Origin: Mya arenaria
Taxonomy: Eukaryota; Mollusca; Bivalvia; Myida; Myidae
Assembly (NCBI RefSeq): GCF_026914265.1
Contig: NC_069134.1
Location: forward strand, 9,045,758-9,109,757
Direction of reading: 5' to 3'
DNA: 64,000 nucleotides
The notes below the pieces were generated by a model. That model worked only from the letters and a program-made list of their open reading frames with translations. It searched no databases and was not told where the DNA came from. This document shows, piece after piece, positions 1 to 64,000 of this stretch (positions are counted from its first letter, which is position 1; every line of letters begins with the position of its first letter). Both the position numbers and the translations under genes were made by a program.

Positions 1-730
1 GTTTCTACAAGAAGGGCCATATCGTCAGCGCCGTATAATATCAGTGTCTGCTTTCGACTCTAGATGCAAGTTCAATTTTTAGGTCTTCAACGAAGAGTGA
101 ATGAAACACCGAAAAACATTGTTCGCATTGAGAGAGGCTGAGTTTTAAGTCAAAAGACACGGAGAAACTTCCACAATGCTTCACCTGTCGTCATACCGAT
201 TGAATCATTCACACATGGCTTTAGCATCATGTTTCAGGAAACGCCTGATGTTTTCAGTTTGTGCCACAGAGCGTCTCTTTGGATACTGTCAAAGGCCTTC
301 CGCATATCTATGAATGAGCAGTATATAGTCTTTCATCGTTCTATAGATAGTGTTCAATAAGTCCAGTTAGACAAAATATGGCATCTAATATAGACTCATT
401 TTTTCTGAACCCGACTTGTGCATCGGTGATGATATTGTACTTCTCTCTGTAAAAAGATAAGTGGTGGATAATAACAGATGTAAAAAAAATCCTGTCAAAG
501 CAACTTATCAAAGTAATAACTGTTATTATTGACATCATTTCGCCCCTCCCCTTAAGTTCTGGTTGTAAAATACCAAGCATCCATTGATTAGGGAATATTC
601 CCGCTATGCAATATATGATTAACACCTCGACTATATGACCTATCAAAAGTTCGCCCGCTTCAATAAAATATTCATCAATTAGTTAATCAAAACCACCACC
701 TTTCCCTCGTTTTAATGTTTTCATTAGCCC
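1..730 (-). mobile_element. LINE (non-LTR retrotransposon) reverse transcriptase fragment
   Basis: Read on the minus strand, the region has the fingers-palm order of a LINE reverse transcriptase. A stretch resembling NGKAGG-D is followed by FPNQW, then DAQVGFRK, then KAFDSI (motif A) and ADDMALL (motif C, the catalytic YADD-like loop) near the window start. Reading is interrupted by stops and frame changes, so it is a dead copy, and it continues past the window edge. The clade was not assigned; the motifs fit Jockey/CR1/RTE-like elements. A short (TTG)n run at about 761-777 lies just outside it. Confidence 0.8.
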
Positions 731-2382
731 CTCTATATCGACAACTATCTTTTTAAAACATTGTTGTTGTTGTTGTTTTTATATGTGAACACGTCGTTTA
801 TATTTTGAAAAGCAACAGCGAAATATTATTTCTTAAATATTATACTTAATAGATATGAATTAAGTATTTATTTTTAGCTCCTATACAGAACAACATCAAT
901 GACAATCCGTTGCACTTTTTGCATTAACATTGCGACTTCTTGATTTGGTTTCTTTCATGTATATAAACATGTAGATGATTTAGAGGTTAGAATTTAGGCT
1001 TATTGCAAAGAACAAACAGCCAGCACTGTACAAGCTCCTTTTAATAGTTTAACAAATCAATGTCAAGATTCGATGAATTAAAAGAACTGTTCAATAAAAA
1101 AATACTGCATAGATGACAGGTACTTATAAGCACCAGTGAGCCTGTTTCTGGACATACATTTCTAACATATATACATTTATTTTGAATTAATAACTTCTCT
1201 CTTTTCACAAAATCAAACTATTGCTTCATAGTCACCACTGAGCCATAACCCTTCTTATTATATACATCTTAAGGTTTACACATATGGTCGATTTCATTGA
1301 ATTATTTAAGGTTAACCGAATACTAATATAGTATAAATAAGTTATTAACTCGTTTCTCCTCTATAAAAATAACATTGAACAATTTTGCGTAAAAATCTGC
1401 GGATCAATTGTATTAAATAATGTTGCAAAGAAGGCAGACGGGTCAAGACCTAAAATGGACAATTTGGGAGAAAACTATATACCTGATAAGTAATGTTACC
1501 CGACGTGCGGAGGATTAAGCTTTATCAAAAGGAGGATTAAACGACCAACGTCTTTTATTGAAAATGTGTAAAAAGCTGGACCAAGCATGGTTTAAGCTCA
1601 TAGAACGGGCGGTGTTCGGTCTGTTCGTGCTGAGGACAATTGTGCTGTGGTGATGAGTTTCTTTAACTTTTTAAAGATTTATTGAAACAATGCATTTTTA
1701 AAATTGTGAGAAGTATATTTTTGGTTTGGAAAGCATGGACTCATAAAGTAATAATTTTAACCCAGGATTTAAATTTGATCAGGGTGTATACGATGGAAAC
1801 ACGTTAACTTACTAAACGCGCTATTAGAAGAAACGCTTGTATATCATATTAAATATGAATTATTCATTCTCTATTTAAATCGGGGTTAAATGATATCATA
1901 AATATGTTTAAAATGCAGATTATAGTGCACAATGTACAGCTATTTCCATAGAGACTTGAGACTTATTTTAACTCTCTGAAAAAAAACGCTTGAAATAGAA
2001 GAAGCGAAAACCACAAACATTCAAGTATTTTTGGGGCAATCATTAAAAAGAACTGCAATTGAAATTATTTGGCGTGAAGTGCACGAATAATAATGATTAC
2101 AGCCCAACGCTGAATAAAACCCACATACAGACCGTCAACAAGCGTAGCTTGCAGAAGCGGAAAATATGCAACAAGAGAAAGAGTGAAAACACTTATCCAA
2201 AGTCAAGGAAAAATATTATAAAATACATTATATATTTGATACAAGTGTTAAACTGAAAATCATATAGGCTTTTCTGCTTACAAGAGGAGGCACAATAAAG
2301 CTTCCAGAAGAAGCCAAGAGAAGATAATTGGAAAAGGAATGCATCTGGAACAGTTTCTGATGGTGATGCCTAATAAGACAAA
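731..2382. other. Intergenic, upstream of the protease gene
   Basis: No coding region I can support. The sequence is AT-rich. A 65-codon lysine-rich open frame at 2059-2256 has no recognisable features. Any promoter of the protease gene should lie here or in an unseen 5' exon, but I see no convincing core promoter. Confidence 0.4.
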
Positions 2383-5300
2383 ATGAGAATATTGCTGATC
2401 GTGTTCGCGTTAGGTACGTAAGTGTATATACATTCTCGATTTTACACGGTTTCGTGTTTTCCCCTTTGTTCTAGTTAATACATCCTCTATTCTTAAAACC
2501 TTTGTGTTCTATTAGATTATTAATTTTTATCAGCAAAAACAATAAGGACATAAATCTTACTTATGCGGAACCCGTCATCAACATATTATTACCGTTATTT
2601 ATTACTATCGTATCATATTAGTAGATTACTATCTTATCATATTAGTAGATTACTATCGTATCATATTAGTAGATTACTATCGTATCATATTAGTAGAATG
2701 AAGTAGAAGAAGAACTACGTAGTAGCTATGATTTTTTTCACGATTTTGTCAACTTTGTTAAATATTCAAATTCATGCAAAATGAGTTAATTTTGATTTCA
2801 CATGAATAAGAGATGGGGCATACTCGTATTAAATGGAACATACTAATGAAAAGTATTTGTATGTCAGTGTTCCAGATCAGATATTTTGTATACATAATAC
2901 GCCCGAAAAGATGGATGAATACGGTCACTACTTAACTAAGTCAGTGATATTTGTGCTTCATCATTGAATGCCATATGCTTTTGTAATTCGTGAATATATG
3001 TGGAAACGCATGACATTGTCACTCAGGTGAGAATTAGAATTTTATACAAGATATGAAAACATACTACGGGTTTCATTAATTGGCAATATCAGCTAATACT
3101 AAGGTGAAACACTCATCTTTTAGTTGTTCATTAGTTTAATTAATTTTAATTGTCAATTAGTTTATTGATTTCATTGTCAATTTAGTTTTCATATGATTTG
3201 AAACTATATTTATTCATATAACGTGGATAAATTTGTAATATTTGTTTATGTACGTTTATGTCTTGGCCATATCATATTATTCTGTGTAAATGGCCAAAGG
3301 CGAGATGCGAATTTGCCAATAAAAACTTGTAAACTTGTTAACAAGTATGCACAATCGTCTTCTATTAGTTATCCATATGGATGCTACTAAAATAGCCTAA
3401 AGGTTACTGGAATCATTTGAACAAAGTAAGCAACGTATCTTACATCAGTTACCCTCTATATACGAACTGTATCATAACCTTGAAACTATGAACAACGTCG
3501 TTCACGCGAATGATCTTTACCCGGAAAATAACCACTCTGGCTTCTCAGGCGATGATATTAATGTGTTAAATAGGCCAATACGGCAATAGAACATAACGAA
3601 GTTAACAAAATGATACTGAAAAGAAAGAGTGAAAAAAACATCGTCGCATTTTGTAAATATTAACAATAGATACATAAAAGCCTCGCGCGTCGATATTGTC
3701 CCAGCCTTCTGTAGACTTTTCAATTCAATCCTTGACACTGGTATACTCCTGGACGTATGGCTTATTGGGACAATAAAGCCAATTATCAAAAACAAGGGTT
3801 CTCCTACCGACCCCCCAAATTATAGAGCGATTGCAATTCTTAGTTGATTCGGCAATTTATTCACGTCTATTCTTAATGAACACATCAACAAATTCCTCTA
3901 TGCTAATAACTTCTAAAACCAGAACAAAGCCGTCTTCCGCGAAAATTATTCAACTTGCGACCATATTCTTTCATTGTATTTCCTTTTAAGTAAACTTGAA
4001 ACCTAGAAAAGAAACAGTTTTGCTAATTTATTGGGTTTTTTCGGCCGCATTCGTCTCTGTCTGACGAGCTGGTTTACGGCATAAGCTAATTCAATTTGGT
4101 TTACAGGGTAATATTCTTGCAGTCATTAAAACATGTACAATGCTATCAAATGGACAACTGCTATAAAATGGACAACTGCTTCCAGTATTCTCAAATTTTT
4201 GTGGAGTCCGTCAGGCAGGGAGAAACACCTTCTCTGATTGTATTTTCTTTTTACCTAACGATTCAGACGGGTGCCTTAAAATACCATGTCCAGGTATTTC
4301 TATAGTAGATGCAAATGAGACAACGGTACACCTTCAATAACTTATCCTTTTGTATGCTGACGACACTACACTCTCTACAGACAATGAACATGATTTCAAC
4401 AAAGTCTTAACTTGTCTCAAGATTACTGTATGCAATGGAATAAATGTTTTTGGTGTGAGAAATTCAAAGATATTTCACTTTAAAGAGATTTCACTTTAGC
4501 ATTGACAACCAAGTAATAGAGGTAGTTAAGGAATACACATATCTAGGTGTCTATTTCTCGTCCACTGGTAGCTTTTTAAACTGTCATAAATATTCAATAA
4601 GCCAGGCTAACTAAGCAATGTATTCTCTATTTCTCAGAATTAATAACCTAGACTTGCCTTAAAACATACAATGCTACTATTGTTCTCATTGTAACGTACG
4701 GATGTTAAGACTGGGGCTTTGAAAACTTTGATCTGTTGGAGCAACTTCATTGTATTCTTGAACCGGATTACATATTCAAGCAATAGTACTCCACGTTACA
4801 TTCTCTACTCGGAACTCGGTAGACAAACTCTAAATGTTATAGTTAAAATCAGAATGATAAGTTATTGTAGTAAAATATTTTCATACCATGACTCGAAAGC
4901 AAGTTTCCTGTCCTAGAAATACATGTTAGATAGAAAATAATTCAGTTTGGGTCAATTATATCAAGGCAATATTCGGTTCAACGGGTTAATAATACGTTTG
5001 GCTTAACCAAACAAGAGTAACTGCAAAAAATATTAGTATACTTGAGAAATCTTATCTTGTAGACATTTTTTAAAAAATATTTTTATATTTCGTCTAAGGG
5101 TTAAATGTAATCTCTGTTTAAGTCTGATGGAAACGTTGAAGAGTACCTTGATATCTTAACCGAATCTCTGCGTTTTCCATTTTTCAATTTTCATACTAGC
5201 AACCAAACCTTTCATGTCGAAGTCGGTGGATGGAGACAAGATGCTGTGCCACATGTCAATAGAAAGTTTATATTGTGTAATCAAAGCGATATTGGTGACG

Positions 5301-6779
5301 AACTGCACTATTTTCTAATATGTCCACTTGTTAATCCTATTTGGAAAAAAAAACCAATATACTTTACCGTAAAAATTTTAGTTAATCAATTTAAAAGAAA
5401 TTGATTCTTTTTATCTCACTACTGTATCGATGATATTGTGCATTAATTGAAATAAGTGAATATTATTAACCATTGCATGTTTATTAAAAAAAATGATATT
5501 ATTTGAACTAACCACATTCCACTACCTAGTTATAATTCATTTGTATACTGATAAATTCCACAACGGTTATAAAGCCGCTATTAATAATATTGGGTTTTCA
5601 CATGCTTTTACTTAAATGTAAATTTTGATATAAAAAAAGGATATTGAATTTCGCTGAGTAGAATGTAGACAGATTTTCCTTGCATACGTAGTTTTCTATT
5701 ATGAACTATACTTCTTTTTTTCTTTTTAAATAACATCGACCAATACTTACTATAAATAATTATTGCAGGCATTTTGCTTGTTTTTAATTGTATCAAAACG
5801 CCCCAACTACATAGTTATACTTTTAGATGTTGAGGTATTTTATTGAAAGAACAATGATCGTTATACGCTCGGACATGAGCAATTTGACACGAAAAAAATG
5901 AAACGAGATGTTATTCATATTTAAGAAGCACACCCATCAAATAACGATATAGAACATTAATCTAATTTTCACTCTCTTTTCGTCATAAATCCCGGATATA
6001 AACAGGGTACATCATTAATGAACTTTGTTACTGTACCTTAATCGTTAAATATGTACTCGGTCGAAAGCAAGCGACATAACCCTTTTTTTATTACACATTT
6101 CAGGATTTCTTATTTGCCTAGTAACATCCAGACCAAGATTGCCAAGGGAGCCAATCAATGTAGTTATTGACGGTCTGGTGGTCATTTCGTCTCCAGGCTA
6201 CGAGACGGATGAGTACCCGGGGGACACGGAACAAACATGGGATTTGCAGGCTCCAGCAGCGAAGGTTTGTATATGTTTATGTTCTTTTATGAATGGTAAA
6301 TACTTATGATTTTAAATAATCTGGATAATTAAGAGAATGAAGATTAATTGTAGAATAAATGAATTCATATTATAACTAAAGAAGGCATAAGATGAATACT
6401 CTTACGACTTTACATGTTATCATCATGACTTAATAATTCATCCGTTTAATACCTGTCTCATTATCCAAAAGCATTATCTCCACTGCACATTTAAAGGTTA
6501 TAAATACAATTGTTATTATAGTTGTTATTCTATTATTGCAGAAAGTCCATGTCTATTTCGAAGATTTTGTCCTTGAGTATCACCCAAAATGCATGTGGGA
6601 CCGTTTAGAAATATTTAATGACAAATGTAGCAGCAAGGCCAACGACCCAGACACTGTTTTATGTGGAACATTGGATCCATTTACTTTTAATTGTTCTGGG
6701 GACGCTCTATGTTTGAAATTTCATTCAGACGGGGTCATCCACTACAGAGGCTTTAAAGCCATCGTATCCGCCATTGAAG
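2383..6779 (+). CDS. Exons 1-3: signal peptide and CUB domain 1
   Basis: Exon 1 encodes a Met-Arg start and a run of hydrophobic residues; the donor GTACGT leaves phase 1. Exon 2 completes the hydrophobic core (Gly-Phe-Leu-Ile-Cys-Leu-Val-Thr-Ser), giving a 19-residue signal peptide, and then starts CUB1 (VISSPGY, YPG motif). Exon 3 carries the second half (WDRLEIF, CGTLDP, LKFHSDG, GF). The more consensus donor GTAAGT 4 nt downstream in exon 1 is ruled out because it shifts exon 2 into a frame with an early stop. Confidence 0.8.
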
Positions 6780-9700
6780 GTATACACTTATATAACACCG
6801 TGTAATCTGTATCCTATAAATAACTTATAACTGTTTGTGTTTTAATTGCCCGAAATCTAATAAATGGCATCTGTTCCAGATTATGAAGAATCTTCTCAAA
6901 GTAAATCGTCCAGTCCAACACCTGCGTCAACTTCAACTTCTTCTGCTACGACATCTCAACCAGAACTGACATCCATTATAACAGAACTAAATGAGCACAC
7001 AATAACAGTTCCAACAAACCTTTCAGAAACAGGGACAATGGGGACTTCATCTCAAACAATACCATCCAACAACAAGCATTTATCATCGACAGATTCATCA
7101 AACTCATTTTCTCATTCATCAAATTCAACAGCAAAATCAACCGCTTCGCAACCATTAACGAAAACAACAACGGCATCATCAACGGCAACTACATCTATAT
7201 CTTCGGCGGAGAATTCAACACCAACAAAAACAACGACAAACGCAACAACAAATGCAGCACCAACTAAAACAAAATCCACCAAATTACCGCAAACATTAAC
7301 AGAAACAACGCAAACAACGCCAGTCCCCAATCACAATCAAGAACTTTTTAGCAGCACATCTACGTCAGCACTAGGGACGCCTACCTCACCGTTTGTATCA
7401 ACTCCGACATCAGTCTATAGTACAGGGACGTCCGTTTTGACCACGAAACCGAAGCAAACGGAAAATCACACTGATGATCACACTGTTGCTGATTTGTACA
7501 CTTACACAGGAACCATCATCATTTCAGATACTTCAGCACATGCAGCGGAAATCATAATGTGTGAAACAACATTTGTGAATGTAAATGATTTAGCAGAGGT
7601 GTTTATAAAGTCTCCGATGAACTACAATGGTCAATACCCTCTAAGTAATCATTGTGAACTGTCAATAACCAATGGCCTGCACAAGGTATGTTTTGCAATG
7701 AATTGGTACCAACGACACGATCTTTATTTTTGCATTTATCATTTCCATGGTATTGTTGTGTTTTGTCACTCATAAAATTAGCACAATGCATTCTTGAATA
7801 GTTTTCTTTTATTACTAATCAGTTTGTATTTTCTAAAAATGTTTACATTTATAATACATGAAGTTTGGAAGTTTACTATATCTCACATGTCTAGGATATT
7901 TTTTCAGGAAATAATGCTGACGTTTTTAAACTTTAGCATTGAGTATCATATGTACTGCAACTGGGACTATGTTCGCATATCGGATGCAACCTCATCTGTT
8001 AATCTTTGCGGACTTTCATTACCTACGCCCATACTGAGTACATCCGATGTTATAACAATAACCTTCCATTCAGACCATATTATTTCTGCAAAGGGATTCT
8101 TACTGCAGCTTAGTGCTACCACGGGTATTGTATTTTCATACAAATTATCTTTTCACGTTTGGACATGTTATTTACATCATAAAAACATGTCATAAAATGT
8201 CAGCAACTGCTAGATTTTAATTGCTTAAAAATTGTGATGAAAGACATTTATACATTTGCACCATTTTCAGTTGACATGGATGTACCTCTATATCATTTCA
8301 GTACGCTCAACTTCCCCTGGTACTATTCCGGATAAAAACAATCAAAATGCAACTAAAGTATTTACAACGACATTAACAGAAGGTTCTACTTACAGTAGTG
8401 AATCATCTCCTAGTGCATCTTCTAGTGTTTCAAATGATAGTATTGATCAAAATCAGACAACAAACATGGCGACACAAAATGAATTAATGACAACGCAAGA
8501 CAGTGCTACAGTGATTTCTTCATCAGCACCAGTAACCACCACACCATTTCTTAACGATACTGGTTTGTCGGAACAATCTCCAATTGAGTCTACTGAATCA
8601 ACATCTTTGGTGACTTTACCAGATACATCAAGTGAACAAAACAATGCCGAAGTAACCACATCTGAGCAGACAACGAATTCCACAAACACTTTGGTCCCTC
8701 CTAATATTACACCAGACAATCATGAAATCGTAGAGTTTTGCAACAAAAGTAAAGTAACAGCGGGGAAAATATTGTACATCGTGAGTCCAGGTTACCTTAA
8801 CAACCAGAATTATCCAATTGGAATTACCTGTCAATTAGATGTTGAATCTTTGCATGATCAGGTAAATAATTTTAACTTGTATATAAAGCTCATTTCAAAG
8901 TGTCAGGTGAAGAAGTATATTTTTACGGAGTACTAGTTTTAGTTATAGTATTGTATTCTATACTCATATATACGAATTGTATATATTTGTATTATTAACA
9001 CTTATATTTTTAACAGTCTCAATTCAGCCAAGAATGACGTCTTTTAACATTAAGGATGTATTATGTATTTAAAAGGATCCGTTTTGCAGAATATTCTTTG
9101 TTTACTTCGTTAATGAATTCCTCGTATGTTTTGTTGACAGGAAATTAAAATATCCATTAGGGATTTTGATCTAGAGCTCCAGTCGGCGTGCAAATGGGAC
9201 TACCTTTCAGTACAAAATTCAACTTTCGAAGTAAGATTTTGCGGATGGCTAGACACATTACAGCAAATAACAAGTTATTCCAGTTGTTCACCAAATTATT
9301 TAAGAACGGTGAATGCGAAGGACAATCAACAGCTCTGCCTTTTACAAACGGGGACGGATGTGACACTTAAAGCGACAAAATCATTAAGATTCGTATTTCG
9401 GTCTGACACGGTAATTTCTAAACGCGGGTTTAAAATTTCACTAGAAACACTTCAGACTTCGAACGAAGGATTTGATCAAACACCAGTTTCTACTACAGCG
9501 CATAAAACAACACCATCCACGAATACTACAGCTCAATCTATTGACTTTTGGCAGACATCGCACAATACATCACCATCCACGAATACAACAGCTGAATATA
9601 TTGACTCTGGGCAGACATCGCACAATACAACACCATCCACGAATACAACAGCTGAATCTATTGATTCTGGGCATAAATCGCATAATACAACATCATCCAC

Positions 9701-12700
9701 GAATACAACAGCTGAATATATTGATTCTGGGCTGAAATCGCATAATACATCACCATCCACGAATACAACAGCTGAATCTATTGATTCTGGGCAGACATCG
9801 CACAATACAACACCATCCACGAATACAACAGCTGAATCTATTGATTCTGGGCATAAATCGCATAATACAACATCATCCAAGAATACAACAGCTGAATATA
9901 TTGATTCTGGGCTGAAATCGCATAATACATCACCATCCACGAATACAACAGCTGAATCTATTGATTCTGGGCAGACATCGCACAATACAACACCATCCAC
10001 GAATACAACAGCCGAATCTATTGATTCTGGGCATAAATCGCATAATACAACATCATCCACGAATACAACAGCTGAATATATTGATTCTGGGCTGAAATCG
10101 CATAATACATCACCATCCACGAATATAACAGCTGAATCTATTGATTCTGGGCATAAATCGCATAATACATCACCATCCACGAATATAACAACAGTTGGGT
10201 ATAATGACTCTCGACAGACATCGCACGTTACATTAATATCAATGAATAATAGTAATGCAACACATCTAACAACGCCTGATTCTATTACCTCTGAACCACT
10301 ACCAGCTAATTCAACTGATCCGAATATTGAACACAGTGTAACAGAAGAAATCACCACAAACTATCATATCAAAACCACCACTACACCAATCGTCACATCA
10401 TCAACACAAACTGAAGCAGCGATGCCTACACAAGAAGTTTTTTCAACAAACTTGATGACCAAGTCTGGTGAAAATTTAACTACAGAAATGGATGATATGG
10501 CCACGCCAGCGACATCTAGTTCCTCTTCGATACCAAGTGTTTCCGGAATAACAGACTCATTGTTAACCACAATACAACGGTTACTGTCTACAACTACGGA
10601 GACTACGGTATCAACAGAAGATAGTACAGAAACAACGAGCCATGAAATGTCAGAGAGTTCTCCGACCCAGAAAACTCTATTGTCGGGCTGCTCTGCTAAC
10701 AACCCACCGGAGGAGCTCACAGAGTATAATGGATATATTTCTTCTCCTGGTTCTGATATTAACTCGGGATATCCACCAGACACTGTATGTAGATGGAAAA
10801 TTCACCTGAACAACGCAAAAGTAAGCAAATAAATATACACATAAAACCACATATTTATTATGATGTTTCTGAAACTTTTGGTTCTATTGTTTGAGCAATG
10901 TTATTTCGTCGGTTTCAACTACTTTGATGTATTCGTTTCAGTTGATAGTAGTTGTCTTTGAAATGTTTGACATAGAAGACGGCGAAAAATGCCAATACGA
11001 CAAACTTGCTTTTTATAGCATTTCTGGGGACGAAAGTGAAAATAAAATGCTCGCTTCTTATTGTGGTTCAAACTTACCGCCAACCTTACATACTACAGAG
11101 AACCTGCTTGTAGAGTTCACATCAGATCTAATTATTCAGAAGAATGGCTTTCGCTTACGATTTTATAAAACACAAAATGAAGCAGGTAAAAGTATGTAAA
11201 TGAATTCAATAAATGTAATTCTTCATATCTTTATTTCTTGTCGGCTAGTCAAGAATTAATAGTGTTCCGTAAAAGAAGGGATCTTCACCAATGTTATACG
11301 CTTTTAATAAGACAATGTGAATTTAGATGCCTGGGGACACCATATTATTTTGGGAACAAATATAAGGGTTTAATGTGTAGGGCAAGAAATGGAAAATGAA
11401 TCAAAATACCATACGGATTCGAATATTTGGAAATACACTGTTTTGACCGCATAGATTGAAAACTAGATCATTTCACCTGGCAATCAACAATGACCGCATT
11501 GATTGAAAAGTAGATCGTTTCACCTGGCAATCAACAATACAAACTGCCATAACTTTATCTGTAATGTATTTGCTGACATTTCTTTTACTTACTTGTAATC
11601 ACTAAGCAGTACGGTTCCATATGATACAAAAAAGATATACAATGTTACTATTATTGCTTATGGCTGGATGAAAGAAGTCTTATTTAAGCATTCGGTACCT
11701 TGAGCATTCGTATAGAAGTGAAACTAAGATAATTGGAAGTAGTAACATGTCAAAATATGTCAACCAGATATTTAAGAAAAAAACAGATCATAAACTTCTA
11801 ATCCATATCAAACCAACATGTTGGTCTTTTAGATCTTTTAAACTTAAAAACTTAGACTTTCTTAATATTTTAAGTCTGCTTTGTTGACATGAATTGTTAA
11901 GGATAAACGCGCTCAATGAACTTCATAGAAATTATTGTTAATTCACTTAAGGACAATTCGCCCAAACACTTGTATATTTTTCTTCAGAGTTTATTCTAGC
12001 AATAAACATTAAGATTTCATGGGCGAAAATGGCCGTTTTTTATATAGGCAAATATTTAAACAATGTTGGAATTCAATAGTGTTAACTTGCCATTCATGTT
12101 TGTATTGTATTTACTGACTATCGTTTTTATTCGCCCATTTTATTAGGTATAAGGTACTATTATATAGTTACATTCAAAACATTGTTAAACGAACAAGTAG
12201 CTGAATCATTTTAAAGTACACGTACACCAAACTATAACTTCCAGTTGAACCTACATCGTCAATTTGTAGTTTAATATAATCATAAACACTTATAAAAACT
12301 TATAAGTGTTCAAGTATGAATGTAATTACGGCACGCTGGAATGAATGTATGTCTGCACCAAGTTATCAGATAATGGTTAAAATTGATTACATACATGCTC
12401 CAATTTTTACTCTAGGTCAGAGCTGCTCCGCGGGCCGGGTACCGTGTGGCAGCGGGGAGGAGTGTGTGCCACAGGAATGGCGCTGTGATGGCACGATCGA
12501 TTGTGCTGACGGCAGCGACGAACAGTATTGTTGTAGGTGTTGCTGAATATTTATGATAGTTTTGTCTAGTAAGATCTTTATGCCAGGGAAATCTATCGCA
12601 ACAGATCTTGGGCTACTTGGCGCCAGTGCATCTTTGTCCCTATATCTTCAGCAGATGGATACACAACTGTGTACGAAGAATGAACGTGAGATGTGAACAA

Positions 12701-15700
12701 CTGCCCTGTAGAAGAAAAAACTATTCATTTAATATCTAGTAATATACAAAGGAATAGGGGATGATTTCGGAAATTACGACGTTTATATTGTGCCCCAGCC
12801 CTGTTTATGTCCATGCCCCATGTTGTTAGCAGAACGGGCTTAAAGTTGAAAACAGTAAACATATCCAATTGATATGTTTCACTGTTTTGAAAAATGAAAT
12901 AACAGTTTGAGTCCATTGATATATTTCAATAAATCAATGGAAAGCACATATTAAGGTGTCGGTTGATGTGCAGTTTTAAGATATTTGGGACTTTTTAACT
13001 ATTCCTTTTTTCATGATCAATTAAATCACGTAATCATATAAGCACATAGTGTTTGAACTGTGTACATTTGGCAGAAATATATCTATATTTACCCTCTATA
13101 TTTTTACATATATTTTAGCGACATGCACTGAAAACCAGTTTCAATGTAGTAATGGGAGTTGCATACGTCTACAACTACGATGTGACGGTCAAACACACTG
13201 TCCCTTTAACGAGGACGAGACTGGATGTGGTAAACGTGGCCTTTTCCTTATAGAAACGCGTCTTATAAATTGCTGATTTGATTGTAGCTTCATTACTTGG
13301 TCCATGCATAAGCTGAACAGATTTTTTATCTTTACAGTTCCAGTCAATTACCATTTCAATAGCAGTAAAATATAATTTATTCAATATCCTTTAACTGGAA
13401 CGCCATTACCAATTTTGTATTTCATAACGTAAATAAAAAGAAATATTTCACTAATGTAGGTTTTTTTTTCTGTGACATCCTGTTTGAGATACAGGTGTTT
13501 ATTCTCTGTAGTTGCCATCAAGGGTTATAATTCTGTTCCAGTCACGCTTTCCGATGGATGGTCTGGTGGTGTTGCAGTGCAGATAGGAGGAGAGGGCCAC
13601 AAACTGTGTTTCAGCCAGAGTATGGCCAATGGGAGCACAGCTCTATGCAGACAGGCTGGATTAAGGTTGGAGTTTGTCTGTACTATGGATTTTTAACAGA
13701 GTTTATGTGTGGAACGTGATATAGACTAACAAATGGCTGCATTCAAATGAAAGCTGTTAAACGTTTTGCTGCATATATTCTGTTATGATTTAATAGGAAT
13801 GCGGATCTATTTACACTAAGAAATGTGCCTAAAAATGAGAAACACCTTAAATTTAATTACCTTCAGTTATATAAGTAGTTAAATTTGAAGAATATTTACT
13901 GCATTTGACATTAAAATTAAACTGTTTTCTTCGCAATAATACACCTTGTTCGCAACTTTTTAAAAAAAAAATGAGAAGCTATTAGGTGATGTGGTGAAAT
14001 AAAATAAAAAAAATGAATTCGTAAACATGGTTATAAAACGCTAGTTTAATAGCATATAAATATATTTCTAAATGATTCAGCGTCGTAGATTACTTCATTA
14101 GAACGTTTTGATATAACATAATATTCTCTTTTTTTTTAAATGTATACAATAACTTTTTGGGGCATTTAAAGCGCAGTCGAAAAAAGATACAAGATACAAA
14201 AATCTTTATTTAAAGTCAGGTGTATGGTAACAAGAATCATTAGAAGAATGAGCTATTTTCCGACATGAATAAGAAACATACATACCATATTAACACATAA
14301 GAAAGAGCTGGTGACCTGTAAATAAAAGCATATAGTTTCAATTAAGTACAATATTTGAACATTTATTTACATATGCTGTTTCTTATTATAGTCATGCTTA
14401 CAATTACAGAAAGTAAGATGGATTAGAGAACTGAATTCAATGATAACATCAACTATTTTTCCCTGCTGTACGACCAGTCCACATGCGCACATACACTTAT
14501 CTTGTCGACATACCAATGTAAAATGGCTAGTTCTTTTAAGGGTATAAGAATAATCGTATGCCTTTTACACATCAAAATTGTTAGTAGCATTATATACATG
14601 GGACTAACAGCAAGGTACAGTGATGTGTAGTTGGTAAAAATGTTATACTAGTAATTAATTTAGCTTTCTAGAAAAAAATCTTTGAAAAGTATTACTAAGA
14701 GGCGTTATTTAATTTATGATGTAATTTAAATACTACTTGATTGTGCTGATATTATCAGAAACAGTAGCGTACAAAGGCATGGTTGCTCCTACGATTGGGT
14801 CAATCCCTCCGTACAGGCAACCATCCAAATCTCTGCCCGGTCACTGTCCTGACAGTATCAGCAGCTACCATGCGCATTATTAGAATGTTAATTGAAATTG
14901 CCAAATCGTAACACCTAAACAAATATTTGCCGAAAGAACCCCACAAGTAGTTGTATGTGTTCGACAGATGTTATATAAATTTGGAAACAATCATAAGTAG
15001 ATATCAGCCCTTGTTTTTTAATTAGATATTTTTTAGTCATAATCAAAATGCCCCCTGAAATCCCTTCTGGAAATTGAAAGCCACATTTGGTCGTAAACAA
15101 GAAAGAAACATCTACATGGTATATATTAGCGACAAACATATTAATAAAGGTGAGTAATTGTGTAAATACATTAAAAGTAATACTCGGAACAATGGCCTTA
15201 TATATGTCACTTTTATTAAAACCATAAATATTTGCAAAATGTACAAATGTGTCTGATGGATCGATGGACAAGCTTATGTGAGCTTTAAAGATAATACTAG
15301 TAAAACATGTAAATGATTTAAAAATACAAGGAATGTAACAACAAATAGAAAATAACTTCAGTCAACTTAACTTATCTCCCCTAACGTAATAGAAAAATAC
15401 AAGCTTTTATGTAGTTTATTCGTGTAGCGATGACTCACTGGTACCGGATTTTCAAACTCAAACATTTTTTTTTAAAAATCAAAAAAAATCTTATAATTGC
15501 TTACTAAAAATTATAATACCGAATATGTAAAAAAATATTGAATTTTTTTTTTTCAAATATGCACTTTGTATTGTATAATATACATATTACATATTCGGTA
15601 TTATAATTTTTAGTAAGCAATTATAAGATTTTTTTTTGATTTTTTAAAAAAATGTTTGAGTTTGAAAATCCGGTGCCAGTGCGATGCCTTTAGGCTGACC

Positions 15701-18700
15701 GCTATTGGTGTACTGAATAAACAAATATATTTTAGAGACACATTAATTATATATTTATACCCTGGCCCAAAAGCCTGCGGTCGGATTTCGTCCAAGAACC
15801 TTTTTTCAACACACGAATAACAAGAAAAATGAGTTACCAGATGTTTTGTTTAATTTTATTTATATGGAAGGCTATTAATAAACACCGAGCCGTCGTACAC
15901 CGTACTATGGCTTACAGTCATTTGATGTTTTTTAATGTTAAAGAATTGTTTGTAAATTTAGTTTTTATAAGTAATGAGCAAGCTATGATTGCAATGATAC
16001 CTATATGATATGGGATTGTCGTTGTCTTGTCGTTGTAAGACTACTCGCCATTGTGTTGGCTCTTGTCCGCTAAACCCAGTATGGGCCTCACACTATAGTC
16101 TACAGTTCCATTTAAGATTGCTATCTATATATCCGTATATGTTAACCTCGTATTCCTGACCATTTTAGGTATGCAACCGAAGTAACAGCAATTAAAATAA
16201 CAGAACACACTGGAAAGTTTGCTTCAATAACAGATCATGGAGGAAACATTTCATTTACGTCATGCGAATCCTGTGACCTAGACAAAACAACGCTCCTTGC
16301 GTGTTCGGATGAAGGTGACTGGCTTTTATAAAACAAACATAGACTAAACATACATCAATACAAACAAAATTGCTCTACCTATCGCTATGAAGGCTGCTTG
16401 TTTAGTATTTTTCCTGTATGGGACTTTTTCACGAAGTTTCTACTACACTATCGGTGCAATTCGACTAGACGTCAGTAAAATGTCTGGCCACGAGGAGTAT
16501 CAATGTAGTTTACTTTAAATTAAAGTTTTCAGTCTCCATGCGATTAGCTTTTTCGGGAAAATATATTTTAAATGGATACTAATTTGGTTCCCAGATCGTG
16601 CATTTATTATTAATTATTTCAGGCTGTGGTCAAAAGTCTAATGAATATAGAAAGAAGAGGGTTATAGGCGGATCGGTGTCCGCAAAGGGTGAATGGCCGT
16701 GGATAGTTGGGCTCAGAATTGGATCCGGCAATGTTATTTGCGGAGGTTCAATAATTGGAGAGTCTTGGGTTTTAACTGCCGGACATTGTGTGAATGAGTA
16801 AGTTTAGTTTTCTATATTATGTAAATACAGAAATGCATCGAATTGTGTATTTTACCAGTATGCCCGAATACTGTAAAGGTGTTTTATTGCTGTATTCATT
16901 GATAGCTTACATTTTCCCATCTTAACCAACTTTGATATTTGTTCGAAATAAATCAAGGAAAAGAAAAAACACGTCTTTTAAACATCGCACATATAACGTC
17001 CTTTATATTCACCATTCCTTTTTTAGTCTCGCTCAAAATCCTCAGGAGGTATCTATTGTTTCTGGTGTGAGCGATATTAATGATGACTCGCGTCAAGTGA
17101 GATTTGCATCTGAGATTGTAATACACCCGGATTACAACTTCATCTACAATGCTGATATTGCTCTTATTCGCCTTCAACGTCCTTTTACGTTTACAAGCGA
17201 TATAAGGTCAATATGTTTGCCTTGGGACAAAAGGCAATTTTCACCGGACTCGAACTGCTTTATAGCAGGCTACGGTGTATGGGACATGAAAGGTAACACT
17301 TCGTTCCACCAATCACACATGTTTGTTTCTTCCTGCTGGACTTGTCTTGAAGGTTTCATTTGATAATATGTTTGAATCATTTGACATGTACGACCTATAA
17401 TACTGGTATTAATATTGTGTAGCTTTTTGTGTTTGTCAAATTTTGCAAATCTAAATCAAGGGGTGAAAGCGAAATGTTATATCTTCTTCTTTATTTAATG
17501 TCACTTATGACCTTTTCGCATTCACCCCTCGAAATGCGTGTGATAGTTTTTAATGTACATACAAGAGGTAATAGCTTATGTTTAAATCGTATTGATTTCT
17601 TATTCGTAGATTATTATACAACTATTGCTCCACGATTTCTCCGACACGTTCGTATAAAGGTGATCAGCCATAGCACCTGTGGAGAACTCTACTCTTATAA
17701 GACCTACATCCGAGACAGCATGATGTGTGCTGGGTACACGGGGGGAGGAATCGACGCCTGCAAGGTAGAATAGTGGTAATAACACAATGCAACAACAGCT
17801 CTCCATTATATGTATTAAATAAGTAACAAAAAAAGTTGTTGGATTCAAAACTGGGCAAATATTTTTTAGGATCCATTGGTTAATTATTTTTCGAATCTTC
17901 TTGCTAATTGGAGTTGATACTGGTTATATGAAATTATATCAAATATTGATACATACTAATTTCTGATGTACCTTTATAGAAAAAACTGGCTGGCTATATT
18001 ATTTTTACATAAAAGGGTGATTCGGGAAGTGGTCTAATGTGTGAGGTGGACAATGGAAGGTGGACATTGGCCGGAGTGGTCAGTTGGGGCGATATGTGCG
18101 GGCAGACGAACAGGCCTGGAGTCTACACCAGCGTCACAGCGTTTGTCGACTGGATTGATGAAGTGACTGTTGATACCCGTATGCCATCATTTTAAAATTC
18201 GCGTTGATTCCCCTAACAGTTGAACTATAGTTGAATGGAAAAAATAAAGTACATTTAAAATCACAGGAATAAATTAGTTGCAATAAGCTTATAATATTGA
18301 AGATGATCAAATAAATAATTCAGGGGAGTGTTATGAGTGGACAATACTTTGTTTTTAATACAGAACCAACGGTGAACTGCACGTTTGAAGACGGATGGTG
18401 CGGTTATACTGATGCATCAAGTGGGGACTACTTTTGGACAAGGCAACCAGCAGACAAGTTCATCAAGGGTAAAACTAAACGCACTAAACTTAGTCAATTC
18501 TTGTGTCGAAATTATATTTAATTACTTTATAATCTATCGATACATACGGCGTTATGGATGAAAATTATAATGCGTGTTATTTTATGGCAGCTAAGATAGG
18601 CTCCACATTGAAATACACGCGTTATTAAAGCGTGATCCTTAAGAAATAAACAACCAAAGCATGGATACAGCATTCTCATTTTTTAAACTGTTCATTGCCA

Positions 18701-20749
18701 ATCAACCCCAACCACTGGCTTACGAAATTCTTTTTTTTTTTTTCTTCTGATAATTGTTATGAAAAATCCAATGGTTCAATCGATATGGCCAAACATAAAT
18801 AATTACACTGTGGACGAAGTATGAGGAAGTATGTGCGGTCATAAGCACTTTATTTGAATCAATCAAATATTCTTTTTTTTTTTTTTTTCAGATTCGTACA
18901 TGATTTATTCAATATGCATTTTACATAGCATAGTATGACATTACATAATACCAATTTACAAGCATGCTATAAGAATGCAGTTATGTTATTTATGAATAGT
19001 AATTGAGATACTATGAATGTAGAACCAATCTAAACCAAAAAAAAGACTGGGGAAAAGAAGGAAGGAAAAGAAAAAAATCATAAAACATGCATGTTAATGA
19101 TCTAATTGTACAAATGAATAAAACAATGTATCGAAATGAACAAACAACTTTTGAAAAAGTGTAGTTACAAAAACAAATTTCTTACAATTGCCCAATTACT
19201 TTTAAATTTATCTGAGATATTTGTATTTTTATAAATGTTCCATGCTAACTGAAGGCTATTTCTGAAACCAATTACTGTTGGAACACACTTTTTTCTTTTA
19301 CACAAAAAATAAATTTCTTATATTCTAATAAAAGTATATCAAATTTAAAGTTATTATTCCCAGAACCTAACAATACATACATACTGTTTATGACAATACT
19401 TGAGTCATTTGTATTCAATTTTTGTAGCATATCCTGCAATACCTCTTCTTTAATTTAACACGAAAACAAACAATGAGAAGCTCTGTAACCTGGGTATTTG
19501 CCTTTGTTTCAGGAATGGTTCTGTTTGCCGCAAGACCACACTCTAGTTCACCAAAGCCAGCAAACGCAACGCTAATAACGCCAAAATTTTCAAACAACGA
19601 TCCAAAGTGTCTAAGTTTCAACTTCATGTTCAGCACAAACTCGAATCTAACATTTTCGGTCTATGGTTTAAGCAAAGAAAACGAAAATCCTACAGAAAAT
19701 GAAAGAAGCAAGGATCTGATTTGGCAAGTAACTAGTCATTATCGCTCGTCAAATACTTGGAGGTCAACAGAAGTCTTTATACCAAGGAAAACAGTTCAGT
19801 TGATGATGAACGTTTACCATGACCAAGGCACTGTGTTTGGCCTTGGATTAGACAATGTTACACTAAGCGATGGCCAGTGTATAGGTATGTAATGCATTAT
19901 GAAACTTACTTAATGTTAACTCATTGGCAATGTAGGACAAATGACTTTGAATTGTGCTCAACATAGTAAAATAAATATGTCGTTGAAAATTTGTTTTGGT
20001 AGGAACAAACATTGATCTTTTCCTTTGTATATAACATTCATGATGCACACACATTGTTTTAGCATTTTAGCAATTTTTAATAACTTAAATAATATTTTAA
20101 CCACTTACAGCGAACGAGTTTCTATCATGTGATTTTAGTGATAGAAACTCCTGTCTCTTTACCGAGTCTACGGATAGAAATGCCGTTTCCTGGATGTTGA
20201 AATCCAATGACAAAAATGGTAAGTATTAGTACACTTATATGAAACTTATATATATAATTGATATTTTTATTTTATTTTGAAACAATATAAATGTTAATGA
20301 CGCTTATATGCTGTAAACACGATAACGTGTCTCTTTTTTAACAATATTTACCATTTTCTTCAGGTAACTATATCGTGGCAGGAGGCAACAAGTCAACATT
20401 TGGTTTCATGGCAATCTCACAGTTAATTTCACCACCACTTACATCACTGTTTACTGGACTTCCCCATTGCGTGCATTTTAAAGTGAACAAGTTCAGTAAC
20501 TCTACGGCGAATTTGATTCTAGCAACATATGTGTCCATCGGTGGTACGTTAAATAACCAGAAAATATTCTGGACGTCGGAAATTTTACCGACCCTTGTTT
20601 GGACCTCAGTAAAAATAACTGTTCTGCCACAGACAATGGACGAATATTTTGATCACGTGGTTTTTGAAATTCGGAGGCAACACTATGCAACTGATTTAAT
20701 TCAGTTTGGTCTCGATGACATCTATGTCACAGATGGGATATGTGTGTAA
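2383..20749 (+). CDS. Secreted CUB/mucin/LDLa/SRCR/trypsin/MAM mosaic serine protease
   Basis: Twenty exons: 2383-2413, 6104-6264, 6542-6779, 6880-7685, 7908-8124, 8302-8861, 9141-10820, 10942-11185, 12416-12532, 13119-13229, 13512-13665, 16169-16314, 16623-16797, 17027-17292, 17610-17764, 18016-18178, 18364-18468, 19513-19884, 20111-20218, 20364-20749. All introns are GT-AG, all phases agree, and the total is 6195 nt (2064 residues plus TAA). Predicted order by residue: signal peptide 1-19 (split by intron 1), CUB1 about 28-143, Ser/Thr-rich 144-370, CUB2 371-484, Ser/Thr-rich 485-630, CUB3 631-775, 20-residue repeats 795-1024 within a longer mucin-like stretch, CUB4 1188-1312, LDLa 1313-1351 and 1352-1388, SRCR 1389-1488, trypsin-like 1489-1741, MAM 1742-1900 and 1901-2064. 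The LDLa-SRCR-trypsin order is that of enteropeptidase, where MAM and CUB also occur, but here the MAMs follow the protease. Inferred role: an extracellular, glycosylated trypsin-like protease in digestion, mucus or defence. No transmembrane segment is seen. Exon choice is by eye; intron 16/exon 17 and exon 9's donor (GTAGGT) are the least certain joins. Confidence 0.85.
2611..2697. repeat. 24-bp minisatellite, about 4 copies
   Basis: The unit TATCATATTAGTAGATTAC plus 5 bases restarts at 2611, 2635, 2659 and 2683, nearly identical each time. It lies in intron 1 of the protease gene. No function is apparent. Confidence 0.9.
3490..5470 (+). mobile_element. Broken LINE in protease intron 1
   Basis: A decayed LINE reverse transcriptase in sense orientation. 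Recognisable pieces in order: [23 protein letters not shown] at 3749-3847; a stretch matching the region after [32 protein letters not shown] at about 4207-4257; [18 protein letters not shown] at about 4354-4407; [14 protein letters not shown] at about 4540-4580; and a C-terminal tail with [17 protein letters not shown] at about 5276-5330. Many stops and frame changes, so not functional. It accounts for over half of intron 1 (2414-6103). Confidence 0.85.
6880..7556 (+). CDS. Exon 4 (5' part): first mucin-like Ser/Thr-rich segment
   Basis: About 225 residues dominated by Ser, Thr and Ala with scattered Pro and Asn, typical of an O-glycosylated spacer. The exon begins at 6880 after a CAG acceptor, phase 1, and its first codons read Asp-Tyr-Glu-Glu. 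The Met codon at 6864 is intronic in this model and is not a start. The same exon continues into CUB2. Confidence 0.75.
7557..8124 (+). CDS. Exons 4 (3' part) and 5: CUB domain 2
   Basis: The first half starts at Met-Cys (7557) and contains [12 protein letters not shown], a form of the CUB opening S-P-x-Y-x-x-x-Y-P. The second half (7908-8124) contains FSIEYH, C-WDYV-I, CGLSLP and ITFHSD-----GF. The intron falls in the middle of the domain, as in CUB1, CUB3 and CUB4, so the four arose by duplication of a two-exon unit (inference). Confidence 0.8.
8302..8738 (+). CDS. Exon 6 (5' part): second mucin-like Ser/Thr-rich segment
   Basis: About 145 residues rich in Thr, Ser, Asn and Gln, with several N-x-T/S sites. 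The acceptor is the CAG ending at 8301, phase 1. The composition marks an extended glycosylated linker between CUB2 and CUB3. No internal tandem repeat is visible. Confidence 0.7.
8739..9453 (+). CDS. Exons 6 (3' part) and 7 (5' part): CUB domain 3
   Basis: The first half contains [12 protein letters not shown]. The second half opens at 9141 (after TTGACAG) with IRDFDLE, then [12 protein letters not shown] and a long insertion, then [20 protein letters not shown]. The extra 30 or so residues between the CGW and LRF parts are longer than in CUB1, 2 and 4. Confidence 0.75.
9511..10200 (+). repeat. In-frame 60-bp repeat (20 residues) with 180-bp higher-order period
   Basis: About 11.5 copies of a 60-bp unit coding for a 20-residue Ser/Thr/Asn-rich peptide (core [18 protein letters not shown]). 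Three variants alternate, marked by QTSHNTT, HKSHNTT and LKSHNTS, so the true period is 180 bp and about three trimers are present. All copies keep the frame and the N-x-T sites. It is part of exon 7 and should vary in length between alleles (inference). The long open frame on the opposite strand here is a by-product of the repeat. Confidence 0.95.
10689..11185 (+). CDS. Exons 7 (3' end) and 8: CUB domain 4
   Basis: Opens at Cys (10689) with [20 protein letters not shown] and CRWKI, then exon 8 (10942-11185) with [24 protein letters not shown] and [18 protein letters not shown]. This copy matches the CUB consensus best of the four. It ends in phase 1, ready for the LDLa exons. Confidence 0.85.
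11186..12415. other. Intron 8 of the protease gene
   Basis: 1230 bp with no supported coding exon. It holds a short imperfect duplication at about 11443-11535 (the string GATTGAAAA-TAGATC-TTTCACCTGGCAATCAACAAT occurs twice, about 59 bp apart). Otherwise plain AT-rich sequence. Confidence 0.6.
12416..13229 (+). CDS. Exons 9-10: two LDL-receptor class A domains
   Basis: Exon 9 gives six Cys and the complete calcium cage [13 protein letters not shown]. Exon 10 gives CSNGSCI and [13 protein letters not shown]: the spacing is kept, but two calcium ligands of the consensus C-D-G-x-x-D-C-x-D-x-S-D-E are replaced (His for Asp, Phe for Asp). The second domain may therefore bind calcium weakly. Both exons are phase 1-1, the usual shuffling-competent arrangement. 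Confidence 0.85.
13512..16314 (+). CDS. Exons 11-12: SRCR domain
   Basis: Exon 11 reads [17 protein letters not shown], then KLCFSQSM and CRQAGLR, which match the first half of a scavenger-receptor cysteine-rich domain (the CRQ-G signature). Exon 12, 2.5 kb downstream, adds the rest, with C-SC and LLACSDEG, after a phase-2 join. It sits directly before the protease, as in enteropeptidase and TMPRSS proteins. Confidence 0.75.
13666..15435. other. Protease intron 11, first part; unresolved degraded sequence
   Basis: No host exon is supported. A 118-codon open frame on the minus strand (14915-15271), and further minus-strand coding-like pieces toward 14750 ([11 protein letters not shown]), may be an old insertion. 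The tract GATACAAAAATCTTTATTT at 14190 would be its 3' end read backwards. I cannot name the family. Confidence 0.3.
15436..15681. mobile_element. Near-perfect inverted repeat (foldback/MITE-like)
   Basis: The left arm 15436-15530 and right arm 15587-15681 are reverse complements over 95 bp with only two or three differences by eye, separated by a 56-bp AT-rich loop. The arm ends are CACTGG-ACCGGATTTTC and its complement. There is no coding capacity. It lies in the intron within the SRCR-coding region. The near identity of the arms suggests a young insertion or ongoing gene conversion. Confidence 0.85.
16623..18178 (+). CDS. Exons 13-16: trypsin-like (S1) catalytic domain
   Basis: Exons 16623-16797, 17027-17292, 17610-17764, 18016-18178. 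The activation site KKR|VIGG is at residues 1499-1505. The catalytic triad is His1543 (LTAGHC), Asp1590 (NADIALI) and Ser1690 (GDSG). Asp1684, six before the serine, predicts cleavage after Lys or Arg. Cysteines for the propeptide link (GCGQ with SICLP) and the four usual internal pairs are present. Oddities: GDSGSG where almost all family members have GDSGGP; TAGHC for TAAHC; and AGYG for AGWG. All four exon joins are in phase. Exon 16 reads through to a stop at 18195 if not spliced at C|GTATGC. Confidence 0.9.
18364..20749 (+). CDS. Exons 17-20: two MAM domains
   Basis: Exon 17 (18364-18468) starts MAM1 with [13 protein letters not shown], and exon 18 (19513-19884) carries its jelly-roll core ending [15 protein letters not shown]. 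Exons 19 (20111-20218) and 20 (20364-20749) form MAM2, from SCDFSD to [13 protein letters not shown], closely followed by the stop. The acceptor at 18363 is used rather than the CAG at 18323, because only the former keeps phase 1 from exon 16. MAM domains usually mediate adhesion or oligomerisation. Their placement after the protease is unusual. Confidence 0.85.
18870..19440 (-). mobile_element. Possible decayed retroelement 3' fragment
   Basis: A long T run (about 18873-18888) followed by AT-rich sequence whose minus strand has coding-like stretches, such as a Phe-Arg-Asn-Ser run near 19250. This could be the tail of a minus-strand LINE in intron 17. Weak evidence; it could be simple AT-rich intron. 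Confidence 0.25.
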
Positions 20750-21959
20750 TATTTGGTTTTATCTAAGGATAAAACATATGACAATATGCGGACAGGTCAA
20801 TCGAGATACTGAGAAACTGTTTAAATGTTAAATCTCAAATGTGCCAACCCACTTTGCCTTTTCATTGTTTTCTACACTTTTTGTCTTTCAGATGATTAGT
20901 GCTCATAAATTTGCTTTCATATTCATCAAATTGCCTTATATAATTCTAATACACTGTGTATTTTGTTTACTAGATGAATTACTAATATTATCATTATTAT
21001 TATTATTACTAATAGTTTTCGAATGAATTGCTCAACCACTCGAAAACGAGTGTTATGTACTATATTTGGTGTTCTTATATTTGTGCATTGCTTTCACGTT
21101 GTTAATGATTATTGTGAATTAAAAAATTGAAATGGTGTTGCTTTACCATGAATACACATGTGAGCTGCGGTATTTTAATAGGATTTGAGACAACTGTTTC
21201 AGCTGTACTTGTTTTGAACAAAACATATAAGCCCATCAAAGCATATTTCACGTTTTAAAGTTAACAACGATGAAGATAACGTAGTGAAAACCTAATGGTT
21301 TAAATCCAGTCAGGTTGATTTTAACACTTAGTAGCATGTTTACCCAAAATAATACAACGAACATTACAGGGACAAATGCAGAAGTCTAAAATTAAAATAT
21401 AGACCCTATTGATAGGCACATAATATGAGCAAGAATAAAAACATGGCAACTTGTCAAAACCACCTTTCGAACGACGGGACAAACAAGTCAAGTCAATATT
21501 TGTTTATTGTCTGATTCTTTATAACATTTGAAACATAAGCTTTGTATAGCTTTTTACCTACATAAACGACACAGGATGCCATAGGCATGCTCTATATGTT
21601 TACTATTCGGAGACTGTGTCGGTCATCCCATTTCCTGTATGGCCTCCTGATTCCGGTCCCCTGTCACAAAGGTGTCACTGGAATGTTCTCAGTTCCAACC
21701 GTCTGATCGGAAAAAAATAAGTAAGCAACGTCTTTTTCAATCGTTTTAAAAGCGTTATCATAACAACGTTCTTTTATCGTAACAAACAAATGTAAGTCCT
21801 GGGCAACCGTTGTTCACTGCGATCTGCGATCGGTCTTAAGGGTCCACTGACACAAACTCACTGCGTGTTGTATATCGATAATACCAGAATGTTAGCTACA
21901 AGAACAATCAGAGTAGTCAAAACCAAACAAAGAAATTGTTTGAAGGAACAATCATCAAA
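20750..21959. other. 3' UTR of the protease gene and intergenic sequence
   Basis: No gene seen. The first 370 bp are probably 3' UTR. A short ATT microsatellite lies near 20988-21010. The rest is unique-looking until the satellite begins. Confidence 0.5.
21118..21123 (+). promoter_or_regulatory. Candidate polyadenylation signal ATTAAA
   Basis: ATTAAA lies 369 bp after the protease stop codon. It is the common variant of AATAAA. The assignment rests on position only. Confidence 0.4.
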
Positions 21960-26580
<4,621 letters not shown>

Positions 26581-27539
26581 CACACTCATACGTGTATTGC
26601 ATGCGCTTTGAGGACCTTGACATATATCGACGCTCGGAGGACCCATTGTTTATATGGACGCTACATCGTCGTCTTTTTCAGTATATATTGTTCATGAACG
26701 GCAATTTCCAATGTTGAAAATTATATATTGTTTCTATTTTTGGTTTCTATGAAATTGCCATTTATTTATTTGTCAATGTTTTCGAAGGCAATGAGGACCC
26801 CCATAACCTATCGGCATTACGAGGACAGTGCTAAATATTACAATGCTTGCCAACTTTGAGAGGCCTTTAAACAAAACATTTAATATGCTTCAGTTGAATA
26901 TCTGAGTTCTCAAACACTATAACAAAGAACATGTTTATGTGTGTGTTTTTAAAGAAAGAAACAGAGCCGAGACAGCGGCCGCCATACAATCTTCTTTGAC
27001 AAATATCAAATATGCATACTACTCAGAAGTTCTAAACCGCCATGGGCCAGCAAACCTATTGTTTAATTCCAACCATATTTTCTTACCAATTTATTTTCAT
27101 TGCATTTTTTAATCATATATCTTAAAGATATTTCAGTGGCTCTTCTTTTCTATATATGTATCTGTAAGGTAGCATTTTTTCTGTAAATGGCATGTTGTTT
27201 CTTTACATGGGATAGAAAATCAGAAAAGTTATATTTTGTCTTTTTATAACAGTGAAACTTAAGTTGAGTGAATCACTCATGGAGTCATTAAGTTACAAGC
27301 AGTTTCGCTTGGTATTCTTCGATTTTATTGATTTTAACATAAAACATACACATATCGTAGATATAGCGTATTTTAAGAGACTCAAATGTTTATGTCCTCC
27401 AACAAGGAAAGGTCATTGTCAACATTAGTAGAAATATTTGACCTTCGTTTTCAGGGACCATGGTAATTTTTTTCTATTTGTGGGGACTTTCTTATATGGG
27501 GAATTATCCTGATGACAGAAATTGCTTAATCATGATAAC
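26581..27539. other. Intergenic, with scattered GAGGAC motifs
   Basis: No gene seen. TGAGGACC, GGAGGACC, TGAGGACC and CGAGGACA occur at about 26609, 26636, 26790 and 26820, as they do around the other repeats from 30 kb to 45 kb. The rest is AT-rich. Confidence 0.4.
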
Positions 27540-28520
27540 CTAGAAAATGTGTCCATATGACACAGATGCCCTAAACCTCTACTTCTGCTTTTTCACAATA
27601 ATGCCATATTTTCACAAAATAGAGGTCCAAAACTCCGTGAATAATAATTTCGGACGGATGAAAATACCCAGGTGTACAAGTTCACACCTTGAATATTATA
27701 TCCATACGGTTTCAAATCTGTAGAAAAAAACACGCTTTTTTTGAGTTACGCGAGACACAAACTGTTCGGGACGTACATACATTGTGCCACACACTGAACA
27801 CACTGCAACAACAAACAATCAATCTGAGGACTTAACATTTTGAGGACTTGCACAAATATTGTCAACTATTTGCACAAGTTCATTTAATATCTGCAAATTA
27901 TGTGATGCAGTCTGACAGCAGAACAAACAAGAAATTGTGAAACAGAAATGCCCCCACAGGTTATTGTCACAAAAACTAGAACATGTGTCCATAGGACACA
28001 GATGCCCCCACTAGCGCTTTGTCAAAAATGCAGATTTTTCACTAAATCAAGGCCCATAACTCCGTAAAAATAAAATTTAGCTGACTAAAAATACTCAGGT
28101 GCACAAATTCACACCCTGAATAATACATCCATGCAGTTTCAAGTCACTACTACAAACGCTTTAAGAGTTTTGGACGACACAAACTAAAAATGCCGTTTTT
28201 TCACTAAATCAAGGCCCATAACTCTGAAAATATAAATTTTGGAGGGATGAAAATACAGGTGCACAAGTTCATACCCTGAATAATACATCCATGAAGTTTC
28301 AAGTCTGTACTACAAATGCTTTTAGAGTTATGGATGACACAAACTTAAAATGCCGCTTTTTCACAAAATCAAGGCCCATAACTCCGTAAATATAAATTTT
28401 GGCCGGATGAAAATACCCAGGTGCGCTAGTTCACACCCCGAGTAATACATCCATGAAGTTTCAAGTCTGTACATCAAACGCTTTTAGAGTTATGGACGAC
28501 ACAAACTTTTCTGGACGGAC
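27540..28520 (+). repeat. Tandem repeat of about 160 bp, 3-4 diverged copies
   Basis: Copies begin near 27585, 28025, 28187 and 28347. Each has the core TCAAGGCCCATAACTC, then GGATGAAAATAC, CAGGTGCAC, AATACATCCATG, GTTTCAAGTC and GACACAAACT. Two copies are preceded by the near-palindrome GTGTCCATAGGACAC (27983; TGTCCATATGACACA at 27551). The array ends in GACGGAC-type tetranucleotide runs at 28513-28540. This looks like a dispersed non-autonomous element family common in bivalves (inference). Confidence 0.8.
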
Positions 28521-28689
28521 AGACGGAATGACGGACGGACATACCAAAATTTGTGTGTTTATGGGCTTTTTGTTCTTTAAAAGATCAAAGGAAAAGCCCG
28601 TAATAAACAAAGATATTATGGGCTTACGGAATGAACCTATTGTATTCTTTTGTCTTAGGCTCCTCCCCTAAGCTCATAAACCCACATTT

Positions 28690-29230
28690 GTTGGCTCGGA
28701 CGGACGGAATGACCGACGGACAGACGGACAAAGGCAAAAAAGAGGTGGGGGCATAAACAATGACCTTTGACTTTAATTTGACCTTTGACCTTGAATGGTG
28801 ACCTTGACGTTGACATGCAACCACTCAAATGTTTGGTTTCAGACGACGTACATGCATGCCAAGTTTCAAGTATGCGTATATAATGGTTCAAAAGTTATGG
28901 ACAATGGTAAAATTGGTAATCGGGGTTTGGCGAAAGACTATTGTAACTCCTTCACAATTGTGAAGGAGTAACAATATTCTTGCGCCAAACCCTCGAACTA
29001 TATATTTGACCGCTGACTTTGAACGATGACCTTGTACGTGTAATATTTGCCCTCAAAATGTGTGGCTTTATGAAATACATATGCATGCCAAATGTGAAGT
29101 CTCTATCTGTATTATTTCAAAAGTTATGGCCAATATTAAAGTTGAACACACACAAACAAACAAACCAACAAACAGACAGGGCAAAAAAAATATGCCCCAC
29201 ATCTATAGATGCTGGGGGCATAGAAATATC
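28690..29230 (+). repeat. Dispersed repeat rich in TGACCT half-sites, copy 1
   Basis: Contains GACGGAC runs, GTGGGGGCATAAAC, then TGACCTTTGACTTT, TGACCTTTGACCTTG and GGTGACCTTGAC, then a second cluster at about 29006-29035. It ends with the hairpin ATGCCCCAC-ATCTATAGAT-GCTGGGGGCAT near 29190-29222. Similar copies lie at 30135-30450 (+) and 31803-32215 (minus). Confidence 0.7.
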
Positions 29231-29291
29231 CCAATTCAATTTAATTCCCTTGAATTCAAAAGGTAAACACTTACTAAATACAATCCCATAG

Positions 29292-29309
29292 CCCCCCCCC
29301 CCCCCCCCC
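29292..29309. repeat. Poly-C run
   Basis: About 18 consecutive C followed by T and a further CCCCC. A simple repeat, likely hard to assemble accurately. Confidence 0.9.
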
Positions 29310-29739
29310 TCCCCCTTCTCAATAACGGGTTTCTCAATGTGTATGGCACTCTTTTGCCAATATGCCTATATAGTGTTGGTTTAGTGATTGATTTATTGGC
29401 TTATTAACAGGTACTTAATGGTTTCTTGAAAACGTTAATTACCCCCACCCTCCCCACAAACACACATCTTTTTTAAAACCTTTTTATTGCTGATACTTGT
29501 ACTTTTATAGTTGTAATGTCGGTGTAGATAAAGCATGTGTTGCTTTACCTTCTTTTGCATTGCATTCGGCCATTTAAGTGTTTTCTTTTGTTTGCTTCCC
29601 ATTACACAGGTTGGCTTTTTGGATGTGGATATGGGGTGTATTTAACTTGGCTTGCGTTTTCTATTTTCTACTTTTGGTATTCTCAGGATGGTAAAGGAGA
29701 AATGATCCAAAATAGTTTTTTTTCTTTAACTGAAGTCAT

Positions 29740-29990
29740 AGGTTAAGGTTAAGGTCACAGAGTAACACAAATAGGAAATGGCACACTTCCTACCCATGAT
29801 GTATTGACACAACCAAGTAACCAGCTAACAGCAAAGCGGTTTAGATATTGTCTGGACAAAATATGTCAGGCCGACAGAAGCATGGAAAGGCGTAAGGACC
29901 GATGGACAGAGTGCAAATCTCTAGGCCCCACACCCCATCAGTGGGGCCTAATAACTCTACTAGTTCTTACCACTTTGATGTATGTCGGGG
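29740..29990 (+). repeat. Dispersed repeat piece with a perfect hairpin
   Basis: GGTTAAGGTTAAGGTCACAG at 29742 leads into unique-looking text and then a perfect 10-bp stem, TAGGCCCCAC (29922-29931) and GTGGGGCCTA (29941-29950), with a 9-base loop. This resembles the terminal hairpin of a non-autonomous element. The family is not assigned. Confidence 0.5.
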
Positions 29991-29999
29991 TGGGGTTGT

Positions 30000-31020
30000 A
30001 GAACTACCAACGACTGGTACCCTAGCTGACCATCATCACATTCATCACCACTGGACGACCTCACCATTTCATCATTTGGCCCTGTTTTATAAACATAATA
30101 TAATGACATTAACAAGAAAGCTGTGTTTGTGAAACAGCAATGCCACCACAGTTTGTTGTCACAAAAGAAATGACCTTTAACCTTAAATGGTGACCTTGAC
30201 CTATATATTCTGACTATATATGTCTGACTTTGAACAATGATCGTGACCTGTCTGCATTCAAAATGTGCGGCTTCATGAAATACATATGCATGCCAAATAT
30301 GAAGTCTCTACCTGTATTTCAAAAGTTATGGCCAATGTTAAAGTTGGTCCCAAAGAAACCAACCAACCAACAAACAAATAGACAATATGTCTCTAGATCT
30401 AGGGGTATAAAAAACACACTTTGTAAGATCAGTACACAATCTGTATGAGAACCTAACATCCTGAGAACTTGCAAAAATTATAAAATATTATATTGTTACA
30501 GTTCATCTTTTATCTGAAGATTATGTGAAACAATTTGACAAAATAACATAAGTCATTCCAACTTCAATGGGGGCAGCACAATATGACATTTATAATACAC
30601 ACTGTAAGGTCACACAATCTGTGTGAGGACCTAACATTCAGAGGACTTAAACAAAATATTGTCAACTATTACATAACTAACCAGTTCCTTAAATATCTGC
30701 AAATTATGTGATAAAGTCTGAATTATGAACTAAGGCTTTCCGATTTCAACATAGTTGCTAGAGACTAATACTGTAAATAATTTTTTACTAACGAAGAGAC
30801 ATTATCTTAACTAGATCTTACAATTGAGCTGTGTGTTGATATGGTACCATTGCTGGCAATGTTTAATGGGCGACCTCAACTGCAGCTTATCATTCTGCCC
30901 TGTTTTAAAAACAAAACAACATAAGACCTTTAAAATTCACTCTCTGTAATATACACTCTTTGAGAGGACCTTAGTCCAGAGGACACACAAAATAGTGTCA
31001 GCTGTAGTATAGTGCACTAT
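30000..31020 (+). repeat. Dispersed relatives of the 1258-bp array unit, plus TGACCT repeat copy 2
   Basis: CGACTGGTACCCTAGCTGAC at 30011 and GGTACCATTGCTGGCAATG at 30843 match, with divergence, the CGACTGGTACCCTTGCTG core of the big array at 34-40 kb. GAGGACCTAACATTCAGAGG at 30635 matches its GAGGAC block. Between them, 30135-30450 is a second copy of the TGACCT-rich repeat (ATGACCTTTAACCTTAAATG). These look like older, scattered copies of the array's source sequence. Confidence 0.6.
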
Positions 31021-31177
31021 ACGATGCAATACATTATACCATACAATCTCATTCGATGTTGGTGCCAAATTTAAAAGCAAGGTAAATAATAAGCTGCTGT
31101 AAAATTTGTTTTTAATACTATGGTTTGTTAAAACTCATTTGCAGGGTAACAATATACAATTATTGATTTTTAGTGAG

Positions 31178-31279
31178 GTCGATATGAGGATTTATCGACT
31201 TGGAAAAAGTGATATTGACCGAGGGCGCAGCCCGAGGTCGATATCACTTTTTTCAGGTTGATAAATCGTCATATCGACT
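31178..31279. repeat. Palindromic foldback repeat centred on GAGGGCGCAGCCCGAG
   Basis: GGTCGATATGAGGATTTATC and its imperfect complement GATAAATCGTCATATCGAC form arms of about 45 bp around the GC-rich centre GAGGGCGCAGCCCGAG (31221-31236). The two arms also share AAAGTGATAT. No coding capacity. The family appears to be a dispersed foldback element. Confidence 0.8.
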
Positions 31280-31364
31280 GAATCTGAAAGGCAACAATTG
31301 TTTAATAATTAAATAAAGCCTACATGTACGCTTTCAATAACTTTGACTTAATGTTATCGTTTCG

Positions 31365-31500
31365 CACCAGAGCCTATATTCACAAAGCCTTTAAGTATTT
31401 CCCTAAGGAGTTTCACCTAAGTGAGATTTTCCCTTAAGTAGCGAAACTCCCTAAGGCGTATTCACAAAGCTCCTTAGGAATTCCTTAGAAAATTTGCTCC
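31365..31500. repeat. Short repeat with two TATTCACAAAGC blocks
   Basis: TATTCACAAAGCCTTTAAGT (31377) and TATTCACAAAGCTCCTTAGG (31460) flank a stretch rich in CTTAAG and CCTAAGG words that pair with one another. It looks like a small MITE-type element. Boundaries uncertain. Confidence 0.45.
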
Positions 31501-31802
31501 TACAGGAAATCGGACTTCTAAGTATGTCGGAAATAATACCAGACCTTGTGTGCAACATGGCTGCGCAGGACGTCGTGTGTGACGTTGCTGCGCAGGACAT
31601 TGTACATGACGTCAGTAGGAAAGCGTTAAGCGTGAGTTAAATGGATGCGATTGTGTCAGAAACTTATGGAATTATTCGGATCCGGTCAGTTCATATTTAG
31701 GCCACGACTACGAGTCATATTTTTTTAGGCCACACCTATGAGTCAATATAGTAAAATTACTGAAACTCACGTGACCTCATTTAAACCAATCAAGATCTAG
31801 AT

Positions 31803-32215
31803 GGGGGGGGGGGCATATTGTTTTTGCCCCGTCTGTTTGTGTTTGTTGGTTTGTGTGCAACTTTAAAATTGGCCATAACTTTTGAAATAATACAGGTAGA
31901 GACTTCATATTTGGTATGCATGTGTATTTCATGAAGCTGCACATTTAAAATGCAAACATGTCAAGGTCAAGGTCATTGTTCAAGGTCATACGCCAAATAT
32001 ATAGGTCAAATAACCAATTTTAACATTTTACATAGCTTTTTAACATACTAGATACTTGGCATGCATGTACGTATCCTGGAACCAAACATTTTGAGGGGTC
32101 TCATGTCAAGGTCAAGGTCACCATTCAAGATCACAGGTCAATTCAAGGTCAAATGTCAATTTTTGTGACAGTAACCTTTGGGGGCATTGCTGTTTCACAA
32201 ACACAGCTTTCTTGT
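31803..32215 (-). repeat. Dispersed TGACCT-rich repeat, copy 3 (inverted)
   Basis: Reverse orientation of the 28.7 and 30.1 kb copies. It starts at GGGGGGCATATTG, has GGTATGCATGTGTATTTCATG, AAGGTCAAGGTCATTGTTCAAGG at 31970 and a second AAGGTCAAGGTCACC cluster at 32107, and ends GGGGGCATTGCTGTTTCACA. Both ends carry GGGGGCAT, in direct orientation here. Confidence 0.7.
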
Positions 32216-32341
32216 CAAAATTAAAGCAAGATCCAATTGAATGGTCAGAAAATGTTGACATGCTTATGTTCCTCCACGACAATCAAAAGACTGAATGACC
32301 CGATTCTCATATACTTAACATTTTGAATCTGGAGTAAACTA

Positions 32342-33603
32342 GGGTTCCAAAGGCAGATTTAGAGGGGTAGGAAGCAGCGTACGCCTACACTAAAATTTGC
32401 CAAGGTGCATTTTTTCAAAGAGGAAAATCGCCTAAAAAAGACCAAACTTTGATAAAATGAGATCGAAAAGAACCATATTGAGTGAAATAAGTCATGTTAT
32501 TGTAGTACCGTATTTCTCCTAATAGTAGCGCCCGGGCGCCGTGCAAACCGATCAGGGGGCGCTCTTATTTCAGACCTTATTTTTCATTATCTAGAAATTT
32601 CACGGTCACTAAGTGCTATGAAACTCTATACACAAATACCGATCGGTAATTGCAGCTTCTCTGATAGTACGACGTTATCTTTCGATTATTTGAAATTGTA
32701 GACACCAAGTTTTATCTACAAGAGATCCAAAATGCCTGCCAAACGATTTTTTCCGCAAATTTTAACTTGTAATATCATCGGAGAGGAAAGCAGAAGTTGA
32801 CAATATTGGAGTCAATGTCTAGCACTCGGGAGTGGATCGGATTTTCTCTGAGTACCCTAAGATCTACTTTAACCAAATATGAAATTCATTTTTTATAACA
32901 GAATGTTTGACGGATATATTTTAAACTGGGAATTTAATTAAAATAATCAGGTATTATCATTGTTTACGAATGGAAACAATCCAGCTGTATCCGGGGGAAA
33001 AGAGACCGGTCCCGAATGGTAGTGCAGTAATGTTTACGTTTTACGATGAAACGAAACACTTAAGAGTTTCTAATAGAATTTGTGTATGGAAACGGCGGAA
33101 AATCTCGTTTTTTACAAATGATGTATTCATGTTTAGTTTACTTTCAGCCTAATTAGCAATAGAAACCTTTTTTTTTCGATCGCAATACAAGATTCACCAG
33201 TGCATTGATATCTTTTAGTCAGTGGGTGGGGTTGACATTTGGATTCAAAACATGGGGGGGGGGCGCTACTATTAGGGAGGGTGCTTCTATTAGGGGAAAT
33301 ACGGTATTTATCTACTTTTCCTTTATCACAAACACTGTCGTTTATACCCATTGACAGACCCCTGCTTTGTAAAACCTGGTGTGCATTTTCACTAAACTCG
33401 TCACAGTTTACATGTATTTTTAGATGTTAAACACATTAATTTGTCTATTAAGACTTTAAGAGTCTAAGATACCCTTGGGGAAGACCCAAAGTTTCTTGCA
33501 TATAATCATGGTCGCTTTATTGTTCATTTGTAGGGGGTTACATTGCCAAACAGTTGCCCCCCCCCCCAACCATCGGAAAACCCTGGATCCGCCCCTGGGT
33601 TCC
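32342..33603. mobile_element. hAT-like non-autonomous DNA transposon (outer element)
   Basis: The 7-bp direct repeat GGGTTCC flanks the insertion at 32342-32348 and 33597-33603 (8 bp with one mismatch if extended outward). The inner ends are imperfect inverted repeats: AAAGGCAGATTTAGAG on the left, and AGGGGCGGATCCAGGG read inward from the right (11 of 16 match). An 8-bp duplication and a GGCGGATCCAG-type end suit the hAT superfamily. No transposase is present, and the interior is interrupted by the second element. Confidence 0.6.
32506..33306. mobile_element. TA-flanked MITE nested in the hAT-like element
   Basis: Ends: TA then CCGTATTTCTCCTAATAG (from 32508) and CTATTAGGGGAAATACGG then TA (to 33306). 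These are inverted repeats with one mismatch over 18 bp, and the match resumes further in with TAGTAGCGCCC against GGGCGCTACTA. The element is about 797 bp between the TA duplications. Two short open frames inside are unlike any transposase. TA duplication suggests Tc1/mariner-type mobilisation, but the superfamily is not proven. Confidence 0.7.
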
Positions 33604-33750
33604 CTTAAAGTATTTCCATAAAACAGAATTCCAATAGAAAACTAGAAAATGTGTCCATAGGACACAGATGTCCCCACTTCCACTTTGTCAGAACAAGTTA
33701 TACATAATACATAAGTCCCTACCGGATGAGAAAAGCACAAATTCAAAAAT

Positions 33751-36700
33751 TTGAAATACACACTTTGAAAGATCACAAAATCAGTTTGGGGACCTTACAT
33801 TCAGAGGACTTGCACTTTGGAAGATGAACAATCAGTTTGAGGACCTTACGTTCAGACGACTTGCACAAACTAGCGTAAAAAGCACCCTTTAATTAAATAT
33901 CTCTAGATTTAATTATACAAACTGAATGATAAACAACGGCATTCAAATATCAATTGAGTTGCTAAATATTAAGAAGTAACAAGCCACAACCTACTCAGCC
34001 TGAGCTGTCTGTCAGTATTGGATGTTACAGCATTTGGCGACTGGTACCCTTGCTGGGAATCATCACTTGGAGACCTCTCCTGCATCTCATCATTCTGACC
34101 TGTTCAAAAAACAGCATAAAATGACTTCTAACCTATTCCCTAATATGGGGTTTCTGCAGCAAAAAACATTTAGAAAGATGTGGATAAAAGATCAAACTGT
34201 TTACAGAAATGAAAATTTCATGTTAAGAAAGCATTAAAAAATTGTGGCAAAGTGAGAAATTGCTACTGCTACTCCCCCTTTGACAAAATATTTTCAACTG
34301 TTGTCTGCTGCAGGAGACCTAAAAACATGTTAGCAGGGCCTCTGTGGTAGCAAGGTTAGAGTCGCTGACTCATAATCTCTAGCCCCTCACTGCTGTGGGT
34401 GTGAATCCCAAAAGGAGTGAATATCCTTATGTGAGGAAGCCACCGGCTGGCTTGCGGTAGGTCAGTGGTTCTACCAAGTTGTCTGTCTGTGTAACTCAGG
34501 TGGGATTCTTGGATCTTCCTCCACTTGTTATAAGCCGGGCGTCGCAAAATGACAGAAATACTGTCGAAGTGATGTGAAAAACCCGGCAAAACAAGCAAAG
34601 ACATGTTAGTATCTAGTATTGGAATACAATATACTCTTCGAAAAATATCACAATCTTTGTGAGGACCTTACATTCAGAGGACTTGCACAAAATATAGCCA
34701 ATTATCGTTAAAAGGCAACAGTTCATTAAATATCTGCAGATAATGTGCTACAGTCTAAAAGATAAACAAAGACATTTAAATTTCAACTTAATACCTATTG
34801 ATTAACAAGATAAACACTTCCTAAATAACAGGCCAATTTTATCTCCGCCAGTTCTTACTATTGAGCTGTGTGTCTGTATTGGATATAACAGCATTTGGCG
34901 ACTGGTACCCTTGCTGACCATCATCACTGGGGGAGACCTCTCCTGCTGCTCATCATTCTGCCCTGTTGGTAAAAACAGCATAACAAGTCATTTGAAATAC
35001 ACACTTTGAAAGATCACACAATCAGTTTGAGGACCTTACATTCAGAGGACTTGCACTTTGGAAGATAAACAATCAGTTTGAGGACCTTGCGATCCTGAAG
35101 ACGACTTGCACAAACTAGCGTAAAAAGCACCCTTTAATTAAATATCTCTAGATTAAATTATACAAACTGAATGATAAACAAAGGCATTCAAATATCAATT
35201 GAGTTGCTAAATATTAATAAGAAACAAGCCACAACTTACTCAGCCTGATCTTACCATTGAGCTGTCTGTCAGTATTGGATGTTACAGCATTTGGCGACTG
35301 GTACCCTTGCTGGGAATCATCACTTGGAGACCTCTCCTGCAGCTCATTATTCTGACCTGTTCAAAAAACAGCATAACATGATTTCTAACCCATTCCCTAA
35401 TATGGGGTTTCTGCAGCAAACAACATTTAGAAAGATGTGGATAAAAGATCAAACTGTTTACAGAAATGAAAATTTCATGTTTAGAAAGCATTAAAAAATT
35501 GTGGCAAAGTGAGAAATTGCTACTGCTACTCCCCCTTTGACAAAATATTTTCAACTGTTGTCTGCTGCAGGAGACCTAAAAACATGTTAGCAGGGCCTCT
35601 GTGGTAGCAAGGTTAGAGTCGCTGACTCATAATCTCTAGCCCCTCACTGCTGTGGGTGTGAATCCCAAAAGGAGTGAATATCCTTATGTGAGGAAGCCAC
35701 CGGCTGGCTTGCGGTAGGTCAGTGGTTCTACCAAGTTGTCTGTCTGCGTAACTCAGGTGGGTTTCTTGGATCTTCCTCCACTTGTTATAAGCCGGGCGTC
35801 GCAAAATGACAGAAATACTGTCGAAGTGATGTGAAAAACCCGACAAAACAAGCAAAGACATGTTAGTATCTAGTATTGGAATACAATATACTCTTCGAAA
35901 AATATCACAATCTTTGTGAGGACCTTACATTCAGAGCACTTGCACAAAATATAGCCAATTATCGTTAAAAGGCAACAGTTCATTAAATACCTGCAGATTA
36001 TGTGCTACAGTCTAAAAGATAAACAAAGGCATTCCGATTTCAACTTAATACCTATTGATTAACAAGATAAACACTTCCTAAATAACAGGCCAATTTTATC
36101 TCCGCCAGTTCTTACTATTGAGCTGTGTGTCTGTATTGGATGTAATAGCATTTGGCGACTGGTACCCTTGCTGACCATCATCACTGGGGGAGACCTCTCC
36201 TGCTGCTCATCATTCTGCCCTGTTGGAAAAAAACAGCATAACAAGTCATTTGAAATACACACTTTGAAAGATCACACAATCAGTTTGAGGACCTTACATT
36301 CAGAGGACTTGCACTTTGGAAGATAAACAATCAGTTTGAGGACCTTGCGATCCTGAAGACGACTTGCACAAACTAGCGTAAAAAGCACCCTTTAATTAAA
36401 TATCTCTAGATTAAATTATACAAACTGAATGATAAACAAAGGCATTCAAATATCAATTGAGTTGCTAAATATTAATAAGAAACAAGCCACAACTTACTCA
36501 GCCTGATCTTACCATTGAGCTGTCTGTCAGTATTGGATGTTACAGCATTTGGCGACTGGTACCCTTGCTGGGAATCATCACTTGGAGACCTCTCCTGCAG
36601 CTCATTATTCTGACCTGTTCAAAAAACAGCATAACATGATTTCTAACCCATTCCCTAATATGGGGTTTCTGCAGCAAAAAACATTTAGAAAGATGTGGAT

Positions 36701-39700
36701 AAAAGATCAAACTGTTTACAGAAATGAAAATTTCATGTTTAGAAAGCATTAAAAAATTGTGGCAAAGTGAGAAATTGCTACTGCTACTCCCCCTTTGACA
36801 AAATATTTTCAACTGTTGTCTGCTGCAGGAGACCTAAAAACATGTTAGCAGGGCCTCTGTGGTAGCAAGGTTAGAGTCGCTGACTCATAATCTCTAGCCC
36901 CTCACTGCTGTGGGTGTGAATCCCAAAAGGAGTGAATATCCTTATGTGAGGAAGCCACCGGCTGGCTTGCGGTAGGTCAGTGGTTCTACCAAGTTGTCTG
37001 TCTGTGTAACTCAGGTGGGTTTCTTGGATCTTCCTCCACTTGTTATAAGCCGGGCGTCGCAAAATGACAGAAATACTGTCGAAGTGATGTGAAAAACCCG
37101 ACAAAACAAGCAAAGACATGTTAGTATCTAGTATTGGAATACAATATACTCTTCGAAAAATATCACAATCTTTGTGAGGACCTTACATTCAGAGGACTTG
37201 CACAAAATATAGCCAATTATCGTTAAAAGGCAACAGTTCATTAAATACCTGCAGATTATGTGCTACAGTCTAAAAGATAAACAAAGGCATTCCGATTTCA
37301 ACTTAATACCTATTGATTAACAAGATAAACACTTCCTAAATAACAGGCCAATTTTATCTCCGCCAGTTCTTACTATTGAGCTGTGTGTCTGTATTGGATG
37401 TAATAGCATTTGGCGACTGGTACCCTTGCTGACCATCATCACTGGGGGAGACCTCTCCTGCTGCTCATCATTCTGCCCTGTTGGAAAAAAACAGCATAAC
37501 AAGTCATTTGAAATACACACTTTGAAAGATCACACAATCAGTTTGAGGACCTTACATTCAGAGGACTTGCACTTTGGAAGATAAACAATCAGTTTGAGGA
37601 CCTTGCGATCCTGAAGACGACTTGCACAAACTAGCGTAAAAAGCACCCTTTAATTAAATATCTCTAGATTAAATTATACAAACTGAATGATAAACAAAGG
37701 CATTCAAATATCAATTGAGTTGCTAAATATTAATAAGAAACAAGCCACAACTTACTCAGCCTGATCTTACCATTGAGCTGTCTGTCAGTATTGGATGTTA
37801 CAGCATTTGGCGACTGGTACCCTTGCTGGGAATCATCACTTGGAGACCTCTCCTGCAGCTCATTATTCTGACCTGTTCAAAAAACAGCATAACATGATTT
37901 CTAACCCATTCCCTAATATGGGGTTTCTGCAGCAAAAAACATTTAGAAAGATGTGGATAAAAGATCAAACTGTTTACAGAAATGAAAATTTCATGTTTAG
38001 AAAGCATTAAAAAATTGTGGCAAAGTGAGAAATTGCTACTGCTACTCCCCCTTTGACAAAATATTTTCAACTGTTGTCTGCTGCAGGAGACCTAAAACAT
38101 GTTAGCAGGGCCTCTGTGGTAGCAAGGTTAGAGTCGCTGACTCATAATCTCTAGCCCCTCACTGCTGTGGGTGTGAATCCCAAAAGGAGTGAATATCCTT
38201 ATGTGAGGAAGCCACCGGCTGGCTTGCGGTAGGTCAGTGGTTCTACCAAGTTGTCTGTCTGTGTAACTCAGGTGGGTTTCTTGGATCTTCCTCCACTTGT
38301 TATAAGCCGGGCGTCGCAAAATGACAGAAATACTGTCGAAGTGATGTGAAAAACCCGACAAAACAAGCAAAGACATGTTAGTATCTAGTATTGGAATACA
38401 ATATACTCTTCGAAAAATATCACAATCTTTGTGAGGACCTTACATTCAGAGGACTTGCACAAAATATAGCCAATTATCGTTAAAAGGCAACAGTTCATTA
38501 AATACCTGCAGATTATGTGCTACAGTCTAAAAGATAAACAAAGGCATTCCGATTTCAACTTAATACCTATTGATTAACAAGATAAACACTTCCTAAATAA
38601 CAGGCCAATTTTATCTCCGCCAGTTCTTACTATTGAGCTGTGTGTCTGTATTGGATGTAATAGCATTTGGCGACTGGTACCCTTGCTGACCATCATCACT
38701 GGGGAGACCTCTCCTGCTGCTCATCATTCTGCCCTGTTGGAAAAAAACAGCATAACAAGTCATTTGAAATACACACTTTGAAAGATCACACAATCAGTTT
38801 GAGGACCTTACATTCAGAGGACTTGCACTTTGGAAGATAAACAATCAGTTTGAGGACCTTGCGATCCTGAAGACGACTTGCACAAACTAGCGTAAAAAGC
38901 ACCCTTTAATTAAATATCTCTAGATTAAATTATACAAACTGAATGATAAACAAAGGCATTCAAATATCAATTGAGTTGCTAAATATTAATAAGAAACAAG
39001 CCACAACTTACTCAGCCTGATCTTACCATTGAGCTGTCTGTCAGTATTGGATGTTACAGCATTTGGCGACTGGTACCCTTGCTGGGAATCATCACTTGGA
39101 GACCTCTCCTGCAGCTCATTATTCTGACCTGTTCAAAAAACAGCATAACATGATTTCTAACCCATTCCCTAATATGGGGTTTCTGCAGCAAACAACATTT
39201 AGAAAGATGTGGATAAAAGATCAAACTGTTTACAGAAATGAAATATTTCATGTTTAGAAAGCATTAAAAAATTGTGGCAAAGTGAGAAATTGCTACTGCT
39301 ACTCCCCCTTTGACAAAATATTTTCAACTGTTGTCTGCTGCAGGAGACCTAAAAACATGTTAGCAGGGCCTCTGTGGTAGCAAGGTTAGAGTCGCTGACT
39401 CATAATCTCTAGCCCCTCACTGCTGTGGGTGTGAATCCCAAAAGGAGTGAATATCCTTATGTGAGGAAGCCACCGGCTGGCTTGCGGTAGGTCAGTGGTT
39501 CTACCAAGTTGTCTGTCTGTGTAACTCAGGTGGGTTTCTTGGATCTTCCTCCACTTGTTATAAGCCGGGCGTCGCAAAATGACAGAAATACTGTCGAAGT
39601 GATGTGAAAAACCCGACAAAACAAGCAAAGACATGTTAGTATCTAGTATTGGAATACAATATACTCTTCGAAAAATATCACAATCTTTGTGAGGACCTTA

Positions 39701-40759
39701 CATTCAGAGGACTTGCACAAAATATAGCCAATTATCGTTAAAAGGCAACAGTTCATTAAATACCTGCAGATTATGTGCTACAGTCTAAAAGATAAACAAA
39801 GGCATTCCGATTTCAACTTAATACCTATTGATTAACAAGATAAACACTTCCTAAATAACAGGCCAATTTTATCTCCGCCAGTTCTTACTATTGAGCTGTG
39901 TGTCAGTATTGGATGTAATAGCATTTGGCGACTGGTACCCTTGCTGACCATCATCACTGGGGGAGACCTCTCCTGCTGCTCATCATTCTGCCCTGTTGGA
40001 AAAAAACAGCATAACAAGTCATTTGAAATACACACTTTGAAAGATCACACAATCAGTTTGAGGACCTTACATTCAGAGGACTTGCACTTTGGAAGATAAA
40101 CAATCAGTTTGAGGACCTTGCGATCCTGAAGACGACTTGCACAAACTAGCGTAAAAAGCACCCTTTAATTAAATATCTCTAGATTAAATTATACAAACTG
40201 AACGATAAACAAAGGCATTCAAATATCAATTGAGTTGCTAAATATTAATAAGTAACAAGCCACAACTTACTCAACCTAATCTTACCATTGAGCTGTCTGT
40301 CAGTATTGGATGTTACAGCATTTGGGAACTGGTACCCTTGCTGGGAATCATCACTTGGAGACCTCTCCTGCAGCTCATTATTCTGACCTGTTCAAAAAAC
40401 AGCATAACATGACTTCTAACCCATTCCCTAATATGGGGTTTCTGCAGCAAACAACATTTAGAAAGATGTGGATAAAAGATCAAACTGTTTATCGAAATGA
40501 AAATTCCATGTTTAGAAAGCATTGAAAAATTGTGGCAAAGTGAGAAATTGTTACTGCTACTCCCCCTTTGACAAAATATTTTCAACTGTTTTCTGCTGCA
40601 GGAGACCTAAAAATATGTTAGCAGGGCCTCTGTGGTAGCAAGGTTAGAGTCGCTGACTCATAATCTCTAGCCCCTCACTGCTGTGGGTTTGAATCCCAAA
40701 AGGATTTGTGAATATCTTTATGTGAGGAAGCCACCGGCTGGCTTGCGGTAGGTCAGTGG
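33751..40759 (+). repeat. 1258-bp tandem array, about 5.6 copies
   Basis: The anchor GGCGACTGGTACCCTTGC followed by TGGGAATC recurs at about 34035, 35292, 36550, 37808, 39064 and 40323, spacing 1256-1259 bp. Copies 2-5 differ at only a handful of positions by eye; the first and last are more diverged, as expected of array edges. Each unit has two related halves, each with a GAGGACCTTACATTCAGAGG block and a CGACTGGTACCCTTGCTG block, plus a tRNA-like SINE. The array stops abruptly inside the SINE at 40759. Open frames of 60-90 codons recurring in every unit are not supported as genes. Confidence 0.95.
34334..34602 (+). mobile_element. tRNA-derived SINE embedded in each array unit
   Basis: Starts GCAGGGCCTCTGTGGTAGCA with an A-box-like TGGTAGCAAGG and a B-box-like GGTGTGAATCCC (GGTTTGAATCCC in the last copy, nearer the GGTTCGAATCC consensus). 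A body with CCGGCTGGCTTGCGGTAGG and a tail with GTCGCAAAATGACAGAAA follow. Further copies begin near 35592, 36850, 38106, 39365 and 40624. An independent reverse-oriented copy at 42030-42175 shows that this is a dispersed family carried along by the array. Confidence 0.75.
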
Positions 40760-41570
40760 CATTCTGGCAAACTTTCGCATTCTGTTTCCGTTTTGCGTAG
40801 TTGCATGGAGGAGTAACAATATTGCTATTGTTATTTCAACAGCGACATCTTAAGAGTAAATGCCTTGCTTCTCGATAAAGTCAAGTGACGGGAAATGGCG
40901 ACGATTATCGGATCAAACTGACCACCCTAATATAATATGGAAACTGGTCTTCCGGTGCCAAAGGTAAGCTCCGCCCTCGTCAATAACTTCCCTTGAATTT
41001 CGATACACACCCACGTAGACAAAACACACATTGGGAAGCCGGCAATATAAAATTAATTGTTTATATCATAACAACTTATTTAATTTTTCGCCTGCCTGTC
41101 TTCAATTTTCATCGATTGCACCGGGATTATCTTCCATAATCGCCCCAAAATACTAGTCAATAAAATATCCGGAAAAGCGATTTTTAAATCTGTCATTAAA
41201 CATTAACAAACACGATTTATATGAGATTAAATTGGCTTTAAACACAGAAAAAGAACATAATTCGGCGTTGCAGAAACATTTTTTTATATTAAATAGTCAT
41301 TTTTTCAAAAATTGTGTGAAACTTTTTATGTGGGTACGTTTTGACCAGAAAAGCGCTTATGTTTTGACCTGGTTTGGGTACGTTTTGACCAGGATGTGGG
41401 TACGTTTTGACTTGGGTACGTTTTTACTTGGGTACGTTTTGACTGGTTACCATCGCCCTAGCCGAACCATCAAACATGTAAACGGGATATATAAAAAATC
41501 CGTTCATCTAAACTTATTTACTCAAATTATCTGTATCATGTCGTCTTTAATTGACAAAGCAATGCGCTGA
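40760..41570. other. Intergenic between array and SINE
   Basis: No gene supported. A small tandem repeat of GGGTACGTTTTGACC with variable spacers occupies 41333-41450. A 112-codon open frame (41232-41570) runs through it and reads as repeat-derived. Confidence 0.5.
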
Positions 41571-41878
41571 AGCAATTAGCGGAGCCCGAAAGCGAAGTAA
41601 TTAGAGGTCTGGCTCCTAGTCCTAGAGTCGTCTCGTCGTAGAGGTTTGAACCCGGGTTCCGTCACATAGTTTGTGACTGTCTAAATATATCACAAAATCC
41701 TTTTTACGGCCATTTGCCTTTTTTCTGATTCATTGTATGTCAGTCTTAAGTGAACGACAAGATTAAACAAACTCTGTTCGGGTAAGTTTAGACCATGAAA
41801 AGTATATGCAGGTAAAGTGATCGCATTGATCGTGATACGACCTAAATGGTGATAAAAACTGCGTACGTTAAACAACAA

Positions 41879-41920
<42 letters not shown>

Positions 41921-41938
41921 AAACAACTCAGCCCTCTC
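41571..41938 (+). mobile_element. Second tRNA-derived SINE with (AAC)n tail
   Basis: The B-box-like AGAGGTTTGAACCCGGG at 41640 follows GCTCCTAGTCCTAGAGTCG. The body ends in CAACAACAACAACAACAAC (about 41872-41930), the kind of short-period tail typical of SINEs. It differs from the SINE in the 1258-bp array. The 5' limit is approximate. Confidence 0.55.
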
Positions 41939-42029
41939 ATCAACCCAATTCACACAAGGGAATTCATGGAAATGTATTGGTAGGCTAAATATTCACTCAT
42001 TTCTAAATTTCGTTTTGTTTTGTTTTGTG

Positions 42030-42175
42030 TTGGGTTTTACGTAACTTCGACAGTATTGCAGTCATTGCGCGAAGTCCGGCTAACCTCAAGTGGAGGAAGA
42101 CCCCAGAAACCCATCTGAGTTGCACAGACGGACAACTGGGTAGAACCACTGACCTACCGCAAGCCAGCCGGTCTT
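42030..42175 (-). mobile_element. Reverse-oriented copy of the array SINE
   Basis: ACTTCGACAGTATTGCAGTC through CAAGTGGAGGAAGA, CAACTGGGTAGAACCACTG and ACCTACCGCAAGCCAGCCGG is the reverse complement, with about 10-15 percent divergence by eye, of the 3' half of the SINE at 34334-34602. The tRNA-like head is missing. Confidence 0.75.
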
Positions 42176-42283
42176 AATTTCGTAAAAAATCATCAACTAA
42201 ATTCAGATAAAACATATGTACGCTTTTTTTCTATTTTTGAATTACACTAAGTGGACATTTTCGCCATACAGGTCTACATTATT

Positions 42284-43748
42284 CCCAGCCAGCAAGCATA
42301 TATATGGGCGATATCAGTAATCTGATATAGGTATTCGGATATTGCATAGATAAAGCATTGATGTATGATTTAGGATATAGTTTTTATGATATCGAGTCAA
42401 TATCGGCGTGATGTTTGAACTCGATGGCATATCACGGGGATTATCAGTACTCCGATATTGGTATTCGGATATTACATAGATATAGCATTGATGTATGATT
42501 TAGGATATAGTTTTTATGATATCGAGTCAATATCGGCGTGATGTTTGAACTCGATGGCATATCACGGGGATTATCAGTAATCTGATATAGGTATTCGGAT
42601 ATTGCATAGATAAAGCATTGATGTATGATTTAGGATATAGTTTTTAAGATATCGAGTCAATATCGGCGTGATGTTTGAACTCGATGTCATATCACGGGGA
42701 TTATCAGTAATCTGATATAGGTATTCGGATATTACATAGATATAGCATTGATGTATGATTTAGGATATAGATTTTATGATATCGAGTCAATATCGGCGTG
42801 ATGTTTGAACTCGATGTCATATCACAGGGATTATCAGTAATCTGATATAGGTATTCGGATATTTCACAGATATAGCATTGATATATGAATTAGAATATAG
42901 TTTAATGATATTGAGGCAATATTAGTATGATGTTTTGAACTCGATGTCAAATTGATACCACTACACACAGAAAATCGGATATTTTACAGATATAGCATTG
43001 ATTTATGAATTAGAATATAGTTTTAATGATATTGAGGCATGTTCAGTGTGCCCAATGTCGGTATGATATAGGACTGTAGATAACATTGAGATTGAAAATA
43101 TATTTGTCCAATATTGGCCCTATATTGTCTTATTACCTCCCTTTTTATTCATTTAAAACCAAAACAATTTGAATAAAAATGAGTTGACCATTTCAATTGT
43201 ATATTTTATCCTGCATATAATTTTAAATAAGACTTTATTTCTGTTTGCTGTTACATTTCAGGATAAATACACCATTTCTTTAAAAAATAAATATCTTTAA
43301 ATTAAGAGTAGAGAGAATTAGGAGAATTAATATTTGTATATTACAATTGTCATCAAACTAAAGCTCAAATAGCTATAGTAATATTTGAAAAGATGGATAT
43401 TGGCATCTCTATTTAAGCAGCTGCCCTTTTACAGCGAAAGTTGTAAATGGGAAGCTAATCTAAATATATAGATATAATAAATATGCAAAACTGGTAAAGT
43501 GATTATAGTTTAATATTGAAATTCAAAGGACATCAGCTTCCGTATATAGATCCTATATCAGAAAATCGACATCCAGGGGATATGGAACTATATTGAGGCT
43601 ATATACCGTCTATAACAATACGGATATCCAGGGGATTTAGCATAGGATGTGCAAGATTTCGATCGCCCCGATATCCGGTACCGATATCCAGCCGACGTCC
43701 ATGCCGATATATTTGCTATATAGACCCAATATACGTCTGCTGACTGGG
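42284..43748. mobile_element. Inverted-repeat-bounded element with internal 130-bp tandem repeat
   Basis: Ends CCCAGCCAGCA (42284) and TGCTGACTGGG (to 43748) are inverted repeats; similarity continues inward for about 25 bp. Inside, a 130-bp unit marked by GTATTCGGATATT restarts at 42331, 42461, 42591, 42721 and 42851, with a decayed sixth copy near 42970. The remainder is rich in GATATC/CCGATAT words. No coding capacity. The layout, short ends around a tandem core, resembles pearl-type elements described from bivalves (comparison from memory). Confidence 0.65.
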
Positions 43749-44870
43749 TTAGTGTTTCAACTAACATTCGGAAAAATAAAAACCCATTTGTGCCCAAGGT
43801 CCCATCAATTTGAGCTCTCCAAACACTGTAGACCCAGACGAGAGAGCTCCTGGAAGGACCCTTCTGGCCTGGGTCTGAAGTGTTTGGATTCATAATTTGT
43901 CATTATTTAAATACATGTACACATTACCGTCAAAACCAAAATGAACTGGTCCAATTATTGAAAGACGACTGGCTTATTTAAAGATTTGGGCATACATGGT
44001 TAAATATATACAAAGTCGGTCTTGATTTCTATTAACACTCTTTCAATGTTTATGTCCATATACCCCCGCTTTGAAAATCAAACACGGGTACCAGACATGT
44101 TTCACTCGAACTCTAGCTGATAAAAAGGATACAATTCAAGCTATAAAGCATATTGTAAATTCGTGATCTTGGACTTTTCACGTCCAAATAAAGTACGCGT
44201 CAAACTGAATGCGAGTGCTTTGTTAGACCAGATAAAAATCACAGGGAAGTATGATGGCATTTCGTTTTCTTCATTGAAATGATAAACAATTGCAAATCTT
44301 AAAATGGCTAAATTTGAGATTTTTTTTATAACTTCCTTATAACTTTTATAACAGAGACAGTAGACGTTAGTAACGCAACGTAACAAACGGCATTAGATAC
44401 ATAACTTGCTAAATAATTAACACTCTTATTTATCAGTCACAATAGGTAAATAAAAAAGAAACAACAAATTAACGAACATACAAACTCAAGTTCGGATGCA
44501 CAATGTTTAGCTGTGCCGATATTTTGAGGACATGGATACACTTTATACACCATATCGCTTAAATGAGGACTTACATTTGATTGGACAGATACTACCACTC
44601 AGGCGCAATTTGATTGGTTCGCCTATGCACACTTTTAAGAGACCGGGGAAAAATGTGCATGGTGGCATACACGAATTCAAGACAACGCTATTTTCTGAGG
44701 ACTTCGTAGATTTTGGAAAATTTAAACATAGTCCTCACGAAGATGCCAAATAATGAAAAATCTTTATGAGGACTCGTGTGCAAGTCCTCATACTACGAAC
44801 AGTCCTCAGACCGTTGGTGTGCGTAACACTATACGTCCTCAAAACGGTGGTAATACAAGCCCACACACAC
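43749..44870. other. Intergenic, no gene seen
   Basis: AT-rich sequence. From 44520 to 44820 it has repeated GAGGAC and GTCCTC words (GAGGACTTACATTTG, CTGAGGACTTCGTAG, GAGGACTCGTGTG, AGTCCTCAT, CAGTCCTCAG), which echo the blocks in the 1258-bp array. An AC run at 44862-44884 begins the next satellite. Confidence 0.4.
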
Positions 44871-44975
44871 ACACACACACACACAAGATAACAAGATATA
44901 CACAACGAAAGACACACATCGAGATACACACAACGATTGACACGCAATCCGATAGACGCACAGCGAGATACACAC

Positions 44976-45470
44976 CACGATAGACACACAACGTGACACA
45001 CACAATAAAGGCTCACAGCGAGATACTCACCACGATAGACACACACCATGACACATACAATAAAGGCACACAGCAAGACACTCACCACGATAGATACACA
45101 ACGTGACACATACAATAAAGGCTCACAGCAAGATACTCACCACGATAGACACACAACGTGACACAAACAATAAAGGCGCACAGCGAGATACTCACCACGA
45201 TAGACACACAACGTGACACATACAATAAAGGCTCACAGCAAGATACTCACCACGATAGACACACAACGTGACACAAACAATAAAGGCTCACAGCAAGATA
45301 CTCACCAAGATAGACACACAACGTGACACATACAATAAAGGCGCACAGCGGGATACACACCACGATAGATACACAACGTGACACATACAATAAAGGCGCA
45401 CAGCGAGATACACACACGATAGACACACACCGTGATGATACAGAACAAGAGACACACAACGAGAGACATA
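44976..45470. repeat. 55-bp minisatellite, about 9 copies
   Basis: CACGATAGACACACAACGTG starts at about 44976, 45031, 45086, 45141, 45196, 45251, 45306, 45361 and 45415. Each unit also holds ACATACAATAAAGG and CACAGC-AGATAC. The flanks (44885-44975 and 45440-45500) are CACAACGAGAGACA-type sequence identical in style to the 4.6-kb satellite at 22-26.5 kb. Confidence 0.95.
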
Positions 45471-45509
45471 TTACTAGACACAGTCACTCAGCGAGGGACA
45501 CACAAGCTC

Positions 45510-46139
45510 ACAAGAATCTGAGTACGAAATACATAGTTATATATTGGTACATTAAAAGATCGCTATCAATAAGTTTAGTAGGTTACGTCTACATAGCATG
45601 ATTTCATAAAATCTAATAATACATGTATATATCATTTGTCCAGAGTGGATGGTACACTTGAATCTATTTCCGCAAAGTAAAGTATGCACTGTTTATTTAA
45701 CTTACATCATCCCGTTTGCACTACTTTAAAGTACACAATATTGTGAACTATTTGCATTAGAAAGCAATTAAATATACTCCTGATCGTTTTAGATTAAAAA
45801 AGCTTTGGCATTTTCTGGAGTTTTGCCAAATTTAAAATATATTTAAATATTTTAAACGTATATATTAAAATGCAACGTAATATTAGTTTGTTAACACCAA
45901 AGACAAAGACTAACGCAGTGGGTATTTCCCACTCTATTCCCAGTATGATATGAAAGTGACGATACAAGAACTAGGTCATTTTGAATTGATTTTTATGGTT
46001 TAAACGGATGTTTAAGTATACCACAAGGAATACCATATTGATATCTCATCATTCTATTTCGTTTTGTCATCAGATTGAGCCAAAATAAAGTATAATTTCA
46101 AAACCTTCCTGAGGCTGTTGGAGCCAGTATGCTTGGAAG
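45510..46139. other. Upstream region of the CARD gene
   Basis: No open reading frame of note. A good splice acceptor (TTCGTTTTGTCATCAG, ending about 46073) lies 66 bp before the start codon, so the first coding exon is probably preceded by an untranslated exon further upstream. No core promoter identified. Confidence 0.4.
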
Positions 46140-46597
46140 ATGGAAAGAAGGATATGTGAATTCCGACCAGAAATTGTGCAGTGTATCAAAACAGAGCGTG
46201 TACTGCAGCACCTTGTTCCTTCATTTATAACCCAAGGTAATGTAAAACAATACATATTTCATGTATGTATATATTTCATAACGTATACAGAAATCATAAA
46301 AAAATGATCATATTTTTCGCGTTATGCTGGATTTTATGACAAGTACTGATTGTAATATTATTTGTTTTGTTGTGAATAACCCAAATCAAAGTAGGTTATC
46401 GGCTGTGGGATTCTAATGCAACGTAATCATGTTGCTATTGTTAGATTGGCATGTATTAATTTCAGGCGAGAGTAGAGTCATTAAACGGCTATACAAGATA
46501 TCCACAGAAAGGGCAAACAACAAACTTCTTGATAACTTATTGCTGTCTACGTCGCAAGGAAAATGGGTGGCGTTTATCGACGCCCTGAGAAGAGAAG
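46140..46597 (+). CDS. Exons 1-2: CARD-like domain 1
   Basis: The two exons join in phase 1. FRPEIVQCIKTERVLQHLVP resembles the first two helices of a RIG-I-type CARD, and NNKLLDNLLL followed by KWVAFIDALRREG resembles helices 4-6. It lacks the usual acidic loop after helix 3, so it is the weaker of the four. Confidence 0.65.
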
Positions 46598-49500
46598 GTT
46601 TCTGATTTGTTTATTTTAATCTTGTGAAAAGCGTTAGCATACAACTTAAAGTTACTCGTTCATGGTGTAAAAACTGCACTCTTGTTATTACGAAATAAAG
46701 TGTGGCAAATCATCAGGAGTATAAAACTTAGACACAGACGGCTTGAACCCTTCAACAAATGTTGATAAATGCTCAAATGTTGTCATTGAAGTCCACAATT
46801 TTGAAATGCGTCACTAACGCGATTCAACAAAAGGCTTTTACTTGATTTGATGATTGACATGTTTCCGACAAAAACATCAGAATTGTATAAGTCCTTGTGG
46901 GCAAGTTGATAAGCTATCGGGTTTCTATTTTTTCTTGATTGTACCGGTTCGCTCGCCACTATAACAAGGTTGTTGTTTATATACTTCCATTGCATTTTTT
47001 CTGCAATTTCCGTATCAAATAGTAAAATAATGATAATATACATGTTTTCAGATGCATTATCGGGAATATTATTGTTGGTGCGAGTCCCTGTAAAAAAAAA
47101 TTGAAGAATACTTCAAGAAGTTATTGTCTGTTTCAGAGTACATTTTTCTTGAGAAGCTTTTAAATTGCGAGGATACGTTGAACAAAACCAATTACAGAAA
47201 CTACAGAAGAATAATTGAATTGTTTGCACCGACATTAAAACAGCAAATAGAACCATCAGAACTGACAACATTTCTTGTGGCCGACAGAGTCATTTCTGAC
47301 GTAGACCAAGAGGAGATTATAGCCGAACAGCAGAACCACGGTTGTATAGCAGCCACGGTTGTTCTCCTTGATCGTATCAAAACCCATCTCAACCCTGATG
47401 AGTGGTATCAACGTTTCTTGCTGGTAAATGTTGTTTGTTTAGTATTAAGTACTTTTCCTGAGTGAAATATCCTGTTTCCTTCATTTTGTCCCATATGACC
47501 AATGCTCTTCAAGTAATAAAAACTATCGCGAAATCAATAACACGTGATAAAATGTAGGTTTTATGAAAATCTCAGTCATCATAAATTGTCGTGAAATAGG
47601 TATATATATATTAGAATTTGAATCTGATAGAGAAAGTTTACAAGGGACTAATACGTTCATTCCCCATGGATTTTTTTCTAAAACACTAACATATTTACTT
47701 GGTTGTAGAGTTTATCTAGTTATATTGCACAAATTAATATTCCTTAAAGGAGCATGCCCATATGGTTTAATGGTCATATATTGTCAGTCAGCTTGGATCA
47801 CTTTTTTACTTTATGTTCTGCATTTTACTAAAATTTATAGATTGACAAATACCACAGAATGAAAGAATGAAAGAATGTGTAAATCATGTAAGATGAATTT
47901 AACCGCCTACACAATTAAAGAATGCCAACGATTAAATAAATAGGTATCTTCCAATCCACATACATTTTGGAAAATAATAAAGAAACGCTATGATAAAAAG
48001 AAGATAAATTAATTTCATAAAACGCTGCCGATTTATTCAACCATTTTAGAGACATGTTCAACCAATATGAAAATCATGACAAAGAACACTTCGAGTCTAA
48101 CAACCACAAAGGATAATCAAAATCTTAGATATACCCGAAAACGAAATCATAAAAGCTGTTTTATCTTAAACTAATAATAAAAGCTCTGACAGATATCAGT
48201 TGCCTACCCAATTATTCATATGTTTAATGCTAATACTTCCTCTTTACAATCGTATATTTCTAACACAAGTACACCCCGAGTCATTGGGTAAAGATATTGT
48301 TACCCAAGTGTTCAAAAAGGGGATGTTTACGATGGTATAAACTATAAAGGGACCACTTTAACTAATATAAATTTCACAAATATACACTCAAATCTTGTTA
48401 AATATGCTGACTTAATTGTCACAAGAGAATGCAAAGTTAACAGAAAACCAGTTTGGATTCCAAATAGCTGACTGTATATTTATTCCACAATCTATTATAT
48501 CGAAAACGTTGAGTGAAAAGCAAGGACTCTGTATAACTCTGTCAAGCTGTGTGTTAAATTCAACACGGTGTTCTCTCCCTTAATCGAATATTCTTCTGGA
48601 GCGCTGTTCTTGATAAACGATATTATTAAAAATATAAATTCTGACTTGCTTGGAATATATTAAATATTCTCATTATTATTATATGCAGACGACATGGTAT
48701 AATTTGCAGTCACAAGACAGTTTAAAAGCGATTTTGAAAAAAATGTTGAAAATTACTGGCGATTAAGAATCAATGTTGGCAAAAGTAAAGCATGATAATT
48801 TGAAATGGAAGATCCACACATATTGATATATCACTCTATCAATTTATAGCACTCCATCGAAGTATTTCCATCATTCAAGTATCTTGGCATCCGTTTATTA
48901 AAAAACCCCGGAAACTTTCTGAGTTAAAAAAAATGTTGGACAACACTTTGGAATGTATGGTTAAAAAAGAAATAGGCAGTTTTTGTCTCGAGCTTAAACG
49001 AAATAGGAGTTTTGATAAATATTTCCAAAAATGGTACTCGGAAATGAAAAATCCTCTAAATTAAAAAGTTATGCTATATACAAACACGCCTTTGAAAGAG
49101 AAAAGTTCACATATTTTTTTATTATCAGCAAGAAACACTGGAATCATGCAAGATTTCGAACATCATCGGATCAACTGGCTGAATTTAATTGAAACAGAAG
49201 GTCATTTTCTTTAAGTATTTCCAAAATACAGAGAAATAATTTCAAACCATATTTTTGCCATTGGCTATCAATTAACAAATTTGCCAATTTCATGAGTTCA
49301 ACTTCAAACTTTATAATATTACAAATTTGATTTATTCAGATTCAAATCTCATGAATGTTATGTCTTAGAACAAGCCTGTTAAAAGCAATATATTCGCTGT
49401 ATCCTCTTGTTTATTCAATATCTTATTATATTGTATGTATTGTTTTTTTTTGCTATTTACATTGTATTGTTTTATGCAGTACATGTATTATACATAGATT

Positions 49501-52500
49501 ATAGTTTTTGATTTACAGATTTGTACAAGCCGGTATCATGAATGCATTCACTTAGTATTTTCAGATATCTTAGTAAACACTGTAATCTAGAGATCCAGTA
49601 ACTATAATTATTCTTATTTTCACACATCTCACTTACAAGGGCACGACAACATAAACTATCATAAATTTTACCATATGTTTTCCATGTCTATAGGCATTGT
49701 ACAAAAACGGACAAAGCTCTCTCGTTAAGGATGTCGACCCAGACTTTTACTGGAAACATCAAACGGAAGAAACTATAGAACGGACTGGTATGCTACATAA
49801 CTTAAATTCTTTCCAATTTCAGTAAGATAGGAATTCAATGGTTATTAAGAAAATCTATTAGCTTAAACTTCTTTGGACACACAATAAATTTTATCCATTG
49901 TTTGTTTCAGTACCTTGCGACAAAGGCTCCGTTAATACAGAAAGGGCGGCTGGTGAAATGCCAGAAGATGCAGAATCAAACATTGCAAAGAGAATCATTG
50001 ATTACTGGTCGGAAATTGTGGAAATTGTGGATATAGATGATTTGAACCAGTATTTAAACCCTGATCTTCTTGATGAAGGTACTGCATTAGGGAAATGTTG
50101 CTGTAATACAGTATGCCTTTAAATCAAATTTATTGATGTTTAGCAGACGCTAAAGTTTATTTCAATATTTATATACAAAACAACAGAAACAAGCACAGTT
50201 GTCGAAGGTTGAAAGTTTAAACATAAACCCCGTTTAATGGCACATGGTTAACATCAAAGACATAAAACACAGAAACAAATAATTAACACTAATCAAATTT
50301 CTTTTAAAATCCGGCTTATTTGAAATCTTTTTAATCGGCACACATTTTGCATTTATTAGTAGATGGAACAAGAATAAGGGGAATAGAGCCAGAACATACA
50401 GGAGAAGCATTGAGTAAGCTGTTACACAAGGTTATAGGAGGAAAAGTTTGTCGAACGTTTCTGTGTGTCCTAGTAAACGCAGGTACCTTATCTTATTTGA
50501 TTTTTAAAATGCATAATTGCACCCGGAGCATAAACGTTTTACAATGCAATGTGTATTTTCCATAAATAAGTTTGTTTGTGCCGGCTGTTATATTCCTATG
50601 TATAACAAATTGCCGTTTCAATTTTCACAGGTTATCCGTTTCTTGCCTCATTTCTGAAAAGTGATTCGGACAATTCTTTAAAAACATCAACTTATTTGAG
50701 GAATCTTATTCAGATATTCTCTTCCCGTGTTCAAAACCAGTTGGATGTAAACCATGTTCTAAGCGATTTGGTTGCGGAAAGTGTAATAAGCCAAACAGAC
50801 AATGAGAAAATTAAGTCTGTGCTTGATTTAAGAGGAAACACAGCCGCTGCCATGGAGCTCTTAGATCGTATTCACAAGCGCCTTGAGCCTTGCAGTTGGT
50901 ATAGCACGTTTCTTCAGATATTAGTGAGGAGAGGACATGCACACATTGTTAAAATAATCGAACCTGATTATTTGGAAAACCAAACAAACTTCAGAGAAGA
51001 ATTACGTAAAATAGGTGTGCTACCTTTTAAACATATTTTGGTTAAACGTATTTAAAATATAAAAGGTTGTTTGTGGTTGTAGAAATAAAGAATTATGCCG
51101 ATAATCGATTGATTACTCTAATTTGCACAAGTAATTTTCATGCATGTATCGTGTGATGTATACATGGGCTGGTGGCCTTCTAGCAAGTAAATTGTTTGTT
51201 ATTGTTTGTCTTGACTCATGGAAACATGCGATATTTATTTAAATTTTTCTTTTTAGCAGAAAGCAACCTTCAGGAAGATTTGGCATTTTCTTTTGATAGT
51301 CCAAGCGATAAGACGTCTCTAGTTAAGGCCATTAAAAAGCGTATACACAATTTGGAATTGTCGAAAGAGGAAGCTTTGATCTCGATAGACAAATGGTTTT
51401 TGAAATTACAGGCATCATGTGAAGAAACAAAACGCGAAGTTTCAAGTTTAGCTAGCAGTGAACATGAGAGTCTTCAAAGGGTGTTGATAGACGTACAAGG
51501 TGTACCAAGTCAGGGTATTTACTTACCTGTTTTTTTTTAAATTTTCGCAATTTGTAAGAGATTCGTTTTCGATTTTGTTCATGATAATTGGAAATTATTT
51601 TAAATATAAAAAGAGATACTCCTTTATACCTAATCTAAATGTTGTTGTTTTCAGATGACCAGTTTGGCACTTTTAGAGACAGATGTTATGAACAAATTGG
51701 AACTTTGCCGAAAGCGATTTTATTTGAAAACAGCTCAGACTTAATTCTTTTCGGAGGATTTGGAACCGTATCGCTAGTTGAAAATCGAATGCGTGAAAAC
51801 GAACGTTTGCCAATCATTGACAACAGAATAAGCAGAGAAAAGAAACTGTCGAATGAAATTTCTAGGCTTAAACTCAGTTATTCTCCTTCCTCATCTTCGT
51901 CCTTTTTGAAAGTCAAAGGCAATCAGGTGCGAAAAACAGGAATGGCATTTCATGAGGCCTCATCATCCAAATCAAATTCGAGCCAAGGCGTCTTCGGAAG
52001 GTTCCAGCTACTGAAAAGCATAGAGTCAAACACGCTCTTAAGTTTGTCTTTTACGGACGCCGTGATCGATGCAAACGGCCATATAGTAGCGTTTTGTACT
52101 ACATTGTCTTCATTCTTCAGAATCGGCTTTGTTCAAAATCAGTTGGTGTTCCGTGATGTTATACAGTATGAGCATAACTGTGAGCAGCTTTGCCTTCTTG
52201 ACAAAAATGTCATTGGTGCAATGACTTCGAAAAATAAACCTTTGGTGACGATAGGAGGTAGTTGCGTTGAATTAGTTTTGAAATGGGAATGTGTTAGCCC
52301 AAAACAGACTATAGCAGCTGCAAAGGACAAAATGCTAGTTCTTTGCTCTGGTAAGCACATTCACGTATACAAACTATCGGAATTTAAGCAAGATGAGGTG
52401 AATCTTGGTGGTATTCCTATTTCCAAGGATTGGAATCCATCTAGTGCAGTCCTGAATACAGAAGAGTCGCAGATAATTGTCGCTGAGAATGGTATTTTCT

Positions 52501-52928
52501 GCTTTGACCTGTTAAATGGGGTCATGTTGTGGCAGTGGTCGGAAAAACGTCAACCCTTGATGAACCACCGAATCTTTAGAAAAATCAGCTTTTTTGATAA
52601 ATTCGTGGTTATCGCTCATTCATCTACTAAGGGCATTGGATTTAGCCGGCTCGACATTGATGAAAAACACGTTGAATTATTGGCAGAAAACGTGTGCAAC
52701 TTCAGAGCAAATGTTTTCTTTGAAAATTGCAAGAACGGCAAATTAAAAGCGTACCTCATTACCAAAGGTGAAATCAAGATAATGTACCTAAATCGCTCAC
52801 AGACTGATTTAGCAGACAAATATAAGTCGATGCACACTGCAAATGAAAATACACATTCGGACGACGGATACGTACTAATGCCTGTTTGCCTTGATGGGTC
52901 GGAATCATCAGCATATATATTTCCTTAG
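46140..52928 (+). CDS. Four-CARD protein with coiled coil and beta-propeller-like tail
   Basis: Nine exons: 46140-46236, 46466-46597, 47137-47423, 49694-49787, 49911-50078, 50360-50482, 50631-51014, 51257-51514, 51655-52928. All are GT-AG, phases agree, and the total is 2817 nt (938 residues plus stop). The start is the first Met after an in-frame TGA at 46110. Residues about 1-76, 77-203, 204-310 and 320-428 each match the CARD pattern of RIG-I/MDA5-like helicases: a central helix ending ADRVIS or AESVIS, a helix with AA---LLDRI, then W---FL--L. Domains 2 and 4 are clearest. Residues 429-514 are charged and helical, like the TRIM coiled coil. Residues 515-938, in one exon, look like a propeller of repeated beta strands. 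No nuclease, helicase, RING, NB-ARC or caspase domain is visible. Inferred role: cytosolic adaptor or sensor that nucleates CARD signalling. The CARD calls are by pattern only. Confidence 0.8.
47137..49787 (+). CDS. Exons 3-4: CARD-like domain 2
   Basis: Exon 3 has YRRIIELFAPTLKQQIEPSE, FLVADRVIS, EEIIAEQQNHGC and LLDRI followed by WYQRFLL. Exon 4 completes it with ALYKNGQSSLVKDVDPDFYW, like the -AL--GY--L---I-PD tail of RIG-I-like receptor CARDs. A 2.27-kb intron, which contains a LINE, separates the two exons. Confidence 0.8.
47424..49693. other. CARD gene intron 3
   Basis: The first 500 bp hold no supported exon; a 99-codon open frame (47563-47862) has no recognisable features. The rest is mainly the LINE remnant. 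The terminal AT-rich 350 bp are plain intron. Confidence 0.5.
47930..49350 (+). mobile_element. Broken LINE in CARD gene intron 3
   Basis: A decayed reverse transcriptase in sense orientation: VTQVFKKGDVYDG-NYKGTTL at about 48301-48360, LCVKFNTVFSPL at about 48550, INDIIKNINSDLLG at about 48613, YADDMV at about 48686, FKYLGIRLL at about 48877, and a C-terminal region to about 49350. Many stops. It differs in sequence from the copy at 3490-5470, so it is a separate family or a much older insertion. Confidence 0.8.
49911..51014 (+). CDS. Exons 5-7: CARD-like domains 3 and 4
   Basis: Exons 5-6 give domain 3: IAKRIIDYWSEIVEIVDID, LNQYLNPDLLDEG, then ALSKLLHKVIGGK and RTFLCVLVNAGYPF. It is more diverged. 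Exon 7 gives domain 4 whole: LRNLIQIFSSRVQNQLDVN, LVAESVISQTDNEKI, RGNTAAAMELLDRIHKRLEP, WYSTFLQILVRRGH, IVKIIEPDYL. Domains 2 and 4 resemble each other most, suggesting a tandem duplication of a two-CARD unit (1-2 giving 3-4). Confidence 0.75.
50150..50290 (+). repeat. Dispersed repeat fragment in CARD gene intron 5
   Basis: AAAGTTTAAACATAAACCCC through AATGGCACATGGTTAACATC and AAAGACATAAAACACA has a diverged relative at 54160-54270 (AAAGTTTAAACATCCACCCG, AAATGGCACTGGGCAAACGC, AAAGACATAGCACATA). This is a dispersed non-coding family. Confidence 0.65.
51257..51514 (+). CDS. Exon 8: TRIM-like coiled-coil segment
   Basis: About 86 residues, highly charged, with heptad-like spacing (LVKAIKKRIHNLELSKEEAL, WFLKLQASCEETKREVSSL), like the post-B-box coiled coil of TRIM proteins. 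The acceptor is TAGCAG, a NAGNAG pair, so splicing at 51257 or 51260 adds or drops one residue. Two in-phase donors exist (after 51499 and 51514), so a five-residue variation is also possible. Confidence 0.7.
51655..52928 (+). CDS. Exon 9: beta-propeller-like C-terminal region
   Basis: One long exon. After a Ser-rich linker with SYSPSSSSSFLK, a series of alternating hydrophobic strands and turns runs to the end, with blade-like pieces such as AVIDANGHIVAFC, KQTIAAAKDKMLVLCSGKHI, SQIIVAENGIFCFDLLNGV and FDKFVVIAHSSTKG. The spacing of about 45 residues and the loss of clear WD or NHL signatures make the fold an inference. The stop is at 52926-52928. Confidence 0.65.
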
Positions 52929-55476
52929 TTTGAACTATTATTTTATTTTACAACGATAGTGGAGAAATGATTTAGTATGGCCCGATTGTACGTGAGGATG
53001 CGATCATTTTGTCTGGTGGGGAAAACCGGTGTGCCCGGAGAAAACCTATTTTCCAAGCTGGGTGCATCTTACGAAATTCACATATGCAAGTTCTTAATTG
53101 GTTCCCAAGATAAAAACCCTCGATGTGCCTATTATGCGTGAGACTACTTAAGAGGCACATAAAACACAATGACGCATTTAAAAAAATGTAAATTGAATAT
53201 GAAATGATCAATAAACTTATTTAAAAAAAAAATCTATTCTAACAGACGGTTTTGTCGTAATGATAACACAAATATATTGAAAATGTAACAATAACATTCT
53301 TTTAATTCAATCATGGAAATCCATGAGTATTCACAAAATTGCTTGCAAGACGATTACGATTTTATAGCGCATACTACTAAGGGGAAGTAATAAAGTTATA
53401 TCTTTTATTAGATCAAGATAATTGCTTTCCATGAATTAATGGCTGAAAGGAATGCTGATATTGGGTTATTGATATCTCCATACTCTGACCTTTCCACACA
53501 TCCCACTATGGCGACCATAAAGTTTCCTTATTAGGTGTACCATCTGCGCATGGTGAGTAATGGAATGCCACCGATGATAGAGGAACTCTGGAAGACATGT
53601 CTCGAATTGGGCAGGTGCATAGCATGTCGGTTTCTGCAATTATTTTCCGGTAAAAATAGAAATGGCACACGATTTTTTTTGATTTTTTAACAAAGGGCAA
53701 TTTATTGTTCATACTGGAACCTCTTTTCATCGTATAGTACGGTCACCTTTTTTATTTTGAAATCCCCAGAAGGTATTGTTTATTTATAACCAAATTGTTC
53801 CACTCTTTACGTTTATCACAGCCAGTTTGAATTTGTAATTAACAATATCAATCAAATAATGGCAAAGAAGCAATCGTTTAAACGAGTCGTACACAAGAAG
53901 TAAGACAAGAAATTTATGTTCGTAATCATTAAACAACGTTTGTACTAGCCGAATGAGCCATATAAACACCACCATAGCGACAACATGTTCGCACCGTATA
54001 CATTGCATGGAGGGCTCTATAGTCCGTCTTGCGAGAGGTAAATGTCTTTTTTTTTAAAACAATACAACAAACAATGAAAACCACAAGGACAAGCCCAGTA
54101 GTCAAATATCCTATATCAACCCTGTTTATAGGCACCAGGTCCAAACGACAATATTTATGAGAACAGCTACAGAAACAATCTCAGTAGCAAAAAGTTTAAA
54201 CATCCACCCGGTTAAATGGCACTGGGCAAACGCCAAAGACATAGCACATAAAATCACAAACAAGAAACATGGAAGAACAGCACAAAACTCCACAAACAGC
54301 ACAGTGCATACATACTATATATAAAAAAACTAGGTATGTTTATCAAGGATTGTTAGGTACCGCCTGGGAACGGTCAGTAAAATGTAAATTGAACAACACT
54401 GAACGAGAGACAAAAACGTACAACTAAAACCACAAAAAGACCACACACGTATCAAACTACCAATAAATGATAGGATTACTGCCTGGGAACGGTCTCTTTA
54501 AACTTGTTTATCAAAGCTGACTATTTTTCCGGACTGTTTAAAACCAGTAACCACAACAATTCTTGATATCGAGTATTTAAGATATTGGATCTATGTGTAT
54601 TGTACTGGTGCGTTGAATGTCTTATTGCGTTTCTGCTGGGCTTTGATCGTGATATATGTATCTTCAAATAAGCTCATAGTAATTTAAACGTTTGAATGCT
54701 GGACTTGACCCTGTAGTCCACGTTGTTCTAGTTCTTTTATTTCATTATACATATATTAGACATGATTAAATTACATGCAAAATGATAGACATAATTAAAC
54801 ATTTCTGCGTTTTTACTATCATCTTTTTTCAAGTTTTAAAATCAAACAACTCGCGTAATTTAATGCTTGTTATGTATGTTTGATAGTTTAATTAACGCAC
54901 CGCTCTAATTTGATTCAATCATAGAAGTCTTATGATAAAACAACCCTCCAAAATGATCACTTAATAACCGTTTCTAGTTCTTTATTTTCTGCAACAAACA
55001 AATTAATGTTTCAATCAGTTTTCTTTTCACAAGTTTGATTATCGTTTGATGATGTCGCGGCAGTCAATCCACAGCGCAATCATCATTATCGACTATCGAG
55101 TTAACACAACATCACAGGTGCAATATTTAACGACGCACCGGCTGTCAAAACAAAGTGACACGCGATTCGCGAATTCCTAATACACAAAATCATTTTGACA
55201 TGTTTTAACAAATATACGTCCGGTTTTGTGAGGTAAATTTACGTTGACAACTAAAAAAAATTCTCGATTTTTTGTCCGGTATCCGGAATTCCGGGGTTCC
55301 GGTTTTGTAGGGATGTTTTTACATTGAAAATAGAAGGGGAAAATCGGGACTCTGAAAAAAGTCCGGTATCCCGAGGATTCCGGTTTTGTGGAGATCCAGT
55401 TTAGTGAGTTTCCACTGTACAATGAATACTACAGGGTCAAACCCAAAGGTCGAAGATTAAAAAAGAATCCCTGTTT
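52929..55476. other. 3' UTR of the CARD gene and intergenic sequence
   Basis: No gene supported. The 280 bp to the polyadenylation signal are probable 3' UTR. The segment 54060-54500 holds dispersed repeats (a CACCAGGTCCAAACGACAAT block and two copies of GCCTGGGAACGGTC, at 54363 and 54481). GGTATCCGGAATTCCGGGGTT and related CCGG-rich words repeat at 55276-55410. Confidence 0.5.
53210..53215 (+). promoter_or_regulatory. Polyadenylation signal AATAAA for the CARD gene
   Basis: AATAAA lies 282 bp after the stop codon, followed by an AT-rich stretch. A canonical hexamer at a reasonable distance. Confidence 0.55.
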
Positions 55477-55846
55477 AGAGGCATAAGGCAAGGCACCAGA
55501 CGACAATAAAGTAGAGGCATAAGGCAAGGCACCAGACGACAATAAAGTAGAGGCATAAGGCAAGGCACCAGACGACAATAAAGTAGAGACATAAGGCAAG
55601 GCACCAGACGACAATAAAGTAGAGACATAAGGCAAGGCACCAGACGACAATAAAGTAGATGCATAAGGCAAGGGACCAGACGACAATAAAGTAGAGACAT
55701 AAGGCAAGGGACCAGACGACAATAAAGTAGAGGCATAAGGCAAGGCACCAGACGACAATAAAGTAGAGACATACGGCAAGGGACCAGACTACAATAAAGT
55801 AGAGGCATAAGGCAAGGCACCAGACGACAATAAAGTAGATGCATAA
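55477..55846. repeat. 36-bp minisatellite, about 10 copies
   Basis: The unit AGAGGCATAAGGCAAGGCAC followed by CAGACGACAATAAAGT repeats every 36 bp, with only G/A and G/T variants at a few positions. Because 36 is a multiple of 3, two minus-strand frames stay open; these are not genes. It is preceded by CCCTGTTTAGAGGCATAAGG. A similar string, CCCTGTTTATAGGCACCAGG, at 54119 suggests the unit grew out of a dispersed repeat. Confidence 0.95.
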
Positions 55847-55859
55847 GTATAAGTATAAG

Positions 55860-56820
55860 TATCCATCCAGAACTTCACATTTCTTAATTATATTAAGAAA
55901 TATATGTTTTATGTTACTACTGTTTTATAGGATTTGATGCAAAATTTCTTGAATGTTTGAAAAATCAATTCATATTTAATTTCAGACATTTTGCTGTAAC
56001 GGTATCTTTCCAATAAAATGTAGTAAAAACTTCCTTAGATGGTTTAGCCCTGGAATGGATCTGTAATTTACATGCATGTGTGTCATCCATCTTTGTGAAT
56101 GTAATGACCGGTTTGTCGTTGAGTAAAATATAAACTTCTCGAAGAAACGCGCAAAGGAGATTCATTATCTTCAAGCGTAATCGGTTCAATTGAAAACAAC
56201 CGTTATTATCATTTAATATGTGTACAAATGAAATGAACGGAGGAAACTCACGAGCTTTGCGAAAAGAGAAAATCCCGGACAATTTGTTTTTACAAGCTGC
56301 TAGTTCACTGCACATATAAAATAATCGTGTTTTGCAATGGTTATAGACGTTGAAACATAATAGCTTTTTTCTTATTTCTTCATTGAAATTCGTTCTATGT
56401 ATAAAATTTAACTATCTCAGTTTTTGTTTCAGAAACATAGTCAATAAATAATGAAAAAAAAAAAAATTGAAAAAAATGATGTGTTACATAATATAACTTA
56501 CGACCGACGACTATGAAATTTTCATCTCCCTCCCGAGGGCTCTTTGGAACGTTTATTGGTCTTTGTCTGCTATTTAATGAGATACTTATTTTGCTTTATT
56601 CAGATACTAGAGCCATGTTCAATAGAGAAAATTATTACCTTTAATGTTTTACACAAATTATCAGGTTTCATGGCGGACGATATAATAAACATAACGATTA
56701 TGCACAAGACTGGAAAATAAATTCTGCCCAAAGAATCTTAAAAAGGATGAAATTTAATCATCCTCAGTGCGAACAACGCATATCAATGCAAGCGTCGGGT
56801 AAACGTTAATTACATCGTTT
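55860..56820. other. Intergenic, no gene seen
   Basis: AT-rich. A 116-codon minus-strand open frame (55965-56315) shows no recognisable feature and no clear splice context. It is left uncalled. Confidence 0.4.
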
Positions 56821-56824
56821 TGAA

Positions 56825-58560
56825 TCATCTCATTTCTGTACCATAATAATACAACCATGAAACAATCTCATTTCCGTACCATAATAATACAACCATGGCG
56901 AAATCTCGTTTCTGAACCATAACAAAACAACCATGGCGAAATCTCGTTTCTGAACCATAACAAAACAACCATGGCGAAATCTCGTTTCTGAACCATAACA
57001 AAACAACCATGGCACAGTCTCGTTTCTGTACCAAAACACTACAATCATGACACACTCCCATTTCTGTACCATAACACTACAATCATGACACAATCCCATT
57101 TCTGAACCATAACACTACAATCATGACACAATCCCATTTCTGAACCATAACACTACAATCATGACACAATCCCATTTCTGAACCATAACACTACAATCAT
57201 GACACAATCCCATTTCTGAACTATAACACTACAATCATGACACAATCCCATTTCTGTACCATAACACTACAATCATGACACAATCCCATTTCTAAACCAT
57301 AACACTACAATCATGACACAATCCCATTTCTGAACCATAACAATACAACCATGAAACAATCTCATTTCCAACCCAAACAATACAACCATGAAACCATCCC
57401 ATTTATGTACCATACCAATACAACCACGAAACAATCTCAATTCTGAACCATAACAATACAACCATGACACAATTTCAATTTCACAATCTCAATTCTTAAC
57501 CATACCAGTACAACCAAGACACAATTTCAATTCTGTACCAAAACAATACAACCATGAAACCATCTCATTTCTGTACCAAAACAATACAACCATGAAACCA
57601 TCTCATTTCTGTACCAAAACAATACAACCATGAAACCATCCCATTTCTGTACCATACCAATACAACCACGAAACAATCTCAATTCTTAACAATACCAATA
57701 CAACCAAGACACACTCTCAATTCTGAAACATAACAATACAACCATGACACAATCTCAATTCTGAACCATACCAATACAACCAAGACACAATCTCAATTCT
57801 GAACCATACCAATACAACCATGACACAATTTCAATTCTGAACCATACCAATACAACCATGACACAATTTCAATTCTGAACCATACCAATACAACCATGAA
57901 ACAATCTCATTTCTGTACCAAAACAATACAACCATGAAACCATCCCATTTCTGTACCATACCAATACAACCACGAAACAATCTCAATTCTGAACCATAAC
58001 AATACAACCATGACACAATTTCAATTTCACAATCTCAATTCTTAACCATACCAGTACAACCAAGACACAATTTCAATTCTGTACCAAAACAATACAACCA
58101 TGAAACCATCTCATTTCTGTACCAAAACAATACAACCATGAAACCATCTCATTTCTGTACCAAAACAATACAACCATGAAACCATCCCATTTCTGTACCA
58201 TACCAATACAACCACGAAACAATCTGAATTCTTAACCATACCAATACAACCAAGACACAATCTCAATTCTAAAAACATAACAATACAACCATGACACAAT
58301 CTCATTTCTGAACCATACCAATACAACCAAGACACACTCTCATTTCTGAACCATACCAATACAACCAAGACACAATTTCAATTCTGAACCATACCAATAC
58401 AACCATGACACAATCTCAATTCTGAAACATAACAATACAACCATGACACAATCTCATTTCTGAACCATACCAATACAATCATGAAACAATCTCATTTCTG
58501 TACCATAACCATTCAACGATGAAACAAGCTCATTTCCGAACTATGCCAATACAACCATGG
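56825..58560. repeat. 38-bp minisatellite, about 45 copies, with a 547-bp higher-order copy
   Basis: The unit ACCATAACACTACAATCATG plus ACACAATCCCATTTCTGA, 38 bp, in many variants. Sub-blocks differ: CATGGCGAAATCTCG near 56900-57010, ATCATGACACAATCCC at 57050-57330, and ATACAACCATGA-type further on. The odd piece AATTTCAATTTCACAATC at 57471 recurs at 58018, 547 bp apart, and the units around both match in order, so a multi-unit segment was duplicated. Confidence 0.95.
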
Positions 58561-58569
58561 TACCCAGTT

Positions 58570-61500
58570 CTCTTAGTCTATAATTGCCACATGTATATGA
58601 ATTTGTTTTGTTCGTTAATATTTACTGTGTTATAATACAGTTGTGTTCAAACGCATGCATTCTGGGAGATATACCCTTCGGACGCACACAATACACGCAT
58701 GTAAATGTAAATATTTAATTCATTCTATTCTTTGACCTCAATTACGATATTTTTAGTTTTAAATAAATGTGATATGTCGAGCAATCTTATAATAAACGTC
58801 TTTATAACATCTTATATCACTGGATTGTGCGTACGTTCATTTGCGTCAGATAAAAGTAACTAAATATGACTTTTAAAACAATACTGATAGCCAGGGGAAA
58901 TAACAAGGACCATGTTACGCAAATACAAACATAATGTGTTATAGCAATTAATTGGCAATAACTTGGCATGGAATATTTATATGTGTCTTAATTTTGTTGA
59001 CGATACTGTTGTTATTACCTGAAGGTCCTGCGTAGGGTCTATTGATGCCCGATAAATCGATAAGACGAATCTGGGTATGAGAATCTGATCACCAGAGACG
59101 GATACATGGAATCATTACTGAGATTGGAAAATACGTGGTCAAAAGGCAAGATAATTGATTCGCAAGATTCAGATAGCATTAAAAGTTCCGTTTTCTTTGA
59201 ACGGGTCGGAGAGCGTATTTCCTATTTCGTGTCGATCCGCGCGGACTGATATGAAATTTAATCCATTGTGAGGTCAGCACATCTGTGACATGGAAAAGTA
59301 GTTCTAATCTCTGGAAAGTTTTGATGGATGGACTTGATCCGCATGGTATTGAAAATCAACCGAGCAGAAAATAAGTAGATCGGATTTTGGAAATCAGATT
59401 GGCAGACAAGAACATGACAATGATCAGAAAATTTGAAGCAAGTGCGGCACTCCGCTCGGAACATACGGAATATCGGGTTTACCGCTTTTAATTAGTAAAC
59501 GCGAGAGGATGGCTGAGATTATGTGAAACTTAAGACTAAGGTGGGTTGGTTTTGATTTCTTAATGATCTCTTAGTTTGTCATGAACATTTGATGAGCGTG
59601 TTATGGGAGTTTACTTGAAAATTCTGAATGACTAAACATGTATTAAAGTCATTTGTTTTTCTAGACGATGGACTTACATGAAGATCTAATTGACAACGAC
59701 CGCATTGAATGATAACTTAATTCTTACTTAAACACTTACTCACTTTTCGGCTATTAAAATGGACACTTGTATGTGAAAAATATGAATTGTTATGTACCCA
59801 CTCCCGACTGTAAGTATTATAATAATCACTTCTACGTTAAGTACATATTTGCTCATTTTTGTGTCAACTTTAGATACAAATGTTCCGTTTAGACACGCGC
59901 TGACGTGTTTTTTTTTCATAAAAAAGTTGTATTGTATATGTGTACGTTTTTTTCGCAATGAAAGAACTTCAGTGCACACGCACATGCACACGAACACGCG
60001 TACGCACGCTCGCATAAATATATAAAAGGTGACATTAGACACGATGAGTGCCGGTTAAAAGATATAAATACAAACTAAAGGACATGAATTAAATGTACGG
60101 AACACCGGTCGGCAAGTTAATTTAAACAATCCATTTAAATTCTTTCAAGATTGTTTATTTTTATTCTTATATCAAAATATGTAACCGCATTCTTTAGTTT
60201 TTACTTTTTCTATCAACTTGTGAATATAACTTTATTTATCAACATGAAAGAGACGTCTTTCGGAGTTGTCAAAACTAATGCAATATTTGGCAACTGTTGG
60301 TATACATGTTTTATGTCTTTAGACAACCTATGATGTTACATTAAACTGTGTTTTCCTGTATAGATTTATTTCGTATTATCCGACCTTTTTCGGCTTTTAA
60401 ATGTTTAGGTTGATGTCACCAGAGGAGCTTGTCACTACACAATAACATACTTTAAGATAGAAACATATATAGTGCTTGGAAACCACACAAGTGTCAAAAA
60501 TCGTATATGACTGCCGCACATTTTTGGACTGGTCATTTGTTGTTAAAGAGTGATCAGAGCATTGTATTTCATAAGTATGCTTGAAGTAACATACTCTTCG
60601 CTTCAAATAGCCTTTGTTTGTAGTCACTCAAAATCTGCTTGTCTGAGGACAATCGACAAAAGCTTTAATCTGAACTTAAATGTTTTCAAAGTTTAACCAG
60701 TACGTAATAGAACACCAAGCTCCATGTACATGGAAGTTCGATTATCCACGTACCTTTTGTAACAACAGCACAATTGAGCCATTAACAACGCTTTCCGGTC
60801 TTTTCATTAAATCTGATATTTCACGAAATGTTTCTGTTATTTTTCAATCGAACGAATTGTTCGCGGAAGTATCCTATTTATTTAGTACACGCTGATTGCG
60901 CAGCAGAACAAAAGTGCACCTAACATGAAACAGAACAATTTCAAAAAGAAAAAAAATATGGATTTTACGAACTTATTACTCTTGAATTACTATCGTGTCT
61001 GTATAACTTACATTCGAAGTACTGCAGTGTTACAGAATTTTCAAGGAAATATTCTATTGTCATTACTTTAATCTAATAAGTGCGCAACTTTAGCTTTTAA
61101 ACCAAATACCCCCTTATGTAGTTGGTTTCTATTGTGCAAAATATGGGAAACGTAACCTTTACTTGTTTGTCTTCACTTAACAAGGTCTTAAAGAATAATT
61201 CTGTCTCAATGTATTGACATTAACATACGGTGATCTGCCGTAAATGTTCATTTTCAGTCGACCGACTACATCACGAAGTCATGTTAATACACATTAACTC
61301 TCAGAAAGATGGATTGGCCGAAGCTGTAGGTGGCGAAACTATTCTTTCGAAGCCCAGACACATGCGTTCGCGAGTGATTTCCGCGCTCTGTAATTATTTC
61401 TAGAGCATGCAAGCGGCCCCCTTTTTAGTAATTAACCTCATGCATGGTATCAAATCTAGAAACTAGGCATCATTTATTTTACGCGTGAATTTTTGATGTT

Positions 61501-62535
61501 TCTATTTTTATACTTTTTCAAAAAAAATGAAACAAAGGGTGTAGAATACTGCAATTAAGGTTGTCCATGTATTTTTTTGTTTCTTTAAAGCTACATATCA
61601 CTGCCATTTCAAGTCATGTGTTATGTTTTCATTATCCAGCTCATTTCGAGATTGTGTTTTTAATGATTACAAAACGGGTGCCATACATTTACTTATTGTT
61701 TTGAAAATATGACATGCATATCAATAACAAGCCTCTGTTGATACCCTTGACTATTAAATCGTTAAAAAATATATGTCATGAACATTTATAGTATAATTTA
61801 ATATATATTCCAAATATTTTCTACAGTACACTTTATTCTTTTTTTATGTTTTATCCCAAAAAAAGAGTTACACACCTGAACCAAATAAAATGCAAAGATA
61901 AGGTAAAAAACAAACATGTCTGAACTTTTATCTGTCCTTGTGAACTGGTGTCGATATTGATAAGGAAAGTGCACATCTCCCTCTGTAAACATAAAAAGTG
62001 CAAATTGCCATAGTTACATGCACATAAACATGTCAAGAACGTACAGCGAAACATCTGCTCTGCGTTCTGATGTTGACAATTTAATATGTTCTTCTTCAGA
62101 CCAGACATTAAGGAACGTTTAACTCAATTGGTGAGCGCTAATTATAAGTTGTGGCACATTCCGTGTGTGTTGTCATCTCCTGGAGGCTAATTCGGTGTTC
62201 GGAAATGTTGTTCTTAATTGGTCAAGAGAATTGACTCGGTTTCTCATTCATCATTTTCTCAGAAATAATGGCTTTGCAATTGAAACCATAGGATGGATGT
62301 CAGCAATTACATGAATTCGTTTGGATGTTCATAATATGGCCGGATCATGCTGAAATACTGAAGCATATTTTAATATTGTCTTATCAATAATAACTATTGC
62401 AAATCAAAGTTAAATTTTATGTTAATACTTATTAATAATAATCAACGAAAATCATAGATAAAGTACAACAGCTATAATATATATGTATATAAACCTCTTA
62501 GTAACATATATTATTTTTTTCTTTTCAGCTGAACA
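58570..62535. other. Intergenic or 5' region of the third gene
   Basis: About 4 kb with no supported gene. A 71-codon open frame at 60680-60895 (CTWKFDYPRTFC and several N-x-S/T sites) could be an exon of a secreted protein, but no consistent splice joins were found. A CA/CG-rich short repeat lies at 59973-60012. A strong splice acceptor ends at 62528, seven bases before the start codon of the next gene, so an untranslated exon should exist upstream. Confidence 0.4.
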
Positions 62536-64000
62536 ATGATTGGCTACTGCAGACTGATCGGGATCTTACTTCCATTGGTATATGGTTGTGTCTTTCCGGA
62601 CCATTTCCAAGGTCAGACATGGTATACAAACGTTAAAACGTCAACCAGAACAATGGTTTATTTTGTAGATGACATTATGGAATATAACGATGAAAATACT
62701 GAAGTCGGCTACGTTAGCAAAGTATATACGTACAAATGTGCGCAGAACATTGGTATTAAAAAATTCATTGTAGAACGTTATAAACAATTTACATGCATTT
62801 CACTGATTGCGAAAAGTTCGTCAGTTATGGAAGTATCAATGTCTCACCACGCGGATACACTAAACTCTTCATTGTGCGATTCGAATAACATTATAAAAAG
62901 CCCATGGTTATGGATTTCTTTGGAACTTATGAGAAAAGAGTTTTCCGTCTGTCCATTCTCGGGTGGATACAATATGAAGATTAAAGATAAAGGAGGTATT
63001 GATCACGCCTGCAATTTCATCGACCTCCCGATGCGCTTCGAGAGCGAGTGTTTGAGAGGGGAAGGAATGACGTTTGACTTACGGACAGAGCATTGCATAG
63101 GTGCTCTACCAATGCGTAAGACACAGAACGTAATGTGTGTGAGTCACTGGCGAGAAGATGGAGACGTGGTCACAGTTTTACGCGACACTGACACAGACAC
63201 CGTCTGGTGTCTTCGTATCCCCGCGAGGAATTCATTTACGGGAAAAACAATTATGCTTCTCTTCACTGATGTTGCCTGCAAAGTGGCTGCCGATGTCAAT
63301 TACTTTACTCTAGAATTACAGATGGTACCGCAAAATACACTCTGTACAGACGAGCACGCAAATTGCAACATACTTCCATGCACATCCCATTTCGAGTCTC
63401 AGTGCTTGCGAACATGCTCAATGTGTGACCCTAACACGTATCCGACAGCGTGTGATTTCCCAAAAAGGTTTAGAGGGAAATGGTTTCTTAACGATAATTT
63501 TGGTGTTTCTGATGTAAATATAACGACGTCTAAGATGCGTGTTGAAAGAATTGGAAATTTTAATTGTATATCTTTCCATGATTCACCACCTCGGAAATCT
63601 AAGCAATTCACAACGTTGTCATTCTTCAGCAACGGATGCAGGCCTCGATATACCTGCATCAGGTTCAAAACCCTGAACTCCAACGTGCTAGGTCTTGGTA
63701 TAAGTCAAAGTCGTGTGTGGCCTCTCCCAAATGGACATAGACAAGTTGGTGCGTCGGTGTGCGAGCTTAGTAATTTTAAAGAGGACCATGCACCGATAAG
63801 GGACACATTTAGAACGAACTCAGATATATTCAAGCCCATTGTCTCGTTGGTGAATAACATTAATTCAATGCAGTGTCCATTTCACAATAGTTTTGTGTTT
63901 AACGCAACTTTAAATAATGGGACAGTTTGCAATGGAGCATTTTTTAAACGTTGCAACGAGTCGTCTCATTTACTGTTTATCTTTCACAAATGCCCATACG
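62536..64000 (+). CDS. Secreted cysteine-rich protein with C-x-F-P repeats (5' part)
   Basis: The ATG at 62536 lies just after a strong acceptor (TTTTTTTCTTTTCAG). The frame stays open for 488 codons to the window edge, with no intron needed. A hydrophobic signal peptide of about 17 residues (LIGILLPLVYG) ends at the first Cys. The protein then shows alternating cysteine-rich modules. CVFPDHFQGQTWYT (start) and CDFPKRFRGKWFLND (about residue 310) share the pattern C-x-F-P-x-x-F-x-G-x-W. CPFSGGYNMKI and CPFHNSFVFNATL are a second repeating type. An SQC-RTCSMCD cluster lies between. This resembles the uncharacterised DUF7042-7045 type of secreted animal proteins (recalled from memory, not searched). 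Function unknown; extracellular location inferred from the signal peptide and the even spread of Cys. Confidence 0.8.
   Translation, partial: MIGYCRLIGILLPLVYGCVFPDHFQGQTWYTNVKTSTRTMVYFVDDIMEYNDENTEVGYVSKVYTYKCAQNIGIKKFIVERYKQFTCISLIAKSSSVMEVSMSHHADTLNSSLCDSNNIIKSPWLWISLELMRKEFSVCPFSGGYNMKIKDKGGIDHACNFIDLPMRFESECLRGEGMTFDLRTEHCIGALPMRKTQNVMCVSHWREDGDVVTVLRDTDTDTVWCLRIPARNSFTGKTIMLLFTDVACKVAADVNYFTLELQMVPQNTLCTDEHANCNILPCTSHFESQCLRTCSMCDPNTYPTACDFPKRFRGKWFLNDNFGVSDVNITTSKMRVERIGNFNCISFHDSPPRKSKQFTTLSFFSNGCRPRYTCIRFKTLNSNVLGLGISQSRVWPLPNGHRQVGASVCELSNFKEDHAPIRDTFRTNSDIFKPIVSLVNNINSMQCPFHNSFVFNATLNNGTVCNGAFFKRCNESSHLLFIFHKCPY

What the first reader, a model, noticed from the sequence alone, without database searches (positions are those of the whole stretch)
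46140..52928. Candidate new immune architecture: four CARDs, TRIM-like coiled coil, propeller
The sequence shows nine exons with consistent phases coding for four CARD-like modules, a coiled coil and a long beta-rich tail in one 938-residue protein. Tandem CARDs are known from RIG-I-like receptors, and coiled coil plus propeller from TRIM-like proteins. I know of no described protein joining the two without a helicase, RING or NB-ARC domain. Inference: a scaffold in which the propeller recognises a ligand and the CARDs nucleate signalling.
Basis: partly seen in the sequence, partly recalled or inferred. Interest (0 to 1): 0.75.

Follow-up and report, generated by a model that had tools for sequence, protein, structure and literature searches.

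The report
Clam four-CARD propeller protein, no helicase
A soft-shell clam gene joins two copies of the signalling head of RIG-I-like virus sensors to a probable beta-propeller in place of the RNA-reading motor, and a second clam has the same arrangement, which suggests an undescribed relative of antiviral receptors whose function has not been tested.

Summary
The gene is real. Splicing nine exons gives, letter for letter, the NCBI prediction LOC128213414 isoform X2 of Mya arenaria (937 aa; a NAGNAG acceptor explains a 936 aa form). Mercenaria mercenaria LOC123548821 matches residues 1-848 of 937, 31% identical, so a model chimera is unlikely and the fusion appears older than the Myida/Venerida split.

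The N-terminus is two copies of the tandem CARD of RIG-I/MDA5. Module A aligns with module B over 186 columns, and two introns coincide in position and phase. The nearest solved sequences are RIG-I and MDA5. CARD3 is decayed. Exon 9 is beta-rich; its low-confidence model matches WD40 propellers. The "TRIM-like coiled coil" is not supported. Pfam finds no helicase, RIG-I_C-RD, RING, B-box or NB-ARC.

Best reading: an RLR-derived receptor or scaffold whose propeller replaces the RNA-sensing helicase and whose CARDs seed MAVS-type assembly. The anatomy is shown; ligand, partner and expression are inferred or unknown. CARD plus WD40 (Apaf-1) and DED–TRADD-N–propeller proteins are known, so this is a new variant of a known kind.

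The parts
46140..46236 (+). exon 1: start codon and first part of CARD1 (residues 1-33), ends phase 1
   Evidence: the Mercenaria protein starts at the same methionine
46466..46597 (+). exon 2: rest of CARD1 except its last helix, ends phase 1
47137..47423 (+). exon 3: last helix of CARD1 and most of CARD2, ends phase 0
49694..49787 (+). exon 4: end of CARD2 (end of module A), ends phase 1
49911..50078 (+). exon 5: linker and first part of CARD3 (start of module B), ends phase 1
50360..50482 (+). exon 6: rest of CARD3 except its last helix; NAGNAG acceptor (start at 50360 gives 937 aa, at 50363 936 aa)
50631..51014 (+). exon 7: last helix of CARD3 and all of CARD4, ends phase 1
51655..52928 (+). 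exon 9: beta-rich tail, residues 514-937, probable beta-propeller from about residue 640, and stop codon
53210..53215 (+). AATAAA, candidate polyadenylation signal
   Evidence: motif scan
47424..49693 (+). intron 3, 2270 bases, seems to hold reverse-transcriptase-like remnants with stops (read by eye near 48680, not searched)
   Evidence: by eye; for the intron borders

Best explanation
This is an RLR-derived CARD receptor or scaffold of clams. Shown: two copies of an RLR-type tandem CARD, giving 2+2 CARDs, are joined through phase-1 introns to a helical linker exon and one large exon for a beta-rich, probably propeller domain; no helicase or RNA-binding RD is found. Inferred: at rest the propeller or the weak third CARD keeps the CARDs apart. 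When the propeller binds a protein or other ligand, two or more molecules are clustered, and the 2CARD modules form the helical CARD platform that RIG-I and MDA5 use to seed filaments of a MAVS-type CARD adaptor (oyster RIG-I CARDs bind oyster MAVS, PMC5557890, passages). Carrying two 2CARD modules in one chain would halve the number of molecules needed for a 2CARD tetramer.
Confidence: 0.5

Rival explanations
1. A negative regulator or decoy: without its own RNA sensor, the protein ties up MAVS-type CARDs or RLR CARDs, and the propeller places it on an organelle, ubiquitin or a degradation complex.
For: No helicase or RD found. LGP2 shows that an RLR relative lacking one end can act as a regulator (stated in PMC8998645 and PMC5557890, passages). 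CARD3 is decayed.
Against: CARD1, CARD2 and CARD4 are kept at 45-54% identity between two clam orders, more than a simple decoy seems to need.
Confidence: 0.22
2. An Apaf-1-like death platform: the propeller holds the protein closed, and the CARDs recruit a caspase when it opens.
Against: No NB-ARC motor was found to oligomerise it. Sequence similarity to RIG-I/MDA5 is many orders stronger.
Confidence: 0.12
3. A TRIM-type protein that lost RING and B-box and gained CARDs.
For: Order helix then propeller, the latter in one last large exon; resemblance to bivalve TRIM propellers is recalled only and comes from no call.
Against: No RING, B-box or NHL in Pfam at E up to 10; no heptad signal above shuffles; a sequence search with the C-terminal half found only itself (1 of 7992 candidates).
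Confidence: 0.08
4. An annotation artefact that fuses two neighbouring genes.
For: NCBI models are predictions; RNA reads were not seen here.
Against: The same fusion in the same order in Mercenaria, itself a prediction; all nine exons keep one frame.
Confidence: 0.03

Closest known systems
RIG-I and MDA5 (RIG-I-like receptors)
   Same: Tandem CARD_2 module; best sequence and structure matches; phase-1 candidate acceptor before the CARD1 tail helix as at RLR loci of the same genome
   Different: No DExD/H helicase and no RIG-I_C-RD found; the 2CARD module is present twice; a probable propeller instead
Apaf-1 and CARD-NB-ARC-WD40 relatives (placozoan paralogues: PMC6321704, passages)
   Same: CARD at one end and WD40-type propeller at the other
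   Different: No NB-ARC found; CARDs are of RLR type and four in number
DED-TRADD-N-WD40 propeller proteins of Branchiostoma and Crassostrea (PMC8195603, passages)
   Same: Death-fold head, linker and WD40 propeller tail; the paper suggests that such repeats might recognise invader molecules
   Different: CARDs of RLR type in two tandem pairs instead of DED plus TRADD-N
TRIM proteins
   Same: At most the order helix then propeller
   Different: No RING, B-box or NHL found

Membership tests
RIG-I-like receptor | N-terminal tandem CARD of the CARD_2 type | tested here: met
RIG-I-like receptor | DExD/H-box helicase domain | tested here: not met
   no helicase family in Pfam at E up to 10 for the 936 aa protein or up to 5 for the Mercenaria protein; no DECH, DEAH motif in open frames of 35 aa or more in the window
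RIG-I-like receptor | C-terminal RIG-I_C-RD (PF11648) | tested here: not met
   not among the Pfam matches at E up to 10 in Mya or up to 5 in Mercenaria
TRIM / RBCC protein | RING and B-box | tested here: not met
   no match in Pfam at E up to 10
TRIM / RBCC protein | antiparallel coiled coil | tested here: inconclusive
   predicted long helix of low confidence; heptad score within shuffles
TRIM / RBCC protein | NHL or similar C-terminal propeller | tested here: inconclusive
   WD40-type propellers head the list for a low-confidence model; no NHL sequence match
Apaf-1 family | NB-ARC between CARD and WD40 | tested here: not met
   no match in Pfam at E up to 10
Apaf-1 family | WD40 propellers | tested here: inconclusive
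   fold-level match of a model with mean pLDDT 39.3; no WD40 sequence family matched
DED-TRADD-N-propeller proteins | TRADD-N domain | tested here: inconclusive
   no Pfam match, but it is not known here whether Pfam covers the TRADD-N clades of that paper
MAVS | single CARD with C-terminal membrane anchor | not tested
   no transmembrane prediction was run; four CARDs already differ from MAVS

The most novel reading that the evidence does not exclude
Clams have a class of RLR-derived receptors that drop RNA sensing altogether: a duplicated 2CARD signalling head, pre-paired in one chain, is put under the control of a fast-changing propeller that recognises non-RNA ligands, so that the RLR-MAVS pathway is entered by a protein-sensing receptor.
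Probability: 0.3. Interest if true: 0.75.

Novelty: new variant of a known kind. Interest (0 to 1): 0.5.

Why it matters
The lophotrochozoan RLR survey read here defines the family by helicase and RD (PMC8998645, section 4.2), so a protein that keeps only the CARD head is missed by design. If it signals, it shows that the RLR CARD head is a movable module and that the MAVS pathway can be fed by sensors other than RNA helicases. It also gives a test object for how many CARDs in one chain are needed to seed a signalling filament.

Tried and rejected
TRIM origin: Pfam gave no RING, B-box or NHL. Coiled coil: heptad scoring against 300 shuffles gave nothing. Propeller repeats by self-comparison with hhalign: none found. 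NCBIfam: no match for P0001, one weak unrelated match for P0002 (E 0.9). Weak Pfam matches DUF3666 and Beta-prop_DCAF12 (both below cut-off) were not used as evidence of membership. HMMER's filters drop most matches above about E 0.1, so the Pfam absences mean no match at about that level. Further homologues: (C-terminal half) returned only the query, 1 of 7992 candidates; (profile of both species) returned only the query, 1 of 7994, although the Mercenaria protein belongs to the profile, so these searches do not show absence elsewhere. Rfam and tRNA scans of the window: nothing. Own-genome searches for RIG-I_C-RD (PF11648) and for copies of exon 9 never ran, so whether the clam has further propeller copies of this kind is unknown. 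Papers: ten searches listed no paper naming either gene (0 papers for both LOC numbers) and none that I saw to describe four CARDs plus propeller; six papers were opened, and of them only abstracts, passages or named sections were seen; subscription papers are not held. The Mercenaria genome paper (PMC8905726) has no 'CARD' or 'RIG-I' in its main text. The Mya cancer expression paper (PMC11978232) has no 'RIG-I', 'CARD' or 'LOC128' in its main text; supplements could not be read.

Phase-1 acceptor: of 9 CARD_2 exons of the own genome that I looked at, 7 have a phase-1 candidate acceptor before the CARD1 tail helix (two in L031, one each in L048, L045, L038, L040, L036) and 2 do not (L042, L034). 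Only the L031, L045 and L048 loci have RLR-type or DEAD helicase pieces nearby, so this intron is shared by CARD_2 genes and not proof of an RLR.

Tree: rows were the best CARD2-type hit of 35 of the 50 loci held (the genome had 52 CARD_2 matches; L010, which is this gene, was left out) plus four domains of this gene and its Mercenaria counterpart; 5 identical rows were dropped, 34 used. CARD2 and CARD4 of the two clams group together (88/84) and pair by position (91/67 and 94/90); none of these forks reaches the tool's starred level, and the place beside RLR loci is weak.

Full report
What is there. The window is part of contig C13 of an 18-contig, 1.2 Gb assembly (G000:C13:9045758-9109757). 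The protein it encodes is on record for Mya arenaria, the soft-shell clam, on a contig of 69354228 bases, the length of C13. Nine exons from 46140 to 52928 on the + strand, all GT-AG, give one open frame. With exon 6 from 50360 the product is identical to P0001, 'uncharacterized protein LOC128213414 isoform X2', 937 aa. The acceptor of exon 6 is a NAGNAG pair, and the second AG gives 936 aa. AATAAA lies about 280 bases after the stop codon (53210).

It is unlikely to be a chimera. Of 7995 candidates scored in a search of about 5.8 billion proteins, 2 matched at E up to 1: the protein itself and P0002, 'uncharacterized protein LOC123548821' of Mercenaria mercenaria, 925 aa. The pair aligns over residues 1-848 of 937, 272 of 883 columns identical, E 4e-106 for the single comparison. 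The propeller part alone gives 87.0 bits (residues 644-848) against a best of 23.9 in 100 shuffles; residues 514-640 alone give no BLAST match. Mya is in Myida and Mercenaria in Venerida. The limits of the search are plain: the same search with a profile of both (7994 candidates) did not return P0002, so the absence of other species says nothing.

The two modules are duplicates. Module A aligns with module B at 99.9% over 186 columns, 55 identical. Introns after codons 33 and 77 of module A, both phase 1, fall exactly on the introns at codons 260 and 301 of module B, both phase 1; two randomly placed introns would do so with a probability of about 2e-5. Module A has a third intron (after codon 172, phase 0) that module B lacks. 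Module A ends, module B begins and ends, and exon 8 begins and ends at phase-1 introns, a form that allows exons to be moved or copied without breaking the frame (established knowledge). A candidate phase-1 acceptor just before the CARD1 tail helix is also seen in 7 of 9 other CARD_2 exons examined, four of them at RLR or DEAD-helicase loci (two in L031, one each in L045, L048) and three at loci of other or unknown kind (L036, L038, L040); L034 and L042 lack it. So the intron marks CARD_2 genes in general. It is also why a coincidence of introns alone would not separate duplication inside this gene from two separate gains; the tree favours the former.

RLR loci for comparison. L048 and L032 carry DECHH and exons with VGLTAS; the VGLTAS exons match RIG-I best in L048 (1.6e-10) and MDA5 best in L032 (1.7e-5). 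In a tree of 34 CARD2-type domains the CARD2s and the CARD4s of the two clams pair by position (91/67, 94/90) and join each other (88/84), which suggests one duplication before the two orders split; none of these forks reaches the starred level, and the nearness to RLR loci is weak (84/81) with long branches.

What is missing. Pfam at E up to 10 lists no helicase, RIG-I_C-RD, RING, B-box, NHL or NB-ARC in the protein (HMMER's filters drop most matches above about 0.1). The window has no DECH or DEAH motif in open frames of 35 aa or more.

How it may work. Identity between the two clams is 54, 46, 23 and 45% for CARD1-4, 21% for exon 8 and 24% for exon 9. Three CARDs are held, the third and the tail drift. 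That fits a constant signalling head and a changing recognition tail, though relaxed constraint on the tail would look the same. In oyster, RIG-I CARDs bind MAVS and MAVS recruits TRAF6, while full-length RIG-I did not bind MAVS in that study (PMC5557890, passages). Human RIG-I 2CARDs form a short helix that seeds MAVS filaments (established knowledge; the CARD complexes 4p4h and 7dni are among the matches). I infer that ligand binding by the propeller clusters this protein and lets its paired 2CARDs seed a MAVS-type adaptor. A decoy role is the main rival.

What is known. Joining death folds to propellers is not new: Apaf-1 does so with NB-ARC (recalled; placozoan paralogues in PMC6321704, passages), and DED-TRADD-N-WD40 proteins are expanded in amphioxus and oyster, where the authors suggest that propellers might recognise invader molecules (PMC8195603, passages). 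N-terminal domain grafting on RLRs of lophotrochozoans is also described (PMC8998645: abstract, passages, sections 2.2 and 4.2 and figure legends), but that survey required RD and helicase. A duplicated RLR tandem CARD on a propeller without helicase was not seen in the listings of the ten paper searches made here. I file it as a new variant of a known kind.

Noticed in passing
G000:C12:21467160-21477227 (L044, L045): Five CARD_2 exons (two of them with a TGA inside) on the minus strand, four in a row 2.26 kb apart and the fifth 3.0 kb on, with a DEAD-type helicase piece further along the same strand: an array of tandem-CARD units at one RLR-like locus, or a recent segmental repeat.
   Followed up: partly
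G000:C6:76621000-76640999 (L036, L037): A CARD_2 exon (8.5e-17) is followed on the same strand by a DEAH motif and a Helicase_C piece (3.3e-10) with a weak RecQ_Zn_bind match: possible CARD-RecQ-like helicase, or two neighbouring genes; related CARD_2 exons occur several times on C6.
   Followed up: partly
G000:C12:62351161-62979522 (L001-L004, L006, L024-L028, L031, L032): Paired CARD_2 exons about 2.1-2.2 kb apart occur seven times; near the one pair examined an RLR-type helicase lies downstream: possibly RLRs with four CARDs, which would be a natural source for this gene.
   Followed up: partly
G000:C14:42973000-42992999, G000:C11:24081000-24100999, G000:C3:7299000-7325999, G000:C6:68053000-68072999: Further CARD_2 exons with no helicase motif (DECH, DEAH) seen in the 20-27 kb examined at each; what they are fused to is unknown.
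   Followed up: partly
window 22112-26547 and 44900-45468: The same short satellite-like unit (ACACAACGAGAGAC and variants) in two separate arrays, one of them ending about 670 bases before the start codon of this gene.
   Followed up: no
window 47424-49693: Intron 3 is 2270 bases and seems to hold a broken reverse-transcriptase remnant (read by eye near 48680, no search made).
   Followed up: no
window 6437-11196, 16926-17360, 19428-20746, 62533-63999: Other genes: CUB domains with a 60-base repeat array in an open frame (9499-10190), a trypsin-like piece, a MAM domain (a second one below cut-off), and DUF7042/7043/7044 domains.
   Followed up: no
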